From assembly GCA_017643395.1 (NCBI GenBank), contig JAEPNP010000007.1, positions 62,001 through 126,000 on the forward strand: DNA of 64,000 bases. The letters are read 5' to 3'. The notes beneath the pieces were generated by a model. The model saw nothing but the letters and a program-made list of their open reading frames with translations. It was not told the DNA's origin and did no database searches. Source of the DNA: Rhodothermales bacterium (GTDB lineage: Bacteria; Bacteroidota; Rhodothermia; Rhodothermales; UBA10348). A program made the translations under genes and the position numbers. Shown piece after piece: positions 1 to 64,000 of the stretch (position 1 is its first letter; each line of letters opens with the position of its first letter).

Positions 1-769
1 GCGCATAGTGGGCATTGAGATACTCGGTCAGGCGACCTGGAGTGAGCGTTCCGCCTCCTGAAGCCCACATTGGTGGCCAGGGGTACGCACCGTGTGCGGC
101 GCCGGAAACCACGTTGTCAAGCGTCAGGAAGACCGGATCCGTACTGAACCCGCTGAAGGCCGTGATCCACTGCGACCCGGACCGCAGGTGCTGCGGCCCG
201 AAGTTCAACAGCAGGGGGCGTCCCTCGTGATGCACGTAGGCACCGCCGTCCACCCAGAGGTCTCGGACTGCGTCCATATCGCGCCTTGCCTGATCCACAG
301 CGGCCGAGCTGGCAATGCGACCCTGGGAGATCAGGTGGCCGAGCGTCTGATCCTCGTAGCAGACGGCGAACTCCAGTCCGGCCGCCGCGACCGCATCGTA
401 CAGGAGTTGAGCGGCGGTATGGATGGTGGGGTAGTCCCACAGGCTGCCGGTCCCGTACCAGTCGACGATGACCCCATCGATCCCGGCCACCTTCATCAGA
501 AGGGTGTGGTACTCGAGCACGTCCGGGTCTGAGGAGTCGTACGGACCGATCAGCGGGTAATGCCTGGAGGCAATCTCACGCCGCCCGTCCGAGCCGACCC
601 GATCCGGGTCAAAGTGGTTCATCGTCCAATGCCACCCCCAATACGTGCGATGGGGTTTGGCTTCGTACCAGGGCATGTAGTGTGCGAGAAACCGGGGCGA
701 ATCCTGGGCCTCGGCCCGGGCGCCGGCTCCAACCAGGACGCATGCAATGAGGATGCGGACGAAACGCAC
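1..769 (-). CDS. GH71/GH99-like glycoside hydrolase, secreted (partial, C-terminus off window)
   Basis: The reverse strand reads open from a GTG at 769 to the window edge (256 codons plus one base). The first ~22 residues (VRFVRILIACVLVGAGARAE) look like a signal peptide. 'AHYMPWYEAK', 'WGWHW', 'DPDVLEYH' and 'GIDGVIVDWYG' follow, a pattern typical of the GH71/GH99-like family of endo-acting alpha-glycan hydrolases. An in-frame TGA lies a few codons upstream of the GTG, so no longer start is possible. It is divergent from the amidase gene with only 33 bp between starts, so the two promoters must overlap. The substrate cannot be told from sequence. The catalytic C-terminal half may be missing. 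Confidence 0.72.
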   Translation of the reverse strand, partial: MRFVRILIACVLVGAGARAEAQDSPRFLAHYMPWYEAKPHRTYWGWHWTMNHFDPDRVGSDGRREIASRHYPLIGPYDSSDPDVLEYHTLLMKVAGIDGVIVDWYGTGSLWDYPTIHTAAQLLYDAVAAAGLEFAVCYEDQTLGHLISQGRIASSAAVDQARRDMDAVRDLWVDGGAYVHHEGRPLLLNFGPQHLRSGSQWITAFSGFSTDPVFLTLDNVVSGAAHGAYPWPPMWASGGGTLTPGRLTEYLNAHYA

Positions 770-802
770 GTATACTGTTCAATTCAGACGCCCCGGAATA
801 TC

Positions 803-1396
803 ATGAAAGCCCCCGTTTTCTGCCTCCTGCTCGCACTGGTCGGCACCGTTTCAGCTCAGGACCGGCCCATGGTGGCCATTGACGCCGGGCACGGCGGTGA
901 AGTGGCGGGCGTAGTGGTCGGAGAACGTCTGGAAAAAGATGTCGTGCTCGAGATGGCGTTCGTGGTGGCCGCCGAGTTCGTAGCCGCGGGATATGACGTG
1001 GTCTTTACCCGCACGACGGACGTGGATGTGCCCTGGCCCCGGCGCAGATCCATAGCAGAGGAAGCAGGAGCCGACTTCCTGGTCATGCTGCATGCCAATC
1101 GCAACGACGATCCGGCCGTGAACGGGGCGGAGGTCTACGCCAATACCGAGCAGGCCCACCAAAAAGCGTTCGCCGGAATGGTGGCAGAGAAGCTGACCAC
1201 GGTCGGCAAGGCCGAGTTGATGCACCGACCCTGGCCGTTCCTTCAGTCAGAAACGGTCGCCACGGCCATGATTGAGGTAGCGTTCATGAGCAACCCCGAA
1301 GATGCCCGAAAGCTGGAAAGTCGGGACTTTCAGCGCGCCGTGGGGCAGGCCATGGTGGATGCGGCGGAATTCGTACGAGAGCACGGCGAGCACTAG
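803..1396 (+). CDS. N-acetylmuramoyl-L-alanine amidase (Amidase_3 family)
   Basis: This 197-residue protein has a signal peptide (MKAPVFCLLLALVGTVSA). A compact Amidase_3 domain follows, which cleaves the amide bond between MurNAc and the stem peptide of peptidoglycan in the periplasm. Visible motifs are DAGHGG (zinc His), EKDVVLE (zinc Glu region), a 'MLHANRND' segment (second zinc His) and 'MIEVAFMSNPEDA' (catalytic Glu and the usual C-terminal motif). I chose the start at 803 because it begins the signal peptide; the frame is open further upstream but that part has no family resemblance. There is no SPOR or LysM targeting domain. Its stop shares the palindrome CTAG with the stop of the convergent hipT gene. 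Confidence 0.88.
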   Translation: MKAPVFCLLLALVGTVSAQDRPMVAIDAGHGGEVAGVVVGERLEKDVVLEMAFVVAAEFVAAGYDVVFTRTTDVDVPWPRRRSIAEEAGADFLVMLHANRNDDPAVNGAEVYANTEQAHQKAFAGMVAEKLTTVGKAELMHRPWPFLQSETVATAMIEVAFMSNPEDARKLESRDFQRAVGQAMVDAAEFVREHGEH

Positions 1397-2340
1397 CAGC
1401 CAGGGAGCTCGAGCCGCGCACGCCGTTCAGAGAGGACCTCTCGGTACGACTCTTTCTTTTCTTCCGACAGGAAGCACGCATCCAGCAGGCGATCCCATTC
1501 TGCCTGTGCATCGACGACCTCAGAAAGCACAAGGTCGGCTGACTTCGCATTGAGGCCGAGTCGCTCCCGCGCCAGGTTTGTGACGAAATGCTCACGTTTG
1601 AAGCGGGACTTTTTGCCTGCCATGGTCAGCGCCATCTCCTCGGTCGGTTCACGCAGCACAATCGTGGAGTTGAGCATGTCGTATACCGGCGAGAGTTTGA
1701 TGGTATTGGACGCGTCCGTGATGAGTGAGAAGTTCTTGATGTGCAGGTCCTCGTTGCCGGTCAGGAATGCGACCAGAATCATGCGATACAGGTGCGTCTT
1801 CTCCAGCAAGGGAAAGGTGCAGTAGTCGTTCACCACACCTATGACGCGCTCGATAGACGACTCGTACTTGGTGTCCCGACGCAGCCCGAGAAGCTGTCCG
1901 AAGTCTTCAGTAGGCACTTTCCGATTGCGGGCGATGCGGTCAAACCGGCGGATGACGTAGCAGAGCTCCTGCTCCCGCGTCCAGATCAGGCCATGCACGG
2001 GGACCTCCAGACCTGCTGCCTGGGCCATGCGCATGGTCACATCCTCGTTGGCCGGCACTTCGGGATAGTGGGGGCTGTCCGGCTTCAGGATGTACCGTCC
2101 TCCCGAATTGACCAGCTCAAAGCGCCCCGCGGAAACCTTCAGCACGGCGCTGACCTTCGGCTGCACCCCTCCGATGGACATCTTCCCGGATCGCGCGGTC
2201 GCTTCGAAGCGCAACTCTTCGTTGCTGAAGGGCAGGGGCTCGAGCGAGCGGAGCTTCGGAGAGAGTCGTTTCAGGCCTTGCCGGCTGTAGCGACCACGTT
2301 CGTCCTCAAGCGGCTGGTAGGAGAGGGGACACCGCATCAC
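1393..2340 (-). CDS. hipT: HipT-type serine/threonine kinase toxin (HipA C-terminal kinase)
   Basis: This 315-residue HipA-like kinase lacks the N-terminal subdomain of ordinary HipA, which is encoded separately by the upstream gene. The glycine-rich loop reads SGKMSIGGVQPK (residues 51-62), the catalytic loop GNEDLHIKNFSL, and the metal-binding motif SPVYDM. Family knowledge: HipA-type kinases phosphorylate aminoacyl-tRNA synthetases (GltX for HipA, TrpS for E. coli HipT) and cause growth arrest. The target here is unknown. It overlaps hipS by 4 bp (ATGA type). The loop Ser55 is the likely autophosphorylation site. The 'SIG' triplet differs from the 'SIS' I recall for E. coli O127 HipT. Confidence 0.85.
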   Translation of the reverse strand: MMRCPLSYQPLEDERGRYSRQGLKRLSPKLRSLEPLPFSNEELRFEATARSGKMSIGGVQPKVSAVLKVSAGRFELVNSGGRYILKPDSPHYPEVPANEDVTMRMAQAAGLEVPVHGLIWTREQELCYVIRRFDRIARNRKVPTEDFGQLLGLRRDTKYESSIERVIGVVNDYCTFPLLEKTHLYRMILVAFLTGNEDLHIKNFSLITDASNTIKLSPVYDMLNSTIVLREPTEEMALTMAGKKSRFKREHFVTNLARERLGLNAKSADLVLSEVVDAQAEWDRLLDACFLSEEKKESYREVLSERRARLELPGC

Positions 2341-2654
2341 GCTATCGGCTCGACGGTGACCGAACCGACCGTATCCCGACCTACAGACAGCAGCTGCCCC
2401 ATGAAATCCGTGGGGTCCAGTTTTTCCGCCCGAAGCAGCGCCTCAAGCTGCCAGCCCTCTGGAAGCAGGCCGTCAAAGAAGGGCGGAAAAGCGTCAAACC
2501 TGTACTCGGAGCGCGTTGTCGGCATGGTGAGCGACACAGGCGATCCGTCATATCCGTCGTCATAGACAAACACGTATGTCCCTGTGCCGGTCTCCTCGAG
2601 TACACCGGCCCGCCGGCCGTGAACCAAGACCGCCGCCCTTCTACGCGCACTCAT
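2337..2654 (-). CDS. hipS: HipS-type antitoxin (stand-alone HipA N-terminal subdomain)
   Basis: This 105-residue protein matches the HipA N-terminal subdomain: a short beta-rich part, then 'FDAFPPFFDGLLPEGWQLEALLR'-like sequence and 'DFMGQLLSVGRDTVGSV'. In tripartite HipBST systems this piece is a separate gene and serves as the antitoxin, a conserved tryptophan after LPEG blocking the kinase active site. Trp68 here (LPEGW) sits in the equivalent place. It overlaps both hipB (2651-2654) and hipT (2337-2340), so all three are probably translated in a coupled way from one mRNA. Confidence 0.83.
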   Translation of the reverse strand: MSARRRAAVLVHGRRAGVLEETGTGTYVFVYDDGYDGSPVSLTMPTTRSEYRFDAFPPFFDGLLPEGWQLEALLRAEKLDPTDFMGQLLSVGRDTVGSVTVEPIA

Positions 2655-2887
2655 TTCCCGGCTTCCTCTCGATAGGCGTGCATGAGCGGACTCTCGAAGC
2701 GCATCTGGATGTTCAGAGCATCCAGCAATTTGAGGATGGTGTCGAGGCGCGCGGTCTCCTTTCCGTGCTCAACCTCGTAGATGCTGGACTGGCTGAGTCC
2801 GGCAAGCAGGCCGAGTTCTCTTCTGGACAGCCCCGCTCTCTTCCGGTGAAAACGGATGACCGGGCCGGGATGCGTCGGAAGCTGCAT
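2651..2887 (-). CDS. hipB: HipB-like XRE-family repressor of the hipBST operon
   Basis: This 78-residue XRE-type helix-turn-helix protein reads 'VIRFHRKRAGLSRRELGLLAGLSQ', then 'SSIYEVEHGKE' and 'TILKLLDALNI', the classic lambda-repressor fold of HipB. I prefer ATG 2887 (MQLPTHPG). The frame is open up to a GTG at 2941, but that extension would run through an operator-like repeat at 2891-2910 and has no family similarity. No Shine-Dalgarno sequence is visible at either start. HipB normally binds operators in its own promoter and bridges to the HipS/HipT complex, so autoregulation is expected. Confidence 0.82.
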   Translation of the reverse strand: MQLPTHPGPVIRFHRKRAGLSRRELGLLAGLSQSSIYEVEHGKETARLDTILKLLDALNIQMRFESPLMHAYREEAGK

Positions 2888-2890
2888 GAG

Positions 2891-3127
2891 TTTATTGCGA
2901 TCGTGGCAAAGTGTGCTCTCGGTGTGCGGTTTGGCGACCACGAAAGCAGAAAGAATGCCGAATTAGTGGCGATCGCGATAAAAACGGGCAGTCTTATGCC
3001 AATGATCCCGGGCGGGGCAACAAAACTGGTCTTTTTTGCTCCGATAGCACTAAAAACGACTGCAATGGCACCAGGAACGCCTGCCAGGAGCGCAGCCAGG
3101 GCCTGTTTTGAGGCGATCGTGGCAAAA
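2891..3127 (-). promoter_or_regulatory. hipBST control region with four operator-like repeats
   Basis: Four related 20-25 bp elements precede hipB at 2891-2910, 2963-2982, 3032-3056 and 3106-3127. The shared core is GCGATCG (CGATAG in the third) flanked by T-rich sequence on one side and A-rich sequence on the other, for example TTTATTGCGATCGTGGCAAA at 2891. Centre-to-centre spacing is about 70-73 bp. The second copy is inverted relative to the first and fourth, which is compatible with near-palindromic operators. The layout suggests cooperative binding by HipB. No confident -10/-35 pair could be assigned. Confidence 0.6.
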
Positions 3128-3135
3128 TCCCAGCG

Positions 3136-5529
3136 CTAGAAGACATCACGCTTCTTCCGCAGCACAAACAACCCTTCCTGCAGGCTGGTTACGATCACAG
3201 TGCCGCTCTCGTAGAACGGGTAGGTGCTCCACGCGCCGCTGAATCCGGGCCCTTCCTGATACGGTGAGGTGTCAAAAAACCCGACTTCGACAGGGTTCTC
3301 CGGGTCGCCGATGTCCAGCACGTGCAGGCCGTATCGGTAGTTGGCCTGGTACGCAAAGCCGTCCTCGAGGTACAGGTTGTGCGCGCTCGCGGGCATCGAA
3401 CCCATGAACTCGTTGACCAGGACCGGGTCCTCGACATCCGACAGATCCCAGACCAGCGTACGGGTGGTCTCCACATTGCCGCGCACCACATCGGCCTCAT
3501 CATCCTGGTAGAAGTAGCGGTGATCATCCGTGAGCCAACCCTGGTGGATATAGGCAGCATCCGGGCTTGAGACGCGCGCCAACTCCCTGGGCGCGTCCTT
3601 GTCCGTCACATCCGTGATGGCAAAGTGGGCTCCGTTGGAGTTCAGGCACAGCTCCCGGCCTGTATAGCGGGTGTCGGGCCCCTGATACACCACGCATTGC
3701 GAATCGTGGGTGCCACGCTCGCCCACCGCGCATCCGGCAAACACAGGATTCAGAGGCTCACGAATGTCAATCATGTGCAGGCCGCCGCCGCACGACTCGC
3801 CTCCGCCGCGATTGCCGACCGCGTAGGCAAACCCGGTGTCTTCATTGATGACGATGTTGTGGGAGCTGGCAATGCCTTTGTAGTGAAAGTCGGGCTCGAA
3901 CAGCTCGGGGGGATCCTGCACATCCCGCAACCGGCGCAGATCGAATACCTGCATGCCGTGGTCGCCTGCTCCATCAGCGACGATATACGCGTACCCCCGG
4001 TAGGTCTTGATATCCCGCCACAACTGGGAGGGAGGCGTACCCCACGGCTTCGGCAAATCGCCGATCAACACCGGATTCGCCGGATCGGTGATGTCAATGA
4101 AGCTCGTGCCGTCATTGCGGCCCACCAGCGCGTATTCCCGACTCGTCTCAGGGTCCGTCCAGCCCCAGTTGTCGTTGGTGCGCACTCCGCGGGCGTGTTC
4201 GGGTGCACGCAGAATCGAGTTGGGCACAAACGACAGCAGATCGACATCCTCGCAGTCAAACGGACCGATCTTGCCGTCGGTACATTCGCGCTCCTCGCCG
4301 ACGATGGCCCCAATGGCATCCGGGGGACTGACCAGCATCTGCCCGTCACTCCACCCGCCGCCAGAGCGCTCGTACACATGCACCGATCCTGACTGGTGGT
4401 GCATCCCCGGCGCCATCGCAATCAACAGGTCGTCATGGGCGATGAGGTGTCTGCCGAATTCATCCCGCTCCACGGTGGTAGCGAGGGTGAGCACCGAACG
4501 GGCGCTACTCGACAGAGCCTGGTAGCGATACACGCGTCCCGTATCGTTGTCCACGGCATTCGGCACGCCTACCCAAAGGTCAGTCCCAGCCAGGGCGATA
4601 CCCGCTCCGAGGCGGCTTCCGTCCCGCACGGAGGGGTGTGAGAAGCGTACAACCTGCTCCCAGCCGTTGTGGGTCGAGGCAAACAGGTGGACTACACCTC
4701 GACTGTCGGTGGTGCCCGGCGCGCCCACTGCGACCAGATCACCCGACCAGGCCATTGAGGCTCCGAATTCCGATGCGGTTCGCGCCTCGACGGGCAGCGA
4801 ACCGGTCTCGGTCCACGCACCGTCTTCCAGCCGGAATTCGACCACTCGGCCGGCGCGGTCCGCGTCCGGGGCGTTCCAGCCCGGCGCGGCTACCAGAGCC
4901 CGGCCGTCCGTGAGCAGGATAGACTTGCCGAAGCCGTCCGCGGGCGTGCCGCCGCTGGCCTGAAGCTCCGCTGCGTGTGACCAGTTGCCGTCTGCCTGGC
5001 GGCGGTAGACCTGCACGGTCCCTGGTTCCGGCTCAGCCTGCTGCTGCCTTGCGCGACGCCCGGTCGAAGGCGCGGCGCCCGGAGCCCCGATAAAAAGCCA
5101 GTCGCCCTGTGCGGCCAGGGTGAGGCCGAAGTCCGTGCCACAATAGCCGTACTGACTGCACCCCGGGTCGATACCCGCCGTGCCGGGTCCGTCAAGCACC
5201 CCGGCATGTGACCAGGAGGTCCCATCGTTCGAAAAGATGTGCAGGGGACCGCTGCGCTGACCGACAAACAGGGTTGAGCCGGTGCGTGCGAGGGCCGAGC
5301 CAAATCCGTCCGCTCTGCTGGCGTTCGGGGCGGTCAGCCGCTGGGCGAGTGCCCACGAGTCGGTACCGCGCTCATAGACGTACACCGAGCCCTCCCGGAA
5401 CGTGGTGTTCGGCTCACCAATGATGATCTGCCCATCGCCCACCTCCACGGCCACACCAAAAGAGCCGCTCTGGGCCAGGGATTCCAGAGCGAGGAACGGG
5501 AGAACAAGCAGGCAAAAGAGGCAGCGCAT
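3136..5529 (-). CDS. Choice-of-anchor B family secreted protein with FG-GAP-like propeller
   Basis: This 797-residue protein starts with a signal peptide (MRCLFCLLVLPFLALESLAQ). The first ~400 residues contain integrin-alpha/FG-GAP-like blades ('DGFGSALARTGSTLFVG', 'EFGASMAWSGDLVAVGAPG'). The rest is the choice-of-anchor B region, a probable LVIVD-type propeller with 'NWGWTDPETSREYALVGRNDGTSFIDITDPANP', 'AYIVADGAGDHG' and 'ASSHNIVINEDTGFAYAVGN'. It ends in 'EGLFVLRKKRDVF' with no T9SS sorting domain visible. Family members are predicted surface or periplasmic proteins of unknown function. A paralogue lies at 35360-37717. The gene ends 9 bp from the fourth hip operator-like repeat. Confidence 0.82.
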   Translation of the reverse strand: MRCLFCLLVLPFLALESLAQSGSFGVAVEVGDGQIIIGEPNTTFREGSVYVYERGTDSWALAQRLTAPNASRADGFGSALARTGSTLFVGQRSGPLHIFSNDGTSWSHAGVLDGPGTAGIDPGCSQYGYCGTDFGLTLAAQGDWLFIGAPGAAPSTGRRARQQQAEPEPGTVQVYRRQADGNWSHAAELQASGGTPADGFGKSILLTDGRALVAAPGWNAPDADRAGRVVEFRLEDGAWTETGSLPVEARTASEFGASMAWSGDLVAVGAPGTTDSRGVVHLFASTHNGWEQVVRFSHPSVRDGSRLGAGIALAGTDLWVGVPNAVDNDTGRVYRYQALSSSARSVLTLATTVERDEFGRHLIAHDDLLIAMAPGMHHQSGSVHVYERSGGGWSDGQMLVSPPDAIGAIVGEERECTDGKIGPFDCEDVDLLSFVPNSILRAPEHARGVRTNDNWGWTDPETSREYALVGRNDGTSFIDITDPANPVLIGDLPKPWGTPPSQLWRDIKTYRGYAYIVADGAGDHGMQVFDLRRLRDVQDPPELFEPDFHYKGIASSHNIVINEDTGFAYAVGNRGGGESCGGGLHMIDIREPLNPVFAGCAVGERGTHDSQCVVYQGPDTRYTGRELCLNSNGAHFAITDVTDKDAPRELARVSSPDAAYIHQGWLTDDHRYFYQDDEADVVRGNVETTRTLVWDLSDVEDPVLVNEFMGSMPASAHNLYLEDGFAYQANYRYGLHVLDIGDPENPVEVGFFDTSPYQEGPGFSGAWSTYPFYESGTVIVTSLQEGLFVLRKKRDVF

Positions 5530-5588
5530 GGCGGTGTCGGGTGTGCTTGAAGCAACATACGCGGCATCACCTGATGCGACCAGCGATG

Positions 5589-7673
5589 CTAGTAGTCCAC
5601 CAGCATCACCTCATCGTCGCTGCGCTCAACGCGGGCGAATACGATGGATCGACCGTCGGGGGACAGGGTGATGGCCGGCCCTGCGCCCGACAGCCTCTTT
5701 TCCGGCCGATAAAGATCCCGGACGGCGGCTCCGCGCTGCACCGCAATGGCTCCGGACTGCCGAACGAAGATCAGGGAATCGCCCACGGGCGCCCAGCTTC
5801 CCCAATGCCAGGGCCGGATGTCTGTCGTGATGCGTTCTGCGGATCCGCCGGACCGCGGCATCCGCCAGATCCCGGTGGAATCAATCCGGGAGAACCAGAT
5901 CCAGTCCCCAAGCTCCCACGCGTCAAATCCCCCGTCCCGTGTGATTTGACGGGGTGAGCCGCCGGAGACGGGCATGCGCCAGACTTCCCATCGGCCGGTT
6001 CGGTTCGACGCGAAATACAGACGGGATCCGTCGGGCGAATATCTGGGGTTTACCTCGTCGGCGGGGTGGCTGGTGAGGCGGCTCGGATTTCGGCCGTCGG
6101 CGGGGACCTGCCACAGGTCCGCGTGGCCTTCGGTACTGGCGTCGAAGACAATCCGGGAGGCGTCTGGCGACCAGCGAGGCGCGCCGATTGGTGCGCCGTC
6201 GAACGCCGTATGCTGTATCAGCTCCTGGCCCGAGGGGTGCCCACTCCATATTTCGTACTGACCCGACCGTCGTGAGGCGAAGGCGATTCGATGCCCGTCG
6301 GGGGAGTACGCCGGTGCGATGTCCTCTCTGCTTGAGTAGAGCACCGGGCTGGGTCCGAGGCCGAGGGAATCGAGCGAAATCTGCCAGAGGTCGCTCTCGT
6401 CCCTCAGGGAACGATACAGGAATCGCCCGGCGCCTCGCGCGTGGTGCAACCGGCCCATGCCGTGGTCAAAGTGCGCCAGTCTGGTGGGGGCATCTCCGCC
6501 CGCGGTGACCCGCCACAGGCGGTAGCGCCCCTCTCGATTGGAGGTTATCAGCAGCGATCGGCCATCCGGAAGCCAGGTGACGCCTTGAACATGGGAAGCG
6601 GAGTCAAATGTCAATCGGGTCAGCTCAGAGCCGTCCGCTGAGACCGTGAACAGATCGGCTCCTCCGGCGGGTCTGAACCGCCTGAAGGCGATCCTGGAGC
6701 CGTCGGGGGAGAAATGCGGGTCCACATCGCCACGGCCCGTCGTGGGCGGCGGGAGCAATGGGCGGTGCACTCCAGTGCCCACATCCACGAGCCCCAACTG
6801 CGCTGGTTGTGCGGGAGTGGGCCGCCCGGTCATGACCAGAGTGCTGCCATCCGGCGACCAATCCAGTGCGGCAATGCCGTTCGGGCAGGAGCCGATGCGC
6901 AGGCGTTGACCGCCGATGAGGGGCTTGCGGTAGAGGCCACATTCGCCGCGCACAGTGTCGGCAGCCGCGAAGGCCAGGCTGGCTCCGTCAGGCGACCAGG
7001 CCGGCAGCCCGGCGGGGCCGGGGCCGTCAGTAAACCTCACCGCGTTTGGCTCGCCGATCAGTTGCACATAGACATCGATCGCGTCGCGATCCGGCGTCCT
7101 CCAGGCAAAGGCGACGTGCCTGCCGTCCGGGGAGAGGACGGCTCCGTGCTCCTCTCCGGAGAGGGTGAGCAGGGGACGGGCCTCCAGCAGGTCTGTCGGA
7201 AGCGTGCCCGTTGCTCGCGGCCAGATCGCGATCACAATGAGGGTGAGTGCGATCAGCGACGCCCCACCGGCCAGTCCCCAGGAAAAGGCTCCGGCCCCGA
7301 CCGTCGAGGGGGGATTCTGCACGAGGGTCAGCAGTCTGGGGCCCTCGTCGTGCCTAACCGGTGCGATCAGGCGGTAGCCGGACTTGCTGATGGTTTCGAT
7401 GTAGCTCGGGTTCTGCCAGTCGTCCCCCAGAAGCTTCCGGAGTCGGGCAATGGCACTGGAGATCGTGTTTTCGCTGACCACCACATCGCGCCAGACCTGG
7501 TCGAGCAACTCCTCTCTGCGCACCACCTGACCGGGTGTCTCCGACAGGCAGAGCAGCACCTGGGTCAGTCGCGGGTCCAATTGGCGCACGGTGCCGGGAC
7601 GACTTATCCGGTTGAGCGAGGGCTCGACAAGCCAGGCGCCGAGTCGAAACCTGTGGGGAAGTGGGCTCTCCAT
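5589..7673 (-). CDS. Membrane-tethered winged-helix regulator with TolB-like propeller
   Basis: This 694-residue protein begins with an OmpR/CadC-type winged-helix domain (residues ~5-105; 'LDPRLTQVLLCLSETPGQVVRREELLDQVW', 'ENTISSAIARLRKLLGDD', 'YIETISKSGYRLIAPV'). A single membrane helix lies at ~133-151. About 530 periplasmic residues follow, built of PD40/TolB-type blades ('FSPDGSRIAFRRF', 'YSPDGHRIAFASRRSGQYEIW', 'WSPDASRIVFDAS'). The order resembles CadC: cytoplasmic DNA binding, periplasmic sensing. No receiver domain is present. It is divergent from the lipoprotein gene at 7827, a possible target. Confidence 0.85.
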   Translation of the reverse strand: MESPLPHRFRLGAWLVEPSLNRISRPGTVRQLDPRLTQVLLCLSETPGQVVRREELLDQVWRDVVVSENTISSAIARLRKLLGDDWQNPSYIETISKSGYRLIAPVRHDEGPRLLTLVQNPPSTVGAGAFSWGLAGGASLIALTLIVIAIWPRATGTLPTDLLEARPLLTLSGEEHGAVLSPDGRHVAFAWRTPDRDAIDVYVQLIGEPNAVRFTDGPGPAGLPAWSPDGASLAFAAADTVRGECGLYRKPLIGGQRLRIGSCPNGIAALDWSPDGSTLVMTGRPTPAQPAQLGLVDVGTGVHRPLLPPPTTGRGDVDPHFSPDGSRIAFRRFRPAGGADLFTVSADGSELTRLTFDSASHVQGVTWLPDGRSLLITSNREGRYRLWRVTAGGDAPTRLAHFDHGMGRLHHARGAGRFLYRSLRDESDLWQISLDSLGLGPSPVLYSSREDIAPAYSPDGHRIAFASRRSGQYEIWSGHPSGQELIQHTAFDGAPIGAPRWSPDASRIVFDASTEGHADLWQVPADGRNPSRLTSHPADEVNPRYSPDGSRLYFASNRTGRWEVWRMPVSGGSPRQITRDGGFDAWELGDWIWFSRIDSTGIWRMPRSGGSAERITTDIRPWHWGSWAPVGDSLIFVRQSGAIAVQRGAAVRDLYRPEKRLSGAGPAITLSPDGRSIVFARVERSDDEVMLVDY

Positions 7674-7826
7674 GTGAGGTCAGCATACCGGCCCAGTCCC
7701 GGAAAAGGTGCGTGATCACCGGACTCGCGCACTTTCCCACCAGAATGCCACCTTCTTGCCACGCCTGCACCACGGACACCACACCGCTCCGGGCGTCCTT
7801 GTGCTCCGGACAAATCACCTGATTCG
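7674..7826. promoter_or_regulatory. Divergent promoter region between winged-helix/TolB regulator and lipoprotein gene
   Basis: A 153-bp gap separates two outward-facing starts (7673 on the minus strand, 7827 on the plus strand) and must hold both promoters. No unambiguous promoter hexamers or long inverted repeat were seen. Because CadC-type regulators often control adjacent divergent genes, this is the first place to look for the regulator's binding site; that link is inference. Confidence 0.4.
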
Positions 7827-8678
7827 ATGCACAAGAAGCTCACCCTGATGGCGCTGGTGGCCGTCAGCCTCGTTCCTGCTGTGTCCTGCCAACAGTCCCC
7901 GGCGATTCATCCCGGAAAGACGGAGTTTGCGACCGTGCAGTCCTGGCCGGTTATTCAGCCCGGCGACGTCTCGCTGCAGAACTTCCGTCCGTTCAGGGCG
8001 GTCTACGAACGCAACTACACACAAGGCCTGGGGCCTGGGGCAGGAGAGCCCAGAACGGATCGCGTCATCATCACCGCGGAGCGCGTGGGTTGGCACGGTA
8101 TCCCGGCGATCGCCATCTCGCTCACCGATACCGGCGCGCCCGAGTTTGGCGATACCATGTTCAGGGGCATGTACTCGGTCATTCGGGAAGACGACATGAC
8201 CGTGCTTTTTGAGCTGGGACCGCTTCCCGGCACGGGCAAGGACTACTATGTAGCCAGGTTTGAGGGCGAACAGGGCATGGTCAATTCGGTGACCACCGCG
8301 ACCGGTGAGGTGGACTTTCAGGAGATTCCACTGCCTGGTCCAGGGTTCGGTCCGGGCACGTGGGTTATGGCCAACGCAGGCCTCTCACCAGGCCGCAAGC
8401 TCCGCGTCGACCCCGTGTACAGTTCCAAGGCAAATGCGCTGGCTGGGTTTACCCCAATAGGGCTGGTGGTCGAACAGGAGACCTTTACGAGTCTGGCCGG
8501 TGTGGACTACGCAGCCTGGGCGGTCGATTACACCAGCAATCCAAGTGGAAGCATCATGCTTCGGCGATACCTGGTGGACACACCTCCCTATGTGCTGGGC
8601 ACGGTGCGCATCGACCTGGACACGGGCGAGCGCGCGGACCGGCTGCGCCTGATGGAAGTCACGGTGTTCGATGAGTGA
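7827..8678 (+). CDS. Hypothetical lipoprotein
   Basis: This 283-residue protein has a lipobox-ended signal peptide (MHKKLTLMALVAVSLVPAVSC). The mature part has alternating beta-type segments ('DRVIITAERVGWHGIPAIAISLTDTG', 'YYVARFEGEQGMVNSVT', 'LRRYLVDTPPYVLGTVRIDLDTG') and no catalytic motif I recognise. It resembles the beta-rich substrate-carrier or DUF3108-like lipoproteins only in general shape. It is divergent from the membrane-tethered regulator and is followed in the same direction by two DoxX-like genes 54 and 25 bp apart, so the three may be co-transcribed. Confidence 0.7.
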   Translation: MHKKLTLMALVAVSLVPAVSCQQSPAIHPGKTEFATVQSWPVIQPGDVSLQNFRPFRAVYERNYTQGLGPGAGEPRTDRVIITAERVGWHGIPAIAISLTDTGAPEFGDTMFRGMYSVIREDDMTVLFELGPLPGTGKDYYVARFEGEQGMVNSVTTATGEVDFQEIPLPGPGFGPGTWVMANAGLSPGRKLRVDPVYSSKANALAGFTPIGLVVEQETFTSLAGVDYAAWAVDYTSNPSGSIMLRRYLVDTPPYVLGTVRIDLDTGERADRLRLMEVTVFDE

Positions 8679-8732
8679 ACCAGATGTGAGGCCGGGTGCC
8701 CGGGAGGCCGATCCGCGGTAGATTGCGGGCCC

Positions 8733-9095
8733 ATGGAGTTCGCATTTCACATCGCCAAGGCGCTTTCGGTTGCGCTATTTCTGTTCTACGGCGTCAGTTG
8801 CCTCTTCGCGCAGGGGATGAAGTCGGAGTTTGAGCGGTTTGGTCTGGCGCGGTACCGCAGGTTGACCGGGGCTCTTGAGTTGCTGGGGGCGTTGGGCCTG
8901 CTGGTAGGCTATGCGGTGCCTTTGCTTGGGTTTGTGGCTGCCGTCGGATTGACTCTGCTCATGCTGCTCGGTGTCGGCGTGCGGATTCGGGTGCAGGACC
9001 CATTCCTGGAGATGGTGCCCGCAATCGTGCTGCTCCTCGTCAACGCCTACCTGGCGTGGGCTGTGTGGCCGGTTTTGCAGGCGAGCATGGGGTAG
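8733..9095 (+). CDS. DoxX-like small integral membrane protein
   Basis: This 120-residue protein has four hydrophobic segments. Its start '[20 protein letters not shown]' is followed by the DoxX-like phrase '[31 protein letters not shown]' and two further helices. DoxX-family proteins are small four-helix membrane proteins of mostly unknown role, some linked to quinone or redox homeostasis. The first charged loop (K-S-E-F-E-R-F-G) is shared with the next gene's '[10 protein letters not shown]' and with the paralogue at 22513-22878, supporting one family. Confidence 0.72.
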
Positions 9096-9120
9096 GTTAG
9101 AGAATCCAAGACGCGTAGCC

Positions 9121-9492
9121 ATGCCTGATCTCTCCCTAGTATCCATCCTCCAGGTTGTTGTTGGCCTGGGACTCTTGAACGTCTGGCTGCTCAGAGCCGG
9201 ATCCGAGACATCGTACCGCGGCGGAGATGCAAAGTCGCTGAAAGCGGAGTTTGCTGCATACGGGTTGTCGGATGCCGCTTTCTATGTGGTTGGAGGGCTG
9301 AAAATACTGGCAGGCATCGGCCTGCTCGTCGGCCTCTGGGTCCCCGAGATTGTGATGCCGTGCGCCGCGGTGGTGGCCGTGCTTATGGTCGGTGCCCTCG
9401 CCATGCACATCAAGGTGGGAGATCCGGTCATGAAGTCAGTACCGGCCGCGCTGATGCTCGTGATGTGCCTGGCGATCCTTTTTCTGGGTTAG
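9121..9492 (+). CDS. DoxX family membrane protein
   Basis: This 123-residue, four-helix protein reads '[17 protein letters not shown]', '[21 protein letters not shown]', '[17 protein letters not shown]', '[19 protein letters not shown]'. ATG 9121 was chosen because the frame upstream has no family similarity. It is strikingly similar to the protein at 22513-22878 (shared 'GLLNVWL', '[15 protein letters not shown]...SVPAA'), so these are paralogues. A gene for another DoxX-like protein lies 25 bp upstream. Function is unknown. Confidence 0.8.
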
Positions 9493-9559
9493 GTGAGGCG
9501 ATTCCCTGCGGGGTCAACCCGGCCGAAACTGAACGCCGTAGTTCACGGGGTGTACCGGC

Positions 9560-10642
9560 TCATTCCTCCATCCCGAGGAAGCCAACCCGAGCGGTAACGC
9601 TCCGGATCTCGCCGTCCCGGTCGAACTCGATCTCATACTCCGACGGGACTCGCGGTGCCAGATGCGAGGAAGGACAGCCACGCTCGCCAAACGGCCGCCC
9701 GTTTACGCGCACCAGGCGGTCTCCGCGTCGAAGGCCGATGGACTCGTCGAATACATGAAGCACTTCGCCGGTCTCCGGGTCGGCCAGGTAGTCACTCACG
9801 CGGGCCGGGTAGGCAGGGATCGGCCCCGAAATCGAGTCCGGGCGTGAAAACCGCACGAGCCCGCCTGGATGGTCGAACGTGATTGCGAAGTGGTGAAGCA
9901 CCTCCTGACCTACCAGATGGCGGCTTTCGGTACGGGCTGCGAAGGGCTGTTCGAGTTCGAAGCCGCCCATGCGAACGGTTTGAGAGAGTCTGCCGGTTTC
10001 TACCACAAACAGGCCGTTGACGCGCATCCGGCCGCCAGTTCGTGTGGGAGGCATGCTCAGGCTGAATCGTTCCAAATCATCAAGGCTCAGGCCCCGACTC
10101 GACCCGGTGTCAATGAGAATCCAGAACGCGCGCTCCCCCACGTCAGCGCGCACGTACGGGCGGTCATAGCCGGCCCGGAGCGGCACCGCACCGGCGGAAT
10201 CCAGACGCGCGTGCTCGATCACCAGGCGGCGGCCGGGAAAGTCGTAGGTGAGCAGCAGCGGGTTGAAGACCGGGTGCCCCAGAATGCCGTACACGCGCTC
10301 ACCGAGCGCCGCACTGAGTGCATCCATGTCCAGCTTTGAAACGCCGAAGTCATACGCGGCATAGTCGCCAATGCGGAGGGAGTCGATCCGCTTGCGGGCC
10401 CCCACGGTACGGAGCACGTCGGGATCCATCACCGTGCGCCCTGCGCCCGAGTCCATCAGCAGCGGAATGCCCTCGTGGCCGTTTATGGTCGCGTTGACCA
10501 CGAAGTAGTCGCCGCACATGGTCGCGGGCAGCTCGTATGGCTCCGTCATCGAGGGGACCGATACCCTGGCAGGTCGGCTGGCCGGATCGTCGCATCCGGC
10601 ACCCGCCAGGAATAGCGCAAGCAATACGCTGATTCTGTTCAT
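9560..10642 (-). CDS. Retropepsin-like aspartyl protease lipoprotein with PDZ-like C-terminus
   Basis: This 360-residue protein has a lipobox (LFLAGAGC). Two retropepsin-type halves follow: 'PLLMDSGAGRTVMD' (Asp64) and 'WILIDTGSSRGLSL' (Asp178), with 'VYGILGHPVFNPLLLTYD' between them, the typical bacterial aspartyl protease pattern. The C-terminus ('IGLRRGDRLVRVNGRPF') looks like the end of a PDZ-type domain. Two full motifs in one chain could form an active site without dimerising. It overlaps the nuclease gene upstream by 4 bp, so it is the last gene of the gluQRS-nuclease-protease operon. Confidence 0.8.
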   Translation of the reverse strand: MNRISVLLALFLAGAGCDDPASRPARVSVPSMTEPYELPATMCGDYFVVNATINGHEGIPLLMDSGAGRTVMDPDVLRTVGARKRIDSLRIGDYAAYDFGVSKLDMDALSAALGERVYGILGHPVFNPLLLTYDFPGRRLVIEHARLDSAGAVPLRAGYDRPYVRADVGERAFWILIDTGSSRGLSLDDLERFSLSMPPTRTGGRMRVNGLFVVETGRLSQTVRMGGFELEQPFAARTESRHLVGQEVLHHFAITFDHPGGLVRFSRPDSISGPIPAYPARVSDYLADPETGEVLHVFDESIGLRRGDRLVRVNGRPFGERGCPSSHLAPRVPSEYEIEFDRDGEIRSVTARVGFLGMEE

Positions 10643-12390
10643 CGCGCAATCACCAGTCGGGCGATGGGTTCGGTGCCCACCCGCAGGAAGTAGATGCCGC
10701 TCGGCAACGGTGTTAGTGTCAGGGCAAGCTCATGCGCTCCTGCTGCCAGAAGTCCCGGGCGAGCCACCACCGACGTGCGACCCAGGAGATCCACGACAGT
10801 CACCTCTATCTCTCGAGCCTGATCCATCTCAAGCCTCAAACGGGCACGGTCGCTGGCAGGATTCGGAAAGAGACCCAGGATGCGGAAGCCGCCCGGCGAC
10901 ACCTCTGGTTCGGCGGACGTCTCACCAAGTCCGGCGTACCGGAAATCACCCACTACCGGCAGGTGATCAGAGGCCAGTGTGGTGTCCTCGGACTCCAGGC
11001 CGAGTGCAGAAAGCGCCTCGGCCGGCATGGCCGGGGTGAAGAACACGAATCGGTTCTGGGCGCGCAGGACCGCATCGCCAAAGACAATAAAGTCCAGCCG
11101 ACCCGGGTGGAAAGAGCTGTTTGGGCTGTACCACGTGTAGTGCATGGGCAGATGGGTCACGCGCGGAAAGAGGTCCGCCAGCGCACTGCCGTCTCCATCC
11201 GGGGCTGCCGGGGCGCCGTGGAACGCGGTGTTGACAATCGCCCCTTCCAGCAGAGTCCTGAGCTGACGTCTGAACCCCACCATGTTCATGTCGCCCAGCA
11301 CAACCAGCGGCGTTTCGGGCTGGATGGGCGGGGTACCGCCTGCGCGTGCGTCTCGGATAAACGCCATCATCGCGTCGAAGTCCAGCTGGCGATTCGTGTC
11401 GTTTCGGCAGCACGGTGGGTGTGCGTTCAGGAGCAGCATTTCCTCGCCCCATACGCTCGACATGTCGATGGCAAACGCCCCGTTGGCATCGCCGGACGCG
11501 CCACCGGCAATGCGATAGGATCCGGTTATGGGGTACCCACTGACCGTCACGATGTCCGGTTCGATCCGGGATGCGTACCACGGCCGCCCTGGCAAGGCGG
11601 CGGCCACAAATGCGCGCACCGCCTCGGCGGACTCGCTGCGAACCTCCTGAAATCCGATGATGTCCGGGTCCAGGAACTGGAGAATCCGCCGAAATCGGTC
11701 GGAACGACCGCTGTCAAACAACCCGCTGTTGAGCACATTCCAGGAGACGATTCGCACATCGTCTACCTGATCGCGCGCAAGAGCGATGGGCTCCAGAGGC
11801 GCCAGGGGGCCTTGATCGAATGTGTGGCGAATGGCTTCGCCGGTCCCGGGGAGGAAATCGAATCCGCCGAGGTCTGCCAGGGCAAGGCGCACGGTAGATC
11901 CCTGGAACAGCAGGTTGGAGCCATCCGGCCGCGCGTCCCGGCGGATGGCGACCTCGAATTCGGTGGAAGAGGTCGTCGGACCCGTGACAATGCCGATGGG
12001 AAAGTGGCCGATCTCTCCGGTCTGGCCGTACAGCGTATAGGTCCCGGTCCGGCCGCCGAAGCGCCACACCAGCTCGGCCCCGAGTCCCAGGACCTGCTCT
12101 CCGGTCGCCGGGTCGTCGTCCGTGTCCAGATACAGGAGCAACTCGTTGCCATCCTGTATGAGCAATTCCATGCCCAACTCGAATCGTAGAAGCAGGGAAT
12201 GCTCGTCGTGCGTGACCCAGAAGCGGCCGAGGTCTACCTGGCCTGCCGGCGCATCTCCGGAATCATCCGTGTAGGCCGGCGGGATGCCCTGCCAATCGTC
12301 AAAGCGGCCATCCACAAACACGCGGGACGGCTGGGCCGCTGCCGGCAGCGTGGCGACGGCGAGGAGAAACGCAGGCAGCAAACGCATCAT
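10639..12390 (-). CDS. Secreted endonuclease/exonuclease/phosphatase family protein with T9SS sorting domain
   Basis: This 583-residue protein has a signal peptide (MMRLLPAFLLAVATLPAAAQ). A ~160-residue beta-rich N-terminal part of CBM9/DOMON-like character ('VFVDGRFDDWQGIP', 'LLLYLDTDDDPATGEQ') precedes an EEP nuclease/phosphatase core ('VRIVSWNVLNSG', 'DIIGFQEVRSE', 'NAHPPCCRND', 'LVVLGDMNM', 'LASDHLPVVGDF'). The last ~80 residues ('LGLFPNPASDRARLRLEM', 'LPSGIYFLRVG') are a type-9 sorting domain, so it is probably exported to the surface. Start 12390 gives a 4-bp ATGA overlap with gluQRS; ATG 12405 is the alternative. Possible roles are extracellular DNA or phosphodiester breakdown. Confidence 0.85.
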   Translation of the reverse strand: MMRLLPAFLLAVATLPAAAQPSRVFVDGRFDDWQGIPPAYTDDSGDAPAGQVDLGRFWVTHDEHSLLLRFELGMELLIQDGNELLLYLDTDDDPATGEQVLGLGAELVWRFGGRTGTYTLYGQTGEIGHFPIGIVTGPTTSSTEFEVAIRRDARPDGSNLLFQGSTVRLALADLGGFDFLPGTGEAIRHTFDQGPLAPLEPIALARDQVDDVRIVSWNVLNSGLFDSGRSDRFRRILQFLDPDIIGFQEVRSESAEAVRAFVAAALPGRPWYASRIEPDIVTVSGYPITGSYRIAGGASGDANGAFAIDMSSVWGEEMLLLNAHPPCCRNDTNRQLDFDAMMAFIRDARAGGTPPIQPETPLVVLGDMNMVGFRRQLRTLLEGAIVNTAFHGAPAAPDGDGSALADLFPRVTHLPMHYTWYSPNSSFHPGRLDFIVFGDAVLRAQNRFVFFTPAMPAEALSALGLESEDTTLASDHLPVVGDFRYAGLGETSAEPEVSPGGFRILGLFPNPASDRARLRLEMDQAREIEVTVVDLLGRTSVVARPGLLAAGAHELALTLTPLPSGIYFLRVGTEPIARLVIAR

Positions 12391-13187
12391 GTCGACGATA
12401 GCCATGAGGCAAACAGCGCACGGACTTCGTCGGCCGAGCGGTCTCCTTCAAGCAGGCTTCGGGCGGCCGACCCGGCCGACTTGGAGAGCTTGCTGCCGTC
12501 CCGTGCCGCTAGCAGGGGGTGGTGGTGGATCTCGACCTCCAGAAAACTCCGCAGCCCCATCGCCCGGGCGACGACCCGCTGGAGCCGGCTGGAGGGTTCG
12601 AGATCCATGCCTCGGATGATGTGTGTGATGCCGTAATCGACGTCGTCGACGACGCTGGCCACGTGATAGGCCACCGTACCGTCTTTTCGCCGCACGACCG
12701 GGTCTTGAAAGGCTGAGTCGGGTTGCCCGCGGACCTCTCTCGCGTCCAGCCTGAATCGGAGTGCAGCGTCAAACGTGTCCAGGGCGATGCGCTTGTCGCG
12801 ACACGTTCCCGGGTAGGTGCCGTCCGGGGATCGTTCGGCGATTTCGCGGCGGCTGCAGGTGCAGGCGAACACCTCCCCGGATTCGACCAGCGGCTGGAGA
12901 GCGCGCAGGTAGCGCGGCGCCCGCAGGGATTGGCTCCAGTGGGCGGCGAACTCCATCGGATCGGCAGGTCCGAGCTCGAATGCGATTCCGAGCCAATCGG
13001 CCACGCGGAACACATCCTGCAGGTACTCCGGCCGAAACCGGGATCGGTCCAGATCATCTATGCGCAGCAGGATCTCGCCCCCCGTCTCTGCGCGCCAGGC
13101 CTCGGCCAACAACAGATTGAAGACATTGCCCAGATGCAAATAGCCGCTGGGCGTCGGCGCGAAGCGTGTTCGAGGGGTGTCCGGCAC
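12387..13187 (-). CDS. gluQ: Glutamyl-Q tRNA(Asp) synthetase
   Basis: This 266-residue truncated GluRS paralogue lacks the anticodon-binding domain. It attaches glutamate to queuosine-34 of tRNA(Asp). Visible features are 'RFAPTPSGYLHLGN' (HIGH-type motif), 'LLRIDDLDRSR', a zinc site 'ACTCSRREI...TYPGTCR', 'YGITHIIRGMDL', and a KMSKS-like 'DGSKLSKSAG'. Start choice is uncertain: GTG 13187 or TTG 13196 fit the family. The frame stays open to 13601, but that part runs through a GC-rich tandem repeat and would encode only Pro/Arg-rich sequence. It is followed by the T9SS nuclease gene with a 4-bp overlap. Confidence 0.88.
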   Translation of the reverse strand: MPDTPRTRFAPTPSGYLHLGNVFNLLLAEAWRAETGGEILLRIDDLDRSRFRPEYLQDVFRVADWLGIAFELGPADPMEFAAHWSQSLRAPRYLRALQPLVESGEVFACTCSRREIAERSPDGTYPGTCRDKRIALDTFDAALRFRLDAREVRGQPDSAFQDPVVRRKDGTVAYHVASVVDDVDYGITHIIRGMDLEPSSRLQRVVARAMGLRSFLEVEIHHHPLLAARDGSKLSKSAGSAARSLLEGDRSADEVRALFASWLSST

Positions 13188-13345
13188 GGGCGGCAAACTT
13201 ACGCGCCGGCCGGCCGGGTCGCTGTCACGATTGTGTTTCAGTCGGCGAGCGGACTCGGGGGCGGTGGGGGGTTCCGGGTTTGCTGGTGCCGCGGGCGGGC
13301 AGGTTGGGGGCTGCGGTGGCTGGGGTCGGTTGCGGGGCGGGCGGG

Positions 13346-13582
13346 GGTGGTCTTGCGGTCGCGGGGGTCTTCGCGGTCGGGCAGGGGCGGTTGTGCGATG
13401 GCGCGAGCCTTCGCGGCCCCCGGGGGGCGGTTGTGCGGTCGCGCGAGCCTTCGCGGCCCCCGGGGGGCGGTCCTCCGGTCGCGGGAGCCTTCGCGGCCCG
13501 GGGCGGCGGTCCTCCCGTCGTGGGAGCCTTCGCCGGCCGGGGGAGGTCCTCCAGTCGCGGGAGCCGCCGCGGCCCCGGGCCG
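13346..13582. repeat. Tandem array of six ~40-bp GC-rich units
   Basis: Units start near 13346, 13386, 13426, 13466, 13505 and 13543. Two adjacent copies (13386-13425 and 13426-13465) differ at only two or three positions. Each unit carries GCGAGCCTTCGCG or a close variant, a short hairpin with a GCCT loop. The array lies just upstream of gluQRS and directly abuts repeat copy A at 13582. No ribosome-binding site or conserved reading frame supports coding. Sequence between 13200 and 13345 is a degenerate, G-rich continuation. Confidence 0.75.
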
Positions 13583-13743
13583 GCAGGAGTGAGTCCTCCA
13601 CCGCAGGTCGTGGAAAAGGCCCTCGTGATTCGACATCGCAGAACCCGCCGTCGGTCGCTATGTGGAATCGAGGCCCTTAGTCCACCTACGCCAAAGCAAA
13701 AATGAGCCTGGAGTGGAATCGGGGCCTCGTTTTCCATGTCGGG
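13582..13743 (+). repeat. Dispersed 162-bp repeat, copy A (three hairpin units)
   Basis: This element is repeated at 14333-14494 in the same orientation with long identical stretches, for example TGTGGAATCGAGGCCCTTAG followed by TCCAC, and GAGTGGAATCGGGGCCTCG. It holds three 'TGG-AA...' hairpin units starting near 13609, 13661 and 13712, spaced 51-52 bp, the same period as the large array at 29598-30089. It lies downstream of the membrane-protein gene at 13795-14253 and upstream of gluQRS. No coding evidence. The gap 13744-13794 holds nothing recognisable. Confidence 0.8.
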
Positions 13744-13794
13744 GCGCATCGGGGCAGCAGCCCCAGCCAGCGTGTGTGCACGCCGCGAATTTGG

Positions 13795-14253
13795 TCACAG
13801 CACGCGGACCAAGCCCCAAAAAGCCAGCAGAAAGGCCAGCACCGCAATCAGAGTCGCCGTCCATCCGGTCTTTCTTCCGAAAATCCAGCCGGTGAGCGCG
13901 ATCCCGGTAAAGAACAGCACAAAGGACACGCCGAAGGCGCCGATGAACGGCATGAGCGTCGGGTCAATGCTGGCGACAACTTCACTCAGCGCCTCCCAGT
14001 CACGATTGGCAGCTCGGGTCAGGATGCGAAAACTGGCCATCGCCAGGTAAAGCGTGCAGGCTATGAGCAGCAGTGACGAAGCGGAGAGCACGCTGACGGT
14101 CCAGCGCGACAGGCGTGTCTTTTCCGTCGTGATAACGCCGGCAAGGAGCGCTATGGCAAAACCGCCCATGAGGGCGGCGATGAAGGACAGCTGATTCATG
14201 GCCTCAGCAAACAGCTGGGCCAGGGCAATCATTTCATCGGGGCTGGGCTCCAT
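13795..14253 (-). CDS. Hypothetical four-helix membrane protein
   Basis: This 152-residue protein was not recognised. It has about four hydrophobic segments ('MNQLSFIAALMGGFAIALLAGV', 'VSVLSASSLLLIACTLYLAMASF', 'MPFIGAFGVSFVLFFTGIALTGWIFG', 'TATLIAVLAFLLAFWGLVRVL') after a short acidic N-terminus (MEPSPDEMIALAQLFAEA). ATG 14253 is preferred; an upstream in-frame ATG at 14352 would add a Pro/Arg-rich tail reading into repeat copy B. The gene is bracketed by the two 162-bp repeat copies, so repeat plus gene may have moved or been duplicated as a unit. Confidence 0.7.
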   Translation of the reverse strand: MEPSPDEMIALAQLFAEAMNQLSFIAALMGGFAIALLAGVITTEKTRLSRWTVSVLSASSLLLIACTLYLAMASFRILTRAANRDWEALSEVVASIDPTLMPFIGAFGVSFVLFFTGIALTGWIFGRKTGWTATLIAVLAFLLAFWGLVRVL

Positions 14254-14332
14254 GCAGTCGGGTCTCGCGAGTTTGGGCAAACTTAGGAACGAGCGTCGGC
14301 TGCCGCGAGGGTCGCGGGGCCCGCGGGCGATG

Positions 14333-14494
14333 GGCAGGTTTGGGTCCTCCACGGCGGGTTATGGAATGCGCCCCCGTGATTCGACCTTTGGTGCGCCCCC
14401 GTCGGCCGCAATGTGGAATCGAGGCCCTTAGTCCACATACGCCGAAGCCAAAATGGGCATGGAGTGGAATCGGGGCCTCGTTTTCCATGTCGGG
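14333..14494 (+). repeat. Dispersed 162-bp repeat, copy B (three hairpin units)
   Basis: This is the second copy of the element at 13582-13743. Its hairpin units begin near 14360, 14412 and 14463 (spacing 51-52 bp). The third unit, GAGTGGAATCGGGGCCTCG followed by TTTTCCATGTCGGG, is identical between copies. The first third is more diverged. It lies between the divergent starts of the membrane-protein gene (14253) and the phosphatase gene (14543), so it may include or influence their promoters. The remaining gap (14254-14332 and 14495-14542) shows no other feature. Confidence 0.8.
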
Positions 14495-14542
14495 AGCTCC
14501 GGGGGCGGCCCGCGCCGGCGAACAGGGACTATCTTCGCACTC

Positions 14543-15553
14543 ATGCAACTGATTGGCCCTTTATTCGCCCTGGTTCTTCTGGCGTGGGCGCCGTACGCCG
14601 CGACCAACCCAGCGGCCGGGCCCTCGGACACCGCCGCCGCGGCCGCGCTCGCACCGCGCGGCGAGCACGTGCTGGCGTGGGCGCCGTACGCCGCGACCAC
14701 CCCAGCCCCAACAGACGACCCTCGCGTCCTGCTGATCGGCCTGGACGGCGTACGGCCGGACCGGCTCGCGCATGCGCAAACGCCGAATATCGATGCGCTT
14801 GCGGCCCGCGGATTCTACAGCCCCATCGCCCAGACACGCATGCCCACGGTCAGCGGGCCGGCATGGTCCAGCATGACGGGAGGCGTGTGGTCCGAAAAGC
14901 ATGGCGTCCTGGGCAACGACTTCTCCGAGAACCGGTACGAGGAGTACCCTGACTTCCTCACGCGGCTGGAGCAGCTGGACGCGGATCGCTGGAATACGCT
15001 CGCGGTACTGGATTGGCCGCCGCTGGGTACCACCAACGCGGGCGGGCCGATGATTTCCGACACGGTGGACACCAAGGTGATCATCAATGGTGACGTGATC
15101 GGTTACCCTGAAGCAGACGCCCGGTCGTGCAACGCCGCCGAGGCCCTCCTCGCGACCCAGGAGGTGCACGCAGCGTTTGTCTATCTGGGCAACATTGATG
15201 TCGCCGGTCACAATACCAGTTCATTCTCCGCCGAGTACACCGAGGCCATCGAGTGGGCGGACGGGTGCGTCGGGCGCCTCGCAGAGGCATTGGCCGGCAG
15301 GCCGGACTCCGAGGACTGGCTGATTCTGATGAGCACCGACCACGGCCGCACTCCGGAGGGCGGTCATGGAGGCGACTCCCCCGAGGAACTGACCATTTTC
15401 TATCTCGCGGCAGGGGCTGCCGCCAATCCCGAGGAGAAGCGCGTGCCGACTACCGTCGATGTAGCCGTGACTGCGCTCACGCACCTGGGCGTTGCCATCG
15501 ATCCGGCCTGGAAACTGGACGGGAGGGCCATCGGACTGCGCGCGGGGCAGTAG
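14543..15553 (+). CDS. Secreted alkaline phosphatase superfamily / type I phosphodiesterase-like protein
   Basis: This 336-residue protein has an N-terminal signal (MQLIGPLFALVLLAWAP). Its catalytic fold has 'RVLLIGLDGVRPDRL' (Asp68, first metal site), 'TRMPTVSGPAWSSMTGG' (Thr102, probable nucleophile), 'VYLGNIDVAGH' and 'LILMSTDHGRTPEGGHGG' (second metal site). This matches phosphodiesterase/nucleotide pyrophosphatase-type enzymes. Oddly, the phrase LAWAPYAAT appears at residues 13-21 and again at 44-52, encoded by a near-perfect 34-bp direct repeat (about 14579 and 14672), an in-frame duplication just after the signal peptide. The downstream ABC transporter gene starts 8 bp later. Confidence 0.83.
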   Translation: MQLIGPLFALVLLAWAPYAATNPAAGPSDTAAAAALAPRGEHVLAWAPYAATTPAPTDDPRVLLIGLDGVRPDRLAHAQTPNIDALAARGFYSPIAQTRMPTVSGPAWSSMTGGVWSEKHGVLGNDFSENRYEEYPDFLTRLEQLDADRWNTLAVLDWPPLGTTNAGGPMISDTVDTKVIINGDVIGYPEADARSCNAAEALLATQEVHAAFVYLGNIDVAGHNTSSFSAEYTEAIEWADGCVGRLAEALAGRPDSEDWLILMSTDHGRTPEGGHGGDSPEELTIFYLAAGAAANPEEKRVPTTVDVAVTALTHLGVAIDPAWKLDGRAIGLRAGQ

Positions 15554-15561
15554 TTTCGGGT

Positions 15562-16482
15562 ATGTCTGAATTCGCCATCCATGCTCGGGGTCTGCACAAG
15601 CGTTTTGCCGATGTGCATGCGGTGGCCGGCGTGGACTTCGAAGTGCTGCGTGGGGAGTGCTTCGGCCTTTTGGGGCCGAACGGGGCCGGCAAGACGACAT
15701 CGATCGAGATTCTTGAAGGCCTTCAGCGAGCCGATGAGGGTGAGGTCTCTTTACTCGGCCTGAGCTGGGATCGAGACGAGCATACCCTGAGACAGCGCAT
15801 GGGCATCCAGCTTCAGGAGACTCGGCTGCCCGACAAGCTGACGGTGCGCGAGGCGGTGACGCTCTTCCGGAGCTTCTACCGCGCGGGGCGCACCGTGGAC
15901 GAGGTCCTGTCGGCAGTCGCCTTGCACGAAAAAGCGGATGCCTGGGTCGTCAAGCTCTCCGGAGGACAGAAACAGCGCCTTGCGGTGGCATGCGCTCTGG
16001 TCGGTGCGCCCGATTTGCTTTTCCTCGATGAACCGACCACGGGCCTGGACCCGCAGTCACGCCGCCAGCTCTGGGACATTGTCCAGGAATTCCAGCGAGG
16101 CGGCGGCACGGTCCTGCTGACCACGCATTACATGGACGAGGCGTACCAGCTCTGTGACCGGGTGGCCATCATGGATCATGGCCGCATCATCGCTTTGGAT
16201 ACGCCCGATGGGCTCATCGACTCCCTCGGGGCCAGCCACGTCGTGGAATTCCAGGTCGAGGGGGGTGAACTGGCGAAGCTCGAAACCTTGCCGGGCGTCG
16301 AGCACGTGACACGCGACGCGGAGGAAGTCCGGCTCACCGTCAGCGGTATCCATGTCGCCGTTCCGGCGCTCATGAATGCTGTCTCCACGGCGGGATTGAA
16401 GCTCACCGAGTTGCGCACGCATACCGCCACCCTGGAAGACGTATTTCTGCACCACACAGGACGGCACCTGCGCGATGCGTGA
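15562..16482 (+). CDS. ABC transporter ATP-binding protein (ABC-2 exporter type)
   Basis: This 306-residue ATPase has Walker A GPNGAGKTT (38-46), Q-loop 'GIQLQET', signature LSGGQKQR, Walker B LLFLDEP and H-loop TTHYMDEA. The ~80-residue C-terminal extension ('HVVEFQVEGGELAKL', 'TATLEDVFLHHTGRHLRD') is typical of DrrA/CcmA-like ATPases of ABC-2 exporters. The start 15562 begins the conserved 'IHARGLHKRF' strand. It overlaps the permease gene by 8 bp, so the two form one exporter. The substrate is unknown. Confidence 0.93.
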   Translation: MSEFAIHARGLHKRFADVHAVAGVDFEVLRGECFGLLGPNGAGKTTSIEILEGLQRADEGEVSLLGLSWDRDEHTLRQRMGIQLQETRLPDKLTVREAVTLFRSFYRAGRTVDEVLSAVALHEKADAWVVKLSGGQKQRLAVACALVGAPDLLFLDEPTTGLDPQSRRQLWDIVQEFQRGGGTVLLTTHYMDEAYQLCDRVAIMDHGRIIALDTPDGLIDSLGASHVVEFQVEGGELAKLETLPGVEHVTRDAEEVRLTVSGIHVAVPALMNAVSTAGLKLTELRTHTATLEDVFLHHTGRHLRDA

Positions 16483-17506
16483 TCACGAAGTCATCCAGTT
16501 GACCCTCTGGCGCCTGCGGGAGTTTCTGCGGGAGCCTGAGGCGCTGTTCTGGATCTTCGCCTTTCCGCTCCTGCTCGCGATCGCCCTCGGCCTGGCGTTC
16601 AAGAATCAGGGCGAGGAAATCATCCGCATCGGGGTGGTCTCGAACGATGGGGATCTGGCCATTTTCGAAACCCTGAGCGATGCCCCGGCGCTGGAGCCGG
16701 TGGCCGGCGACTACGAGAGTCTCTATCAGGAGCTGCGCACCGGAAGACTGGTACTGCTGGTAACGCCCGGAGACCCGGTCACCTACACGTACGACTCGAC
16801 CCGGGCCGAGGCGCACATGGCGCGGCTGCGCACCGACGACGCCCTGCAATCGGCTGCCGGAAGAACCAATCCCGCCCGCGTGAGGGATGCCCTGATCGCC
16901 GAACGCGGGTCCCGGTACATCGACTTCCTGATACCGGGTCTGCTGGGACTGAACATCATGGGCACCGGGATGTGGGGTGTCGGTTTCGGCATCGTCAAGG
17001 ACCGCATGAACAAGCTGCTGAAGCGGCTCCTGGCCTCCCCGATGCGCCGCAGACACTATCTGCTGGCCCACATGCTTTCGCGCATGTCATTCCTGATCAT
17101 CGAGGTGACGGGGATCCTCGCCTTCGGGGCCCTGGTCTTCGATGTGCCCATCCGGGGCAGCCTGCTCCTGATCGCAGTGATCAGCATCCTCGGCGCGCTG
17201 GCATTTGCGGGCCTGGGGCTTCTTGTCGGAAGCCGGCAAAAGACGGTCGAGGGGGTCTCCGGCCTGATGAACCTCATCATGGTACCCATGTGGATCGGCT
17301 CCGGAGTCTTCTTCGCGTACACGAATTTCCCGGAGGCCATCCATCCGTTCCTGCGCATGCTACCGCTGACAGCCCTGAACGATTCACTGCGAGCTGTGAT
17401 GCTGGAAGGCGTCGGCCTTGCGGCGATTGCGGTGCCCCTGGCGATCATGGCCGGTTGGACTGTGATTTCGTTTGGGCTGGCCCTGAAGCTCTTTCGCTGG
17501 GAGTAG
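16475..17506 (+). CDS. ABC-2 type transporter permease
   Basis: This 343-residue membrane protein has one N-terminal helix ('LFWIFAFPLLLAIALGLAF'), a ~130-residue extracytoplasmic loop, and five C-terminal helices, with 'YIDFLIPGLLGLNIMGTGMW' and 'RLLASPMRRRHYLLAHMLSR'. This is the standard ABC-2 permease layout (ABC2_membrane_3-like). It is translated with the ATPase gene upstream. The gene stops 2 bp before the stop of the convergent kinase gene, leaving no room for a separate terminator. Confidence 0.92.
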   Translation: MRDHEVIQLTLWRLREFLREPEALFWIFAFPLLLAIALGLAFKNQGEEIIRIGVVSNDGDLAIFETLSDAPALEPVAGDYESLYQELRTGRLVLLVTPGDPVTYTYDSTRAEAHMARLRTDDALQSAAGRTNPARVRDALIAERGSRYIDFLIPGLLGLNIMGTGMWGVGFGIVKDRMNKLLKRLLASPMRRRHYLLAHMLSRMSFLIIEVTGILAFGALVFDVPIRGSLLLIAVISILGALAFAGLGLLVGSRQKTVEGVSGLMNLIMVPMWIGSGVFFAYTNFPEAIHPFLRMLPLTALNDSLRAVMLEGVGLAAIAVPLAIMAGWTVISFGLALKLFRWE

Positions 17507-17508
17507 CG

Positions 17509-19989
17509 TCAGCCCCTGTCCATGTCAGCGAGAATGCGTTGGAAGCGCGGGTTGTCACGCACCGGCTCCGCGAACGGCCAGGGCTTGAGCACGGTCATGT
17601 AGACATCCTTCGAGGTAAACCCCTGCTCCAGTTGATCCAGGGCGCGACTCGTATCGCCGAGGGCGATGTGGATCTGCGCCAGGAGGGGGGGCGCGACATA
17701 CACCGAGTCGGCTTCGTCCTCGAGTGCCTTCAGCAGCACCCGGGCGGCCGTGGTACGACCGGACCACGCAAGCGCGCTTGCTTTGAGGGCCCGCGTCAAG
17801 TGTTGAGGTTCGACTACGCCCTCGGCGTCCTCCAGGGCTTTGATTGCATCGTCCCAGCGCCCGAGCGCCAACAGTGGATAGGATCGATTCAGGTGAGCGA
17901 CATAGAAGCCGGGGTGTTCCGCGACAACCTCATCGAGAAACGAAAGCGCTCGCGTATGCTGGCCGGCGTAAAACAGCAGTTGCCCGTAGTTGGTCGGATG
18001 GATCGGGGCTACCGGGTCCAGCAGCATCGCTCGACGCTGGTGCTCCAGCGCCAACTGTAGCCGTCCGGTCTCGGCCAGGTGCGAGGCATACAGATGATGG
18101 GCCTCGGACAGGTTGGGGTTGAGTCGCAGCGCCTCCGCAAACTGATTGTCTGCCCGGTCCGTGTCCCATTCGAATTCGCTGGCGACCGAGGCGAGCGCCG
18201 TGTAGGCCAGCGCCTGCTGGGGGTCGATCCCGATCGCCTCATTCGCGGCATGCGTGGCCATAGTGAATCCCAGATCGAAGGAGGCATAGGCGGTGCCGGC
18301 ACTCAGCAGATTGGCGATGGCCAGTCCGGACCACGCGTCGGCATAGTCCGGCTCCAGCGCGACGGCCTGCTGGAAGAGGCCGGCCGCACGAGGAAGCGAG
18401 CGGGGTGTGCGCTCATTCAGGGCGGCCATTGCGCTGAGATACAGGTCCTGCGCGCGGGCGGAAACGGGGGCCCGGCGCAGTCGGGAGAGGGCCTCTCCGG
18501 TCAGCTCCAGCGCCAGGGCATCAGCAATGGCAGTCGCAATTTCCCCCTGCACATCCAGCAGCGAAGTCGCCTGGCGACGGTGTGTGCGACTCCACAGCTG
18601 CCTGCCGTCGGGTGCCATCAGCTGCACCGCGACCTGAAGGTCGCCGTTCTCCTGCTGCACCTGCCCATCGAGGAAATAGCCAACTCCAAGGTCGCCGGAG
18701 GCAGCCTGCATGTGTTCGCGATCGGCGTGTCGACCACGAACCAATTCCAGACCGGGCAGACCTCCCATACGCGTCAGGATGTCTGATGTGAGCCCCAGTC
18801 CAATGCCCGTCCGGTTTTCGGAAGACAGATCCTCGAACGGAAGCACCGCAAGACGAACCGTGGCCTCGGTCAGGAGAAGGTCCGTGCCTTTGTACACAAG
18901 GCCGGCCAGCGCGACGAGGACGGCACCCAGCACTATCCAACGCACCCGTTGCCCCTGACGGCTCGATGCATCCGCCGTCGAGAGCATCTGGACGATCTCC
19001 TGCGCGCTGGCAAACCGGGCCGCCGGCGACTTCTGCAGGCACCTCTGGACAATCTTGCTCAGATCGGCAGGCGTGCCCTCAGGCAGCGCAGGGGTAGCTT
19101 CGTGGGAGATGGCGTGCAGTACAGCTCCATCTGCCGGAGCCTGCCATGGTCGTCGCCCCGATAGCATTTCGAACAACACCACTCCCAGCGACCAGAGGTC
19201 GGTGCGCTGATCCGTCGGCTGACCAGTGGCCTGTTCCGGGCTCATATAGCCGACCGTACCGGCCCGCGAGGTGCCTCCGGTGGTGTCCTGTTGCTGAAGC
19301 ATCTTCGCGATCCCGAAGTCCAGGATCTTGAGCTGCCCGTCAGCACGCACAAGCAGGTTGGACGGTTTGATATCCCGGTGCACCACGCCGGCAGCGTGGG
19401 CCGCCCGAAGGCCTTCGGCAGCTTGCCGCACGATCGTGCGGGCCATGTCATGCGACACCGGACCCTCGCGGATCATCTCCCGGACCGTGACACCGTCGTA
19501 CACCGGCATGGTTATGAACGGGCGGTCCGGATCGCTGGTGTCGATCTCGTATATGGTGCAGATGGCCGGGTGGTCGATGTTTCCGGCCGCTCGTGCCTCC
19601 GTCAGGAAGCGGTGCGCCGCGCCCTTGCCGGAAAACGAACCCGACGGAAGAAATTTGAGCGCCACGTCGCGGTCGAGCACGGAATCGTGAGCCCGGTACA
19701 CCACGCCCATGCCGCCCCGGCCGAGTTCTTCCTGGATGTGGTAGCGCCCCAACTGGCTGCCGGCGGCCAGTGTGGCCCGGCCGGTGGAACTGCGCACAGA
19801 GGCAAGCAGCTCATCGAAATAGAGCTCCGCGGTCGGGCTCGTCATGTCGCGGAGCCGCCTGGACAGCCGCGGGTCCGATTCCGCGAGGCCACTGAGCAGG
19901 CGCTCTCGCTCGTCAGCGCCGACGCCTTCCAATCGCTCGAACCAGCGCTCGAGTTCTGACCAGTCGGGGGTGTCAGGGGAGGAATCCAT
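17509..19989 (-). CDS. Serine/threonine protein kinase with TolB-like and TPR domains
   Basis: This 826-residue protein has a kinase domain at ~82-345 (GRGGMG loop 90-95, Lys112, HRDIKPSN with Asp206, DFG 224-226). A membrane helix at ~348-366 follows, then a FlgO/TolB-like segment ('RLAVLPFEDLSSENRTGIGLGL', 'DGQVQQENGDLQVAVQL'). The C-terminal ~330 residues are TPR-type repeats ('ALEPDYADAWSGLAIANL', 'ALRLNPNLSEAHHLYASHL'). The N-terminal 70 residues are helical. The gene sits 3 bp downstream of an ECF-type sigma factor gene, the arrangement common for PknB/TPR kinases of this lineage; the kinase probably modulates the sigma factor or shares its signal. Confidence 0.93.
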   Translation of the reverse strand: MDSSPDTPDWSELERWFERLEGVGADERERLLSGLAESDPRLSRRLRDMTSPTAELYFDELLASVRSSTGRATLAAGSQLGRYHIQEELGRGGMGVVYRAHDSVLDRDVALKFLPSGSFSGKGAAHRFLTEARAAGNIDHPAICTIYEIDTSDPDRPFITMPVYDGVTVREMIREGPVSHDMARTIVRQAAEGLRAAHAAGVVHRDIKPSNLLVRADGQLKILDFGIAKMLQQQDTTGGTSRAGTVGYMSPEQATGQPTDQRTDLWSLGVVLFEMLSGRRPWQAPADGAVLHAISHEATPALPEGTPADLSKIVQRCLQKSPAARFASAQEIVQMLSTADASSRQGQRVRWIVLGAVLVALAGLVYKGTDLLLTEATVRLAVLPFEDLSSENRTGIGLGLTSDILTRMGGLPGLELVRGRHADREHMQAASGDLGVGYFLDGQVQQENGDLQVAVQLMAPDGRQLWSRTHRRQATSLLDVQGEIATAIADALALELTGEALSRLRRAPVSARAQDLYLSAMAALNERTPRSLPRAAGLFQQAVALEPDYADAWSGLAIANLLSAGTAYASFDLGFTMATHAANEAIGIDPQQALAYTALASVASEFEWDTDRADNQFAEALRLNPNLSEAHHLYASHLAETGRLQLALEHQRRAMLLDPVAPIHPTNYGQLLFYAGQHTRALSFLDEVVAEHPGFYVAHLNRSYPLLALGRWDDAIKALEDAEGVVEPQHLTRALKASALAWSGRTTAARVLLKALEDEADSVYVAPPLLAQIHIALGDTSRALDQLEQGFTSKDVYMTVLKPWPFAEPVRDNPRFQRILADMDRG

Positions 19990-19992
19990 GGA

Positions 19993-20592
19993 TCAGGGCG
20001 GCAGCTCCTCGTGGATCTCGCTGAATAGCCAGCCCCTTGCCAGCGCCCAGCGTCGCTTTACCGTGGGTGCAGAAATGCCAAGAGCCTCCGCAGTTTCTTC
20101 GACGGTCATTCCGCCGAAGAATCGGCATTCGACCACGCGAGCGAGCTCCGCGTTCTCACCATCAAGCCGAGAGAGAGCCCGCTCCAGATCCAGCAGACGA
20201 TCAGCAGTGGGTTGATCCACCAGGGCCACGTCCTCGATATCGGTCCGGTGCCGATCACCGCCCCGCTTCGCGGATCCGGCCTTGCGCGCATAGTCCATCA
20301 GCACCTGCCGCATGGCTCGGGAGGCCAGCGCGAGAAAATGCGCCCGATCACGGATCTCGTTGTCAGATCCCGCAAGCTTGAGATAGGCCTCGTGGACCAG
20401 GGCGGTCGTGTTCATGGTGAGGTTACCGTGCCATCGGCGGCGCTGGGCACGCGCTCGATTGTGTAATTCACCATAGACCAGCTCGAACAGCTGGTGCGCG
20501 GCAGGCTCATCGCCTTCGATGGCCCGCTGAAGTAGCTCTTCCGGCTGTGCCACGGGCTCCTGGGGAGGGGAGAAGACCTGCATGGTATCCAT
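19993..20592 (-). CDS. ECF-type RNA polymerase sigma factor (Sigma70_ECF, TIGR02999-like)
   Basis: This 199-residue sigma factor has region 2 ('[18 protein letters not shown]', '[11 protein letters not shown]', '[22 protein letters not shown]') and region 4 ('[24 protein letters not shown]', '[16 protein letters not shown]'). The '[10 protein letters not shown]' and '[11 protein letters not shown]' motifs are those of the kinase-associated ECF group. ATG 20592 (MDTMQVF) or the ATG three codons later are equivalent candidates. It is the first gene of the sigma-kinase operon and divergent from xylA (81 bp apart). Confidence 0.9.
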
Positions 20593-20673
20593 TTCGGGGT
20601 ACAGGAAGCAACCGGTATGCGTTTCAACTCCTTTCGATGCCGTCTAGTTTGGGGACCGAACAACTCTTGCACG

Positions 20674-21987
20674 ATGAGCACGAACTACTTCCCCGACGTC
20701 CCCGTCATCAAATTTGAGGGCCCCGAAACGGACAATCCATTGGCGTTCCGGTACTACGATCCCGAACGCCTGATTGCGGGAAAGCGCATGGCGGACCACC
20801 TGCGGTTTGCGTGCGCATACTGGCACACGTTCTGCGGCGGTGGCGGCGATCCGTTCGGTGCGCCCACGAGACAGTTTCCGTGGGATCAGGCGACGGACCC
20901 CATCGCCCGGGGCATGGCCAAGGTGGATGCTGCGTTCGAGTTCATGGACAAGCTCGGGCTGCGCTATTACTGCTTCCACGATGTGGATATGGTGGAGGAG
21001 GCTCCGACGAGTACGGAGACGGCACGGCGGCTGGACGTCGTCAGCGACCACGCCCTGACCAGGATGAAAGAGACCGGAATCGGTCTACTGTGGGGCACGG
21101 CCAATCTGTTCAGTCATCCCCGGTACATGAATGGCGCCGCCACAAATCCCGACTTCGCGGTCGTCGCGCGTGCCGGCGCGCAGGTAAAGCGAGCCCTCGA
21201 CACGACCATCAAACTGGGGGGCGAGAACTACGTGTTTTGGGGCGGCCGCGAAGGCTACATGTCGCTCGTGAACACGGACATGAAGCGGGAGCTGGCGCAT
21301 ATGGCGACGTTCCTTCACATGGCCAGGGACTATGCGCGTGCCCAGGGTTTCACCGGCACCTTCTTCATCGAACCCAAGCCGGCGGAGCCCAGCAAGCATC
21401 AGTATGACTTTGATGCGGCGACGGTTATCGGTTTTCTGAGGGCCAACGACCTTGCGGACGATTTCAAGCTGAACATTGAGGTGAACCATGCGACCCTGGC
21501 GGGCCACACGTTCGAGCACGAACTACAGGTTGCAGCGGACGCGGAAATGCTTGGATCGATCGATGCGAACCGCGGCGACTACCAGAATGGCTGGGATACC
21601 GACCAATTCCCGAACAACCTCTACGAACTTACCGAAGCCATGCTGGTGATCCTGAGAGCTGGTGGTTTCCAGGGTGGGGGCATCAACTTCGACGCGAAGC
21701 TGCGCCGGAACTCGACGGATCTGGTGGACCTCTTCCATGCGCACATCGGCGGCATGGATATGTTCGCGCGTGCATTGATCACCGCTGATCGGTTGCGACG
21801 CGAGTCGCCGCTGGAAGCGATGCGGGCCAGACGGTACGCATCCTTCGACGCTGGTCCCGGTGCGCAATTCGAGCGCGGCGCCATGAGCCTCGAGGACCTG
21901 AGTCAGCTGGCCCTTGCATCGCCCGAACCGGACCAGATTTCAGGTCAGCAGGAGCTCTACGAGAATGTGCTGAACCGATTCATGTGA
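20674..21987 (+). CDS. xylA: Xylose isomerase
   Basis: This 437-residue enzyme interconverts D-xylose and D-xylulose using two divalent metals in the cytoplasm. Class II features are visible: '[24 protein letters not shown]', 'YYCFHDVDM' (catalytic His region), '[14 protein letters not shown]', '[16 protein letters not shown]' (metal Glu and Lys), '[19 protein letters not shown]', '[13 protein letters not shown]'. ATG 20674 ([10 protein letters not shown]) matches the family N-terminus; the upstream ATG at 20617 adds 19 unrelated residues. No xylulokinase or xylose transporter lies nearby. Confidence 0.96.
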
Positions 21988-22157
21988 CGATCCGGGATTT
22001 TCCGTTTAAGTCGGACAGGTGGTCCGCCGATAACCCTTCTGCGCGCCCGGTGTCGGGTCCATCCGACGCCCGCGTACACGCCAAGCGGCGTAGCGCGCCT
22101 TACTGAATGAACCAGATCTGCGCGGGCCTGGAGTTGTCCAAACAAGGGACTTCTGCC

Positions 22158-22490
22158 ATGCGCACACTTCTTCTATCGCTGGTTCTATTCTTTTCGGCTT
22201 TCGACGCAGCTGCCACGACCTTCGAAGCGCCCGAGCGCTGCAGCATTGAGCATGCCGAACCTCCTCGCAACGGCTTCACCATCCAGGTGGCCTCGACGAG
22301 CAATCACTCCAACGCTCGCCAGATGGTCTCCGAACTGCCCGGTTCGTGGATTTCGGTGGCCTGCGTGAAGGGTGCCGAGGTATACCGTATCAACTTCGGA
22401 CGTTTTCAGGCTCGCAATCACGCCGTGGCCGGGCAGTGGGACCTCGAAGACCTCAACCCAAGCCTGTCCGGCCAGATTGTTCGATTCTAG
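22158..22490 (+). CDS. Small secreted SPOR-like protein
   Basis: This 110-residue protein has a signal peptide (MRTLLLSLVLFFSAFDAAA). Its C-terminal ~75 residues resemble a SPOR domain ('GFTIQVASTSNHSNARQMVSEL', then 'VYRINFGRFQARNHAVAGQWDL'). SPOR domains bind denuded glycan strands of septal peptidoglycan. ATG 22158 starts the signal sequence; ATG 22107 in the same frame adds 17 poor residues. It is a stand-alone domain, unlike the usual fusion to an amidase or membrane protein. The gap before it (21988-22157) shows no recognisable feature. The assignment is by pattern only. Confidence 0.7.
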   Translation: MRTLLLSLVLFFSAFDAAATTFEAPERCSIEHAEPPRNGFTIQVASTSNHSNARQMVSELPGSWISVACVKGAEVYRINFGRFQARNHAVAGQWDLEDLNPSLSGQIVRF

Positions 22491-22507
22491 GCCTGTATCA
22501 GAGGCCT
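22489..22507. terminator. Small hairpin between convergent genes
   Basis: AGGCCT at 22489-22494 and again at 22502-22507 can pair across a 7-base loop. It lies exactly between the stop of the SPOR-like gene and the stop of the DoxX gene at 22513. There is no T-run, so at best a weak bidirectional terminator. Confidence 0.3.
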
Positions 22508-22512
22508 CGCCG

Positions 22513-22878
22513 TCAGAAGATTACGATGAGCAGGCTGAGGGCGAGGACCGTAGCTGCCGGCACTGATCGCTTGACGGGGTCACTGACCTTCAGATGCATG
22601 GCAAGGGCGCCCACCATGAGGACCGCCACCAGAATGGCCGCGGGCTGGACCAGAACGGGAAAGAACAGGCCAAACAACAGCGCAAAGGCAGCCAGAATTT
22701 TGAGGCCACCCACCAGGTAATACATGAATCCTGGAAGGCCGTACGCCTCGAATTCAGCCCTTAGCGAGTTGGCGCCCTTGCCACGATATCTCGTGCTGAA
22801 GTCGGATCGAATAAGCCAGACATTCAGCAGTCCGAAAGCAATGACAATCTGAAGGAGAGGGATGAGGACGGAAGACAT
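22513..22878 (-). CDS. DoxX family membrane protein (paralogue)
   Basis: This 121-residue four-helix protein is closely related to the one at 9121-9492 ('FGLLNVWLIRSDFSTRYRG', 'SLRAEFEAYGLPGFMYYLVGGLK', '[18 protein letters not shown]'). ATG 22878 (MSSVLIPLLQIV) aligns with the paralogue's start. It follows a DUF4199-like gene (85 bp upstream) and a membrane-anchored LuxR-type regulator gene on the same strand, suggesting one regulated cluster. Function is unknown beyond the DoxX fold. Confidence 0.8.
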   Translation of the reverse strand: MSSVLIPLLQIVIAFGLLNVWLIRSDFSTRYRGKGANSLRAEFEAYGLPGFMYYLVGGLKILAAFALLFGLFFPVLVQPAAILVAVLMVGALAMHLKVSDPVKRSVPAATVLALSLLIVIF

Positions 22879-22963
22879 AGTACTTGCGAGTAACGTTGGG
22901 TTTGATACGCGACAAGCGGCCGCCGGTGTTCTCCGTCTGCAGTCTGCAATCGCCGCTGAGCGA

Positions 22964-23485
22964 TCAGCCGCGGCTCTTGGGGTGCCTGAGCAGGACCGCG
23001 GAAATGATGGTGACCAGCAGGCCGACCGGAAAGATCTCAAGGAACGTGATCGGGATGCGATAGAGTGGGTCGGCGTAGGTGGCCTTCATTTCCTCCATAT
23101 TGCGGACTTCGGCCTCGAGCGCTGCTCCCACGACGCCGTCGGCCTCAAGCCCCGCGATAATCGAGGTGGTGTATTGCTCGATAAACGCATAGTCCGTCAG
23201 CACCAGGTAGATCTCCCACAGCAGCACATAGATCACGCTGGCGATGGCCGTGATACCCAGGCCCATGAGAAATGCGGTCCCGAAGCGAATGACGCCACCG
23301 AGCTCGTTGTCTCGATACCGTTTGACGCCCATGTAGACCATGCTGAGCGCCACGGTCATGACGAGGTAGCCCAGCCACTCCAGGCCGGCGAGGTGAGTGT
23401 CTCCGGCCAGGGAGGCGGAGAGCATGGCGGAGCCGATGATGATGACTCCGGAGAAGGAGCCGTAGATGAGGGCGATGCGCTTCAT
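22964..23485 (-). CDS. DUF4199 family membrane protein
   Basis: This 173-residue protein has four hydrophobic segments: 'IALIYGSFSGVIIIGSAML', 'WLGYLVMTVALSMVYMGVKRYRD', 'GTAFLMGLGITAIASVIYVLLWEIYLV', 'FLEIFPVGLLVTIISAVLLRH'. A helical loop with 'MEEMKATYADPLYRIP' lies before the last. The phrase 'YMGVKRYRDNELGGVIRFGTAFLMGLGI' is characteristic of DUF4199, a Bacteroidota-rich family of unknown function. It lies between the LuxR-type gene and the DoxX gene on the same strand. Confidence 0.82.
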   Translation of the reverse strand: MKRIALIYGSFSGVIIIGSAMLSASLAGDTHLAGLEWLGYLVMTVALSMVYMGVKRYRDNELGGVIRFGTAFLMGLGITAIASVIYVLLWEIYLVLTDYAFIEQYTTSIIAGLEADGVVGAALEAEVRNMEEMKATYADPLYRIPITFLEIFPVGLLVTIISAVLLRHPKSRG

Positions 23486-23545
23486 GAGTCGTTGCGGTTA
23501 ACTGCCCGGATCATACTGAACTGGCCTCCCGGGGCGCGTCACCCG

Positions 23546-23574
23546 AACGGGTGATTCGCCTGCAATCACCCGTT
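23546..23574. terminator. Perfect 10-bp stem-loop after the LuxR-type gene
   Basis: AACGGGTGAT (23546-23555) and ATCACCCGTT (23565-23574) pair perfectly around a 9-base loop. It lies 4 bp past the stop of the minus-strand LuxR-type gene and 60 bp upstream of the DUF4199 start. There is no T-run, so it could be an attenuating terminator or a dyad operator for the downstream gene. A further TCACCCG at 23539-23545 offers an alternative pairing. Confidence 0.45.
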
Positions 23575-23578
23575 GGGG

Positions 23579-23989
23579 CTATGCGATCAGGCTCAGTTCG
23601 CGGGCTCGTTCTACCGCTTGCGTGCGGCGGGAGACCTCCAGCTTGCTGTACAGTCGCGCCACGTGCGTTTTGATGGTGTTGCCCGAAACGAACAGCTTGT
23701 CGGCGATCTCCGCGTTCGAGTGTCCCTTTGCCAGCAGTTCGAGCACCTCGTACTCGCGCGGACTGATGCCCAGGTACTCCATGGCTTGATCGTTGCGTGT
23801 GAACTCCGTTGCTCGCCGCTTCACGAGACGACTGCCGGCCCAAATGCCGAGCGCTACGAACACGGCTGCCACCACGCCCACATACACATCAGTGGACAGT
23901 CGCCGCACGGTGTGCTGATAATCCAGCCATTGCAGCACGAATACGAGCAGGGCCGCAACTGCGGCGTAGACGAGCATCGATCGTTTCAC
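23579..23989 (-). CDS. Membrane-anchored LuxR-type HTH regulator
   Basis: This 136-residue protein has two N-terminal membrane helices ('MLVYAAVAALLVFVLQWLDY', 'DVYVGVVAAVFVALGIWAG'). A GerE/LuxR-type HTH at ~73-136 follows ('GISPREYEVLELLAKGHSNAEIADKLFVS', 'NTIKTHVARLYSKLEV'). There is no receiver or ligand domain, so DNA binding is tethered directly to the membrane. The natural targets are itself and the DUF4199 and DoxX genes downstream; that is inference from position. Confidence 0.85.
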   Translation of the reverse strand: MKRSMLVYAAVAALLVFVLQWLDYQHTVRRLSTDVYVGVVAAVFVALGIWAGSRLVKRRATEFTRNDQAMEYLGISPREYEVLELLAKGHSNAEIADKLFVSGNTIKTHVARLYSKLEVSRRTQAVERARELSLIA

Positions 23990-24016
23990 GCCGCAAAGGT
24001 ACTGGATTCCGATGGG

Positions 24017-24838
24017 CTATCTGGCCACAAGCGCGAGTCGTACGAACAGGCCGCGGCCCGCATCGATCTGGCGCTCGTCGTCTCCCGTACCCCACTCGAG
24101 GGTGTTCTTCAGGGTGTATCCGACCTTGAACTCCGCGGAGGCGATGCGTGAGACCGGAAACTGGGCTACGGGAGCAATCGTCGCCAACGTGTGATCCAGG
24201 CGCTGCATCTCGTGATCGATGTGGAACGAGGCGGTCCCGTAGTTCGCGGCAAGACCCATACGGACCTTGTTCGGGTTTCCCAGCCAGAGGTTGGCCCGCG
24301 AAGGGGCCCTGATGTCTATGTGGATTCGATTGCGTGGGTCGGTCTTGAACTGCAGCACGGGCGCAATCGGGAGATCCAGTCTGTTGCGGTAGGTGACGCC
24401 CAGACCCCATCGCCCGTCAGACTGGTAGATGACGGCAGTGCGCAGGTCAACGTCGGCCATGGCAAGCCGAGCCTGAAAGTCGCTGGCGATCGCCGGAGAG
24501 GCGTACAGCGTCAGCGTCCCCCCGAACGCCGGAATTTGCGCTGCCACGTCATAACGGATCTCGTGGTAATGCTGCGGGCTGTCCAGTCGCGAACGCCGGG
24601 GCCCGTCGACATCCGTGCGCAGGACCCGGTACCGCAGGGCGTGCGTGACCGTGGAGGAACCGATGCGTGTCGGCAGGGCGAACCCTGCTCGTGCAGAGAG
24701 CAGGCGGGATCCGTCCCCCGGGGCCGTGCCGGAAGGGGTGACCTGGCCCGCGAGCAGCGTGAACTGGGCGGCCGCGGGCAGGGCACTCAGGATGCTCAGG
24801 GCGCTCAGAAGCGACAGGATCTGCAGCAGGGATCTCAT
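24017..24838 (-). CDS. Outer-membrane beta-barrel-like protein (DUF6268-like)
   Basis: This 273-residue protein has a signal peptide (MRSLLQILSLLSALSILSALPAAAQ). It is otherwise made of short amphipathic beta strands ('HEIRYDVAAQIPAFGGTLTLYASPAI', 'GRWGLGVTYRNRLDLPIAPVLQFK', 'EFKVGYTLKNTLEWG') and ends in 'GLFVRLALVAR'. This pattern fits an eight- to ten-stranded outer-membrane barrel; DUF6268 is my best family guess. It stands alone between the LuxR-type gene and the esterase gene on the same strand. Confidence 0.6.
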   Translation of the reverse strand: MRSLLQILSLLSALSILSALPAAAQFTLLAGQVTPSGTAPGDGSRLLSARAGFALPTRIGSSTVTHALRYRVLRTDVDGPRRSRLDSPQHYHEIRYDVAAQIPAFGGTLTLYASPAIASDFQARLAMADVDLRTAVIYQSDGRWGLGVTYRNRLDLPIAPVLQFKTDPRNRIHIDIRAPSRANLWLGNPNKVRMGLAANYGTASFHIDHEMQRLDHTLATIAPVAQFPVSRIASAEFKVGYTLKNTLEWGTGDDERQIDAGRGLFVRLALVAR

Positions 24839-24916
24839 GATCGTGCGGGATTGCTGCTTTCCTACACGTCAGGCGCCGCTGAGAGGGATCAGACCGCCGG
24901 CGCTCAATCCAGGTGA

Positions 24917-25777
24917 TCAGAACTGCCGGAAGCTCTGACTGACAAAGTGCAGCACGTCTGGAAGCGAGTCTCTCCAGTATGTCCAGGTATGCCCGCCATC
25001 CCGAACGCGGAATTCGTGCCGAACCTCCCGCTTTCGCAGTGCGATGTGCAGGAGGGCATTGCCTTCGTAGAGGAAGTCGTCGTCTCCCGAGTCGATGTAC
25101 CACCGCACGCTGTTGAGGTCGTCCACCGACAGCGTGCGAGCAAGCTCCACCGCGTTGTGACGCTGCCAGTACGCATGTGCGTCCTCGTCGCTCATGCCGG
25201 CGAGTGCCTCGCCGAACTGCCGCCGGGCCTGCTCTAGCGAGGGCGGACCGACCCAGGAAGACAGAGGGCCGGCTGCCGCGAACATGTCCGGTCGATGCAT
25301 CGCGAACATCAAGGAGCCTCCGCCGCCCATGGACAGCCCTGCAACCGCCCGGTATCGTTTTTCCGACTTCACCCGGAACGCGGACTCCACGTGAGGGATG
25401 AACTCGTCAAAGAAGTAGTCTTCGTAGTTCCATTCGCCGTCCGGGTAGTTGAAGTAGCCCAGTCTGCCCGTGAAGGCATCCGGCATCGCAATTATCATGG
25501 GTGTGGCCGTGCCTTCCCGGATCGCCTTGTCCGCGATGTGCAGCACTTCGCCAAACTGTACCCATCCGGTGTGGTCATCGCCTGCGCCGTGCAGCAGGTA
25601 CAGAATGGGATAGGAGCGCTCAGAGGTGTCGTAATCGGGCGGCAGGTAGACGGCGAAGTTGCGCTCGCCACCGAGAATTTCGGTGGGCATGGACAGGTTA
25701 TCCATGACACGGCCTGATTGCGCGAGAGCGGGGACGGTCAGGAAAAGCGTGGCAGCCGTCAGAAGGCGGGAGGTCAT
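24917..25777 (-). CDS. Secreted esterase (esterase D / feruloyl-esterase-like, alpha/beta hydrolase)
   Basis: This 286-residue protein has a signal peptide (MTSRLLTAATLFLTVPALAQ). An alpha/beta-hydrolase domain of the 'putative esterase' type follows ('FAVYLPPDYDTSERSYPILYLLHGAGDD'), with nucleophile elbow GLSMGGG (Ser149), acid region 'WYIDSGDDDFLY' and C-terminal 'DGGHTWTYWRDSLPDVL' carrying the catalytic His. Start 25777 begins the signal peptide; the frame is open to 26092 but that part is antisense to the next gene. It is divergent from the beta-lactamase-type gene at 25818. Confidence 0.88.
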   Translation of the reverse strand: MTSRLLTAATLFLTVPALAQSGRVMDNLSMPTEILGGERNFAVYLPPDYDTSERSYPILYLLHGAGDDHTGWVQFGEVLHIADKAIREGTATPMIIAMPDAFTGRLGYFNYPDGEWNYEDYFFDEFIPHVESAFRVKSEKRYRAVAGLSMGGGGSLMFAMHRPDMFAAAGPLSSWVGPPSLEQARRQFGEALAGMSDEDAHAYWQRHNAVELARTLSVDDLNSVRWYIDSGDDDFLYEGNALLHIALRKREVRHEFRVRDGGHTWTYWRDSLPDVLHFVSQSFRQF

Positions 25778-25817
25778 GGTCGATGCGGTCTTGGATTGCC
25801 CCGGCATTGTAACACCC

Positions 25818-27608
25818 GTGAGGCTGAGTCGTGTACCTGTCGTGCGATTCCTCTCCCTCATGTTGATGGCTGTCGTGTCGGGGTGCCCGGTCGCTCTGGC
25901 GCAGGCGCCGGCGACACCCCCACCGTTTGCCGCACTGGCCGACTCGGTTCGGGCGCCAGGGATTGTCTGGGCGTTCGTGGCTGGCGATTCGGTCATGCTG
26001 GGCGCCTCAGGACTCGCCGATCGGGCCGCGGGCACGGCCATGTCGGCGACCGGGACACGAATACGGGTCGCCAGCGTTACGAAAGCGGTCACAGCAGCCG
26101 CTGTGGCTCGACTCGCAGTCGAGGGGCTCCTGGACCTGGACGAAGACCTGCGAGACCGATGGGACTGGCTGAACGCTGATCATCCCGTGACCTTGCGCGG
26201 CCTGCTCACGCATACGTCGGGCTTGGATGATCCCTCGCTCGGCAACCTGGTGCGCAGTCAGACGGAGACTCTGCCCCTGGAGCGATTCCTGCGATCGCAC
26301 GCGCCGCGCCAGACCACCCGGCCGGGTGCGGCGTTCAGGTACTCGAACCGGGCCTTTACCCTTGCGGGGCTCGTGATCGCCGAGGCGGTGGACCGGCCGT
26401 TCGCGGAGGCGATGGAGGACGGGGTCTTTGCTCCCCTGGAGATGCGCTCCAGTTCCGTCGGTCGTCCCGCGGATGTGGCGGCCGCGACGGGGTACACCTG
26501 TGGTGAATGTGACCCGGTAGCGCCATTCTGGGGCCAGACCGCGCCTGCGGGAGACCTGTACACCACGGCGGAGGACATGGGCCGCCTTCTGCGATTCCTG
26601 CTTGCGGAGGGGAGCTGGGCGGACACGCTTCTCGCACCACACGTCTCCGTGCATCCTGGCGTTCACGGCATGGCGCTCGGTTGGGCTCAGTCATCGGCGG
26701 GCTCCAGGGAGCTGCTGCTGCATGCTGGAGCCGGCCTGGGAACGACGGCGCTGCTTGCCCTGGATCCCGTGGCCAGGGAGGGCCTGTTTGTCGCGGTGAA
26801 CGTGCAGAGCATGGCTTTGCTCGGCTCTGTGCTGGAAGCGTGGGCCGGACCAGATACGGCCCCCGACCACGTACCTGGAGCATCTGTTCCAGAGGGTGTG
26901 GGCGGCTGGTATCTGTCGGGCCGTGCTCCACGGAGCGGTATCGAGTCGCTGCCGGCCCTGTTTCACTACGGGGTCCAGGTGACTGCTACGACCGGTGGTC
27001 TGCTGGTTGGCGGCACGCCCTACGTTGTGGTGGGGAACGATCGCTATGCGGCTGCGGATGGCGACGGCAGGCTTGCGTTCTCCCGGGACGCGGACCTGGG
27101 GCTATTGGCCCATCGGTCCGGAAGGGGAGTCGGCCATCCGGAGACGCTCATTCGGCTGCCCCGGTGGGCTGAACCGCCGGTAATGAATGAAATCCTCTCG
27201 TTCGCCGGGGGGCTGCCACTCCTGATCGCGCTCGCCTGGCCGGTGCTGGCCGCACTTGTCTGGGCGATGCGCAAGGTGGGTGTGCGCGCGCGTGCGCTGC
27301 AGTTGCGGACGTGGCTACTGTGCGTGGGCACGGCGGCCTGTGCCCTGCCCGTGCTGTTTGTTTTCGTCGCTGGTTTCCAGCGGTTGGGGGCCACCGGCGA
27401 CGTGCAGTTTGCACTCCCGTCGGCGATGCAGTGGTCGCTGGCGGCGCCCTGGCTTCTGCTTATCGTGGTGGTCCTGGGCACGTTTGCGATAGTCAAAATC
27501 GCCGGAATGGCGCTCCTCGACCGCCTGCTCCTTGGCACCTGCCTTGTATGTGGTGTCGTGCTGCTTGCGGTTTTCGCCGCGTTCGACCTGTTCGTCCTGC
27601 CCTGGTAA
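25818..27608 (+). CDS. Beta-lactamase-fold serine hydrolase with C-terminal membrane domain
   Basis: This 596-residue protein has an N-terminal signal ('VVRFLSLMLMAVVSGCPVALA'). A class C beta-lactamase/esterase domain follows with SVTK (Ser86-x-x-Lys89) and 'FRYSNRAFTLAG' (YxN). A linker with a lipocalin-like beta segment comes next, then four C-terminal helices ('LPLLIALAWPVLAALVWAM', 'TWLLCVGTAACALPVLFVFVAGF', 'WLLLIVVVLGTFAIVKIAG', 'LLLGTCLVCGVVLLAVF'). GTG 25818 is the best start; GTG 25842 is an alternative. Such proteins hydrolyse D-amino-acid peptides or esters outside the cytoplasm; the substrate is unknown. Confidence 0.82.
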   Translation: MRLSRVPVVRFLSLMLMAVVSGCPVALAQAPATPPPFAALADSVRAPGIVWAFVAGDSVMLGASGLADRAAGTAMSATGTRIRVASVTKAVTAAAVARLAVEGLLDLDEDLRDRWDWLNADHPVTLRGLLTHTSGLDDPSLGNLVRSQTETLPLERFLRSHAPRQTTRPGAAFRYSNRAFTLAGLVIAEAVDRPFAEAMEDGVFAPLEMRSSSVGRPADVAAATGYTCGECDPVAPFWGQTAPAGDLYTTAEDMGRLLRFLLAEGSWADTLLAPHVSVHPGVHGMALGWAQSSAGSRELLLHAGAGLGTTALLALDPVAREGLFVAVNVQSMALLGSVLEAWAGPDTAPDHVPGASVPEGVGGWYLSGRAPRSGIESLPALFHYGVQVTATTGGLLVGGTPYVVVGNDRYAAADGDGRLAFSRDADLGLLAHRSGRGVGHPETLIRLPRWAEPPVMNEILSFAGGLPLLIALAWPVLAALVWAMRKVGVRARALQLRTWLLCVGTAACALPVLFVFVAGFQRLGATGDVQFALPSAMQWSLAAPWLLLIVVVLGTFAIVKIAGMALLDRLLLGTCLVCGVVLLAVFAAFDLFVLPW

Positions 27609-27613
27609 GCGCC

Positions 27614-28714
27614 TTACGGTGTCCAGTCGGCAGGCAGCGCATCGCACACACGCTCCCAGGACCAGTAGCCGTAGTGGGAGAGGGGCGGAGCGGACCCGTC
27701 TGCGAAGGGGACGCCATACCGATCCAGGAGCGCGATTCCTGTCGGCAGCTCCAGCCATGAGATGCGCTCCCGCGTGTTCGGCTGCTGCACGTTCACGGAG
27801 CGAAGGAAGGAGCCGTAGGCGGGGAGTGGTCGCTCGCGGCGGTAGCGCACCATCAGGGCTCCCGTAAACATGAGGCTGCGCGTGAGGTCATCGGGGTCGC
27901 CGTAGAGGACGGATGCGCCGCCGTCGCGGGCGTCGCCGAAGTTCTCGGAAACCGCGTCTCCACCTGAGGTCGTGCCGGGTTGCTGAACCAGCTCGGCGTA
28001 GAACCCCGACTCTGGAAGTGAACCCTCGACGAGTGAGCGAAGGAAGTGTTGGCGTGAGCCGCGATAGACTCGCTCGCGCCGTTCCTGACGACTGTCGATC
28101 ACCTTCTGATTTGCCGCGGGAAGATCCTCGAATTGCAGGCGCCCGGTAAAGTTGTAGAAGCGCTGGGTGCCCTGCAGCGTCATCCCGTGCACCGTGATGC
28201 GATAGCCCAAGTACGGATTGAGAATCTGGACCGGCTCGCGGGCGCGCACGTCCAGGCGACCGCCGTTGTTCTGAATATCCAAGGCTTGCGGGTTTTCAAA
28301 CTCGCAGCGTGATCCAGCGGGGGTGGTGCTGAAGAGCAGGTCCTCCACACGACCTCTCAGTCGGCGCAAGGCGCGAGGTTTGACGGCCTCGACGACGAAC
28401 TCACCGAGAATGACCGGATCCTCCTCGAGCTGGATGTCCTGCGCCTCAGACAAGTCAAGTCGGGGCGTGATCGAGATGGTCTTGAGGCGAAAGCCCACCA
28501 TCGAGACGACTACGACAAGCGGGCGGCGCTCCGGCAGGGTCAGCGAAAATGATCCGTCGTCTCCTACGACATCGCCCTGCTGCGTGCCGTCGATAAAGAC
28601 GTGGGCACCCGGCAGAGGACTGCCGTCAGTGGCATCGCGCACGGTACCAAACAGGCTCTGACCGTTAGCGGGCAGGGCGGCAAGCAGGGCAAGCAGGAGA
28701 AGGGGAAATCGCAT
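27614..28714 (-). CDS. Secreted carboxypeptidase-regulatory-like (CarboxypepD_reg) domain protein
   Basis: This 366-residue protein has a signal peptide (MRFPLLLLALLAALPANG). A CarboxypepD_reg-like/Ig-fold domain follows at ~20-100 ('LFGTVRDATDGSPLPGAHVFIDGTQQG', 'GDDGSFSLTLPE', 'VSMVGFRLK'), as found at the N-terminus of TonB-dependent receptors. The remaining ~260 residues are unrecognised and beta-rich ('VRAREPVQILNPYLGYRITVHGM', 'YNFTGRLQFEDL'). No TonB-receptor barrel is present, so it is a stand-alone exported protein. Its stop lies 6 bp from the stop of the convergent hydrolase gene. Confidence 0.78.
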   Translation of the reverse strand: MRFPLLLLALLAALPANGQSLFGTVRDATDGSPLPGAHVFIDGTQQGDVVGDDGSFSLTLPERRPLVVVVSMVGFRLKTISITPRLDLSEAQDIQLEEDPVILGEFVVEAVKPRALRRLRGRVEDLLFSTTPAGSRCEFENPQALDIQNNGGRLDVRAREPVQILNPYLGYRITVHGMTLQGTQRFYNFTGRLQFEDLPAANQKVIDSRQERRERVYRGSRQHFLRSLVEGSLPESGFYAELVQQPGTTSGGDAVSENFGDARDGGASVLYGDPDDLTRSLMFTGALMVRYRRERPLPAYGSFLRSVNVQQPNTRERISWLELPTGIALLDRYGVPFADGSAPPLSHYGYWSWERVCDALPADWTP

Positions 28715-28796
28715 GCGCGCTCCTACGCCGATCCGAGTATTTGATCCCTCGCCTGACCGGCGGTAGCATGCGATACACCTTCCCCGTCATCGGTCC

Positions 28797-29501
28797 ATGC
28801 GCGTCATCGTCCTGTTTTTGCTGCTACTCATCCCCGCCAGCGCGCTCGGTCAGCCCTTCGAGGGGGAAACGCTCTATCGGGTCACCACCGTGCGAGCCAC
28901 GCCCGGGACCTGGCAGGACTTCATGGCGCATTGGAAGGAGGTGATCGCGTCGTGGCCGGATGAGGTCGGTGAACGCGCGTTCTGGATGCGGCACAGCCAG
29001 GGGGACCAGTGGGACTTCCTCTTCTTCTTCCCGCTGGACGACGCCGGCGCGTGGCTTTCGTCCGCCGAACACCCCATGTGGAGCCTCGGAACCGACGATC
29101 GCGTGGCGGAGACGAGTGATCTGTTCGCCTATGGCGCTCCCGTGGGGGTCTTGCGGCCACAGGCCGAGAGCGCCGGGTTCTTCCATGTCGAGATGTTCAC
29201 CGCCATCCCCGGCAGCCGCGAACGGCTTCTGGAGCAGCGGCGCATGGAGAATGCGTTTCTGGCCGGCATCGGTCGGCCGCAAAACTTCATCTTCCGCCGG
29301 CATTCGGGCGTGGCGGTCGATGCCTTCACGCTCGGCTTCTACCGCGACATCAAGCACTTCGCCGAGAGCGCGGATGTTGACCCGGACCTCGAGGAGCGCT
29401 CGGCCAACGCAGCCGGGTTCGACGGCGTTGGCGGCATCAGCCCGCTCTTGCGAAGCCTGATCGCGCGGCACCATGACACGTTGGCCGTCGCGATTCGCTG
29501 A
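28797..29501 (+). CDS. Hypothetical secreted protein, possibly dimeric alpha/beta barrel
   Basis: This 234-residue protein has a signal peptide (MRVIVLFLLLLIPASALG). Two similar halves each start with a 'TTVRATPGTWQDFMAHWKEVI' or 'EMFTAIPGSRERLLEQRRMENAFL' type segment, reminiscent of NIPSNAP/ferredoxin-like alpha/beta barrel repeats. There are no catalytic motifs. It is divergent from the CarboxypepD_reg gene (82-bp shared promoter region, 28715-28796) and is followed by the 52-bp hairpin array. Confidence 0.6.
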   Translation: MRVIVLFLLLLIPASALGQPFEGETLYRVTTVRATPGTWQDFMAHWKEVIASWPDEVGERAFWMRHSQGDQWDFLFFFPLDDAGAWLSSAEHPMWSLGTDDRVAETSDLFAYGAPVGVLRPQAESAGFFHVEMFTAIPGSRERLLEQRRMENAFLAGIGRPQNFIFRRHSGVAVDAFTLGFYRDIKHFAESADVDPDLEERSANAAGFDGVGGISPLLRSLIARHHDTLAVAIR

Positions 29502-29597
29502 GGGCGCGGCGTTGGGGCGGCGGTGGCCCTGGCGGTCTGGGCGGGTGCGGCCCCGCGGTCCAGGCGGGAGCGGCCCCGCGGTCGGGGCGGGAGCGCT

Positions 29598-30089
29598 TGT
29601 GGAATCCCGGGGGGCGGATCACACGTCGGCGCGGTTCTGGCAGGCCCACATGTGGAAACGCGGGGGTGGATTACACCTCGGCGCCGTCGTGGCGAGGGCC
29701 TTTGTGCAATCGTAGGGGCTGATTACACTTGAGCGCGGTCGGGGCGCCGGCGCTTGTGGAATCGTGGGTGCTGATTACACTTGAGCGCGGGCCAGGGCGC
29801 GGTCGCTTCTCGAATCCGGAGGTGGATCACACGTCGGCGTGCTCCTCGCGGTCGCTTCTCGAATCCGGGGGGTGGATCACACCTCGGCGGGCTCTGCGCG
29901 GGCGCTTGTGGAAACTTGGGGCCGGATTCCGCCTCGGCGCGGTCGGGGCGGGGGCGCTTGTGGAAACATGGGGGCGGATTACACCTCGCCGCCGTCGTGG
30001 CGAGGGCCTTTGTGTAATCGTGGGGCCTGATTACACTTGAGCGCGGGCCAGGGCGCCGGCGCTTGTGGAATCGTGGGGCTTGATTACAC
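29598..30089 (+). repeat. Array of ten hairpin repeats with ~52-bp period
   Basis: Ten units start at 29598, 29651, 29703, 29755, 29808, 29857, 29907, 29959, 30011 and 30064, giving spacings of 49-53 bp. Each contains a 25-27 bp inverted repeat of the form TGTGgAATC...GATTACAC. In the unit at 30011 the TGTGTAATC/GATTACAC arms pair perfectly; other units carry matched or single changes in the arms. The ~26 bp between hairpins is GC-rich and itself conserved (GAGCGCGGTCGGGGCG-like). The array fills the 724-bp gap between two convergent genes (29501 and 30226). The flanks 29502-29597 and 30090-30225 are very GC-rich without clear units. Confidence 0.85.
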
Positions 30090-30225
30090 TTGAACGCGTG
30101 CCGCTGCGGTCCGGGCGGTCCGGCCGTGCCGCGGCGGCCGCGCGCACGCGTGAGCTCAGCCGCCCGCTCGCTCCGGCCGCGCCGACGGCAGGCGCAGTCC
30201 GCGCCGAACCCCGCCCGCCGACACG

Positions 30226-30840
30226 CTACTCGCTCAGTTCGGGCGCGGTAGGCAGGCTGATGTTGCGGGCCATGGCCCAGAAACGCAGACCGGTGGTAGT
30301 ACCTGCCGTCAGCAAGACCCGCATGGGTTCGATGATTTCGATCCCCGCCAGCGCCCAGTAGACGAGCCCGCCGAGTAAGGCGGCCGTGGCGTAAAAGCCG
30401 CCCTTGATGACAGCGGGGACCTCACGGACCAGCAGGTCGCGCACGACGCCGCCCCCGGTCGCGGTCAAGGCCGCCATCATCATGATGCCGATGGGGCCAA
30501 GCCCGAAGACGTGCCCTTTGGCGGCCCCGATGGCCGCGAAAACGCCCAGACCAATCGCGTCGGCTACCAGCACGCGATTCCACCGTCTCGCTAATGGTGG
30601 CGCCGATCGAAATACGATGGCACCTGTGACTACACAGACGATGAGATAGAGCTCGTCCTGGAAGACGGCGGGGGGCGTGGCACCCAGCATCATGTCCCGG
30701 ATGATGCCACCACCGACCCCGGTGGCCGTGGCGAGCACCATGAAGCCGAGGAAGTCAAGTTGATGCCGATTGGCCTGCAAGGCCCCGGATGCGGCAAATA
30801 CCACCGTGCCGGCGATATCCACGAGATAGAGCAGATCCAT
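30226..30840 (-). CDS. Trimeric intracellular cation (TRIC) channel family protein, UPF0126
   Basis: This 204-residue, seven-helix membrane protein has two pseudo-repeats. Each carries the glycine-rich motif 'ATATGVGGGIIRDMMLG' or 'ALTATGGGVVRDLLVRE', diagnostic of the bacterial TRIC/YadS (UPF0126) family of K+-selective channels. Its ATG overlaps the LysR stop by one base, so the two are probably translated together, although LysR regulation of this channel is only suggested by position. Confidence 0.92.
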   Translation of the reverse strand: MDLLYLVDIAGTVVFAASGALQANRHQLDFLGFMVLATATGVGGGIIRDMMLGATPPAVFQDELYLIVCVVTGAIVFRSAPPLARRWNRVLVADAIGLGVFAAIGAAKGHVFGLGPIGIMMMAALTATGGGVVRDLLVREVPAVIKGGFYATAALLGGLVYWALAGIEIIEPMRVLLTAGTTTGLRFWAMARNISLPTAPELSE

Positions 30841-31724
30841 CAGACTCCGGCGAGTTCGCGTTGCTGGAGGTGAGCGACCAGAAACTCGTGCAGACTTTCA
30901 GCTGCCGAACCGGTGGCTTCGGTGCCACGGTACAGCCCGATGCGCGCTTCAAGGGGCTGGGGAAGCCCGGTCTCAGGGCCCAAAACATCCATATCGTCGG
31001 TTACGGCTGACTCAGCAATGATGCCGAGGCCGAGACCGGCCCGAATCGCCGCCTGCGTGGCAAGCAGGCTGATGCTCGAGAAGACCACGTCCGTTTCGAT
31101 GCCGTTGTCGCCCATCTGCGTCATGGCCGCGCGACAACCGGCACATGGCGAATCCACTGGATCGATGATGACCGGCACGGGCCGCTCCTGGAGGAAGTCG
31201 GCTTCGACGCTTTGCGCCCACACGTAGGGCTCCGTCCAAAGCGGTGTCGCGGGGATCTCCGAGTAGGCCGTATTGGCGATGGCCAGGCAGAGGTCATTGG
31301 CCTGGATCATTCGGGCGAGCTCCCAACTGGTGGAGACCTCCAGTTCAATGCGAATCTCGGCGGCCAAGCGGCCGAAACGGGTCAATAGGCGCACCAGGCG
31401 GCCATGGGCCACCTCCTCCAACACACCCACCCGCACGGTTCCGCGCGCCTCGACCAAACTCAGCCGGGCCAGCGCCTCCTCATTGAGTTCTAGCATGCGC
31501 ACGGCGTAGCCATGAAGTAGCCGGCCCGACTCCGTGAGCCTGGAAACCCGACCTGACCGATCAAAGAGCTTTGTGGAGAGCTGCTCTTCGAGCCGCTTTA
31601 TCTGCAGGCTGAGTGCCGGCTGCGATCTGTACAGACGCTCGGCCGCCTCGGTGTAGCTGCCGGTCTCCGCGATGGTCACAAAGGAGCGCAATTGGTCGAG
31701 GGACAAGGACTCGATCATAAGCAA
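30840..31724 (-). CDS. LysR family transcriptional regulator
   Basis: This 294-residue protein has an N-terminal winged HTH ('LSLDQLRSFVTIAETGSYTEAAERLYRSQPALSLQIKRLEEQLSTKLFDRSGR') and a LysR substrate-binding domain ('TVRVGVLEEVAHGRLVRLL'). Start could be ATG 31724 or the ATG two codons later. It is divergent from the EamA exporter gene across an AT-rich 84-bp gap and overlaps the TRIC gene, the standard layout for a LysR regulator controlling a divergent transporter. Confidence 0.93.
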   Translation of the reverse strand: MLMIESLSLDQLRSFVTIAETGSYTEAAERLYRSQPALSLQIKRLEEQLSTKLFDRSGRVSRLTESGRLLHGYAVRMLELNEEALARLSLVEARGTVRVGVLEEVAHGRLVRLLTRFGRLAAEIRIELEVSTSWELARMIQANDLCLAIANTAYSEIPATPLWTEPYVWAQSVEADFLQERPVPVIIDPVDSPCAGCRAAMTQMGDNGIETDVVFSSISLLATQAAIRAGLGLGIIAESAVTDDMDVLGPETGLPQPLEARIGLYRGTEATGSAAESLHEFLVAHLQQRELAGV

Positions 31725-31808
31725 AGTTTATCGCGACGATGAATATTATTAATGAATCTAATTCTTAATGCGCCCATATGATCCCCTGAATCGAAACTGG
31801 AACCGCGC
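31725..31808. promoter_or_regulatory. AT-rich divergent promoter region, LysR / EamA
   Basis: This 84-bp gap is much richer in A+T than its surroundings. It includes ATTATTAATGAATCTAATTC at about 31745-31764, with the small dyad GAAT-CTA-ATTC inside. LysR-type regulators usually bind T-N11-A dyads between divergent genes, so this is the likely site of autoregulation and EamA activation. Exact boundaries of any operator are not assigned. Confidence 0.5.
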
Positions 31809-32993
31809 ATGACCAAAGCTTTCCGCCTGCAACTGCTGGCCGCGTTCGCTGCCATCTACGTGATCTGGGGGTCCACGTACCTCGCAATCGTTTTCGCGAT
31901 CGAAACCATGCCCCCGCTCCTGATGCTGGGCGCTCGGTTCGGCGTCGCCGGTCTCATCGTATACGCCTGGGCCAGGGCCAAGGGCATCGCAACGCCGACC
32001 CGGACGGAATGGAAGAATGCGGCCCTTGTTGGCACGATGACGCTGGCGGCAGGCACGGGCGCAGTGGCCTGGGCCGAACAGTGGGTGCCCTCCGGGGTGG
32101 CCGCGCTGCTGGTCACGACGGTGCCCATCTGGATGGTGTTGCTGGAGTGGCAGTGGAAGCGTGGCCCAATGCCGGCCCGCACGGTCTGGTTGGGTCTGGG
32201 TATCGGAGTCGCCGGCATCCTGCTCCTGGTCAATCCGGCTGAATTGAGCGGCGGCGACACCGGCATGCTGTATGGCAGCATCGCCATCCTGCTGGCTTCA
32301 ATGGTCTTTTCGGCGGGCGCGATTCTCGGGAGGGATCGCGAGCTGCCGCCGCGGCCACTCATGTCGACTGCCGCCCAGATGCTGACGGGAGGCGCCTCGC
32401 TGACGCTGGCGGGGCTCCTGAGAGGGGAGTGGGCGGCGGTTGACGTGGCCGCCATCACCACGGAATCCTGGCTGGCATGGGCATACCTCATGGTCTTCGG
32501 CTCCATCATCGCCTACGGTTCCTTTGTCTGGCTCATGAAAAACGCCAGCCCGGCCCGCGTGTCGACCTACGCCTACGTCAACCCGGTGGTGGCCGTCATC
32601 CTCGGCTGGCTGCTCGGCGGCGAAGAGCTCGGGGGCCGCGTGCTCATGGCCATGGTGCTCCTGCTTAGCGCGGTGCTCCTCATCACGAGGTTCGGGGGCG
32701 GGCGCCGACGTCCGGGCGGACGCACGGCCCGCATCGCCCGGGTGCTCGTCAACAGAGGCGGAGCGATTCTATCGGCTTTTGCGCACAGCATGGACGCTCC
32801 GGCACGCTCAATGCCCAGACTGAGAGACTCACTCGTAGCGCTCGAACAGGTCCCCCTGCGGCCAGGCGTCCGTGCTGGCGGCCGCTTGCCAGAGCGTGCC
32901 TTTGAGGTCGCTGAAATAGCCGGAGCGGTCCTGCGGCCACGAGTTGAGCACGGCCGCGATGCAGACGGAGAATCGGCATCCCATGTACGATGA
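31809..32993 (+). CDS. EamA/DMT family transporter with anomalous C-terminal extension
   Basis: Residues 1-~300 form a ten-helix EamA drug/metabolite transporter ('AIYVIWGSTYLAIVFAIE', 'GVAALLVTTVPIWMVLLEW', 'VSTYAYVNPVVAVILGWLLGGE'). The usual end is near 'LLLSAVLLITRF'. About 95 further residues are Arg/Ala/Pro-rich with no transporter similarity and read antisense into the 3' end of the hydrolase gene (165-bp overlap, 32829-32993). A lost stop codon or a small frameshift near 32700-32830 is the likely cause. The first part is certain as an EamA exporter; the tail is doubtful. Confidence 0.85.
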   Translation: MTKAFRLQLLAAFAAIYVIWGSTYLAIVFAIETMPPLLMLGARFGVAGLIVYAWARAKGIATPTRTEWKNAALVGTMTLAAGTGAVAWAEQWVPSGVAALLVTTVPIWMVLLEWQWKRGPMPARTVWLGLGIGVAGILLLVNPAELSGGDTGMLYGSIAILLASMVFSAGAILGRDRELPPRPLMSTAAQMLTGGASLTLAGLLRGEWAAVDVAAITTESWLAWAYLMVFGSIIAYGSFVWLMKNASPARVSTYAYVNPVVAVILGWLLGGEELGGRVLMAMVLLLSAVLLITRFGGGRRRPGGRTARIARVLVNRGGAILSAFAHSMDAPARSMPRLRDSLVALEQVPLRPGVRAGGRLPERAFEVAEIAGAVLRPRVEHGRDADGESASHVR

Positions 32994-34085
32994 GGTCCCG
33001 GGCAACGCTCCGGTGTGCGAGAATTCGGCGCCGGAGCGTTCCCAGCCCATCGAATACCAGTACGCAGTCCCCCAATACATGCCAGGATGTGCGAGCATGG
33101 CCTCGCGCTCGGAGGGACCAATGACATCCCCGCGCATTCCCGCGCCGTCAACCGCAGTCAGGAACCGTACCAGGTCAACTGCCGACGACGTCCAGCCTCC
33201 ATGGGAGTCCATCGCTTCCAGGTAGAAGCCTCCATACTGGCGTTGAACGCGGGCCTCGGTGGGCGGAAACACGGACGACACAAGGGGCGCTCCCTGGTAG
33301 TCGTAGTAGGTCGCCTCGTTCGAGCCGGAAACGCGAGATCTCCCCACCATCATGCTCTTGACCCCGGCCGGAGCGAGCACCGTGCGCCGCACGTGCTCCT
33401 CGTAGGGAGTGCCGGACACCCGCTCCAGGAGGCGGCCCAGCACCGCGTAGCCAAAGTTCGAATAGGCGTAGCTGCTGCCTGGTGGAAAATTCAGTGGTTC
33501 GCCGAGCATGTAGCGAACGACGATATCCGCGGCCGCCGGGGGTTCTTGCTGGAGCGCCCGGGCGGCCTGCACGGGAATGAACATGGGGTCGAAGCCTTTG
33601 TCCCTGTCCCATCCACCGAAGTGGTACAGCAGGTGCCGAATGGTGACCTGCTCCAGGTCCGGGTTGCGCGCATCGCCTGGAGCCGGCTCAAGATCGGGCA
33701 GGAAACCGAAAGCGGAATCGTCCAGCCTGATCGTACCCTCCGCAATCAGCTGCATCACGGCAACTGCCGTAATTGGCTTTGACAGGCTGGCGATGCGAAA
33801 TCGAGTATCAGGCTCTACCCAGCGACCGGAAGGGATGTCGGCCAATCCGTAGCCACGTGCCAGCACCAGCCGCTCGTCCACGGTGACGGCCACGCCGGCG
33901 CCGGGAATGTCCCATTCCTTGAGCAGTCCAGGAATCAGGTTGTCGAATGCCGGCAGTCCATCGCCCGTCGAACGCGCCGGCTCCGGCTCCTCCCCGACAC
34001 CCTGTGGGTCATCCAGACCCGGATCGGGGCCCGTAGAACTGCAGGCGACGAGCAGAAGAGCCAGTAGGAGGAGGAAGCCGCGCAT
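32829..34085 (-). CDS. Beta-lactamase-fold serine hydrolase lipoprotein
   Basis: This 418-residue lipoprotein (MRGFLLLLALLLVAC, lipidated Cys15) has a class C beta-lactamase/D-alanyl-D-alanine carboxypeptidase-like domain. It shows SLSK (Ser100-x-x-Lys103), 'YAYSNFGYAVLGRLLE' (YSN) and 'FSHTGALPGTSS' (HxG). ATG 34085 begins the signal; an upstream in-frame ATG at 34163 adds non-signal sequence. It is likely a periplasmic or surface peptidase/esterase. Its 3' end is overlapped by the EamA gene's odd extension on the other strand. Confidence 0.88.
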   Translation of the reverse strand: MRGFLLLLALLLVACSSTGPDPGLDDPQGVGEEPEPARSTGDGLPAFDNLIPGLLKEWDIPGAGVAVTVDERLVLARGYGLADIPSGRWVEPDTRFRIASLSKPITAVAVMQLIAEGTIRLDDSAFGFLPDLEPAPGDARNPDLEQVTIRHLLYHFGGWDRDKGFDPMFIPVQAARALQQEPPAAADIVVRYMLGEPLNFPPGSSYAYSNFGYAVLGRLLERVSGTPYEEHVRRTVLAPAGVKSMMVGRSRVSGSNEATYYDYQGAPLVSSVFPPTEARVQRQYGGFYLEAMDSHGGWTSSAVDLVRFLTAVDGAGMRGDVIGPSEREAMLAHPGMYWGTAYWYSMGWERSGAEFSHTGALPGTSSYMGCRFSVCIAAVLNSWPQDRSGYFSDLKGTLWQAAASTDAWPQGDLFERYE

Positions 34086-34173
34086 TCCTGTAAGAAAGCA
34101 CTGTGGCCCCTTCCACACCCCTGACTGTGAGTGTGCGGTCTCCGCCGATGCATCACCGGTCACATCGCAGCGC

Positions 34174-35124
34174 CTATCGGGTCAAATCCCGGATGACAGA
34201 CTGCAACGCGCTCCGCAGGTCTTCCTTCAGCCAGTCGCCCCCGTGCCTACGATCTCGCAGAAGCCGGTCCAGGGACACGTCTTCGTAGTCCTGATCCCTG
34301 AGATCCCGCACCAGTCGACGGTCCACGCCGAGGATCTTCATGGCGACCAGCCTGTCTGCGGTGAAGTCGTCGAGGCCGAGCGCACTCATCTCGTCCAAAT
34401 AATCCTGATCCACACGGTAGATCCGGAGTCGGATGGCCTGTTCCGGTGTCAGGCCGCGCAGTCCGAGCTCCCTCATTTCAGCGATGAACTCCGCGTCGAC
34501 ACGGTGAATGCGGAACGCGATGAGGTCTCCGGCTCCGATGTCCGGAAAGCCCATGTCATGAACTTCATCAACGTAGTCCGGGGAGACGCCATGGATGCGA
34601 AACGCGGTGTACTGGTCAGGATCGGATGGCCTGACGCCGCGCTCCTGCATCTCGGCAATGAAGTCCGGAGTGACGCGGTGGATGCGGAATCCGACGAGGT
34701 CATCGCCCGAGAGGTGGCCGAGTTTCAGACGCTGCATCCCGCGCACGTAGTCGGGAGTCACGCGATGGATCCGGTACGCTACCAGGTCGTCGGGGTCGAG
34801 TGACGTCAGTCCCGCGGCGGCCATCTCTTCCACCATGCCCGAAGAGACGCCGTGGATGCGGAAGGCAACCAGTTCATCAGCCGAGACATCCTTCAGGCCG
34901 GCTTCGGCCATTGACTCGACGAAGCCGGGGGTAACGCCGTGGATGCGAAACGCAATCAGTTGATCCGGCGATAGTCCGCGCAGCCCGGCCTCGTGCATGG
35001 ATTCGACAAAGCCAGGGGTCACTCCGTGCACGCGGAAGGCTCGTCGTTGATCGGAAGTCAGCGTGCCCTGGGCCGCGACGGGCCAGGCAATGAGCGCACA
35101 CAGGAGCAGGGTGGTAAGGCGCAT
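34174..35124 (-). CDS. Secreted protein of nine 29-residue repeats
   Basis: This 316-residue protein has a signal peptide (MRLTTLLLCALIAWPVAAQ). Residues 29-289 are exactly nine 29-residue units of the type AFRIHGVTPGFVESMAEAGL plus a nine-residue tail such as KDVSADELV, each predicted as two helices. The first repeats are nearly identical, the last two most diverged. Units like 'IHGVTPEYV...L..L..DDLV' occur at the C-terminus of some Bacteroidota M56/BlaR1-type proteins; here they stand alone. There is a charged 27-residue C-terminus. Function is unknown, a helical-solenoid binding scaffold is likely. Confidence 0.8.
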   Translation of the reverse strand: MRLTTLLLCALIAWPVAAQGTLTSDQRRAFRVHGVTPGFVESMHEAGLRGLSPDQLIAFRIHGVTPGFVESMAEAGLKDVSADELVAFRIHGVSSGMVEEMAAAGLTSLDPDDLVAYRIHRVTPDYVRGMQRLKLGHLSGDDLVGFRIHRVTPDFIAEMQERGVRPSDPDQYTAFRIHGVSPDYVDEVHDMGFPDIGAGDLIAFRIHRVDAEFIAEMRELGLRGLTPEQAIRLRIYRVDQDYLDEMSALGLDDFTADRLVAMKILGVDRRLVRDLRDQDYEDVSLDRLLRDRRHGGDWLKEDLRSALQSVIRDLTR

Positions 35125-35172
35125 GGCTGGAAGCAGGTTGGATATGCTAATTTGTTAGCACTACGGGAGGAA

Positions 35173-35198
35173 TGCAAGGGGGTTGCAAGCCCCCTGCA
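35173..35198. other. Hairpin upstream of the second choice-of-anchor B gene
   Basis: TGCAAGGGGG and CCCCCTGCA flank a short TTGCAAG loop, a strong stem with one bulged A. It lies about 50 bp from the start of the repeat-protein gene (35124) and 160 bp upstream of 35360, in the 235-bp gap between two divergent genes. It could affect either transcript; there is no T-run. Nothing else stands out in 35125-35359. Confidence 0.5.
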
Positions 35199-35359
35199 AC
35201 CGCGCTTTCCGGAGCCTGTGAGGCCCCGATTCGGCCTCTCCGATTCGCGGGGTTTCAACAGAATTCTGCGCAACAATCGCCAATTGCTGGCCGTCTATCC
35301 GGCAGTTGTCCCGACCGCACCTCTCCCCACGGGACGGTTTCCTGAAACCAATTCTTTGA

Positions 35360-37717
35360 ATGATGCAGATGCAGAACCTGACGAGGTCCCTCCTGATGGG
35401 TCTCTTGCTCGTCCTGGCCGGCACCGCGAACGCCCAGTCGTTCGGTGGAGCAGTGGCTCTGACGGGAGACCAACTCCTCATCAGTCGCTCTTCTTCCGGC
35501 TCCGACATGGGTACCGTGTTCGTATTCGAGCGCGGGGCCGACGGAATGTGGACCGAGGGCGAGAGCTTCTCGGCCCCTGATGGCGCAGAGAGTGACAATT
35601 TTGGCCGCACGCTTGCCGCCACTGATGACCTTCTGGTAGTCGGTGCAACCGGCGCAAACGGTACCGTGGGCGCGGGATACATTTTTGAACGTAACGCCGA
35701 CGGTGCCTGGGAACTGGGCTGGTCAGGCGTGCCTGAAGGTGTGGACGACGGGGACTATTTCGGTCGCTCGGCTGCTATCGACGGGGACTGGGTCTACATC
35801 GGATCTGCCGGACACCGTGCGAACTCCGGGGCAGTGTTTGCCTTCCGCAAGGGAGATGACGGCGCCTGGATGTCGCATTCGCGCATTGAGCAGCCGACGT
35901 TTCGCCCCAACGCCTACTTCAGCCTTGCCATGGCCGCGAGCAACGGCAATGTCGTTGTTTCCGCGCCCTTTGTAAGCGGAGGCCAGATTCATGCCTATCG
36001 CTACAACGAGGAGACCGATGCGTTCGACTACACGGGGCTTCTTTCGGGCGATGAGGGCCTGCAGTCCCAGGCGCTGGCCGTGCATGGCAATTGGGCCTTT
36101 GCGGGCGTGCCCGGCGCCAATGACGGCATCGGCGGCGTGCAGAGCTTCTGGTTTGACGCCTTCGCCGGCTCCTGGATCACGCGGGACATGCTGATGCCGT
36201 ACGACGGTGTCGGCGGTGCGTTGGGTACGGCACTGGCCGTGGACGGCAACCAGTTGTGGGCTGGTGCTCCCGGCGCCGATGAAGGCAAAGGTGCCATCTA
36301 CCGGTTCGAAATCGGTGTCGGCGCAATCACGGGTGCATTCCGCACCAGCCTGAACGACGCCTACGCGGCGAGTGGCGGTGGCGCCACGCTGGCGGTCTCC
36401 GGCGACGTGGCGGTGGCGGGCGCGCCTTCTGGCGGCCCCAGCGGACTGGTCTACGTGCTTGAGAACGACGGTATGTGGCGGGACGTGCAGATCCTGGGCA
36501 GCCAGTCCGGTATGCGCGCCATCACGGGCGGAGAAGTGCAGTGCGAGGACAACGTGGCAGAGGGGTATGACTGCGACAACATCGACCTGCTGTCCTTCCT
36601 GCCGGTGCACGAAGTCGGCGGTGGTGCAGGCTCCGGTTCTGGCGTCAAGGTCAACGACATCTGGGGTTGGACCGACGAGGAGACCGGACGCGAGTACGTG
36701 CTGCTCGGACGGATCGACGGCACCTCCTTCATCGACATCACCGATGCCTACAACCCGGTTTACCTGGGCAACCTGCCCATGACTGAGGGATCGACCGCCA
36801 ATACCTGGCGTGACGTCAAAGTCTACATGGACCACGCCTACATCGTCGCAGACGGTGCCGGAGAGCACGGTGTGCAGGTGTTTGACCTCACCCAGCTTCG
36901 TGACGTCGATCCCGCCGAGGCACCGCTCGAGTTTGAAGAGACGGCCCGGTACGATGGCATCGCGAGCGCGCACAACATCGTCATCAATGAAGAGACGGGG
37001 TACGCGTTCACGGTCGGCAACCAGATGGGTGGCCAGACCTGCGGTGGCGGCTACCACATCATCAACATCCAGGAGCCGGCGAATCCGCAGTTTGCAGGTT
37101 GCTGGGGCCACGAGGGTACCGGCAACGCCGGTACGGGCTACTCGCACGATGCCCAGTGTGTGGTCTACCGCGGTCCTGACACCGACTACACCGGTCGCGA
37201 GATCTGCATCGGCGGCAATGAGAACTCCATTTCGATCGCTGACCTGACGGACAAGTCGAATCCGGTCGGCATCTCTTCCGCCAGCTACCCGAACGTGGCC
37301 TATACCCACCAAGGCTGGCTGAGTGAAGACCATCGATTCCTGTATGTGAACGACGAGCTGGATGAGATTCAGGGCGTCGAAGGCACCCGCACGCTGGTAT
37401 GGGATGTGTCCGATCTGGACGAGCCCGTACTGGTCAAGGAGCACATGGGTAACAGCGCTTCCAGTGACCACAACCTGTACGTGCAGGACAACTTCATGTA
37501 CCAGTCCAACTACGCGAGCGGGCTGCGCATTCTGGACATCTCGGATCCGGCCAATCCTCGCGAAGTCGGCTTCTTCGACACGACGCCGGGCCTGTCCAAC
37601 GGACCCGGGTTCAGTGGATCGTGGTCCAACTACCCGTACTTCCCGTCGGGCACGATTGCCGTCAGTTCGGTGGGCGAGGGGCTCTTCCTCCTGAAGAAGC
37701 GCCAGATCGACACGTGA
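35360..37717 (+). CDS. Choice-of-anchor B family secreted protein (paralogue)
   Basis: This 785-residue protein has a signal peptide (MQNLTRSLLMGLLLVLAGTA). It has the same two-part design as 3136-5529: FG-GAP-like blades ('DNFGRTLAATDDLLVVGATG', 'GALGTALAVDGNQLWAGAPG') then the anchor-B region ('DIWGWTDEETGREYVLLGRIDGTSFIDITDAYNP', 'AYIVADGAGEHGVQVFDL', 'ASAHNIVINEETGYAFTVGN'). The tandem ATGs at 35360 and 35363 and the ATG at 35369 are alternative starts. A strong terminator follows. Codon use is noticeably regular, which may mean high expression. Function is unknown. Confidence 0.84.
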   Translation: MMQMQNLTRSLLMGLLLVLAGTANAQSFGGAVALTGDQLLISRSSSGSDMGTVFVFERGADGMWTEGESFSAPDGAESDNFGRTLAATDDLLVVGATGANGTVGAGYIFERNADGAWELGWSGVPEGVDDGDYFGRSAAIDGDWVYIGSAGHRANSGAVFAFRKGDDGAWMSHSRIEQPTFRPNAYFSLAMAASNGNVVVSAPFVSGGQIHAYRYNEETDAFDYTGLLSGDEGLQSQALAVHGNWAFAGVPGANDGIGGVQSFWFDAFAGSWITRDMLMPYDGVGGALGTALAVDGNQLWAGAPGADEGKGAIYRFEIGVGAITGAFRTSLNDAYAASGGGATLAVSGDVAVAGAPSGGPSGLVYVLENDGMWRDVQILGSQSGMRAITGGEVQCEDNVAEGYDCDNIDLLSFLPVHEVGGGAGSGSGVKVNDIWGWTDEETGREYVLLGRIDGTSFIDITDAYNPVYLGNLPMTEGSTANTWRDVKVYMDHAYIVADGAGEHGVQVFDLTQLRDVDPAEAPLEFEETARYDGIASAHNIVINEETGYAFTVGNQMGGQTCGGGYHIINIQEPANPQFAGCWGHEGTGNAGTGYSHDAQCVVYRGPDTDYTGREICIGGNENSISIADLTDKSNPVGISSASYPNVAYTHQGWLSEDHRFLYVNDELDEIQGVEGTRTLVWDVSDLDEPVLVKEHMGNSASSDHNLYVQDNFMYQSNYASGLRILDISDPANPREVGFFDTTPGLSNGPGFSGSWSNYPYFPSGTIAVSSVGEGLFLLKKRQIDT

Positions 37718-37742
37718 CCTGATTCGCTCTCGCGGCGAGTTG

Positions 37743-37780
37743 AAAAGGGCCTCCGGGATGCTTTCCCGGAGGCCCTTTTT
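37743..37780 (+). terminator. Rho-independent terminator
   Basis: A 16-bp perfect stem, AAAAGGGCCTCCGGGA and its complement, closes around a short loop and ends in TTTTT. It lies 26 bp after the stop of the choice-of-anchor B gene and 4 bp before the stop of the convergent M20 peptidase gene. The A-run on the 5' side lets it act in both directions. It is the clearest intrinsic terminator in the window. Confidence 0.92.
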
Positions 37781-37783
37781 GCG

Positions 37784-39235
37784 TCAGTCCAGATCGGTCA
37801 GCAGTGCGTGATAGAACGCAACGGCCGGGGCCAATTGGGCCTCGGGGAGCCGTTCGTCGACCCCGTGCAGCAGAATCCCGTCTCTTGACGGGAAGACTTC
37901 GAATGGGATGAACCGGTAGATCCGGTCTGTCAGCGCAGCAAAATGCTTCGCGTCCGTGCCGCCGGTCGTCATGTATGGCGCGAGCACGACCGAGTCGCCG
38001 AATGCCGCGGAGACAGAGCGCACGATGTCGTCATAGCCGGGGCCTGAGGTTGGTGCCACGCCCACGGCCGGGCGTCCCGTCGCAGACGCTACAGTCACGT
38101 TCGGGTGCTGTCGCAGCGTGTGCTCCAAATGCGTCACGACGTCGTAGTCCGAGTCGCCCGGCATCAGCCGAAAGTTGATCACGGCGCGAGCCCGATCCGG
38201 GAGCACATTCGGCTTGGTGCCGGCATCCAGCATGGTAAACGCCATCGTCGTTCTAATCACGGCGTTGGTCGATGCCGAGCCTGCCAGCACGGCGCGAATC
38301 AGCGGGCCAAACAACCATTTGTTGGCAAAGAGCACTCGGTAGTGCAGCGGCATGTGGGGGGCAACGGCCTCGAAGAGAGCCCACGTCGCACCGTCCAGCC
38401 GGGCCGGCATCGGTTGTTCGGCGATGTCGTCCAGCGCGGCAGCAAGGTTGCTGATCGCCATCGAGCGCGGAGGAATGGAACTGTGCCCCCCGTCCCCGGA
38501 GGCTTCGAGAGTGATGTTCGCGTAGCCCTTTTCTGCAACTCCGACGACGGCCACAGGCCTGGTGACCCCTGGCACTGCGCCGTGCGTCACAAAGCCTCCC
38601 TCGTCGAGCACCCAAGCCGGCGCCACGCCCCGAGCGGCCAGGAGGGCGGTGATCGCAGCCATTCCGTGCTCGCCGCCGATCTCCTCGTCGTGCCCGAATG
38701 CCAGGTGCACGGTCCTGGCAGGAGTGAATCCCGACTGCACAAGGGACTCGACGGTTTCCAGGATCGCAACGAGCGATCCCTTGTCATCCAGTGTACCCCG
38801 GCCCCAGATCGTGTGCCCGTCCCTGTATCCCGAAAATCCGGGATGTGTCCAATCGTCCAGGGAATCCACGGGCACCACATCCAGGTGGGCCATGAGCACG
38901 ACAGGTGGGAGAGTGGTGTCCTGGCCGGCCCACGTGTAGAGCAAACTCAGATCAGCTACTGTCGCACGATGCAGCGTGCGGTGCACCCCCGGCCACGCCC
39001 CCTCCAGGTAGGCATGCAACAAACGGAACGCGGCGGTATCCGCGGGCGCATCCTCCAGCGATACCGTCGGGATGCGAATCAGGCTGCTCAGGTGCTGCGC
39101 AGCAAGGGGGGCGTCGGGTGGTGGATCCGTTGCAGGGGCCTCAGGAACGTGCGGACGGAGAAGCAGGCCCCTGACCACGGCAACCAGCAGGACCAGCAGG
39201 AGAATGACGCCCAGCCCTTGTAATGCGCGTTTCAT
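37784..39235 (-). CDS. M20 family metallopeptidase, membrane-anchored (PM20D1-like)
   Basis: This 483-residue protein has an N-terminal membrane helix (LGVILLLVLLVAVVRGLLL) and an M20 peptidase fold. Metal-binding features visible are 'VVLMAHLDVVPVD', 'IWGRGTLDDKGSL' (bridging Asp), 'LAFGHDEEIGGEHG' (catalytic Glu pair), 'GFVTHGAVPG' and 'YMTTGGTDAKHF'. The length and the 'RGTLDDKGSLVAILE' phrase match the carboxypeptidase S/PM20D1 branch, which cleaves or forms N-acyl amino acids or dipeptides. It is transcribed towards the terminator at 37743-37780. Confidence 0.92.
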   Translation of the reverse strand: MKRALQGLGVILLLVLLVAVVRGLLLRPHVPEAPATDPPPDAPLAAQHLSSLIRIPTVSLEDAPADTAAFRLLHAYLEGAWPGVHRTLHRATVADLSLLYTWAGQDTTLPPVVLMAHLDVVPVDSLDDWTHPGFSGYRDGHTIWGRGTLDDKGSLVAILETVESLVQSGFTPARTVHLAFGHDEEIGGEHGMAAITALLAARGVAPAWVLDEGGFVTHGAVPGVTRPVAVVGVAEKGYANITLEASGDGGHSSIPPRSMAISNLAAALDDIAEQPMPARLDGATWALFEAVAPHMPLHYRVLFANKWLFGPLIRAVLAGSASTNAVIRTTMAFTMLDAGTKPNVLPDRARAVINFRLMPGDSDYDVVTHLEHTLRQHPNVTVASATGRPAVGVAPTSGPGYDDIVRSVSAAFGDSVVLAPYMTTGGTDAKHFAALTDRIYRFIPFEVFPSRDGILLHGVDERLPEAQLAPAVAFYHALLTDLD

Positions 39236-39275
39236 GCCTTCGGGGGATTGGGACTTAAGATCGTACCCCCACGTG

Positions 39276-39308
39276 GCCGATACCCCGTGAAAGCAATCCC
39301 GTATCGGC
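39276..39308 (+). promoter_or_regulatory. Inverted repeat immediately before the short ORF at 39310
   Basis: GCCGATAC (39276-39283) and GTATCGGC (39301-39308) pair perfectly over a 17-base loop, ending one base before the ATG at 39310. It also lies 41 bp upstream of the divergent M20 peptidase start. In RNA it would occlude the start region of the short ORF; in DNA it could be an operator. Confidence 0.55.
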
Positions 39309-39309
39309 T

Positions 39310-39432
39310 ATGAAACGCCAGGCCCTCACGCTGAACATTCTGCCCCTTCGTCCTCGCTGGACCCGCCTGATCGATCTGGTCAAGCCGGCCCATCAGCCCA
39401 AGTGGTGTGACGAATTGGCATGGTTCTGCTAG
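39310..39432 (+). CDS. Candidate 40-residue small protein
   Basis: This short ORF starts with ATG and encodes a basic N-terminal part (MKRQALTLNILPLRPRWTRL) and a C-terminus rich in Trp and Cys (KPAHQPKWCDELAWFC). Third codon positions are mostly G or C, as in real genes here. It fills the gap between the M20 peptidase start (39235) and the convergent PIG-L stop (39434), which otherwise has no reason to be free of stops. No Shine-Dalgarno sequence is visible, but a perfect inverted repeat ends at 39308. No family was recognised; a secreted or modified peptide, a leader, or chance are all possible. Confidence 0.4.
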   Translation: MKRQALTLNILPLRPRWTRLIDLVKPAHQPKWCDELAWFC

Positions 39433-39433
39433 G

Positions 39434-40318
39434 CTAGTGGGTGGTCTGGCCCGCGGTCTGCAGGTCGAACCCCGTTAGCATCGCCGCTCCGCGAGCCCGC
39501 TGCTCCGGCGAGTTTGCGGCATACATCCAGAATCGTTCGTACCGGCCGGCGTTGAGGTAGGTCTGCATGGTCCCCTGGGACTTGTGCTCAGTGATCAGCC
39601 AGTTCACGACGATCTGGTAGTTGAGCCTGCCGTCCAGACCAAGTTTCTGCTCGCGGTCCAACGTGAAGGGCCCATCGTCCGAGAGCACCGTCTCGGGATA
39701 GCCTTCAAGGCCCCGGAATTCGATGTCGTCGCTATCCGAGCCTATGAGAGAGCCCACGAGCACGGGGCGCTCGTGCTCCGGCAGCGCCGAGGCGGCCCGG
39801 ACGGCGAGGATTGAAGCGCCCTTGTGGTGGGCGTGGGTAGTCGGAATCGGGAGAAACGTGAGCACCATGTCATAGCCGCCGTCTGCCATGATTTCGGTGA
39901 GGCGCGTCGTCACCCAGTCACCGTCCCAGAGCTCCGTAAAGACGGAATCGACGTCCAGGATGCGGCCAGCGTCCGGTTGGTCGAGGAAGAAGTAGTTGCG
40001 GATCCCCACCACGTCGCCACCCGCCATCAATTCCTGCTTGCGGATCTTGGGCAGCACAGTCCTGGCCACATCCGGGTCGGTCAGGTTGAGCCCGTAAATG
40101 GGCTCGGCAAGTGTAGAAAAGCGGTATCCGCCAGCGCCGTCGGTGACGAGTGCCAGATCAACGGTCGCTCCGTGCTCTCGCACAGCCTTCCACATGGTCG
40201 CCGCAAACATGGCCTCGTCGTCGGGGTGGGCCGTCACTACAAGGATTGATGGAGCATCCTCGAGTGTGGCGCCGGGGGAGGCCAGAAGGGTGAGGGCTAG
40301 CGAGAGAAGGGTTAGCAT
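39434..40318 (-). CDS. PIG-L family deacetylase, secreted
   Basis: This 294-residue protein has a signal sequence (MLTLLSLALTLLASPGATL). A PIG-L/LmbE fold follows, with 'ILVVTAHPDDEAMFAATMW' (catalytic Asp and zinc ligands), 'VDLALVTDGAGGYRF' and 'LPIPTTHAHHKGASILAVRAA' (third zinc ligand His). Family members remove acetyl groups from N-acetylglucosamine-type substrates. ATG 40318 begins the signal; the frame is open to 40429 without similarity. It is divergent from the hybrid two-component gene. Confidence 0.9.
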   Translation of the reverse strand: MLTLLSLALTLLASPGATLEDAPSILVVTAHPDDEAMFAATMWKAVREHGATVDLALVTDGAGGYRFSTLAEPIYGLNLTDPDVARTVLPKIRKQELMAGGDVVGIRNYFFLDQPDAGRILDVDSVFTELWDGDWVTTRLTEIMADGGYDMVLTFLPIPTTHAHHKGASILAVRAASALPEHERPVLVGSLIGSDSDDIEFRGLEGYPETVLSDDGPFTLDREQKLGLDGRLNYQIVVNWLITEHKSQGTMQTYLNAGRYERFWMYAANSPEQRARGAAMLTGFDLQTAGQTTH

Positions 40319-40326
40319 CGGGCTGA

Positions 40327-40356
40327 ATGCAGGTGGCCGCTGTGCTATGATACGTG
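40327..40356. promoter_or_regulatory. 30-bp motif shared with 51538-51567 (copy 1)
   Basis: ATGCAGGTGGCCGCTG is followed after four bases by ATGATACGTG. The copy at 51538-51567 matches it at 27 of 30 positions. It lies 9 bp from the PIG-L start and about 98 bp from the hybrid regulator start. A -10-like TATGAT is present at 40346-40351, but no convincing -35 box is spaced properly. Confidence 0.6.
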
Positions 40357-40453
40357 AGCGAAGCGTGGGGCGTATCGCATCGCATCCGGCCCCGCTCCGC
40401 ACACGAGCCGTATCCTTCGGCATCAGCATAGTGCAAGAACCCTGATCCGACTG

Positions 40454-43400
40454 GTGCTCAACCGTCCACGGCAGCCAGGAAATGCGACCTCGGTCAGGAC
40501 TGAAGAGGTCCAGCTACCGGGTTACTGTTGCCGTCTGGTGGCAATGCTGGTCGGCCTTGCGCTCCTCGCCTCGGAGGCGTCTGGGCAAGCGTTCCGGTGG
40601 GCTGAGAGTTCCTACACAGCCGTCACATGGACCACGGCCGATGGGCTACCGATCGACCGGATAAACGACGTGGTGCGGACACCCGATGGCTACGTTTGGG
40701 CGGCCACGATTGAGGGGCTGGTGCGCTTCGACGGCGTCCGATTTCACACCTTCAACGGGGCCAATACCCCCGCACTGGAGACGAGCAGGCTGACCCTGCT
40801 CCACGTCGACAAACAGGGCACGCTCTGGATCGTGACGGAGAGGCTTTCCGTCATCCGCTACGACGACTACCGTTTCGAGCCGATCACGATAGAGGGGAAG
40901 CGGATCAGACTTACAGGTCCTACTCCCCACGTCTCCCAACGCATCCATGAGGATTCCGCTGGGGCCATGTGGTTCGCGACGCCATCGGGCGCCGTGAAAG
41001 TGAACTCGGACCAGAGCGTGCTCATGTCTCCAGGCTCCGGGAATGAGGGAGCCGTGTTGGGCATCGGCAGGGCTGTGGGAGGAGGTATCTGGATTTCGTA
41101 CGAGGGTGGCACGGCGTATCTGCTCGGCGTGGGCGGGACTGTCCAGCGCTTCGGGGGGCAGAGCGGACTCGAGGGGTTCGTTTCACGGGTGTTCGCCGAC
41201 TCCCTCGACCGTACCTGGGCGGCTGGTGAAGAAGGGATTTTCCGACTGTCTCAGGACGTGTTTCGCCCCGTCCTGGCCTCCGGCCTCCCAGTCGGAAGGG
41301 ACTATCACTTTGCCACCACATTGACGAACGGCGATCCCTGGTTCGGGACAACGGGAGGGGCAGCGTTTCAACTCGAAGGGGACGAACTGCGGTACGTCCA
41401 TCACGCCGACAGCATTCCTTTTGTCCGCGCGCCCGCGCCCGGGTCGGTTTTTCGCGGTTATGCGGACTGGCAGGTCCTGGCCGACGGGAGCACTATCGAT
41501 GTTCTGCACAACAGGACCCCTGTCTACTCTTTTTCCGGGAACATCAACAACATGTGGTCGGGGGAAGCGAATGACGCATGGATTGCCTCGGACGGCGGTT
41601 TGATTCACCTCGCCCCGGCTCCGGTATCCGTAATCGATCATCCAGACAGGGATTCAGGCGGGGGATCCGCAAATGTCTACCCGCTGCTTCAGGACTCCAA
41701 CGGCACCATCTGGGCCGGGCACCTCTGGTACGAGTTGCTCCGAATAGATGCGCAGGGCATAGAGGTTTGGGGTGTCGAGAACCGCGGCGTGGACGCAGGA
41801 CACCCCTGGTCGCTCTACGAGGACTCCAGCGGGAGAGTGCTCGTAGCCGGGACGGGTGTCTGCAAGCTTCATCCGGGACCGGTCGAGTGCCCTCCCGATG
41901 ATCTCCGGCCCCCCTCCATTGGAGGAATCCGGGTCATGTGGGAGGACGCCTCGGGTCGTTTCTGGCTTGGCGGCGAAACGGGGATTGCCCTGCGAGAAAA
42001 TGGTGCCTGGCAGCGCTTCGGTGATGACACGGTTGGCATCTCGAACGCCTGGATCCGCGCAATAGAGGAAGACTCGAACGGCGCTCTGTGGTTTGGCACT
42101 AACGGGGGAGGACTGCTCCGGTACCGCGGCAACAGCTTCGAGTCGTTTTCCCGGTCCGATGGTTTCTGCAGTGATTTGGTACGGGATCTTTTCTTCTCTC
42201 CCGACGGGGCGTTGTGGGTCGCTACGGAGGACCGAGGACTCTGCCGCATCGCCAACCCGCTGGATCCTGTTTCCGAACTGGAGATCGGCATTGTCGGCAC
42301 TCCGCAGGGACTGGGCTACGATGGGGTACATGCCGTAACGCTGGATGCCCAAGGACGCCTTTGGATGAGCACAAACAGTGGCATCGGCCATGCGCGCCTG
42401 GCGGAACTCACGGAGGTGGCGCTCGACCCGACGTTGGGTGTTCGGTATGTGGCGTATGACGAGCGGGACGGCATGCGCAATCGCGAGGCTAATGGAGGCG
42501 TGCAGCCGGCCTCGTTGACCGCCCGAGACGGCACCGTCTGGTTTCCCACCCAGCAAGGCCTCGCGGTCGTCGACCCGGCGCAGGTGAAGTCGACGCCCTG
42601 GGCGCCCGTGCTCATCGAGACCATTACCGCGCCCGACACCACATTCTATCCTTCCGATGAGATTCGCCTGACCGCCGAGCAGACTGACGTCGCGGTCAGC
42701 TACACCTACCCCCGTTTTCGCAAAGCTGAGGACCTCGCTTTCCAGTATCGGCTTCTTGGCCACAGCGATTGGATTCATGTCGGCTCGGAACGCATCGCAC
42801 GGTTCTCCGGGGTTCCTCCTGGGGAGACGACATTTCAGATTCGCATCGCGGAAGGGCAGCGGGGGGCTGAAGAATCCGTGACCTCGGTTTCCATATATCG
42901 CGAGCCCCGGTTTCGGGAGACCCGCTGGCCCTGGCTGCTTGGGTTCCTCTTCGCGGTGGCGCTGGGCGCAGTGGGAAGCTCAGCCCGGAACACCCGGCTT
43001 CGCCGCCGCGCAGAGCGGCTTGAACAGGAAATCCAGCATCGCACGAAGGACCTGCGATCCGCTCTGGACACGGTGGCGGTCCAGGCAGAAGAGCTTCGTT
43101 CGTTGGACGAGGCAAAGTCCCGGTTCTTTGCAAATGTGAGCCATGAGTTGAGAACGCCGCTGACGATGATTCTCGGGCCCCTCCGTGGTCTGCTGGAGGG
43201 GCGGTATGGAGGAGTCTCCCCCGATGCGGGAGCGCAGCTGGAGGTCATGCTTCGAAACAGCCGGCGGCTGCTTCGGCTCGTAAATCAGATACTCGACCTC
43301 GCGGAACTGGACAGCGGACATCTCGCAATTGACGCAAAGCCGCATGACTTATGTCGCTTTGTGGAGCAGCTCACGGAAGCGTTTCAGGGAGCCGCGACCT

Positions 43401-44638
43401 CCAGGGGCCTGGATCTAACCCTTGACTCGTCCGGACCAATCGAGGTGCCGTTCGATCCTCAGCACCTGGAAGTGATACTCCTGAATCTCATCTCCAACGC
43501 CATCAAATTCACGGCCCCGGGAGGAAGGGTTCAGATTCGTCTTGCCATCAGGGGAGGTAACGCTCTCATGGAGGTAATCGACACGGGAGACGGCATCGCG
43601 CCGGAGTCCCTGCCAAAGGTGTTCGACAGATTCTATCAGGAGGAAGGCTCACCCGGCACCGGAATCGGGCTCGCGCTGGCAAGGGAACTGGCCCGTCTGC
43701 ATGGCGGCGAGCTGACGGCAGAGAGCGAGGAGGGGCGCGGATCGACGTTCACCGTCTCGCTGCCGGGAGCGCTCTCCGAGGTCACGAAGGGCACCACAGT
43801 CCCGGCCTCCGATCCGATCGACTTGGGTCCCAATCCCGCGGCGAGGGGATCTTCGGCGGCATCCGAGACCACGGATGACGAAGTACCGACCATTCTGGTC
43901 GTGGAGGACAATCCGGATCTGCGGGCGTACCTGACTGAACTGCTCGAGCACGAGTATCGTGTTCTCCTGTCCGCGGACGGCGACGAGGCATCTAAACTCG
44001 TGGCAAGAGTGCTACCCGACCTCATCCTGTCCGATGTCATGATGCCCGGGATGGACGGGGTTCAGTTGAGTCGCTCGCTAAAGACAGATCGCATGACCGC
44101 CCACATCCCGGTTATACTGCTAACGGCCAAAGCGTCCCGAAGAGACGCGTTGGAGGGTTTGCGGGCTGGGGCGGACGACTATATCGCAAAACCCTTTGAT
44201 CCGGAGGAGCTCCTGGCCCGGCTGCGAAACCAGCTCCGAACGCGGAAGAGCTTGCGGGCCAGGTACCAGGGCGACTCCAAGCCCATCCTGCGCGACATGG
44301 ACCGGTCAGACGGGGGACTGGTCGCTCAATGCGAGGCTTACGTACGTCGGCGAATGGCTGACCCGAGCCTGACCGTGGAGGGACTGGCAGAGGCGCTGAA
44401 TCTGACCTATTCAACACTCAATAGGCGCCTGGCTTCCGAAGCTGGCGTTAAAGCCACTCAACTCATCCGCAGGGTACGGCTCCGGGAGGCGGCAACTCTC
44501 CTCGAGGAAGGTGCGGGTTCAGTGACCGAAGTTGCCTACGGAGTCGGGTTCAATACGCTCTCGTATTTCGCCAAGTGTTTCAAGGATGAGTACGGGGTTC
44601 TTCCTTCGACCCATATGGGCACGGGGAAGCGAAAGTAG
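40454..44638 (+). CDS. Hybrid two-component system (HTCS) sensor kinase/response regulator
   Basis: This 1394-residue protein has a signal/membrane segment ('LVAMLVGLALLASEASGQ') and a periplasmic propeller at ~50-730 of Reg_prop type ('WTTADGLPIDRINDVVRTPDGYVWAAT', 'EDSNGALWFGTNGGGLLRY'). A Y_Y_Y-type domain, a membrane helix near 825-845, HisKA ('FFANVSHELRTPLT', His897), HATPase ('NLISNAIKFTAPGG', 'GTGIGLALARELARLHGG'), a receiver domain ('DLILSDVMMPGMDG', Asp1194) and a C-terminal AraC HTH follow. All steps of a signalling chain are in one polypeptide, as in Bacteroidota polysaccharide-sensing HTCS proteins. Start GTG 40454 is uncertain. No SusC/D or glycosidase genes adjoin it. Confidence 0.94.
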   Translation: MLNRPRQPGNATSVRTEEVQLPGYCCRLVAMLVGLALLASEASGQAFRWAESSYTAVTWTTADGLPIDRINDVVRTPDGYVWAATIEGLVRFDGVRFHTFNGANTPALETSRLTLLHVDKQGTLWIVTERLSVIRYDDYRFEPITIEGKRIRLTGPTPHVSQRIHEDSAGAMWFATPSGAVKVNSDQSVLMSPGSGNEGAVLGIGRAVGGGIWISYEGGTAYLLGVGGTVQRFGGQSGLEGFVSRVFADSLDRTWAAGEEGIFRLSQDVFRPVLASGLPVGRDYHFATTLTNGDPWFGTTGGAAFQLEGDELRYVHHADSIPFVRAPAPGSVFRGYADWQVLADGSTIDVLHNRTPVYSFSGNINNMWSGEANDAWIASDGGLIHLAPAPVSVIDHPDRDSGGGSANVYPLLQDSNGTIWAGHLWYELLRIDAQGIEVWGVENRGVDAGHPWSLYEDSSGRVLVAGTGVCKLHPGPVECPPDDLRPPSIGGIRVMWEDASGRFWLGGETGIALRENGAWQRFGDDTVGISNAWIRAIEEDSNGALWFGTNGGGLLRYRGNSFESFSRSDGFCSDLVRDLFFSPDGALWVATEDRGLCRIANPLDPVSELEIGIVGTPQGLGYDGVHAVTLDAQGRLWMSTNSGIGHARLAELTEVALDPTLGVRYVAYDERDGMRNREANGGVQPASLTARDGTVWFPTQQGLAVVDPAQVKSTPWAPVLIETITAPDTTFYPSDEIRLTAEQTDVAVSYTYPRFRKAEDLAFQYRLLGHSDWIHVGSERIARFSGVPPGETTFQIRIAEGQRGAEESVTSVSIYREPRFRETRWPWLLGFLFAVALGAVGSSARNTRLRRRAERLEQEIQHRTKDLRSALDTVAVQAEELRSLDEAKSRFFANVSHELRTPLTMILGPLRGLLEGRYGGVSPDAGAQLEVMLRNSRRLLRLVNQILDLAELDSGHLAIDAKPHDLCRFVEQLTEAFQGAATSRGLDLTLDSSGPIEVPFDPQHLEVILLNLISNAIKFTAPGGRVQIRLAIRGGNALMEVIDTGDGIAPESLPKVFDRFYQEEGSPGTGIGLALARELARLHGGELTAESEEGRGSTFTVSLPGALSEVTKGTTVPASDPIDLGPNPAARGSSAASETTDDEVPTILVVEDNPDLRAYLTELLEHEYRVLLSADGDEASKLVARVLPDLILSDVMMPGMDGVQLSRSLKTDRMTAHIPVILLTAKASRRDALEGLRAGADDYIAKPFDPEELLARLRNQLRTRKSLRARYQGDSKPILRDMDRSDGGLVAQCEAYVRRRMADPSLTVEGLAEALNLTYSTLNRRLASEAGVKATQLIRRVRLREAATLLEEGAGSVTEVAYGVGFNTLSYFAKCFKDEYGVLPSTHMGTGKRK

Positions 44639-44768
44639 GCGGTCAATAGGCCCACGTTCGGGCCGCGAGATGCGTTTGCAAGTTCTGTTGCAACGATTGG
44701 CAGTTTCGTGACAGATGCCGGTTGGCGGGCGCTGTAGGCTGGTTCAGCGCTCACCTACACCACGTCCA

Positions 44769-44960
44769 ATGACGGATCCGCTTCCCCCTGCCGTAACGCC
44801 CCCTGCTAGAACGGGTCGTCGCTCCCAGGCCCTCGAGAACGAACTGGCGGAACTCGAGTCGCTCGCAGATGCCCGCACCGCTCAGGACCGGGAGAACCGA
44901 GGACCGAGGGACAAACAATCCTCTTCGATTCAGGAGATGGACCGCCCCGGCCACAAGTAG
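44769..44960 (+). CDS. Candidate small hydrophilic protein
   Basis: This 63-residue ORF has a proline-rich start (MTDPLPPAVTPPARTGRR), a short helical segment (ALENELAELESLADA) of coiled-coil character, and a charged tail. It lies between the HTCS gene and the 2140-residue surface protein gene, both on the same strand. There is no recognised family, signal or Shine-Dalgarno sequence. It could be real or a chance ORF in the 382-bp gap. The rest of that gap (44639-44768 and 44961-45020) shows nothing recognisable. Confidence 0.3.
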   Translation: MTDPLPPAVTPPARTGRRSQALENELAELESLADARTAQDRENRGPRDKQSSSIQEMDRPGHK

Positions 44961-45020
44961 CCGCTCTCGGGAAGCCGTCCGAGCTCCAGATGCGCCAACC
45001 CGGCGCCCTCAGCCACCACT

Positions 45021-48000
45021 ATGCCATCCGAACCAGCGATGCAAAATTCTGCCCATATCCCAAACTCGGTTCAGTGTTTGTCAGGTGCGAAGGACACCCG
45101 CAGAACGTCGCACGATGGCCGATGGGCGATGTGCGTAGTCCTGCTAACATGCCTGGCCGCAGCGCCGGATGCAGCTGCGCAGGTCTCTCTGGCCTCCAAC
45201 GAGACAGTTGGGGGACCATTGGTCGGTGCCGTGGTGGGGCAGTCGTTTCAGCCGACCAGTTCGGGAATCCTGACGTCGGTGCAGCTGAAGTTCCTCCTCC
45301 CTACGGAGGGTTCGGACCAGTTTGCTGTCTATGATGGCGAAGCGGTGGGGGGTACGCCGCTAGCCTCAGGAAATTTGCTGCCAGGTGTAGCTGGCACCTT
45401 CGAATCGTTTAAGACGGTCGCGGAGTTTTCCCCCGGGATTCCGGTGACCGCGGGGAAAACATATACCATCACGTTCACGGGAGACCTTTTTCCGCTCAGT
45501 CCAGTCGGAGATTTCTACCCACAGGGCAAGGCCTACCTTCCTTCCGGATTCCTCGCGGGAAACGATTTGGCATTCAATATCCTGGGCACGCCCAACGAGG
45601 CCCCAACCTTAACCGGGGCACCCTCCGACGTGTCGTTCACGGAGGACACCCCAGGCCAGCTGGACGTTTCCAATCTGGTGGTAGCGGACCCGGAAGACGA
45701 CAACGTCACACTAACTCTGACTGCATCCGAAGGCACCTTTGCCGCACCTGGAGATGGTTCCATCATTCGCGTGAGTGCGACTCTGGTCAGCCCAACCGTG
45801 GTGACACTGTCGGGTACACCGGATGATGTCACCAGCTACCTCGAGACCAGCGTTTTCGACTGGACGCCTGCCCCTGACGACTATGGCGAGGACAGCTCCA
45901 CCATCGAAGTGGTAGCAAACGACGGCAGTTCGAATTCAAACGTCTTTATCATCAATGTCGATATCACGCCCGTGAACGACCCCCCGACGGTCGCGGGGCT
46001 CTCCGCGGACGTCACAATCCTAGAGGATGCAGAGACAGGCATCCTGCTCGGCGGCACCATTACCGACGCTGATGGCGACGAACTTACTGTGATACTGACG
46101 GCCAGCGCCGGTGCGTGGTCCGCCCCCCTTAGCGGGACAGACATAGGGTCGGGCGTCACGGCCACCAAGGTGAGCGATACCGTAGTCTCGTTGGTCGGGT
46201 CGCCGGCAGACATTACGACTTACCTCGCGCACACTACTCCGCCACCGCCGAAGCTCCAGTACACAGGAGATTCTGACGCCATCGGAGTTGGCGCCGCGAC
46301 AATCACCATCGTTGCGAGGGACAGCAATGGATCGGGTGATGTTAATCTCGGCTCTGTCAACGTCAACATCACGGCCGTCAACGACCCACCATCGTTTACC
46401 GAAGGGGGCGACATCACCGTAAACGAGGACTCTGGGCCCTATTCGGCGACCTGGGCGACCGACCTGGTAGCAGGTCCGCCCGATGAAAGCGGGCAGTCTC
46501 TCAACTTCCAGGCAACCTCCACCAACCTCGAGCTCTTCAGCGTCGCACCAGCCCTCAGTTCCGACGGCACGTTGTCCTTCACCCCGGCCCCCGACGCAAG
46601 CGGAACTGCTGTTGTTACGGCTACCCTTTCAGACAATGGGGGGACCGACAGTGGAGGCGATCCTGATGCGGCGCCTGTCAGCTTCTCGATCGAAGTCCTT
46701 GAGGTCAACGACGCCCCCTCAGTTACACTTGGCCCTGATATCACCGTGGCGGAGGACTCGGGCGACACATTCCTTTCCGGCTGGGCCACGGACGTCAGCG
46801 CGGGGCCGGCCAACGAATCCGGCCAGGCAGTTTCTTTTGACGTGTCGACAGACCACTCGCTATTCAGTGTAGCGCCACAGCTCTACAGTGATGGTTCCAT
46901 CAACTTTGTGCCTGCGGAGCATGCTTTTGGGACCGCCACGGTCACGGTAACCGTCCGTGACAGCGGACCGAAGGACGGCGATAATGTCAACACCGCGGGG
47001 CCGCTGACCTTCGACATCGTCATTACCCCGGTCAACGACGATCCCGCGATAACCGGGCTGCCTTCGGAGGTGGCCGTCGTAGAGGACACGGCAAGCCCGC
47101 TAGGGTTGGGATCGGCAAGCTTCGAAGACCCGGACGGCGAGGACATTACGGTCACACTGACGGTCAGCGCCGGCACATTCGCGACCCCTGGAGACGGCTC
47201 CGGGGTGGGAGCCGGGGTACAAGCGACCCTTGACACCGCGACATCGGTGCGCCTTGTCGGATTGCCCTCCGACATCAACTCCTACCTGGATACCGCCTCC
47301 AACCTCACATACACAGGACCGCCGGATGTGAACGGGTCCGCCGCGGCTACCCTATCCATCGTAGCAAACGACGGTTCGGGCGCGGGCGATCTGAATCTGG
47401 CGACCCTCGACATCAACATCGCTTCGGTCAACGACGTGCCCGCCGCGACGGGCCTGCCGTCGGATACGACTGTTCCGGAAGACTCGGAGGCCAACATCGA
47501 CCTTAGCGGGACCGCGGTCGAGGACGTCGATTCTAACTCAATCACGGTGACGCTGACGGTAGACCGTGGCACGTGGTCCGCGCCGGCATCCGGCGCCGGC
47601 ATTGGTGCCGGGGTGTCTGAGGCGTTGCTCAGTGGGTCAGTCCTCACGCTTTCCGGCGCTCCGGCCGACATCAGTTCCTACCTCAGTACGCCTTCGCACG
47701 TCCGGTACACAGGGGCCGCAGACTCAAATGGAGAGGACGCCGCGGTCATTGGGGTCGCCGCCAATGATGGGGACGGCTCCGGGAGTGTAACGCTGGGTAG
47801 TGTGAACATCGACATCACTGCCGTAAACGATCCGCCCAGCTTTTCGGCGGGTTCCGACCTGATCGTTGGGGAGGACTCCGGCGCGCAATCCGTTCCGAAC
47901 TGGGCGACAAGCATCCGCAGTGGTCCTGCAAACGAAGCCGACCAGACGCTGACGTTTTCGCTCTCGTACGACAACTCGAGCCTGTTTTCCGCCGGACCGG

Positions 48001-51000
48001 CCATCGATGGGGACGGCATGCTCACCTACACCCCGGCCGACGACGCAAACGGTTCGGCGACCGTGACCGTGACGCTGTCGGATGACGGCGGGACCAGCGA
48101 CGGTGGGTTGGACACGTCGGCCCCGGAGAGCTTTACGATCACGGTAACTCCCGTCAACGACCCGCCGACGATCACCTTGGACGCGAACCCGGCCGTGTTG
48201 GAAGAAACAGGCGCCGTACTCGCCGGATGGGCCACAGGCATCAGCCCCGGACCCGTAGACGAGGCGTCGCAGTCGCTTTCCGTGATCGTCACTGCGGCGA
48301 ACACGGCGCTGTTTCAAGAGCAGCCTGCCCTGGACCTCTCCACCGGGACGTTGACGTTCAGCCCAGCGCCCGACCAGAACGGGACCAGTGAGGTTTCCCT
48401 GGAGCTTTCCGACAGCGACGGAGCATCCACGTCCGAGACGTTCACCATTGAGGTTGTTCCTGTCAACGATGCCCCATCGTTCTCGCCGGGTAACGACCTG
48501 ACGCTCCCGGAAGACGCGGGTTCGCAGTCCATCACGGGATGGGCATCTAACGTTTCTTCCGGTGCCGCGAATGAGGCCACTCAGTCGCTCAGCTTCCTGG
48601 TCATCGCGTCCAACCCGGCGCTCTTCTCCGAGCTACCAAGTCTCGACGTCTCAGGCGCGCTGACCTTCATTCCTGCTGCCGACGCCTCAGGAGTGTCTAC
48701 GGTCGGTCTGCGACTCCGTGATAACGGCGGCACGGACAACGGTGGTGTGGACACCAGCGAGTCCGCATCGTTCACAATTACCGTGTCCCCAATCAACGAC
48801 CCTCCGGTCCTGACTCTTCCCGGCCCGCAGTCAGTGGATGAGGACGGAGCGCTGGTCATCAACGCGTCGGTTCAGGACGTCGATTCGGCATCACTCACCG
48901 CCCGTGTAGCCGCCACTTCCTCCCTGGAGCTGGCATCCACCAGCGGAATCACCATCTCTGACGGAGCGTCGGGATCCTCGTCGGTGTCTTTCTTTGGCTC
49001 TCCGTCCTCAGTAGCCAGGGCGCTCGCTTCCATCACGTACCGACCCGACCCGGACTTCGTCGGTGAAGGTTCTCTGTCTGTCTCTGTTTCGGACGGCCTG
49101 GAGACCATCTCCGGGACCGTGCCGATCACGGTCATATCCGTTAATGACGCGCCGATCGCGGTGCCGGATGAGGCCTCCACGTTTTCCGGAGAGTCGATCG
49201 TGGTCCGTCCGCTGCGTAACGACTCCGATCCGGAGGGCGATCCGCTCTCCGTACTTTCCATCGGCCAGCCATCCTCCGGGATCGCGACACTGAACCCGGA
49301 CTGGACGGTCAGCTACCTGGCTCCGGCGGATCTGGACGCGCAGGTCGAGATCACCTACGTCCTGTCCGACGGCTCCGATACCACGCAGGGTATCATTACG
49401 GTGCGCGTCAACGGCCCGGGGCCAGACGGAGACGGCATCGCCGGCTTCGTCGAAGCCGGCGCACCCAACGGAGGAGACGGCAACGGCGACGGGCTCCCGG
49501 ATGCCGAGCAGCGAAACGTAGCGTCCATCCCGGTGGCGACGGGCGACTTAACGGGCCAATTCCTGACGCTCGCCACCGAGGCCAATCTTTCGTTTGAGCA
49601 GGTGTTGTCCGACGAGATTCCGGATCCCGAGAACGCTCCTGCCGACGCTGCCTTCCCGGTGGGGCTGGTGTCGTTCACCGTCAGCAATCTTGAGGTAGGT
49701 CAGTCAACCGTAGTGACGGTGATTCTGCCACGTGGGGCGACAGTGGTTTCCTGGTACATGTACGGACCTACAAGTGTCAATCCGGCACCGCACTGGTACG
49801 AATTCGACTGGGACGGCAAGACCGGGGCTGTAATTCACCCCGAAACCGCCTCGGATCCGCCCAAGGTTGACCTTCACTTCACCGATGGCCTTCGCGGGGA
49901 CCACGACCTCCTCGCCAACGGCATCATTGTCGATCCGGGAGTTCCAGTCTTCAAGCAGAACTCGCTCCCGCTCACAGCAGCCGATACGGCGACAATGGAC
50001 GAGGACACCTCAACCACGGTGTTGCCGTTGGCGAACGACACGGACCCCGACGGGGACACTCTCATTCTTCGGTCCATCTCGACAGCGAGCAGCGGGACAG
50101 CCGTCATGAAGGCGGATGGCTCCGTCACCTACACGCCCAAGCCCGACTTTTTCGGCTCCGACCAGATTGTGTATCGGGTATCGGACGGGTTCGGCACCTC
50201 GGTGCAGTCGACCATCAGCTTTGTTGTGGAGGCGGTGGAGGACCAGCCCGTTGCAGTGGCCGACTCGGCAGAGACGACTGAGGATGCCAGCGTCACGATT
50301 CCGTTCCTCGGTAACGATTACGATCCAGATGGGGATCACTTCTACCTGGCGTCCCTTGACGACCCCCAAAATGGTCGGGCGGTCTTTGTCGGTCAGCATA
50401 ACTTGGTGTACATCCCGAATCCGGACTTTGCGGGCACGGATACATTCACCTACTCCATCGCCGACCGGCCCGGAGTCGCGGTGGTCGGCACGGTCACCAT
50501 CACTGTGCGGGCCACCAACGACGCGCCCGTCGCGGTGGCAGATTCGGTGCAAACGTCCGAGGACACGCGCCTTGTGGCTGCCCTGCTTCTTAACGATCTC
50601 GACGTCGATGGGGACACGCTCCGAGTGACGGCGGTCTCACAGCCTGCTCACGGTGCGACAGTGATCCAGGCGGATGGAACCGTTTCTTACGTTCCCAATG
50701 AGGACTTCTTCGGTAGCGACCGATTCACGTATGTGGCGGGGGACGGTCAGTCAGAATCGGAGGAGACAGCGGTCATTGTAACAGTCTCCCCCGTAAACGA
50801 CGCTCCTGTGTTTGAGGCACAGCCTCTCTCGGGGCCGGGAGGACCCATCGTATTGGCGGCCAACACGTTCGAGTTGGCCTACCTGGACGCGACCGATGTG
50901 GACGACAGGGCTCTTGTGCATGTATACGAGTTGGCGTCCGGGCAAGACTTTCTCGAAGTGTTGTTGAGCCGGGAAGCATCAGGAGGCCAAATCCGTCTGG

Positions 51001-51443
51001 ATGCGGACACTGAGCTGATTCCCGTTCTTGAGGCCGCGGGTTTGTCGGTTTCCCAGGACATTACCGTCTATCAACGCATGACCGCTACCGACCCGGCAGG
51101 TGCCCGGGCAGTCTCAGAGCCGGTGGAAGTGACCTTCGCCCGGGGAACCGCAACCGGTCTTGAAGAGGTCGATGTCCCGCAGGATTACTACCTGAGTGGC
51201 AACTACCCGAACCCGTTTAATCCGTCCACCACGCTGGTATTTGGCCTACCCGAAGCCACTCTGGTCAGGGTGGAACTCTACGAACTCACCGGCCGTCAGG
51301 TCAGCACGCTGCTGCACGAAACACTCCTGGCAGGTCACCACAAAGTTCCGGTGAGGCTCTCGGGTCTCCCCACGGGTGTTTACCTGTACCGCCTGGTTGC
51401 CGGAGAACGGGGCTTCTCCAGGCTCTTGCATCTGGTGAAATAG
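45021..51443 (+). CDS. Giant secreted cadherin/Ig-like repeat protein with T9SS sorting domain
   Basis: This 2140-residue protein has an N-terminal signal ('MCVVLLTCLAAAPDAAAQ'). An N-terminal beta domain (~55-190) follows, then about a dozen ~100-residue cadherin/Ig-like modules starting with 'NDPPT' or 'NDAPS' and carrying calcium-type 'DADGDEL' or 'DPDGDTL' loops. A choice-of-anchor U segment (~1470-1640; 'WYMYGPTS', 'LHFTDGLRGDHDLLANG') precedes tandem-95-like repeats and a C-terminal type-9 sorting module ('GNYPNPFNPSTTLVFGLPE', 'LPTGVYLYRLV'). It is likely a surface adhesin or stalk. Start 45021 or ATG 45039 cannot be separated. A hairpin follows. Confidence 0.9.
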   Translation: MPSEPAMQNSAHIPNSVQCLSGAKDTRRTSHDGRWAMCVVLLTCLAAAPDAAAQVSLASNETVGGPLVGAVVGQSFQPTSSGILTSVQLKFLLPTEGSDQFAVYDGEAVGGTPLASGNLLPGVAGTFESFKTVAEFSPGIPVTAGKTYTITFTGDLFPLSPVGDFYPQGKAYLPSGFLAGNDLAFNILGTPNEAPTLTGAPSDVSFTEDTPGQLDVSNLVVADPEDDNVTLTLTASEGTFAAPGDGSIIRVSATLVSPTVVTLSGTPDDVTSYLETSVFDWTPAPDDYGEDSSTIEVVANDGSSNSNVFIINVDITPVNDPPTVAGLSADVTILEDAETGILLGGTITDADGDELTVILTASAGAWSAPLSGTDIGSGVTATKVSDTVVSLVGSPADITTYLAHTTPPPPKLQYTGDSDAIGVGAATITIVARDSNGSGDVNLGSVNVNITAVNDPPSFTEGGDITVNEDSGPYSATWATDLVAGPPDESGQSLNFQATSTNLELFSVAPALSSDGTLSFTPAPDASGTAVVTATLSDNGGTDSGGDPDAAPVSFSIEVLEVNDAPSVTLGPDITVAEDSGDTFLSGWATDVSAGPANESGQAVSFDVSTDHSLFSVAPQLYSDGSINFVPAEHAFGTATVTVTVRDSGPKDGDNVNTAGPLTFDIVITPVNDDPAITGLPSEVAVVEDTASPLGLGSASFEDPDGEDITVTLTVSAGTFATPGDGSGVGAGVQATLDTATSVRLVGLPSDINSYLDTASNLTYTGPPDVNGSAAATLSIVANDGSGAGDLNLATLDINIASVNDVPAATGLPSDTTVPEDSEANIDLSGTAVEDVDSNSITVTLTVDRGTWSAPASGAGIGAGVSEALLSGSVLTLSGAPADISSYLSTPSHVRYTGAADSNGEDAAVIGVAANDGDGSGSVTLGSVNIDITAVNDPPSFSAGSDLIVGEDSGAQSVPNWATSIRSGPANEADQTLTFSLSYDNSSLFSAGPAIDGDGMLTYTPADDANGSATVTVTLSDDGGTSDGGLDTSAPESFTITVTPVNDPPTITLDANPAVLEETGAVLAGWATGISPGPVDEASQSLSVIVTAANTALFQEQPALDLSTGTLTFSPAPDQNGTSEVSLELSDSDGASTSETFTIEVVPVNDAPSFSPGNDLTLPEDAGSQSITGWASNVSSGAANEATQSLSFLVIASNPALFSELPSLDVSGALTFIPAADASGVSTVGLRLRDNGGTDNGGVDTSESASFTITVSPINDPPVLTLPGPQSVDEDGALVINASVQDVDSASLTARVAATSSLELASTSGITISDGASGSSSVSFFGSPSSVARALASITYRPDPDFVGEGSLSVSVSDGLETISGTVPITVISVNDAPIAVPDEASTFSGESIVVRPLRNDSDPEGDPLSVLSIGQPSSGIATLNPDWTVSYLAPADLDAQVEITYVLSDGSDTTQGIITVRVNGPGPDGDGIAGFVEAGAPNGGDGNGDGLPDAEQRNVASIPVATGDLTGQFLTLATEANLSFEQVLSDEIPDPENAPADAAFPVGLVSFTVSNLEVGQSTVVTVILPRGATVVSWYMYGPTSVNPAPHWYEFDWDGKTGAVIHPETASDPPKVDLHFTDGLRGDHDLLANGIIVDPGVPVFKQNSLPLTAADTATMDEDTSTTVLPLANDTDPDGDTLILRSISTASSGTAVMKADGSVTYTPKPDFFGSDQIVYRVSDGFGTSVQSTISFVVEAVEDQPVAVADSAETTEDASVTIPFLGNDYDPDGDHFYLASLDDPQNGRAVFVGQHNLVYIPNPDFAGTDTFTYSIADRPGVAVVGTVTITVRATNDAPVAVADSVQTSEDTRLVAALLLNDLDVDGDTLRVTAVSQPAHGATVIQADGTVSYVPNEDFFGSDRFTYVAGDGQSESEETAVIVTVSPVNDAPVFEAQPLSGPGGPIVLAANTFELAYLDATDVDDRALVHVYELASGQDFLEVLLSREASGGQIRLDADTELIPVLEAAGLSVSQDITVYQRMTATDPAGARAVSEPVEVTFARGTATGLEEVDVPQDYYLSGNYPNPFNPSTTLVFGLPEATLVRVELYELTGRQVSTLLHETLLAGHHKVPVRLSGLPTGVYLYRLVAGERGFSRLLHLVK

Positions 51444-51500
51444 TCCGGGGTCTCGTTGGAGGCTCCGGCTAGCGACGGTGCCGATGTGCTGTCGAGGGGC

Positions 51501-51527
51501 GGCCCCCTGGATCTGATCCGGGGGGCC
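51501..51527 (+). terminator. GC-rich hairpin after the giant surface protein gene
   Basis: GGCCCCCTGGAT and ATCCGGGGGGCC pair over a CTG loop (one T-G pair), 58 bp after the stop at 51443. There is no T-run, so termination strength is doubtful. The 30-bp shared motif begins 11 bp further on. Confidence 0.5.
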
Positions 51528-51537
51528 GTATCCCATT

Positions 51538-51567
51538 ATGCAGGTGGCCGCTGGCCCATGATACGTG
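51538..51567. promoter_or_regulatory. 30-bp motif shared with 40327-40356 (copy 2), upstream of the RodZ-like operon
   Basis: ATGCAGGTGGCCGCTG followed after four bases by ATGATACGTG. It ends 28 bp before the TTG start at 51596, where a promoter is expected. CATGAT at 51557-51562 could serve as a -10-like element. Confidence 0.6.
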
Positions 51568-51595
51568 TAAATTGTCAGGCTGAATCAGGAGAGCC

Positions 51596-56272
<4,677 letters not shown>

Positions 56273-56276
<4 letters not shown>

Positions 56277-58699
56277 GCGCCATGGCGTTGTTCAAGCGAG
56301 ACCCCAAAAAGGCCCGACGGGCCAAGGCCCCGGTGGTTCGTCTCGAGGGAGTCGGCGCTGAGGAGCAGAAAGCCCGTCGCCGGGCGCAGTACCGAAAGAC
56401 GAGCATATTTCTGGCGCTCGTCGTGCTGACGGTGCTCGCGTTCGTCCGTGGTGGCACGGTCAAGCAACAGGTTACCGAGGGCGATGTCTGGCGACAGGAC
56501 AATTTGTCGGCGCCGTTTGATTTCGCGATCGAGAAGCCTGCTGCGGTGCAGGCGGCCGAGCAGGAAGAGGCGCGCACAACCACGCCGCCCGTCTTCAATC
56601 TGGATCCCGAGTACCTGCGGGATGCCCGGGAACGCAGCGATACGCTGCTTGCCCGCATAGAGCGCGCACTCGAGGCCCGGGCACGCTTCCAGGCCAATCG
56701 TCTCCGGGGGCGCCAGGCGGAGGCGACGGCTGACTCTGTGGTCTGGGAGGCTCTGCGGGCGCAGATCAACCTGCCGCTGAATTCAAGGCATTGGCGGCTG
56801 CTGTTTCAGTCGTACAACGAACGCATTCCGGGGGCCTCCTCGGCATCACGCGCGCCGAGCAGCGGACCCAGGTTGGACGCACGGGTCATGGTCGACGTCT
56901 GGTCGCTGTCCCAGCAGACGCTCAGAGCTGGTATTCTTGACGTCTCGAAGGACTCGATTCTGGCCAGTCAGGTGGAGGTTCGCGATCTCGAAGATCGAAC
57001 CCGGGAGGAACGGCCGATTACCTCCGTGTACGACGTCGCAGGCGCGATCAGAACGGCGCGGGAAAATCTCTCGGTCACGTTCGATCAGCGACCGGACACC
57101 GTTGGCATCGCCATGGCCTTCTTCGGCCGCGTTGCCCAGCCCAACCTGCTGTACGATGAAGCCACTACGCGGGACCGGTGGAACGCGGCAATTTCCCGCC
57201 TGTCGCAGAACGCCGGGCGCGTGCGCGTGAACGAGGTGATCGTGCGGCGTGGAGACGTCATCACGGAGGATATTCAGCTCAAGATTTCCTCCCTGGAACG
57301 GGCACTGGACCAGCGGCGAGGGGCGCGACTCGTCTGGCAAACGCTCGCCGGCCAGCTCATGCTGACTTTGGCGATCTACGTCTGGTTCTTCCTGTACCTG
57401 TTCCTGCTGCGGAGGGTCATTTTCGAGGACAATCGGATGGTGCTGCTCCTGGCCATCCTGTTCACGATGGTGGTGGTGATGTACGGCACGGCGCTGCGCA
57501 TCGAGGCGATCGACGTGTACATGGTGCCTGTGGCCATAGCGGCGGTGCTGATGACCGTCATATTCGATTCCCGGGTCGCCATATTCGGCCTGTTGACCAT
57601 GGCGGTGCTGGGATCGGTGCTGGCGGGCATGGACCTGGTGTATCTGCTCAGCACGCTGTTCGCAGGCACCCTGGGCGTATTCAGCGTGCGGGATATTCGC
57701 AACCGAAGCCAGTTCTTCGTCTCGGCCGGTGTGGTGTACCTGGGGTACGTGGTCATCCTTCTGGCCGCGTTCCTGCTCGAGAGCACATCGCTCGAACGGT
57801 TCCTGGATCAGCTGCTGTTTGTGGCTATCAACTCCGTGCTGGTCCTGCTGGCATACGGCTTCCTGTGGGCATTTGAACGCGGCTTTGGATTGACGACGGA
57901 CGTGACACTTCTCGAGCTCTCCGATACCAATCGACCGCTGCTCAAGGAACTGTCCCTGAAGGCGCCCGGCACCTTCAACCACACGCTTCAGGTGGCCAAC
58001 CTGGCCGAGGCGGCTGCGTCTGCAATCGGCGCAAACGCCCTCCTGACCCGGGTTGGTGCACTGTACCACGACGTCGGCAAGATGGAGAAGCCGGAGTACT
58101 TCGTGGAGAACCAGCGGGGAGGCCACAATCCACACGATCAGCTGAAGCCGCGCATGAGCGCGTTGATCATTGCGAGTCATGTCAAGGAGGGACTCGCCAC
58201 GGCGGAGGAGTACGGGCTGCCGGACGCCGTGAACCGGTTCATCCCGATGCATCATGGCACCACGCGCATCGAGTACTTCTATCGCAAGGCCATCGATGGA
58301 CAAAGCGATGACGATGAGGTCATGGAGTCGGATTTCCGGTACCCGGGTCCCCGACCGGACTCCAAGGAGACGGCCATTCTGATGCTTGCCGATTCCGTAG
58401 AGGCTGCGAGCCGGACTCTTGACAACCCGACCCACAAGAAGCTCAAGACGCTGATTGACGGCCTGGTCGAAAGTCGGGTGGACGACCACCAGCTATCGGA
58501 TACGGATCTGACTTTCCGCGACCTGACCCGCATAAAGGAAACGTTCCTGAACCTGCTTATGGGGCAGTTTCATGGGCGCGTGAAGTATCCTGGCGGCACA
58601 GGAGAGGGTTCCGAAGCGGATGCGGACGCGCCGACGGCCACGAACGGTCAATCGGACACGTCTCCGGCTCCGACCGAGCAGACCAGCCGTCCGGACTAG
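56273..58699 (+). CDS. PgpH-type 7TM-HD domain phosphohydrolase (probable c-di-AMP phosphodiesterase)
   Basis: This 808-residue protein has a short cytoplasmic N-terminus (MSAMALFKRDPKK), one membrane helix ('TSIFLALVVLTVLAFVRG'), and a ~290-residue extracytoplasmic 7TMR-HDED domain. Seven or so helices ('LMLTLAIYVWFFLYLFLLRRV' onwards) and a cytoplasmic HD domain ('TFNHTLQVANLAEAAA', 'RVGALYHDVGKMEKPEYF' with His599/Asp600, 'HHGTTRIEYFYRKA', 'LADSVEAASRT') follow. This is the PgpH architecture; PgpH hydrolyses c-di-AMP. GTG 56273 or ATG 56282 is the start. It ends the operon; its stop shares CTAG with the convergent GntR gene. Confidence 0.93.
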
Positions 58700-59619
58700 A
58701 GCGGAAGCTGCCCTCGCACGCGCTCCAGCTCAGGTCCAGTCAGCCTCAACTCGACAATCGCGTTCGCTGGCGCGGCGGCCAGGTGAGGACGCATGCGCCG
58801 CGCCGTTGCCGGCGTGTACAAGACGGCATCTGCCTGCCGGACAAGGCTGCCCAACCGGGGATCCGCGTCCTCCATCACTGCAGCGATGATCTGCCCCGTA
58901 AATCCGGCGTCTGAGCGAAGGCGGCGGCTCAACGCCGGGATCGCGTCCGAGTACCGGACCACCAGCAGCAGCGTCTCGTGGTCGAACATGCGGGAGGTCA
59001 CCTCCACAGCCTCGGCGGGCAGTTGGGTGCGGATCCCTATGATATCGGCACGAGGCAGCTTCTCATGGACTTTCCGGGCGATGGGAAACGGCGCCACGAC
59101 GTAGTCCGCGTCCATGTGGCTGTCCAGCAGTGCCAGCGGCACCGCATCGACCGTCAGCCCGAAGTATTCGGCCAGACGCCGGGCCCCACTTTCCGCGAAC
59201 TCCGTAAAGCTGGCGACGAAGACGACCTTGGCAGTTTCGTCGTCAGCCTGAATCTGCGAGAGCTGCTCATCCAGCAGGTACTCCATCTCGCTTTCATCCA
59301 GGCCCATCGAGACGAGTTGCTGAACAGCCCGGGCCATGACCTCCGCACCTGCCTCAAGCCGATCGGTTTTGTCGGCCGGCCGGTACTCGCTGGCCACGAA
59401 TCCGTGTCCTGGCCTGGCCGTGGCGAGCCCCTCATCGACAAGGATCTGGTACGCTTTCCGCACGGTGTGAAAGGAGATGCCCAGCCTGTCCGCGAGCGAG
59501 CGCGTGGACGGCAGCGTCTCTCCGGTGGAGATCTGGCCGGTGGCGATCAGAAAGCGGACCTGCTGGGCCAGCTGCTCCGACACCGGCGTCGAAGAGGCGC
59601 GATCGATGTCGAACTTCAC
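58696..59619 (-). CDS. GntR-type winged-helix transcriptional regulator
   Basis: This 307-residue protein starts at GTG 59619 (VKFDIDRASSTPVSEQLAQQ) with a typical GntR winged helix ('GQISTGETLPSTRSLADRLGISFHTVRKAYQILVDEGLATARPGHGFV'). The ~220-residue C-terminus has a periplasmic-binding-like alternation ('AKVVFVASFTEFAESGARRLAEYFGL', 'DADYVVAPFPIARKVHEKLP') and no aminotransferase domain. It may bind a ligand. It overlaps the membrane-protein gene upstream by 4 bp, so it is the last gene of the pruA operon and possibly its regulator. Confidence 0.88.
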   Translation of the reverse strand: MKFDIDRASSTPVSEQLAQQVRFLIATGQISTGETLPSTRSLADRLGISFHTVRKAYQILVDEGLATARPGHGFVASEYRPADKTDRLEAGAEVMARAVQQLVSMGLDESEMEYLLDEQLSQIQADDETAKVVFVASFTEFAESGARRLAEYFGLTVDAVPLALLDSHMDADYVVAPFPIARKVHEKLPRADIIGIRTQLPAEAVEVTSRMFDHETLLLVVRYSDAIPALSRRLRSDAGFTGQIIAAVMEDADPRLGSLVRQADAVLYTPATARRMRPHLAAAPANAIVELRLTGPELERVRGQLPL

Positions 59620-60107
59620 CGCCCGTCCAGTTTTTCCTGCACACGACCTGCAAACGCGTGGGCCGCCTCGCGCACCACGGCCTCGAGCTTGGCCGAATTC
59701 GGCCAATCAGAGATTCTGAGCCTGCGGGCGTCGTGGCCCAAAACAATGCTGATCCAGGGATCCTCACGACGCACGTCCAGCACGGAAAGCCATTCGGGCA
59801 CGCGTCCGCCTGCCACATCCCACGCGGACCGGATGCGCACGGCCTCTCCGGAGGTCTCCACCTCGACGGCCCGCCTCAGCAACTGGAATACGGTCCAGGC
59901 GGATGCGACCGCCAGCGCGACAGGGAAGCCGATGGTCAGAAAACGCAGCACCGGCTGGGCCGTGAGCATGGAGGTCAGCGCCCCCAGCATAACCGGAATC
60001 ATGCACGCGCCGAGCGGCTTGACCATCGATGCGCCGAACAACACCGATCGACCCACCTCACCCGGGTGGTGCCGGCTCCGCAGCACCGTGGTGTCGGCGG
60101 CAGGCAT
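59616..60107 (-). CDS. Hypothetical membrane protein with PH-like domain
   Basis: This 163-residue protein has two adjacent hydrophobic segments ('FGASMVKPLGACMIPVMLGALTSML', 'LRFLTIGFPVALAVASAWTVFQLL'). A cytoplasmic beta-rich C-terminus ('AVEVETSGEAVRIRSAWDVAGG', 'WLSVLDVRREDPWISIVLG') resembles bacterial PH-like or YcxB-like modules. No catalytic motif. It lies 4 bp after the dehydrogenase gene and overlaps the GntR gene, so it belongs to the pruA operon. Function is unknown. Confidence 0.65.
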   Translation of the reverse strand: MPAADTTVLRSRHHPGEVGRSVLFGASMVKPLGACMIPVMLGALTSMLTAQPVLRFLTIGFPVALAVASAWTVFQLLRRAVEVETSGEAVRIRSAWDVAGGRVPEWLSVLDVRREDPWISIVLGHDARRLRISDWPNSAKLEAVVREAAHAFAGRVQEKLDGR

Positions 60108-60111
60108 GGGC

Positions 60112-61125
60112 TCAGCCGATGGCGGCGTATGCGCGAGGAAGCGGAATATCGGCGACCGTCACCAGGCCGGGGCGGGCCTCCACGACCAGCGGTGCGGCGT
60201 TGACCAGTGCAGCCACCGTAGCAGTGTCACCGAAAATGCCGCCGCGAATGGCGAGATCTATGGGTGGATCGCCCACAACGGTGACGGCATCCACGGGCTC
60301 TTCGGCGCCCACGAACATGCGAAGGTCCAGGGAGACGACCTGCCGATCTCCCACAAAACCCTCGGCGCAGTGATGGATGCCCGCCACGTCTCCCGCTGCG
60401 ACGGTCAGGTAGGGCGTCTCCACCTCTCTGGAGGAAATGACCGGGTTCAGCCGCTCATCCACACGGTCGAGCGTCCATCCGAGCTTTTCGGCAACCATGT
60501 AGAGGGACTCTACGAGGCCGATGTGGCCAAACGTGCCGGTGGCTTTCTTTGCATCGAACTCCTGCTCAGTCAAGCCGGCACCGACCTTGCGCTGCAGCGG
60601 CAGTCGCCGCTTACCGGCATCGACCACACGACGCACGCGGATGCTCTTCACGGTGTTGCAGACGCCCGTCGCCATCAGAGCCAGCGCATCCATGGCGTAG
60701 CCGGGATTCACACCCGTGCCCAGCAGGGTCACGCCATTCTCACGGGCCACGGCATCGAGCTCCTGCGAAATGCGAGGATGCCGATGATAGGGGTAAGAAA
60801 GCTCCTCGGTCGAGGAGACCACATTGCACCCCGCGCGAGCGCAGACCACGAGCTGGTCATACATGCGATCGAGGAACGACGAGGTGGTATGCATCACCAC
60901 GTCCGGGCGCGTTTCCGCGAGCGTTGCCTCGGCGTCTGCCGACACGTTTACACCGCAAGCGGACTCCAGGCCGGCGACCAGGGCTGCGTCCCGCCCGACC
61001 TTGCTCGGATCGACGTCGATGGCCCCTACGAGCTCAAACGCGCCTTCTTTGCTCAGGACGGTACGCAGGGTGGAGGCCCCGATGGGACCGATGCCGAACT
61101 GGACGACGCGTATGGGTTGACTCAT
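60112..61125 (-). CDS. Dihydrodipicolinate reductase-like dehydrogenase (2,4-diaminopentanoate dehydrogenase-like)
   Basis: This 337-residue protein has an N-terminal Rossmann motif ('IRVVQFGIGPIGASTLRTVL'), 'LVGAIDVDPSKVGRDA', 'DVVMHTTSSFLDRM', 'GCNVVSSTEELSYPY' and 'GVTLLGTGVNPGYAMDALALMATG'. This is the DapB-like fold as used by 2,4-diaminopentanoate dehydrogenase (Ord) and related amino-acid dehydrogenases. True DapB is shorter and shows different substrate motifs. It lies 7 bp downstream of pruA, which suggests an amino-acid catabolic role around glutamate semialdehyde, but other oxidative-ornithine genes are absent. Confidence 0.8.
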   Translation of the reverse strand: MSQPIRVVQFGIGPIGASTLRTVLSKEGAFELVGAIDVDPSKVGRDAALVAGLESACGVNVSADAEATLAETRPDVVMHTTSSFLDRMYDQLVVCARAGCNVVSSTEELSYPYHRHPRISQELDAVARENGVTLLGTGVNPGYAMDALALMATGVCNTVKSIRVRRVVDAGKRRLPLQRKVGAGLTEQEFDAKKATGTFGHIGLVESLYMVAEKLGWTLDRVDERLNPVISSREVETPYLTVAAGDVAGIHHCAEGFVGDRQVVSLDLRMFVGAEEPVDAVTVVGDPPIDLAIRGGIFGDTATVAALVNAAPLVVEARPGLVTVADIPLPRAYAAIG

Positions 61126-61132
61126 AGGGGAG

Positions 61133-62767
<1,635 letters not shown>

Positions 62768-63120
62768 GACGCGAACGCTGATTGCTGCAGTCCAACAGGG
62801 CGCGTCGAGCGGGCCCCGTCCATGCCGAAACTTCGGCTTCAGAGCCCTGGGGTGCATCCCGTTCTACGAAAGTTCGCTAGGGCACGGAGGCTCGCTTCCG
62901 GGCAAGCTTTTCCCGGTGACCTGGTGCAGCGCACGCGCCGGTGGCCTCGAGCCTGGTACCGTGTCCAGGTGGTGGAAAACGGCCCGCAAGCACCAGAATG
63001 GGTCTGTTTTGGGCGATGGGCGGAGCCGCTTTGTTCGCTCGTTCCGGACGTTGGGCACGTTTCTCGCTTTCCGCCTGTGCGGCAGATTGGCTCAATTCGG
63101 GTCAATCCTGCCTGCCATAG
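62768..63120. other. Non-coding gap upstream of pruA
   Basis: These 353 bp separate the divergent starts of pruA (62767) and the protein at 63121, so both promoters should lie here. Open frames exist on both strands but encode Arg/Pro/Ser-rich sequence without signals or family likeness. A small palindrome GCCGAAACTTCGGC lies at 62824-62837. No RNA gene, repeat or clear promoter hexamers were seen. Confidence 0.5.
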
Positions 63121-64000
63121 ATGGCGACTAACCGAGAAGCAATGATGAGCAGCACCTCAAGCCAAGCAGGACCAGACGGAGCCGGGAAAGGCACCGGCGG
63201 GGTCAAGCACATGCTGGAAGGGCAAGACAACAAGAAACTGGCCGGCGCCAAGGAGGCTCTGAAGAAGAAGATCCTCAAGCTGGTCATGCAGGAGGCCATG
63301 GAAGAGCTCGGCGACCCCGAGTCCGTGGCCGGCAAGTCCCTCGACGAGATCGGTATCGATCAGGAGGATATGCAGAAGCTGCATGACGGCGTGCGCAAGC
63401 ACCTGATCCAGCGCGCCGCAACCGAGGTCACCGAGAGTGATCTCGACGAGATTGCCGACGCCGCCTGCCAGGCCGCACTGGATAACGGTGCAGAGATCGA
63501 AGAAGCCGCCGGTCGCGTGGAGCTGAAACTCCTGGGCGCCATAAGCGAGAAGGCCCTGGGCGGCCTTTCCGACGACGGTTCTACCATCTCAACCGCCTAC
63601 GAGTCCATCGCAGACGCAAACGCCGCTGCCATAGACGAATTGGCCAACTCCGTGCAGGACCGCCTCTGCAGCGCCATCGCTGCGAAAGCCTGGTCAAACG
63701 GCGTGGATGTAGAGAAAGTGGTTGAAAAGGCCGCAGACTCCATCGACCCGGAGCATGCCACGGTCGCTGAGGCGATGAGTCGCATTCAGACCTCGGCCGG
63801 GGACCTGATCCTGCACAACGTGCTGGCGTCCCTGTCCGGCGGAGATGCCACGACGGCGCTGGCCGAAGAGGTTTCCCGTCGCTTCAAGGAGCGCATGCTG
63901 GGTGTGGTCACGGAACGCGTTTCCGCCGACCCGGACGCGATCGTCGAGGAGCTCTCCGCGGAATTTGGCCCGCAGCACGACGCGGTCGTCGCCGCGGCGC
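63121..64000 (+). CDS. Hypothetical alanine-rich acidic protein (partial, C-terminus off window)
   Basis: From ATG 63121 the frame stays open for 293 codons to the window edge; a TAG stands immediately upstream. The protein is rich in Ala, Glu, Asp and Lys with long helical stretches ('LAGAKEALKKKILKLVMQEAMEELG', 'DLDEIADAACQAALDNGAEIEEAA', 'IDELANSVQDRLCSAIAAKAW', 'VEKVVEKAADSIDPEHATVAEAMSR'). Weak ~75-100 residue periodicity is visible. There is no signal peptide, membrane helix or recognised domain in this part, so a cytoplasmic helical or coiled-coil protein is likely. ATGs at 63142 and 63145 are alternative starts. Confidence 0.75.
   Translation, partial: MATNREAMMSSTSSQAGPDGAGKGTGGVKHMLEGQDNKKLAGAKEALKKKILKLVMQEAMEELGDPESVAGKSLDEIGIDQEDMQKLHDGVRKHLIQRAATEVTESDLDEIADAACQAALDNGAEIEEAAGRVELKLLGAISEKALGGLSDDGSTISTAYESIADANAAAIDELANSVQDRLCSAIAAKAWSNGVDVEKVVEKAADSIDPEHATVAEAMSRIQTSAGDLILHNVLASLSGGDATTALAEEVSRRFKERMLGVVTERVSADPDAIVEELSAEFGPQHDAVVAAA

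Follow-up and report, generated by a model that had tools for sequence, protein, structure and literature searches.

A dispersed family of three-palindrome elements in a Rhodothermales genome and its relatives, probably a REP/RAYT-like partnership built on a PLD-family protein

REP sequences and the RAYT enzyme are the standard example of a bacterial population of palindromic repeats accompanied by a dedicated enzyme. In three reports (PMC3733652; PMC3116915; PMC8266576), REPs are described as dispersed palindromic extragenic repeats, found mostly between unidirectional and convergent genes; in REPtrons, a dedicated gene lies near the repeats or is flanked by them, and repeat-specific versions of the gene occur when several repeat families are present. 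BfiI, according to PMC10388346, is a homodimer, where a dimeric PLD core is flanked by two DNA-binding domains. The array described here lies in a 64,000-nucleotide stretch of a Rhodothermales genome, indicated below as the window; the whole genome, indicated as G000, measures 4.5 Mb, in 21 contigs, and is 98% complete. The array is best read, with fair probability, as a member of a dispersed family of three-palindrome elements, forming a REP/RAYT-like duo with a protein of the PLD family.

The array and its flanking genes are reported here, in window positions; genes were predicted with a home-made finder.

28797–29501, plus strand: left flanking gene, 234 aa, without Pfam match, 3' end toward the array
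29596–30092, no strand: ten-dyad array on a 52-bp lattice, between convergent genes; units 2–4 duplicated as 8–10
29596–29627, no strand: dyad 1, spacer 10
29649–29679, no strand: dyad 2, spacer 9
29701–29731, no strand: dyad 3, spacer 9
29753–29783, no strand: dyad 4, spacer 9
29806–29835, no strand: dyad 5, spacer 8; left half degenerate, CTCGAATC
29855–29885, no strand: dyad 6, left half degenerate, CTCGAATC
29905–29935, no strand: dyad 7, spacer 9
29957–29987, no strand: dyad 8, spacer 9
30009–30039, no strand: dyad 9, the sole unit with perfectly complementary arms, GTGTAATC/GATTACAC
30062–30092, no strand: dyad 10, spacer 9
30226–30840, minus strand: right flanking gene, 204 aa, PF03458 Gly_transporter, 3' end toward the array

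The ten palindromes, 30–32 bp each, share the core GTGKAAT-N11-ATTMCAC and follow each other at steps of 53, 52, 52, 53, 49, 50, 52, 52 and 53 bp, occupying 497 of the 724 bp (29502–30225) which separate the two convergent genes. The first-pass annotation had described ten palindromic units at 49–53 bp steps, with perfect arms in the unit at 30011: the ten units and their steps were recovered, and the 8-bp arms at 30012 alone are perfectly complementary. Tandem Repeats Finder reports a period of 52, 9.9 copies and 72% matches. Dyads with at most three mismatches number 12 in the window, including 8 in the array, whereas shuffled sequences would give 0.56. The block of units 2–4 (29649–29805) is 90% identical to that of units 8–10 (29957–30113), a duplication overlooked in the earlier annotation, which indicates that copying of a triplet accounts for at least part of the growth of the array. 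The ten-unit array is best read as a local expansion of a three-palindrome element, partly by triplet duplication. Two three-dyad copies of this element are present in the same window:

13607–13740, no strand: second window element, canonical three-dyad copy
13795–14253, minus strand: 152-aa ORF between both three-dyad copies, without Pfam or NCBIfam match
14358–14491, no strand: third window element, three-dyad, a duplicate of 13607–13740 across the small gene

GC-rich tandem repeats of 40 bp and 23 bp (13343–13580 and 29532–29595) directly adjoin palindrome elements of the window, and further elements of the genome (L002, L061) likewise lie amid GC-rich repeats. Elsewhere in the window, a 316-aa ORF (34174–35124, minus strand) consists of repeats in which a RIHGVTPGFVESM-like motif recurs; the tandem repeat of 87 bp at this place is coding. 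Of the flanking genes, the left one is matched in 10 of the 28 genomes compared, G000 among them, and the product of the right one is 77% and 72% identical to its nearest named relatives. In the related MAG SS_bin_36 (L073), the transporter gene appears, by eye, convergent to an apparent phosphodiesterase gene, which in the window sits at 14543–15553; there, about 14.7 kb (15554–30225), ending at the array, separate the two genes. No clean case of an empty site of the array was found: the right-hand gene of SS_bin_36 has a different convergent neighbour.

The first-pass annotation had proposed a search for further copies, and many were found, both in G000 and in its relatives. In the whole of G000, exact GTGKAATC-N5..14-GATTMCAC sites number 22, against 0 in the control, and palindromes with at most two mismatches 247, against 3. 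The underlying spacing emerges from half-sites alone: within a sample of 464 kb, the intergenic part (43 kb) contains 130 half-sites, most commonly paired at 52 bp on the same strand, and at 19 and 33 bp on opposite strands, while the coding part (419 kb), with 381 half-sites, lacks these peaks. Half-site words also top the list of over-represented intergenic 8-mers. A position matrix, trained on 0.91 Mb, retrieves 140 dyads at score 13 and none in the reversed control.

Dyads tend to be grouped by three. Of the G000 chains of at least two dyads, 35 out of 42 have exactly three, the others having two (2 chains), four (3), seven (1) or ten (1, the window array); in none of the 35 three-dyad elements does a fourth dyad, at -52 or +52, exceed the threshold. 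Within the even sample (39 stretches, each of 20 kb), there are 19 such chains, of which 14 have three dyads, 3 four and 2 two: scaling of these 19 leads to an estimate of about 110 elements per genome, or 129 with a slightly extended set of stretches. The loci analyzed amount to 33, derived from the even sample (14), the window (2) and motif searches (17); they hold 44 chains, a count from which 16 of 18 single dyads (scores 10.1–18.0) were excluded.

The canonical element spans about 134 bp, with palindromes and linkers of 31-21-30/31-21-31 bp. Each dyad is composed of 11 + 9 + 11 bp, the spacer of the middle one being 8 in 21 of the 35 elements; linkers are of 21 bp, and both have this length in 27 of the 35. 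The half-site consensus, GAAGTGGAAT, is about 10 bp long and occurs as an inverted pair, about 20 bp apart, in each palindrome. Core half-site columns hold about 0.8–1.7 bits, linker columns mostly less than 0.6, with one at 1.1, in a 35-element profile where near copies from the same locus are counted in. Since half-sites are about 20 bp apart and dyads about 52 bp, corresponding to about two and five helical turns, the six half-sites would, by arithmetic, roughly share one face of the helix.

Between different G000 loci, half-sites and their spacing are conserved, and it is the spacers and linkers which vary, the linkers appearing unrelated. Linkers acting as guides were considered and rejected, as the matches of 52 of them to the remaining sampled genome were not better than those of their reversed or shuffled versions. 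A functionless minisatellite, produced by replication slippage, could account for the local expansions to seven and ten units and for the likeness of units within a locus. It fails to explain why half-sites and spacing recur at 33 sampled loci whose linkers are unrelated, and also in a second genus, or why three units are the rule: for the family, slippage is hardly credible, yet the ten-unit copy may have grown in this way.

Three other intergenic arrays of G000, with a period of about 51 bp, carry different cores: ATGGAACCT...AGGTTCAAT at L059 (11290–12181), ATGGAACCT...AGGTTGCAT at L054 (1342–1911) and AAGTTGAATACGG at L002 (2020–2250). They are possibly sister families on the same lattice. 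The earlier statement that the array matches nothing known holds for the collections searched: no match reached the Rfam gathering score in 133,113 bases from 7 sources, and no relatives of the array were found in plasmids and phages. Nor was a comparable system of repeat and protein found in the literature searched, most subscription papers and preprints being beyond its reach.

The first-pass annotation had also suggested that arm changes often keep pairing, a view which the arms do not support. For the 140 G000 dyads, arm complementarity is 0.599, slightly lower than the 0.626 of shuffled arms, and with one dyad per locus it is at or under the shuffled value in six draws out of six. A set of 29 elements, each from a separate locus, was drawn from four genomes (25 from G000, 2 from G001, 1 each from G002 and G010): 70.7% of the cells are paired, against 70.9% after shuffling, and 319 of 500 shuffles equalled or exceeded the observed value; an excess of pairing is absent in this set on all five measures. 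From alignment A2, one of 26 G000 elements from different loci (L069) was left out for its odd spacer. Single columns reach z +2.5 in one of the tests on the G000 arms. Slid versions of the palindrome are paired at 29–43%, against the 70.7% of the proper register, as expected of any palindrome. At the half-site position which varies, 95 dyads read GG on their two sides in 48 cases, GT in 21, TG in 19 and TT in 1, where about 5 TT would be found if the sides were independent. Each half seems to be read separately, as expected of a dimeric DNA-binding protein.

The absence of covariation indicates that the hairpin is not what is selected, and the reading of half-sites by a protein fits better; a hairpin or RNA function, also lacking any Rfam match, was rejected. 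Of the two alternatives originally put forward, selection on structure and a palindrome-binding protein, only the latter is thus retained: half-sites and spacing are kept, and a candidate HTH-PLD gene, described below, lies beside the elements.

The location of the elements relative to genes was determined for 34 sampled element-bearing sites of G000, none of which falls within a predicted gene. Neighbours are known for 30 of them: 17 are co-directional, 10 convergent and 3 divergent, compared to 76, 12 and 58 among 146 baseline intergenic regions longer than 150 bp. Elements are thus over-represented between convergent genes (P 0.0008) and rare between divergent ones (P 0.0014); both figures are to be taken as indications, because motif searches supplied about half of the sites and a simple finder the genes. 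Restricted to the even sample, the numbers are 8, 3 and 0 (n=11).

A REP/BIME array of the classical type would be selected for its hairpin, in RNA or single-stranded DNA, and would owe its spread to a RAYT tyrosine transposase. Such arrays are likewise palindromic, dispersed, intergenic and enriched between convergent genes, in line with the description of REPs in PMC3733652. The likeness noted at first sight is therefore real as to behavior: short palindromic repeats are found in many extragenic copies (31-bp dyads, 0 of 34 in genes, 247 places), and rarely between divergent genes. It does not extend to membership. The Y1 transposase domain PF01797 has no matches in G000 (98% complete), G002 and G010, and since G000 is devoid of this RAYT-type transposase, the array is not a REP/BIME by membership; three Y1 matches in G001, one of 10 positive genomes out of 31, are in favor of the hairpin reading. 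The consensus of the 35 elements, moreover, features no GTAG/CGTC tag beside the half-sites, and the arms do not covary. This explanation, already disfavoured, is given very little credit.

The distribution of the family was analyzed with R1, a sequence-only model of the element. In a search of 100 related genomes, where up to 33 candidates per genome were scored, so that match counts are not copy numbers, the element is present in four: G000, G001 and G002, from one genus, and G010, from another genus of the same family. Under stricter filters, none is found in the remaining 96. Across the phylum, 2 of 296 drawn genomes are positive, again G000 and G010; counts over genomes treat relatives as independent. 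Three dyads are the commonest arrangement in the relatives as well, with 6 of 7 chains in G001, 3 of 4 in G002 and 11 of 21 in G010, where the others have four dyads (7) or two (3); these loci were chosen by motif or model, and chain lengths do not represent an even sample. An A/T tract occupies the midpoint of 33 of the 46 G010 linkers, where 1.3 would be expected; the counts elsewhere are 4 of 13 (G001), 1 of 7 (G002) and 2 of 52 linkers (G000).

Recent-looking copies are visible in G001 and G010. In G000, two or three near copies lie a few hundred bp apart at 10 of the 33 loci; as no linker sequence common to different loci is seen, recent movement is not visible in this genome. In G001 and G010, some elements are found within larger repeated units:

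L185, L195, L228, L229, L230 and L232 (G001): copies of a unit of about 330 bp, starting with CTAGCAGTCTGTCGGACTT (this end visible in four)
L214, L215, L224, L227 and L198 (G010): a repeat bounded by inverted ends (about GGGCGTGTTCACACTC) close to CTAG, containing palindromes and parts of an HxlR gene

The six G001 copies are 84–98% alike and extend from CTAG to the third dyad; the right end is visible in five, four of which have CTAG there. L232 has only two dyads; beyond its second palindrome, another CAGTCTGTCGGACT sequence takes over. The five related G010 copies have their inverted ends near CTAG-like tetranucleotides, with exact CTAG at both ends only in L224; L198 contains a 118-aa HxlR-like ORF. 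The HxlR regulator beside one G010 array was considered as a partner of the elements and rejected: it has no match in G000, G001 and G002, and its fragments belong to the repeated G010 unit.

These units might suggest that the elements are passengers of ordinary miniature transposons (MITEs) inserting at CTAG. Five related G010 copies indeed lie in, or share parts of, a unit with inverted ends about GGGCGTGTTCACACTC by CTAG or near-CTAG, and six G001 copies are at one end of the 330-bp unit beside CTAG. Inverted ends are seen around one G010 subfamily; the ends of the G001 unit are unlike. Other G010 copies are alike over the array only, as L188 and L222 (93% over 115 bp; L222 begins at a contig end, and one flank is short), and a MITE alone would not preserve half-sites and spacing. 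We regard this explanation as very improbable. The element family disperses, partly inside larger units.

Four genes beside G010 elements have a match above 40% in the sampled G000 DNA, and none of the four has an element there. One G002 neighbour gene has an element also beside its G000 match, and for one further G010 gene the element is at the same end in G000. Neighbours common to species amount to two same-end orthologue pairs and a PLD gene, while chance, by a hand estimate, could give one or two. At L186 (G002) and C1:1235030-1235374 (G000), an element lies upstream of orthologues which are 64% identical and, judged by eye, TonB-receptor-like, with three dyads in one species and seven in the other.

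The PLD gene was found by comparing the genes neighbouring the elements across genomes. Its product contains a PLD-like domain (PF13091, E 3.8e-15), and six such proteins were collected, 62–67% identical to the first, in all of which the HxKx4D (HKD) and GSxN active-site residues are invariant. Within the 100 genomes, strong matches are found in G000 (2 genes), G001 (1) and G010 (3, one being the query), all element-bearing; the other 97 contain no comparable matches, the two weak ones being at 36% and 29%. The two G000 genes occupy C1:1745006–1745647 and C7:26587–27177. Across the phylum, 2 of 394 genomes are positive. No homologues were found in phages and viral contigs, and plasmids gave a single 26% match. 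The gene is therefore present in three of the four element-bearing genomes. In G002 (88% complete, 630 contigs) elements are present and the PLD gene was not found: this is the main loose end for the proposed duo.

Co-occurrence is accompanied by adjacency. R1, built without these loci, finds elements near four of the six PLD genes (L239, 2e-25; L241, 1e-15; L246, 8e-9; L240, 7e-7), while as background 21 of 543 G000 genes have a chain of at least three dyads within 500 bp. L239 and L241 are not independent tests, since the protein was noticed through the elements beside these two genes; independent adjacency comes from L240 and L246, by the model, and from L244 and L245, by eye alone and with variant half-sites. 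At L246 and, by eye, at L245 half-sites read GTTGAAT instead of GTGGAAT, on the same lattice; L244 shows a still weaker variant. The third palindrome overlaps the likely start codon at L241 and L245, which suggests autoregulation; at L239 the element is downstream of the PLD gene, on its 3' side, and not upstream. A motif-free lattice score places L239, L241 and L245 in the top 1–1.3% of the background, L240 and L244 at 18% and L246 at 42%. Being confined to ±500 bp of the PLD domain, it missed the L246 array; this score discriminated poorly, and the R1 search was relied on instead.

The candidate partner is a small orphan protein, in which a probable helix-turn-helix is combined with an intact HKD phospholipase-D domain. 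The structure model is weak (mean pLDDT 63.8; trimmed proteins are worse, 54.7), with no Foldseek match at E<=0.001 and a best VIA Z of 5.3. Within it, three N-terminal helices (residues 50–84) stand out, with pLDDT 84–88 over residues 51–80. The N-terminus shows a weak structural likeness to HTH chains of LsrR, SorC and DeoR at Z 4.7–5.3, a level perhaps reflecting only a common arrangement, and it has no Pfam HTH match; the C-terminal part aligns weakly with Nuc, NucT and TrmBL2, all structural matches being at Z 4.5–5.3. Among all 20 triples, the three proteins beside GTGGAAT elements rank first for similarity of the N-terminal domain, and 16th for that of the PLD domain. The presumed recognition helix reads ANVYAR in the two proteins beside GTTGAAT sites and SNV in the other four. 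The apparent match between helix and half-site, based on six protein sequences, is only a lead.

From these observations we infer binding, class specificity, autoregulation, cleavage and mobilisation by the HTH-PLD protein. A dimer, with a PLD core and two DNA-binding wings, as in BfiI, would bind each palindrome: a probable HTH joined to a PLD domain, dimeric in BfiI according to PMC10388346, fits a protein straddling inverted half-sites two turns apart. Paralogues would read different versions of the half-site, elements at the start of the HTH-PLD gene would be its own operator, and the protein may keep or spread the elements, as RAYT does with REPs. More specifically, and tentatively, an HKD enzyme with its own HTH might be a dedicated mobiliser of the three-palindrome element, acting by PLD (phosphohistidine) chemistry on paralogue-specific half-sites (GTGGAAT, GTTGAAT, perhaps a third). 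We know of no prokaryotic transposase of the PLD class. The three-dyad plan may resemble the Tn3-type res site, with its three resolvase dyads and a crossover dinucleotide.

Alternatively, the elements may be cooperative binding sites of a protein organising the chromosome or regulating genes, possibly the HTH-PLD protein itself in a TrmBL2-like role, with three phased palindromes nucleating a wrapped or looped complex. The 52-bp phasing and the presence of exactly three palindromes would suit such a complex, as would the A/T tracts at the midpoint of G010 linkers, the appearance of TrmBL2 among the best, though weak, structural matches, and the same-end elements on orthologous genes in two species pairs. 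On the other hand, the HKD catalytic motif is intact; G000 linkers lack such A/T tracts (2 of 52), all four G010 neighbour genes with a G000 match lack the element there, and near copies lie side by side at 10 of 33 loci. For gene control, the rarity of elements between divergent genes is a further contrary point. This explanation is judged rather unlikely, and the duo of repeat and HTH-PLD protein is preferred.

The HTH-PLD protein would be a second, unrelated class of protein found beside a repeat family, and would suggest that the association of repeats with an enzyme arose more than once. With one short gene, defined 31-bp sites and natural half-site variants, it would offer a clean system for studying why and how genomes keep repeats. 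Should the protein organise DNA instead, it would be a bacterial parallel to chromatin proteins of HTH-PLD type, with visible sequence-specific nucleation sites.

Compared with described systems, the family is closest to REP/REPIN and RAYT (TnpA_REP), with which it shares dispersal, extragenic siting, a neighbouring gene and, apparently, gene versions matching repeat versions. REPs are single or in inverted pairs, while here three palindromes lie on a 52-bp lattice; the RAYT enzyme is an HUH Y1 protein, while the candidate here is an HTH-PLD protein, and neither the GTAG/CGTC tag nor hairpin covariation is present. DrmC, of DISARM, and DpdK have a similar PLD domain (NCBIfam, 38.6 and 36.5 bits; PADLOC), and the partner protein is far under their curated cut-offs of 133 and 100. 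The archaeal regulators TrmB and TrmBL2 join a PLD-like fold to a DNA-binding domain in a similar way, by weak matches, but the best score to the Pfam family Regulator_TrmB is 18.6 bits, against a cut-off of 22.2, and here the HKD motif is intact. BfiI-type nucleases (PMC10388346) likewise combine a PLD catalytic domain with a separate, sequence-specific DNA-binding domain, which is C-terminal in BfiI, while the HTH predicted here is N-terminal and the sites are dispersed and palindromic. The plan of repeat and neighbouring gene is that of a REPtron; as the enzyme class differs and Y1 is absent in G000, G002 and G010, the system probably works like REP/RAYT, as a non-member.
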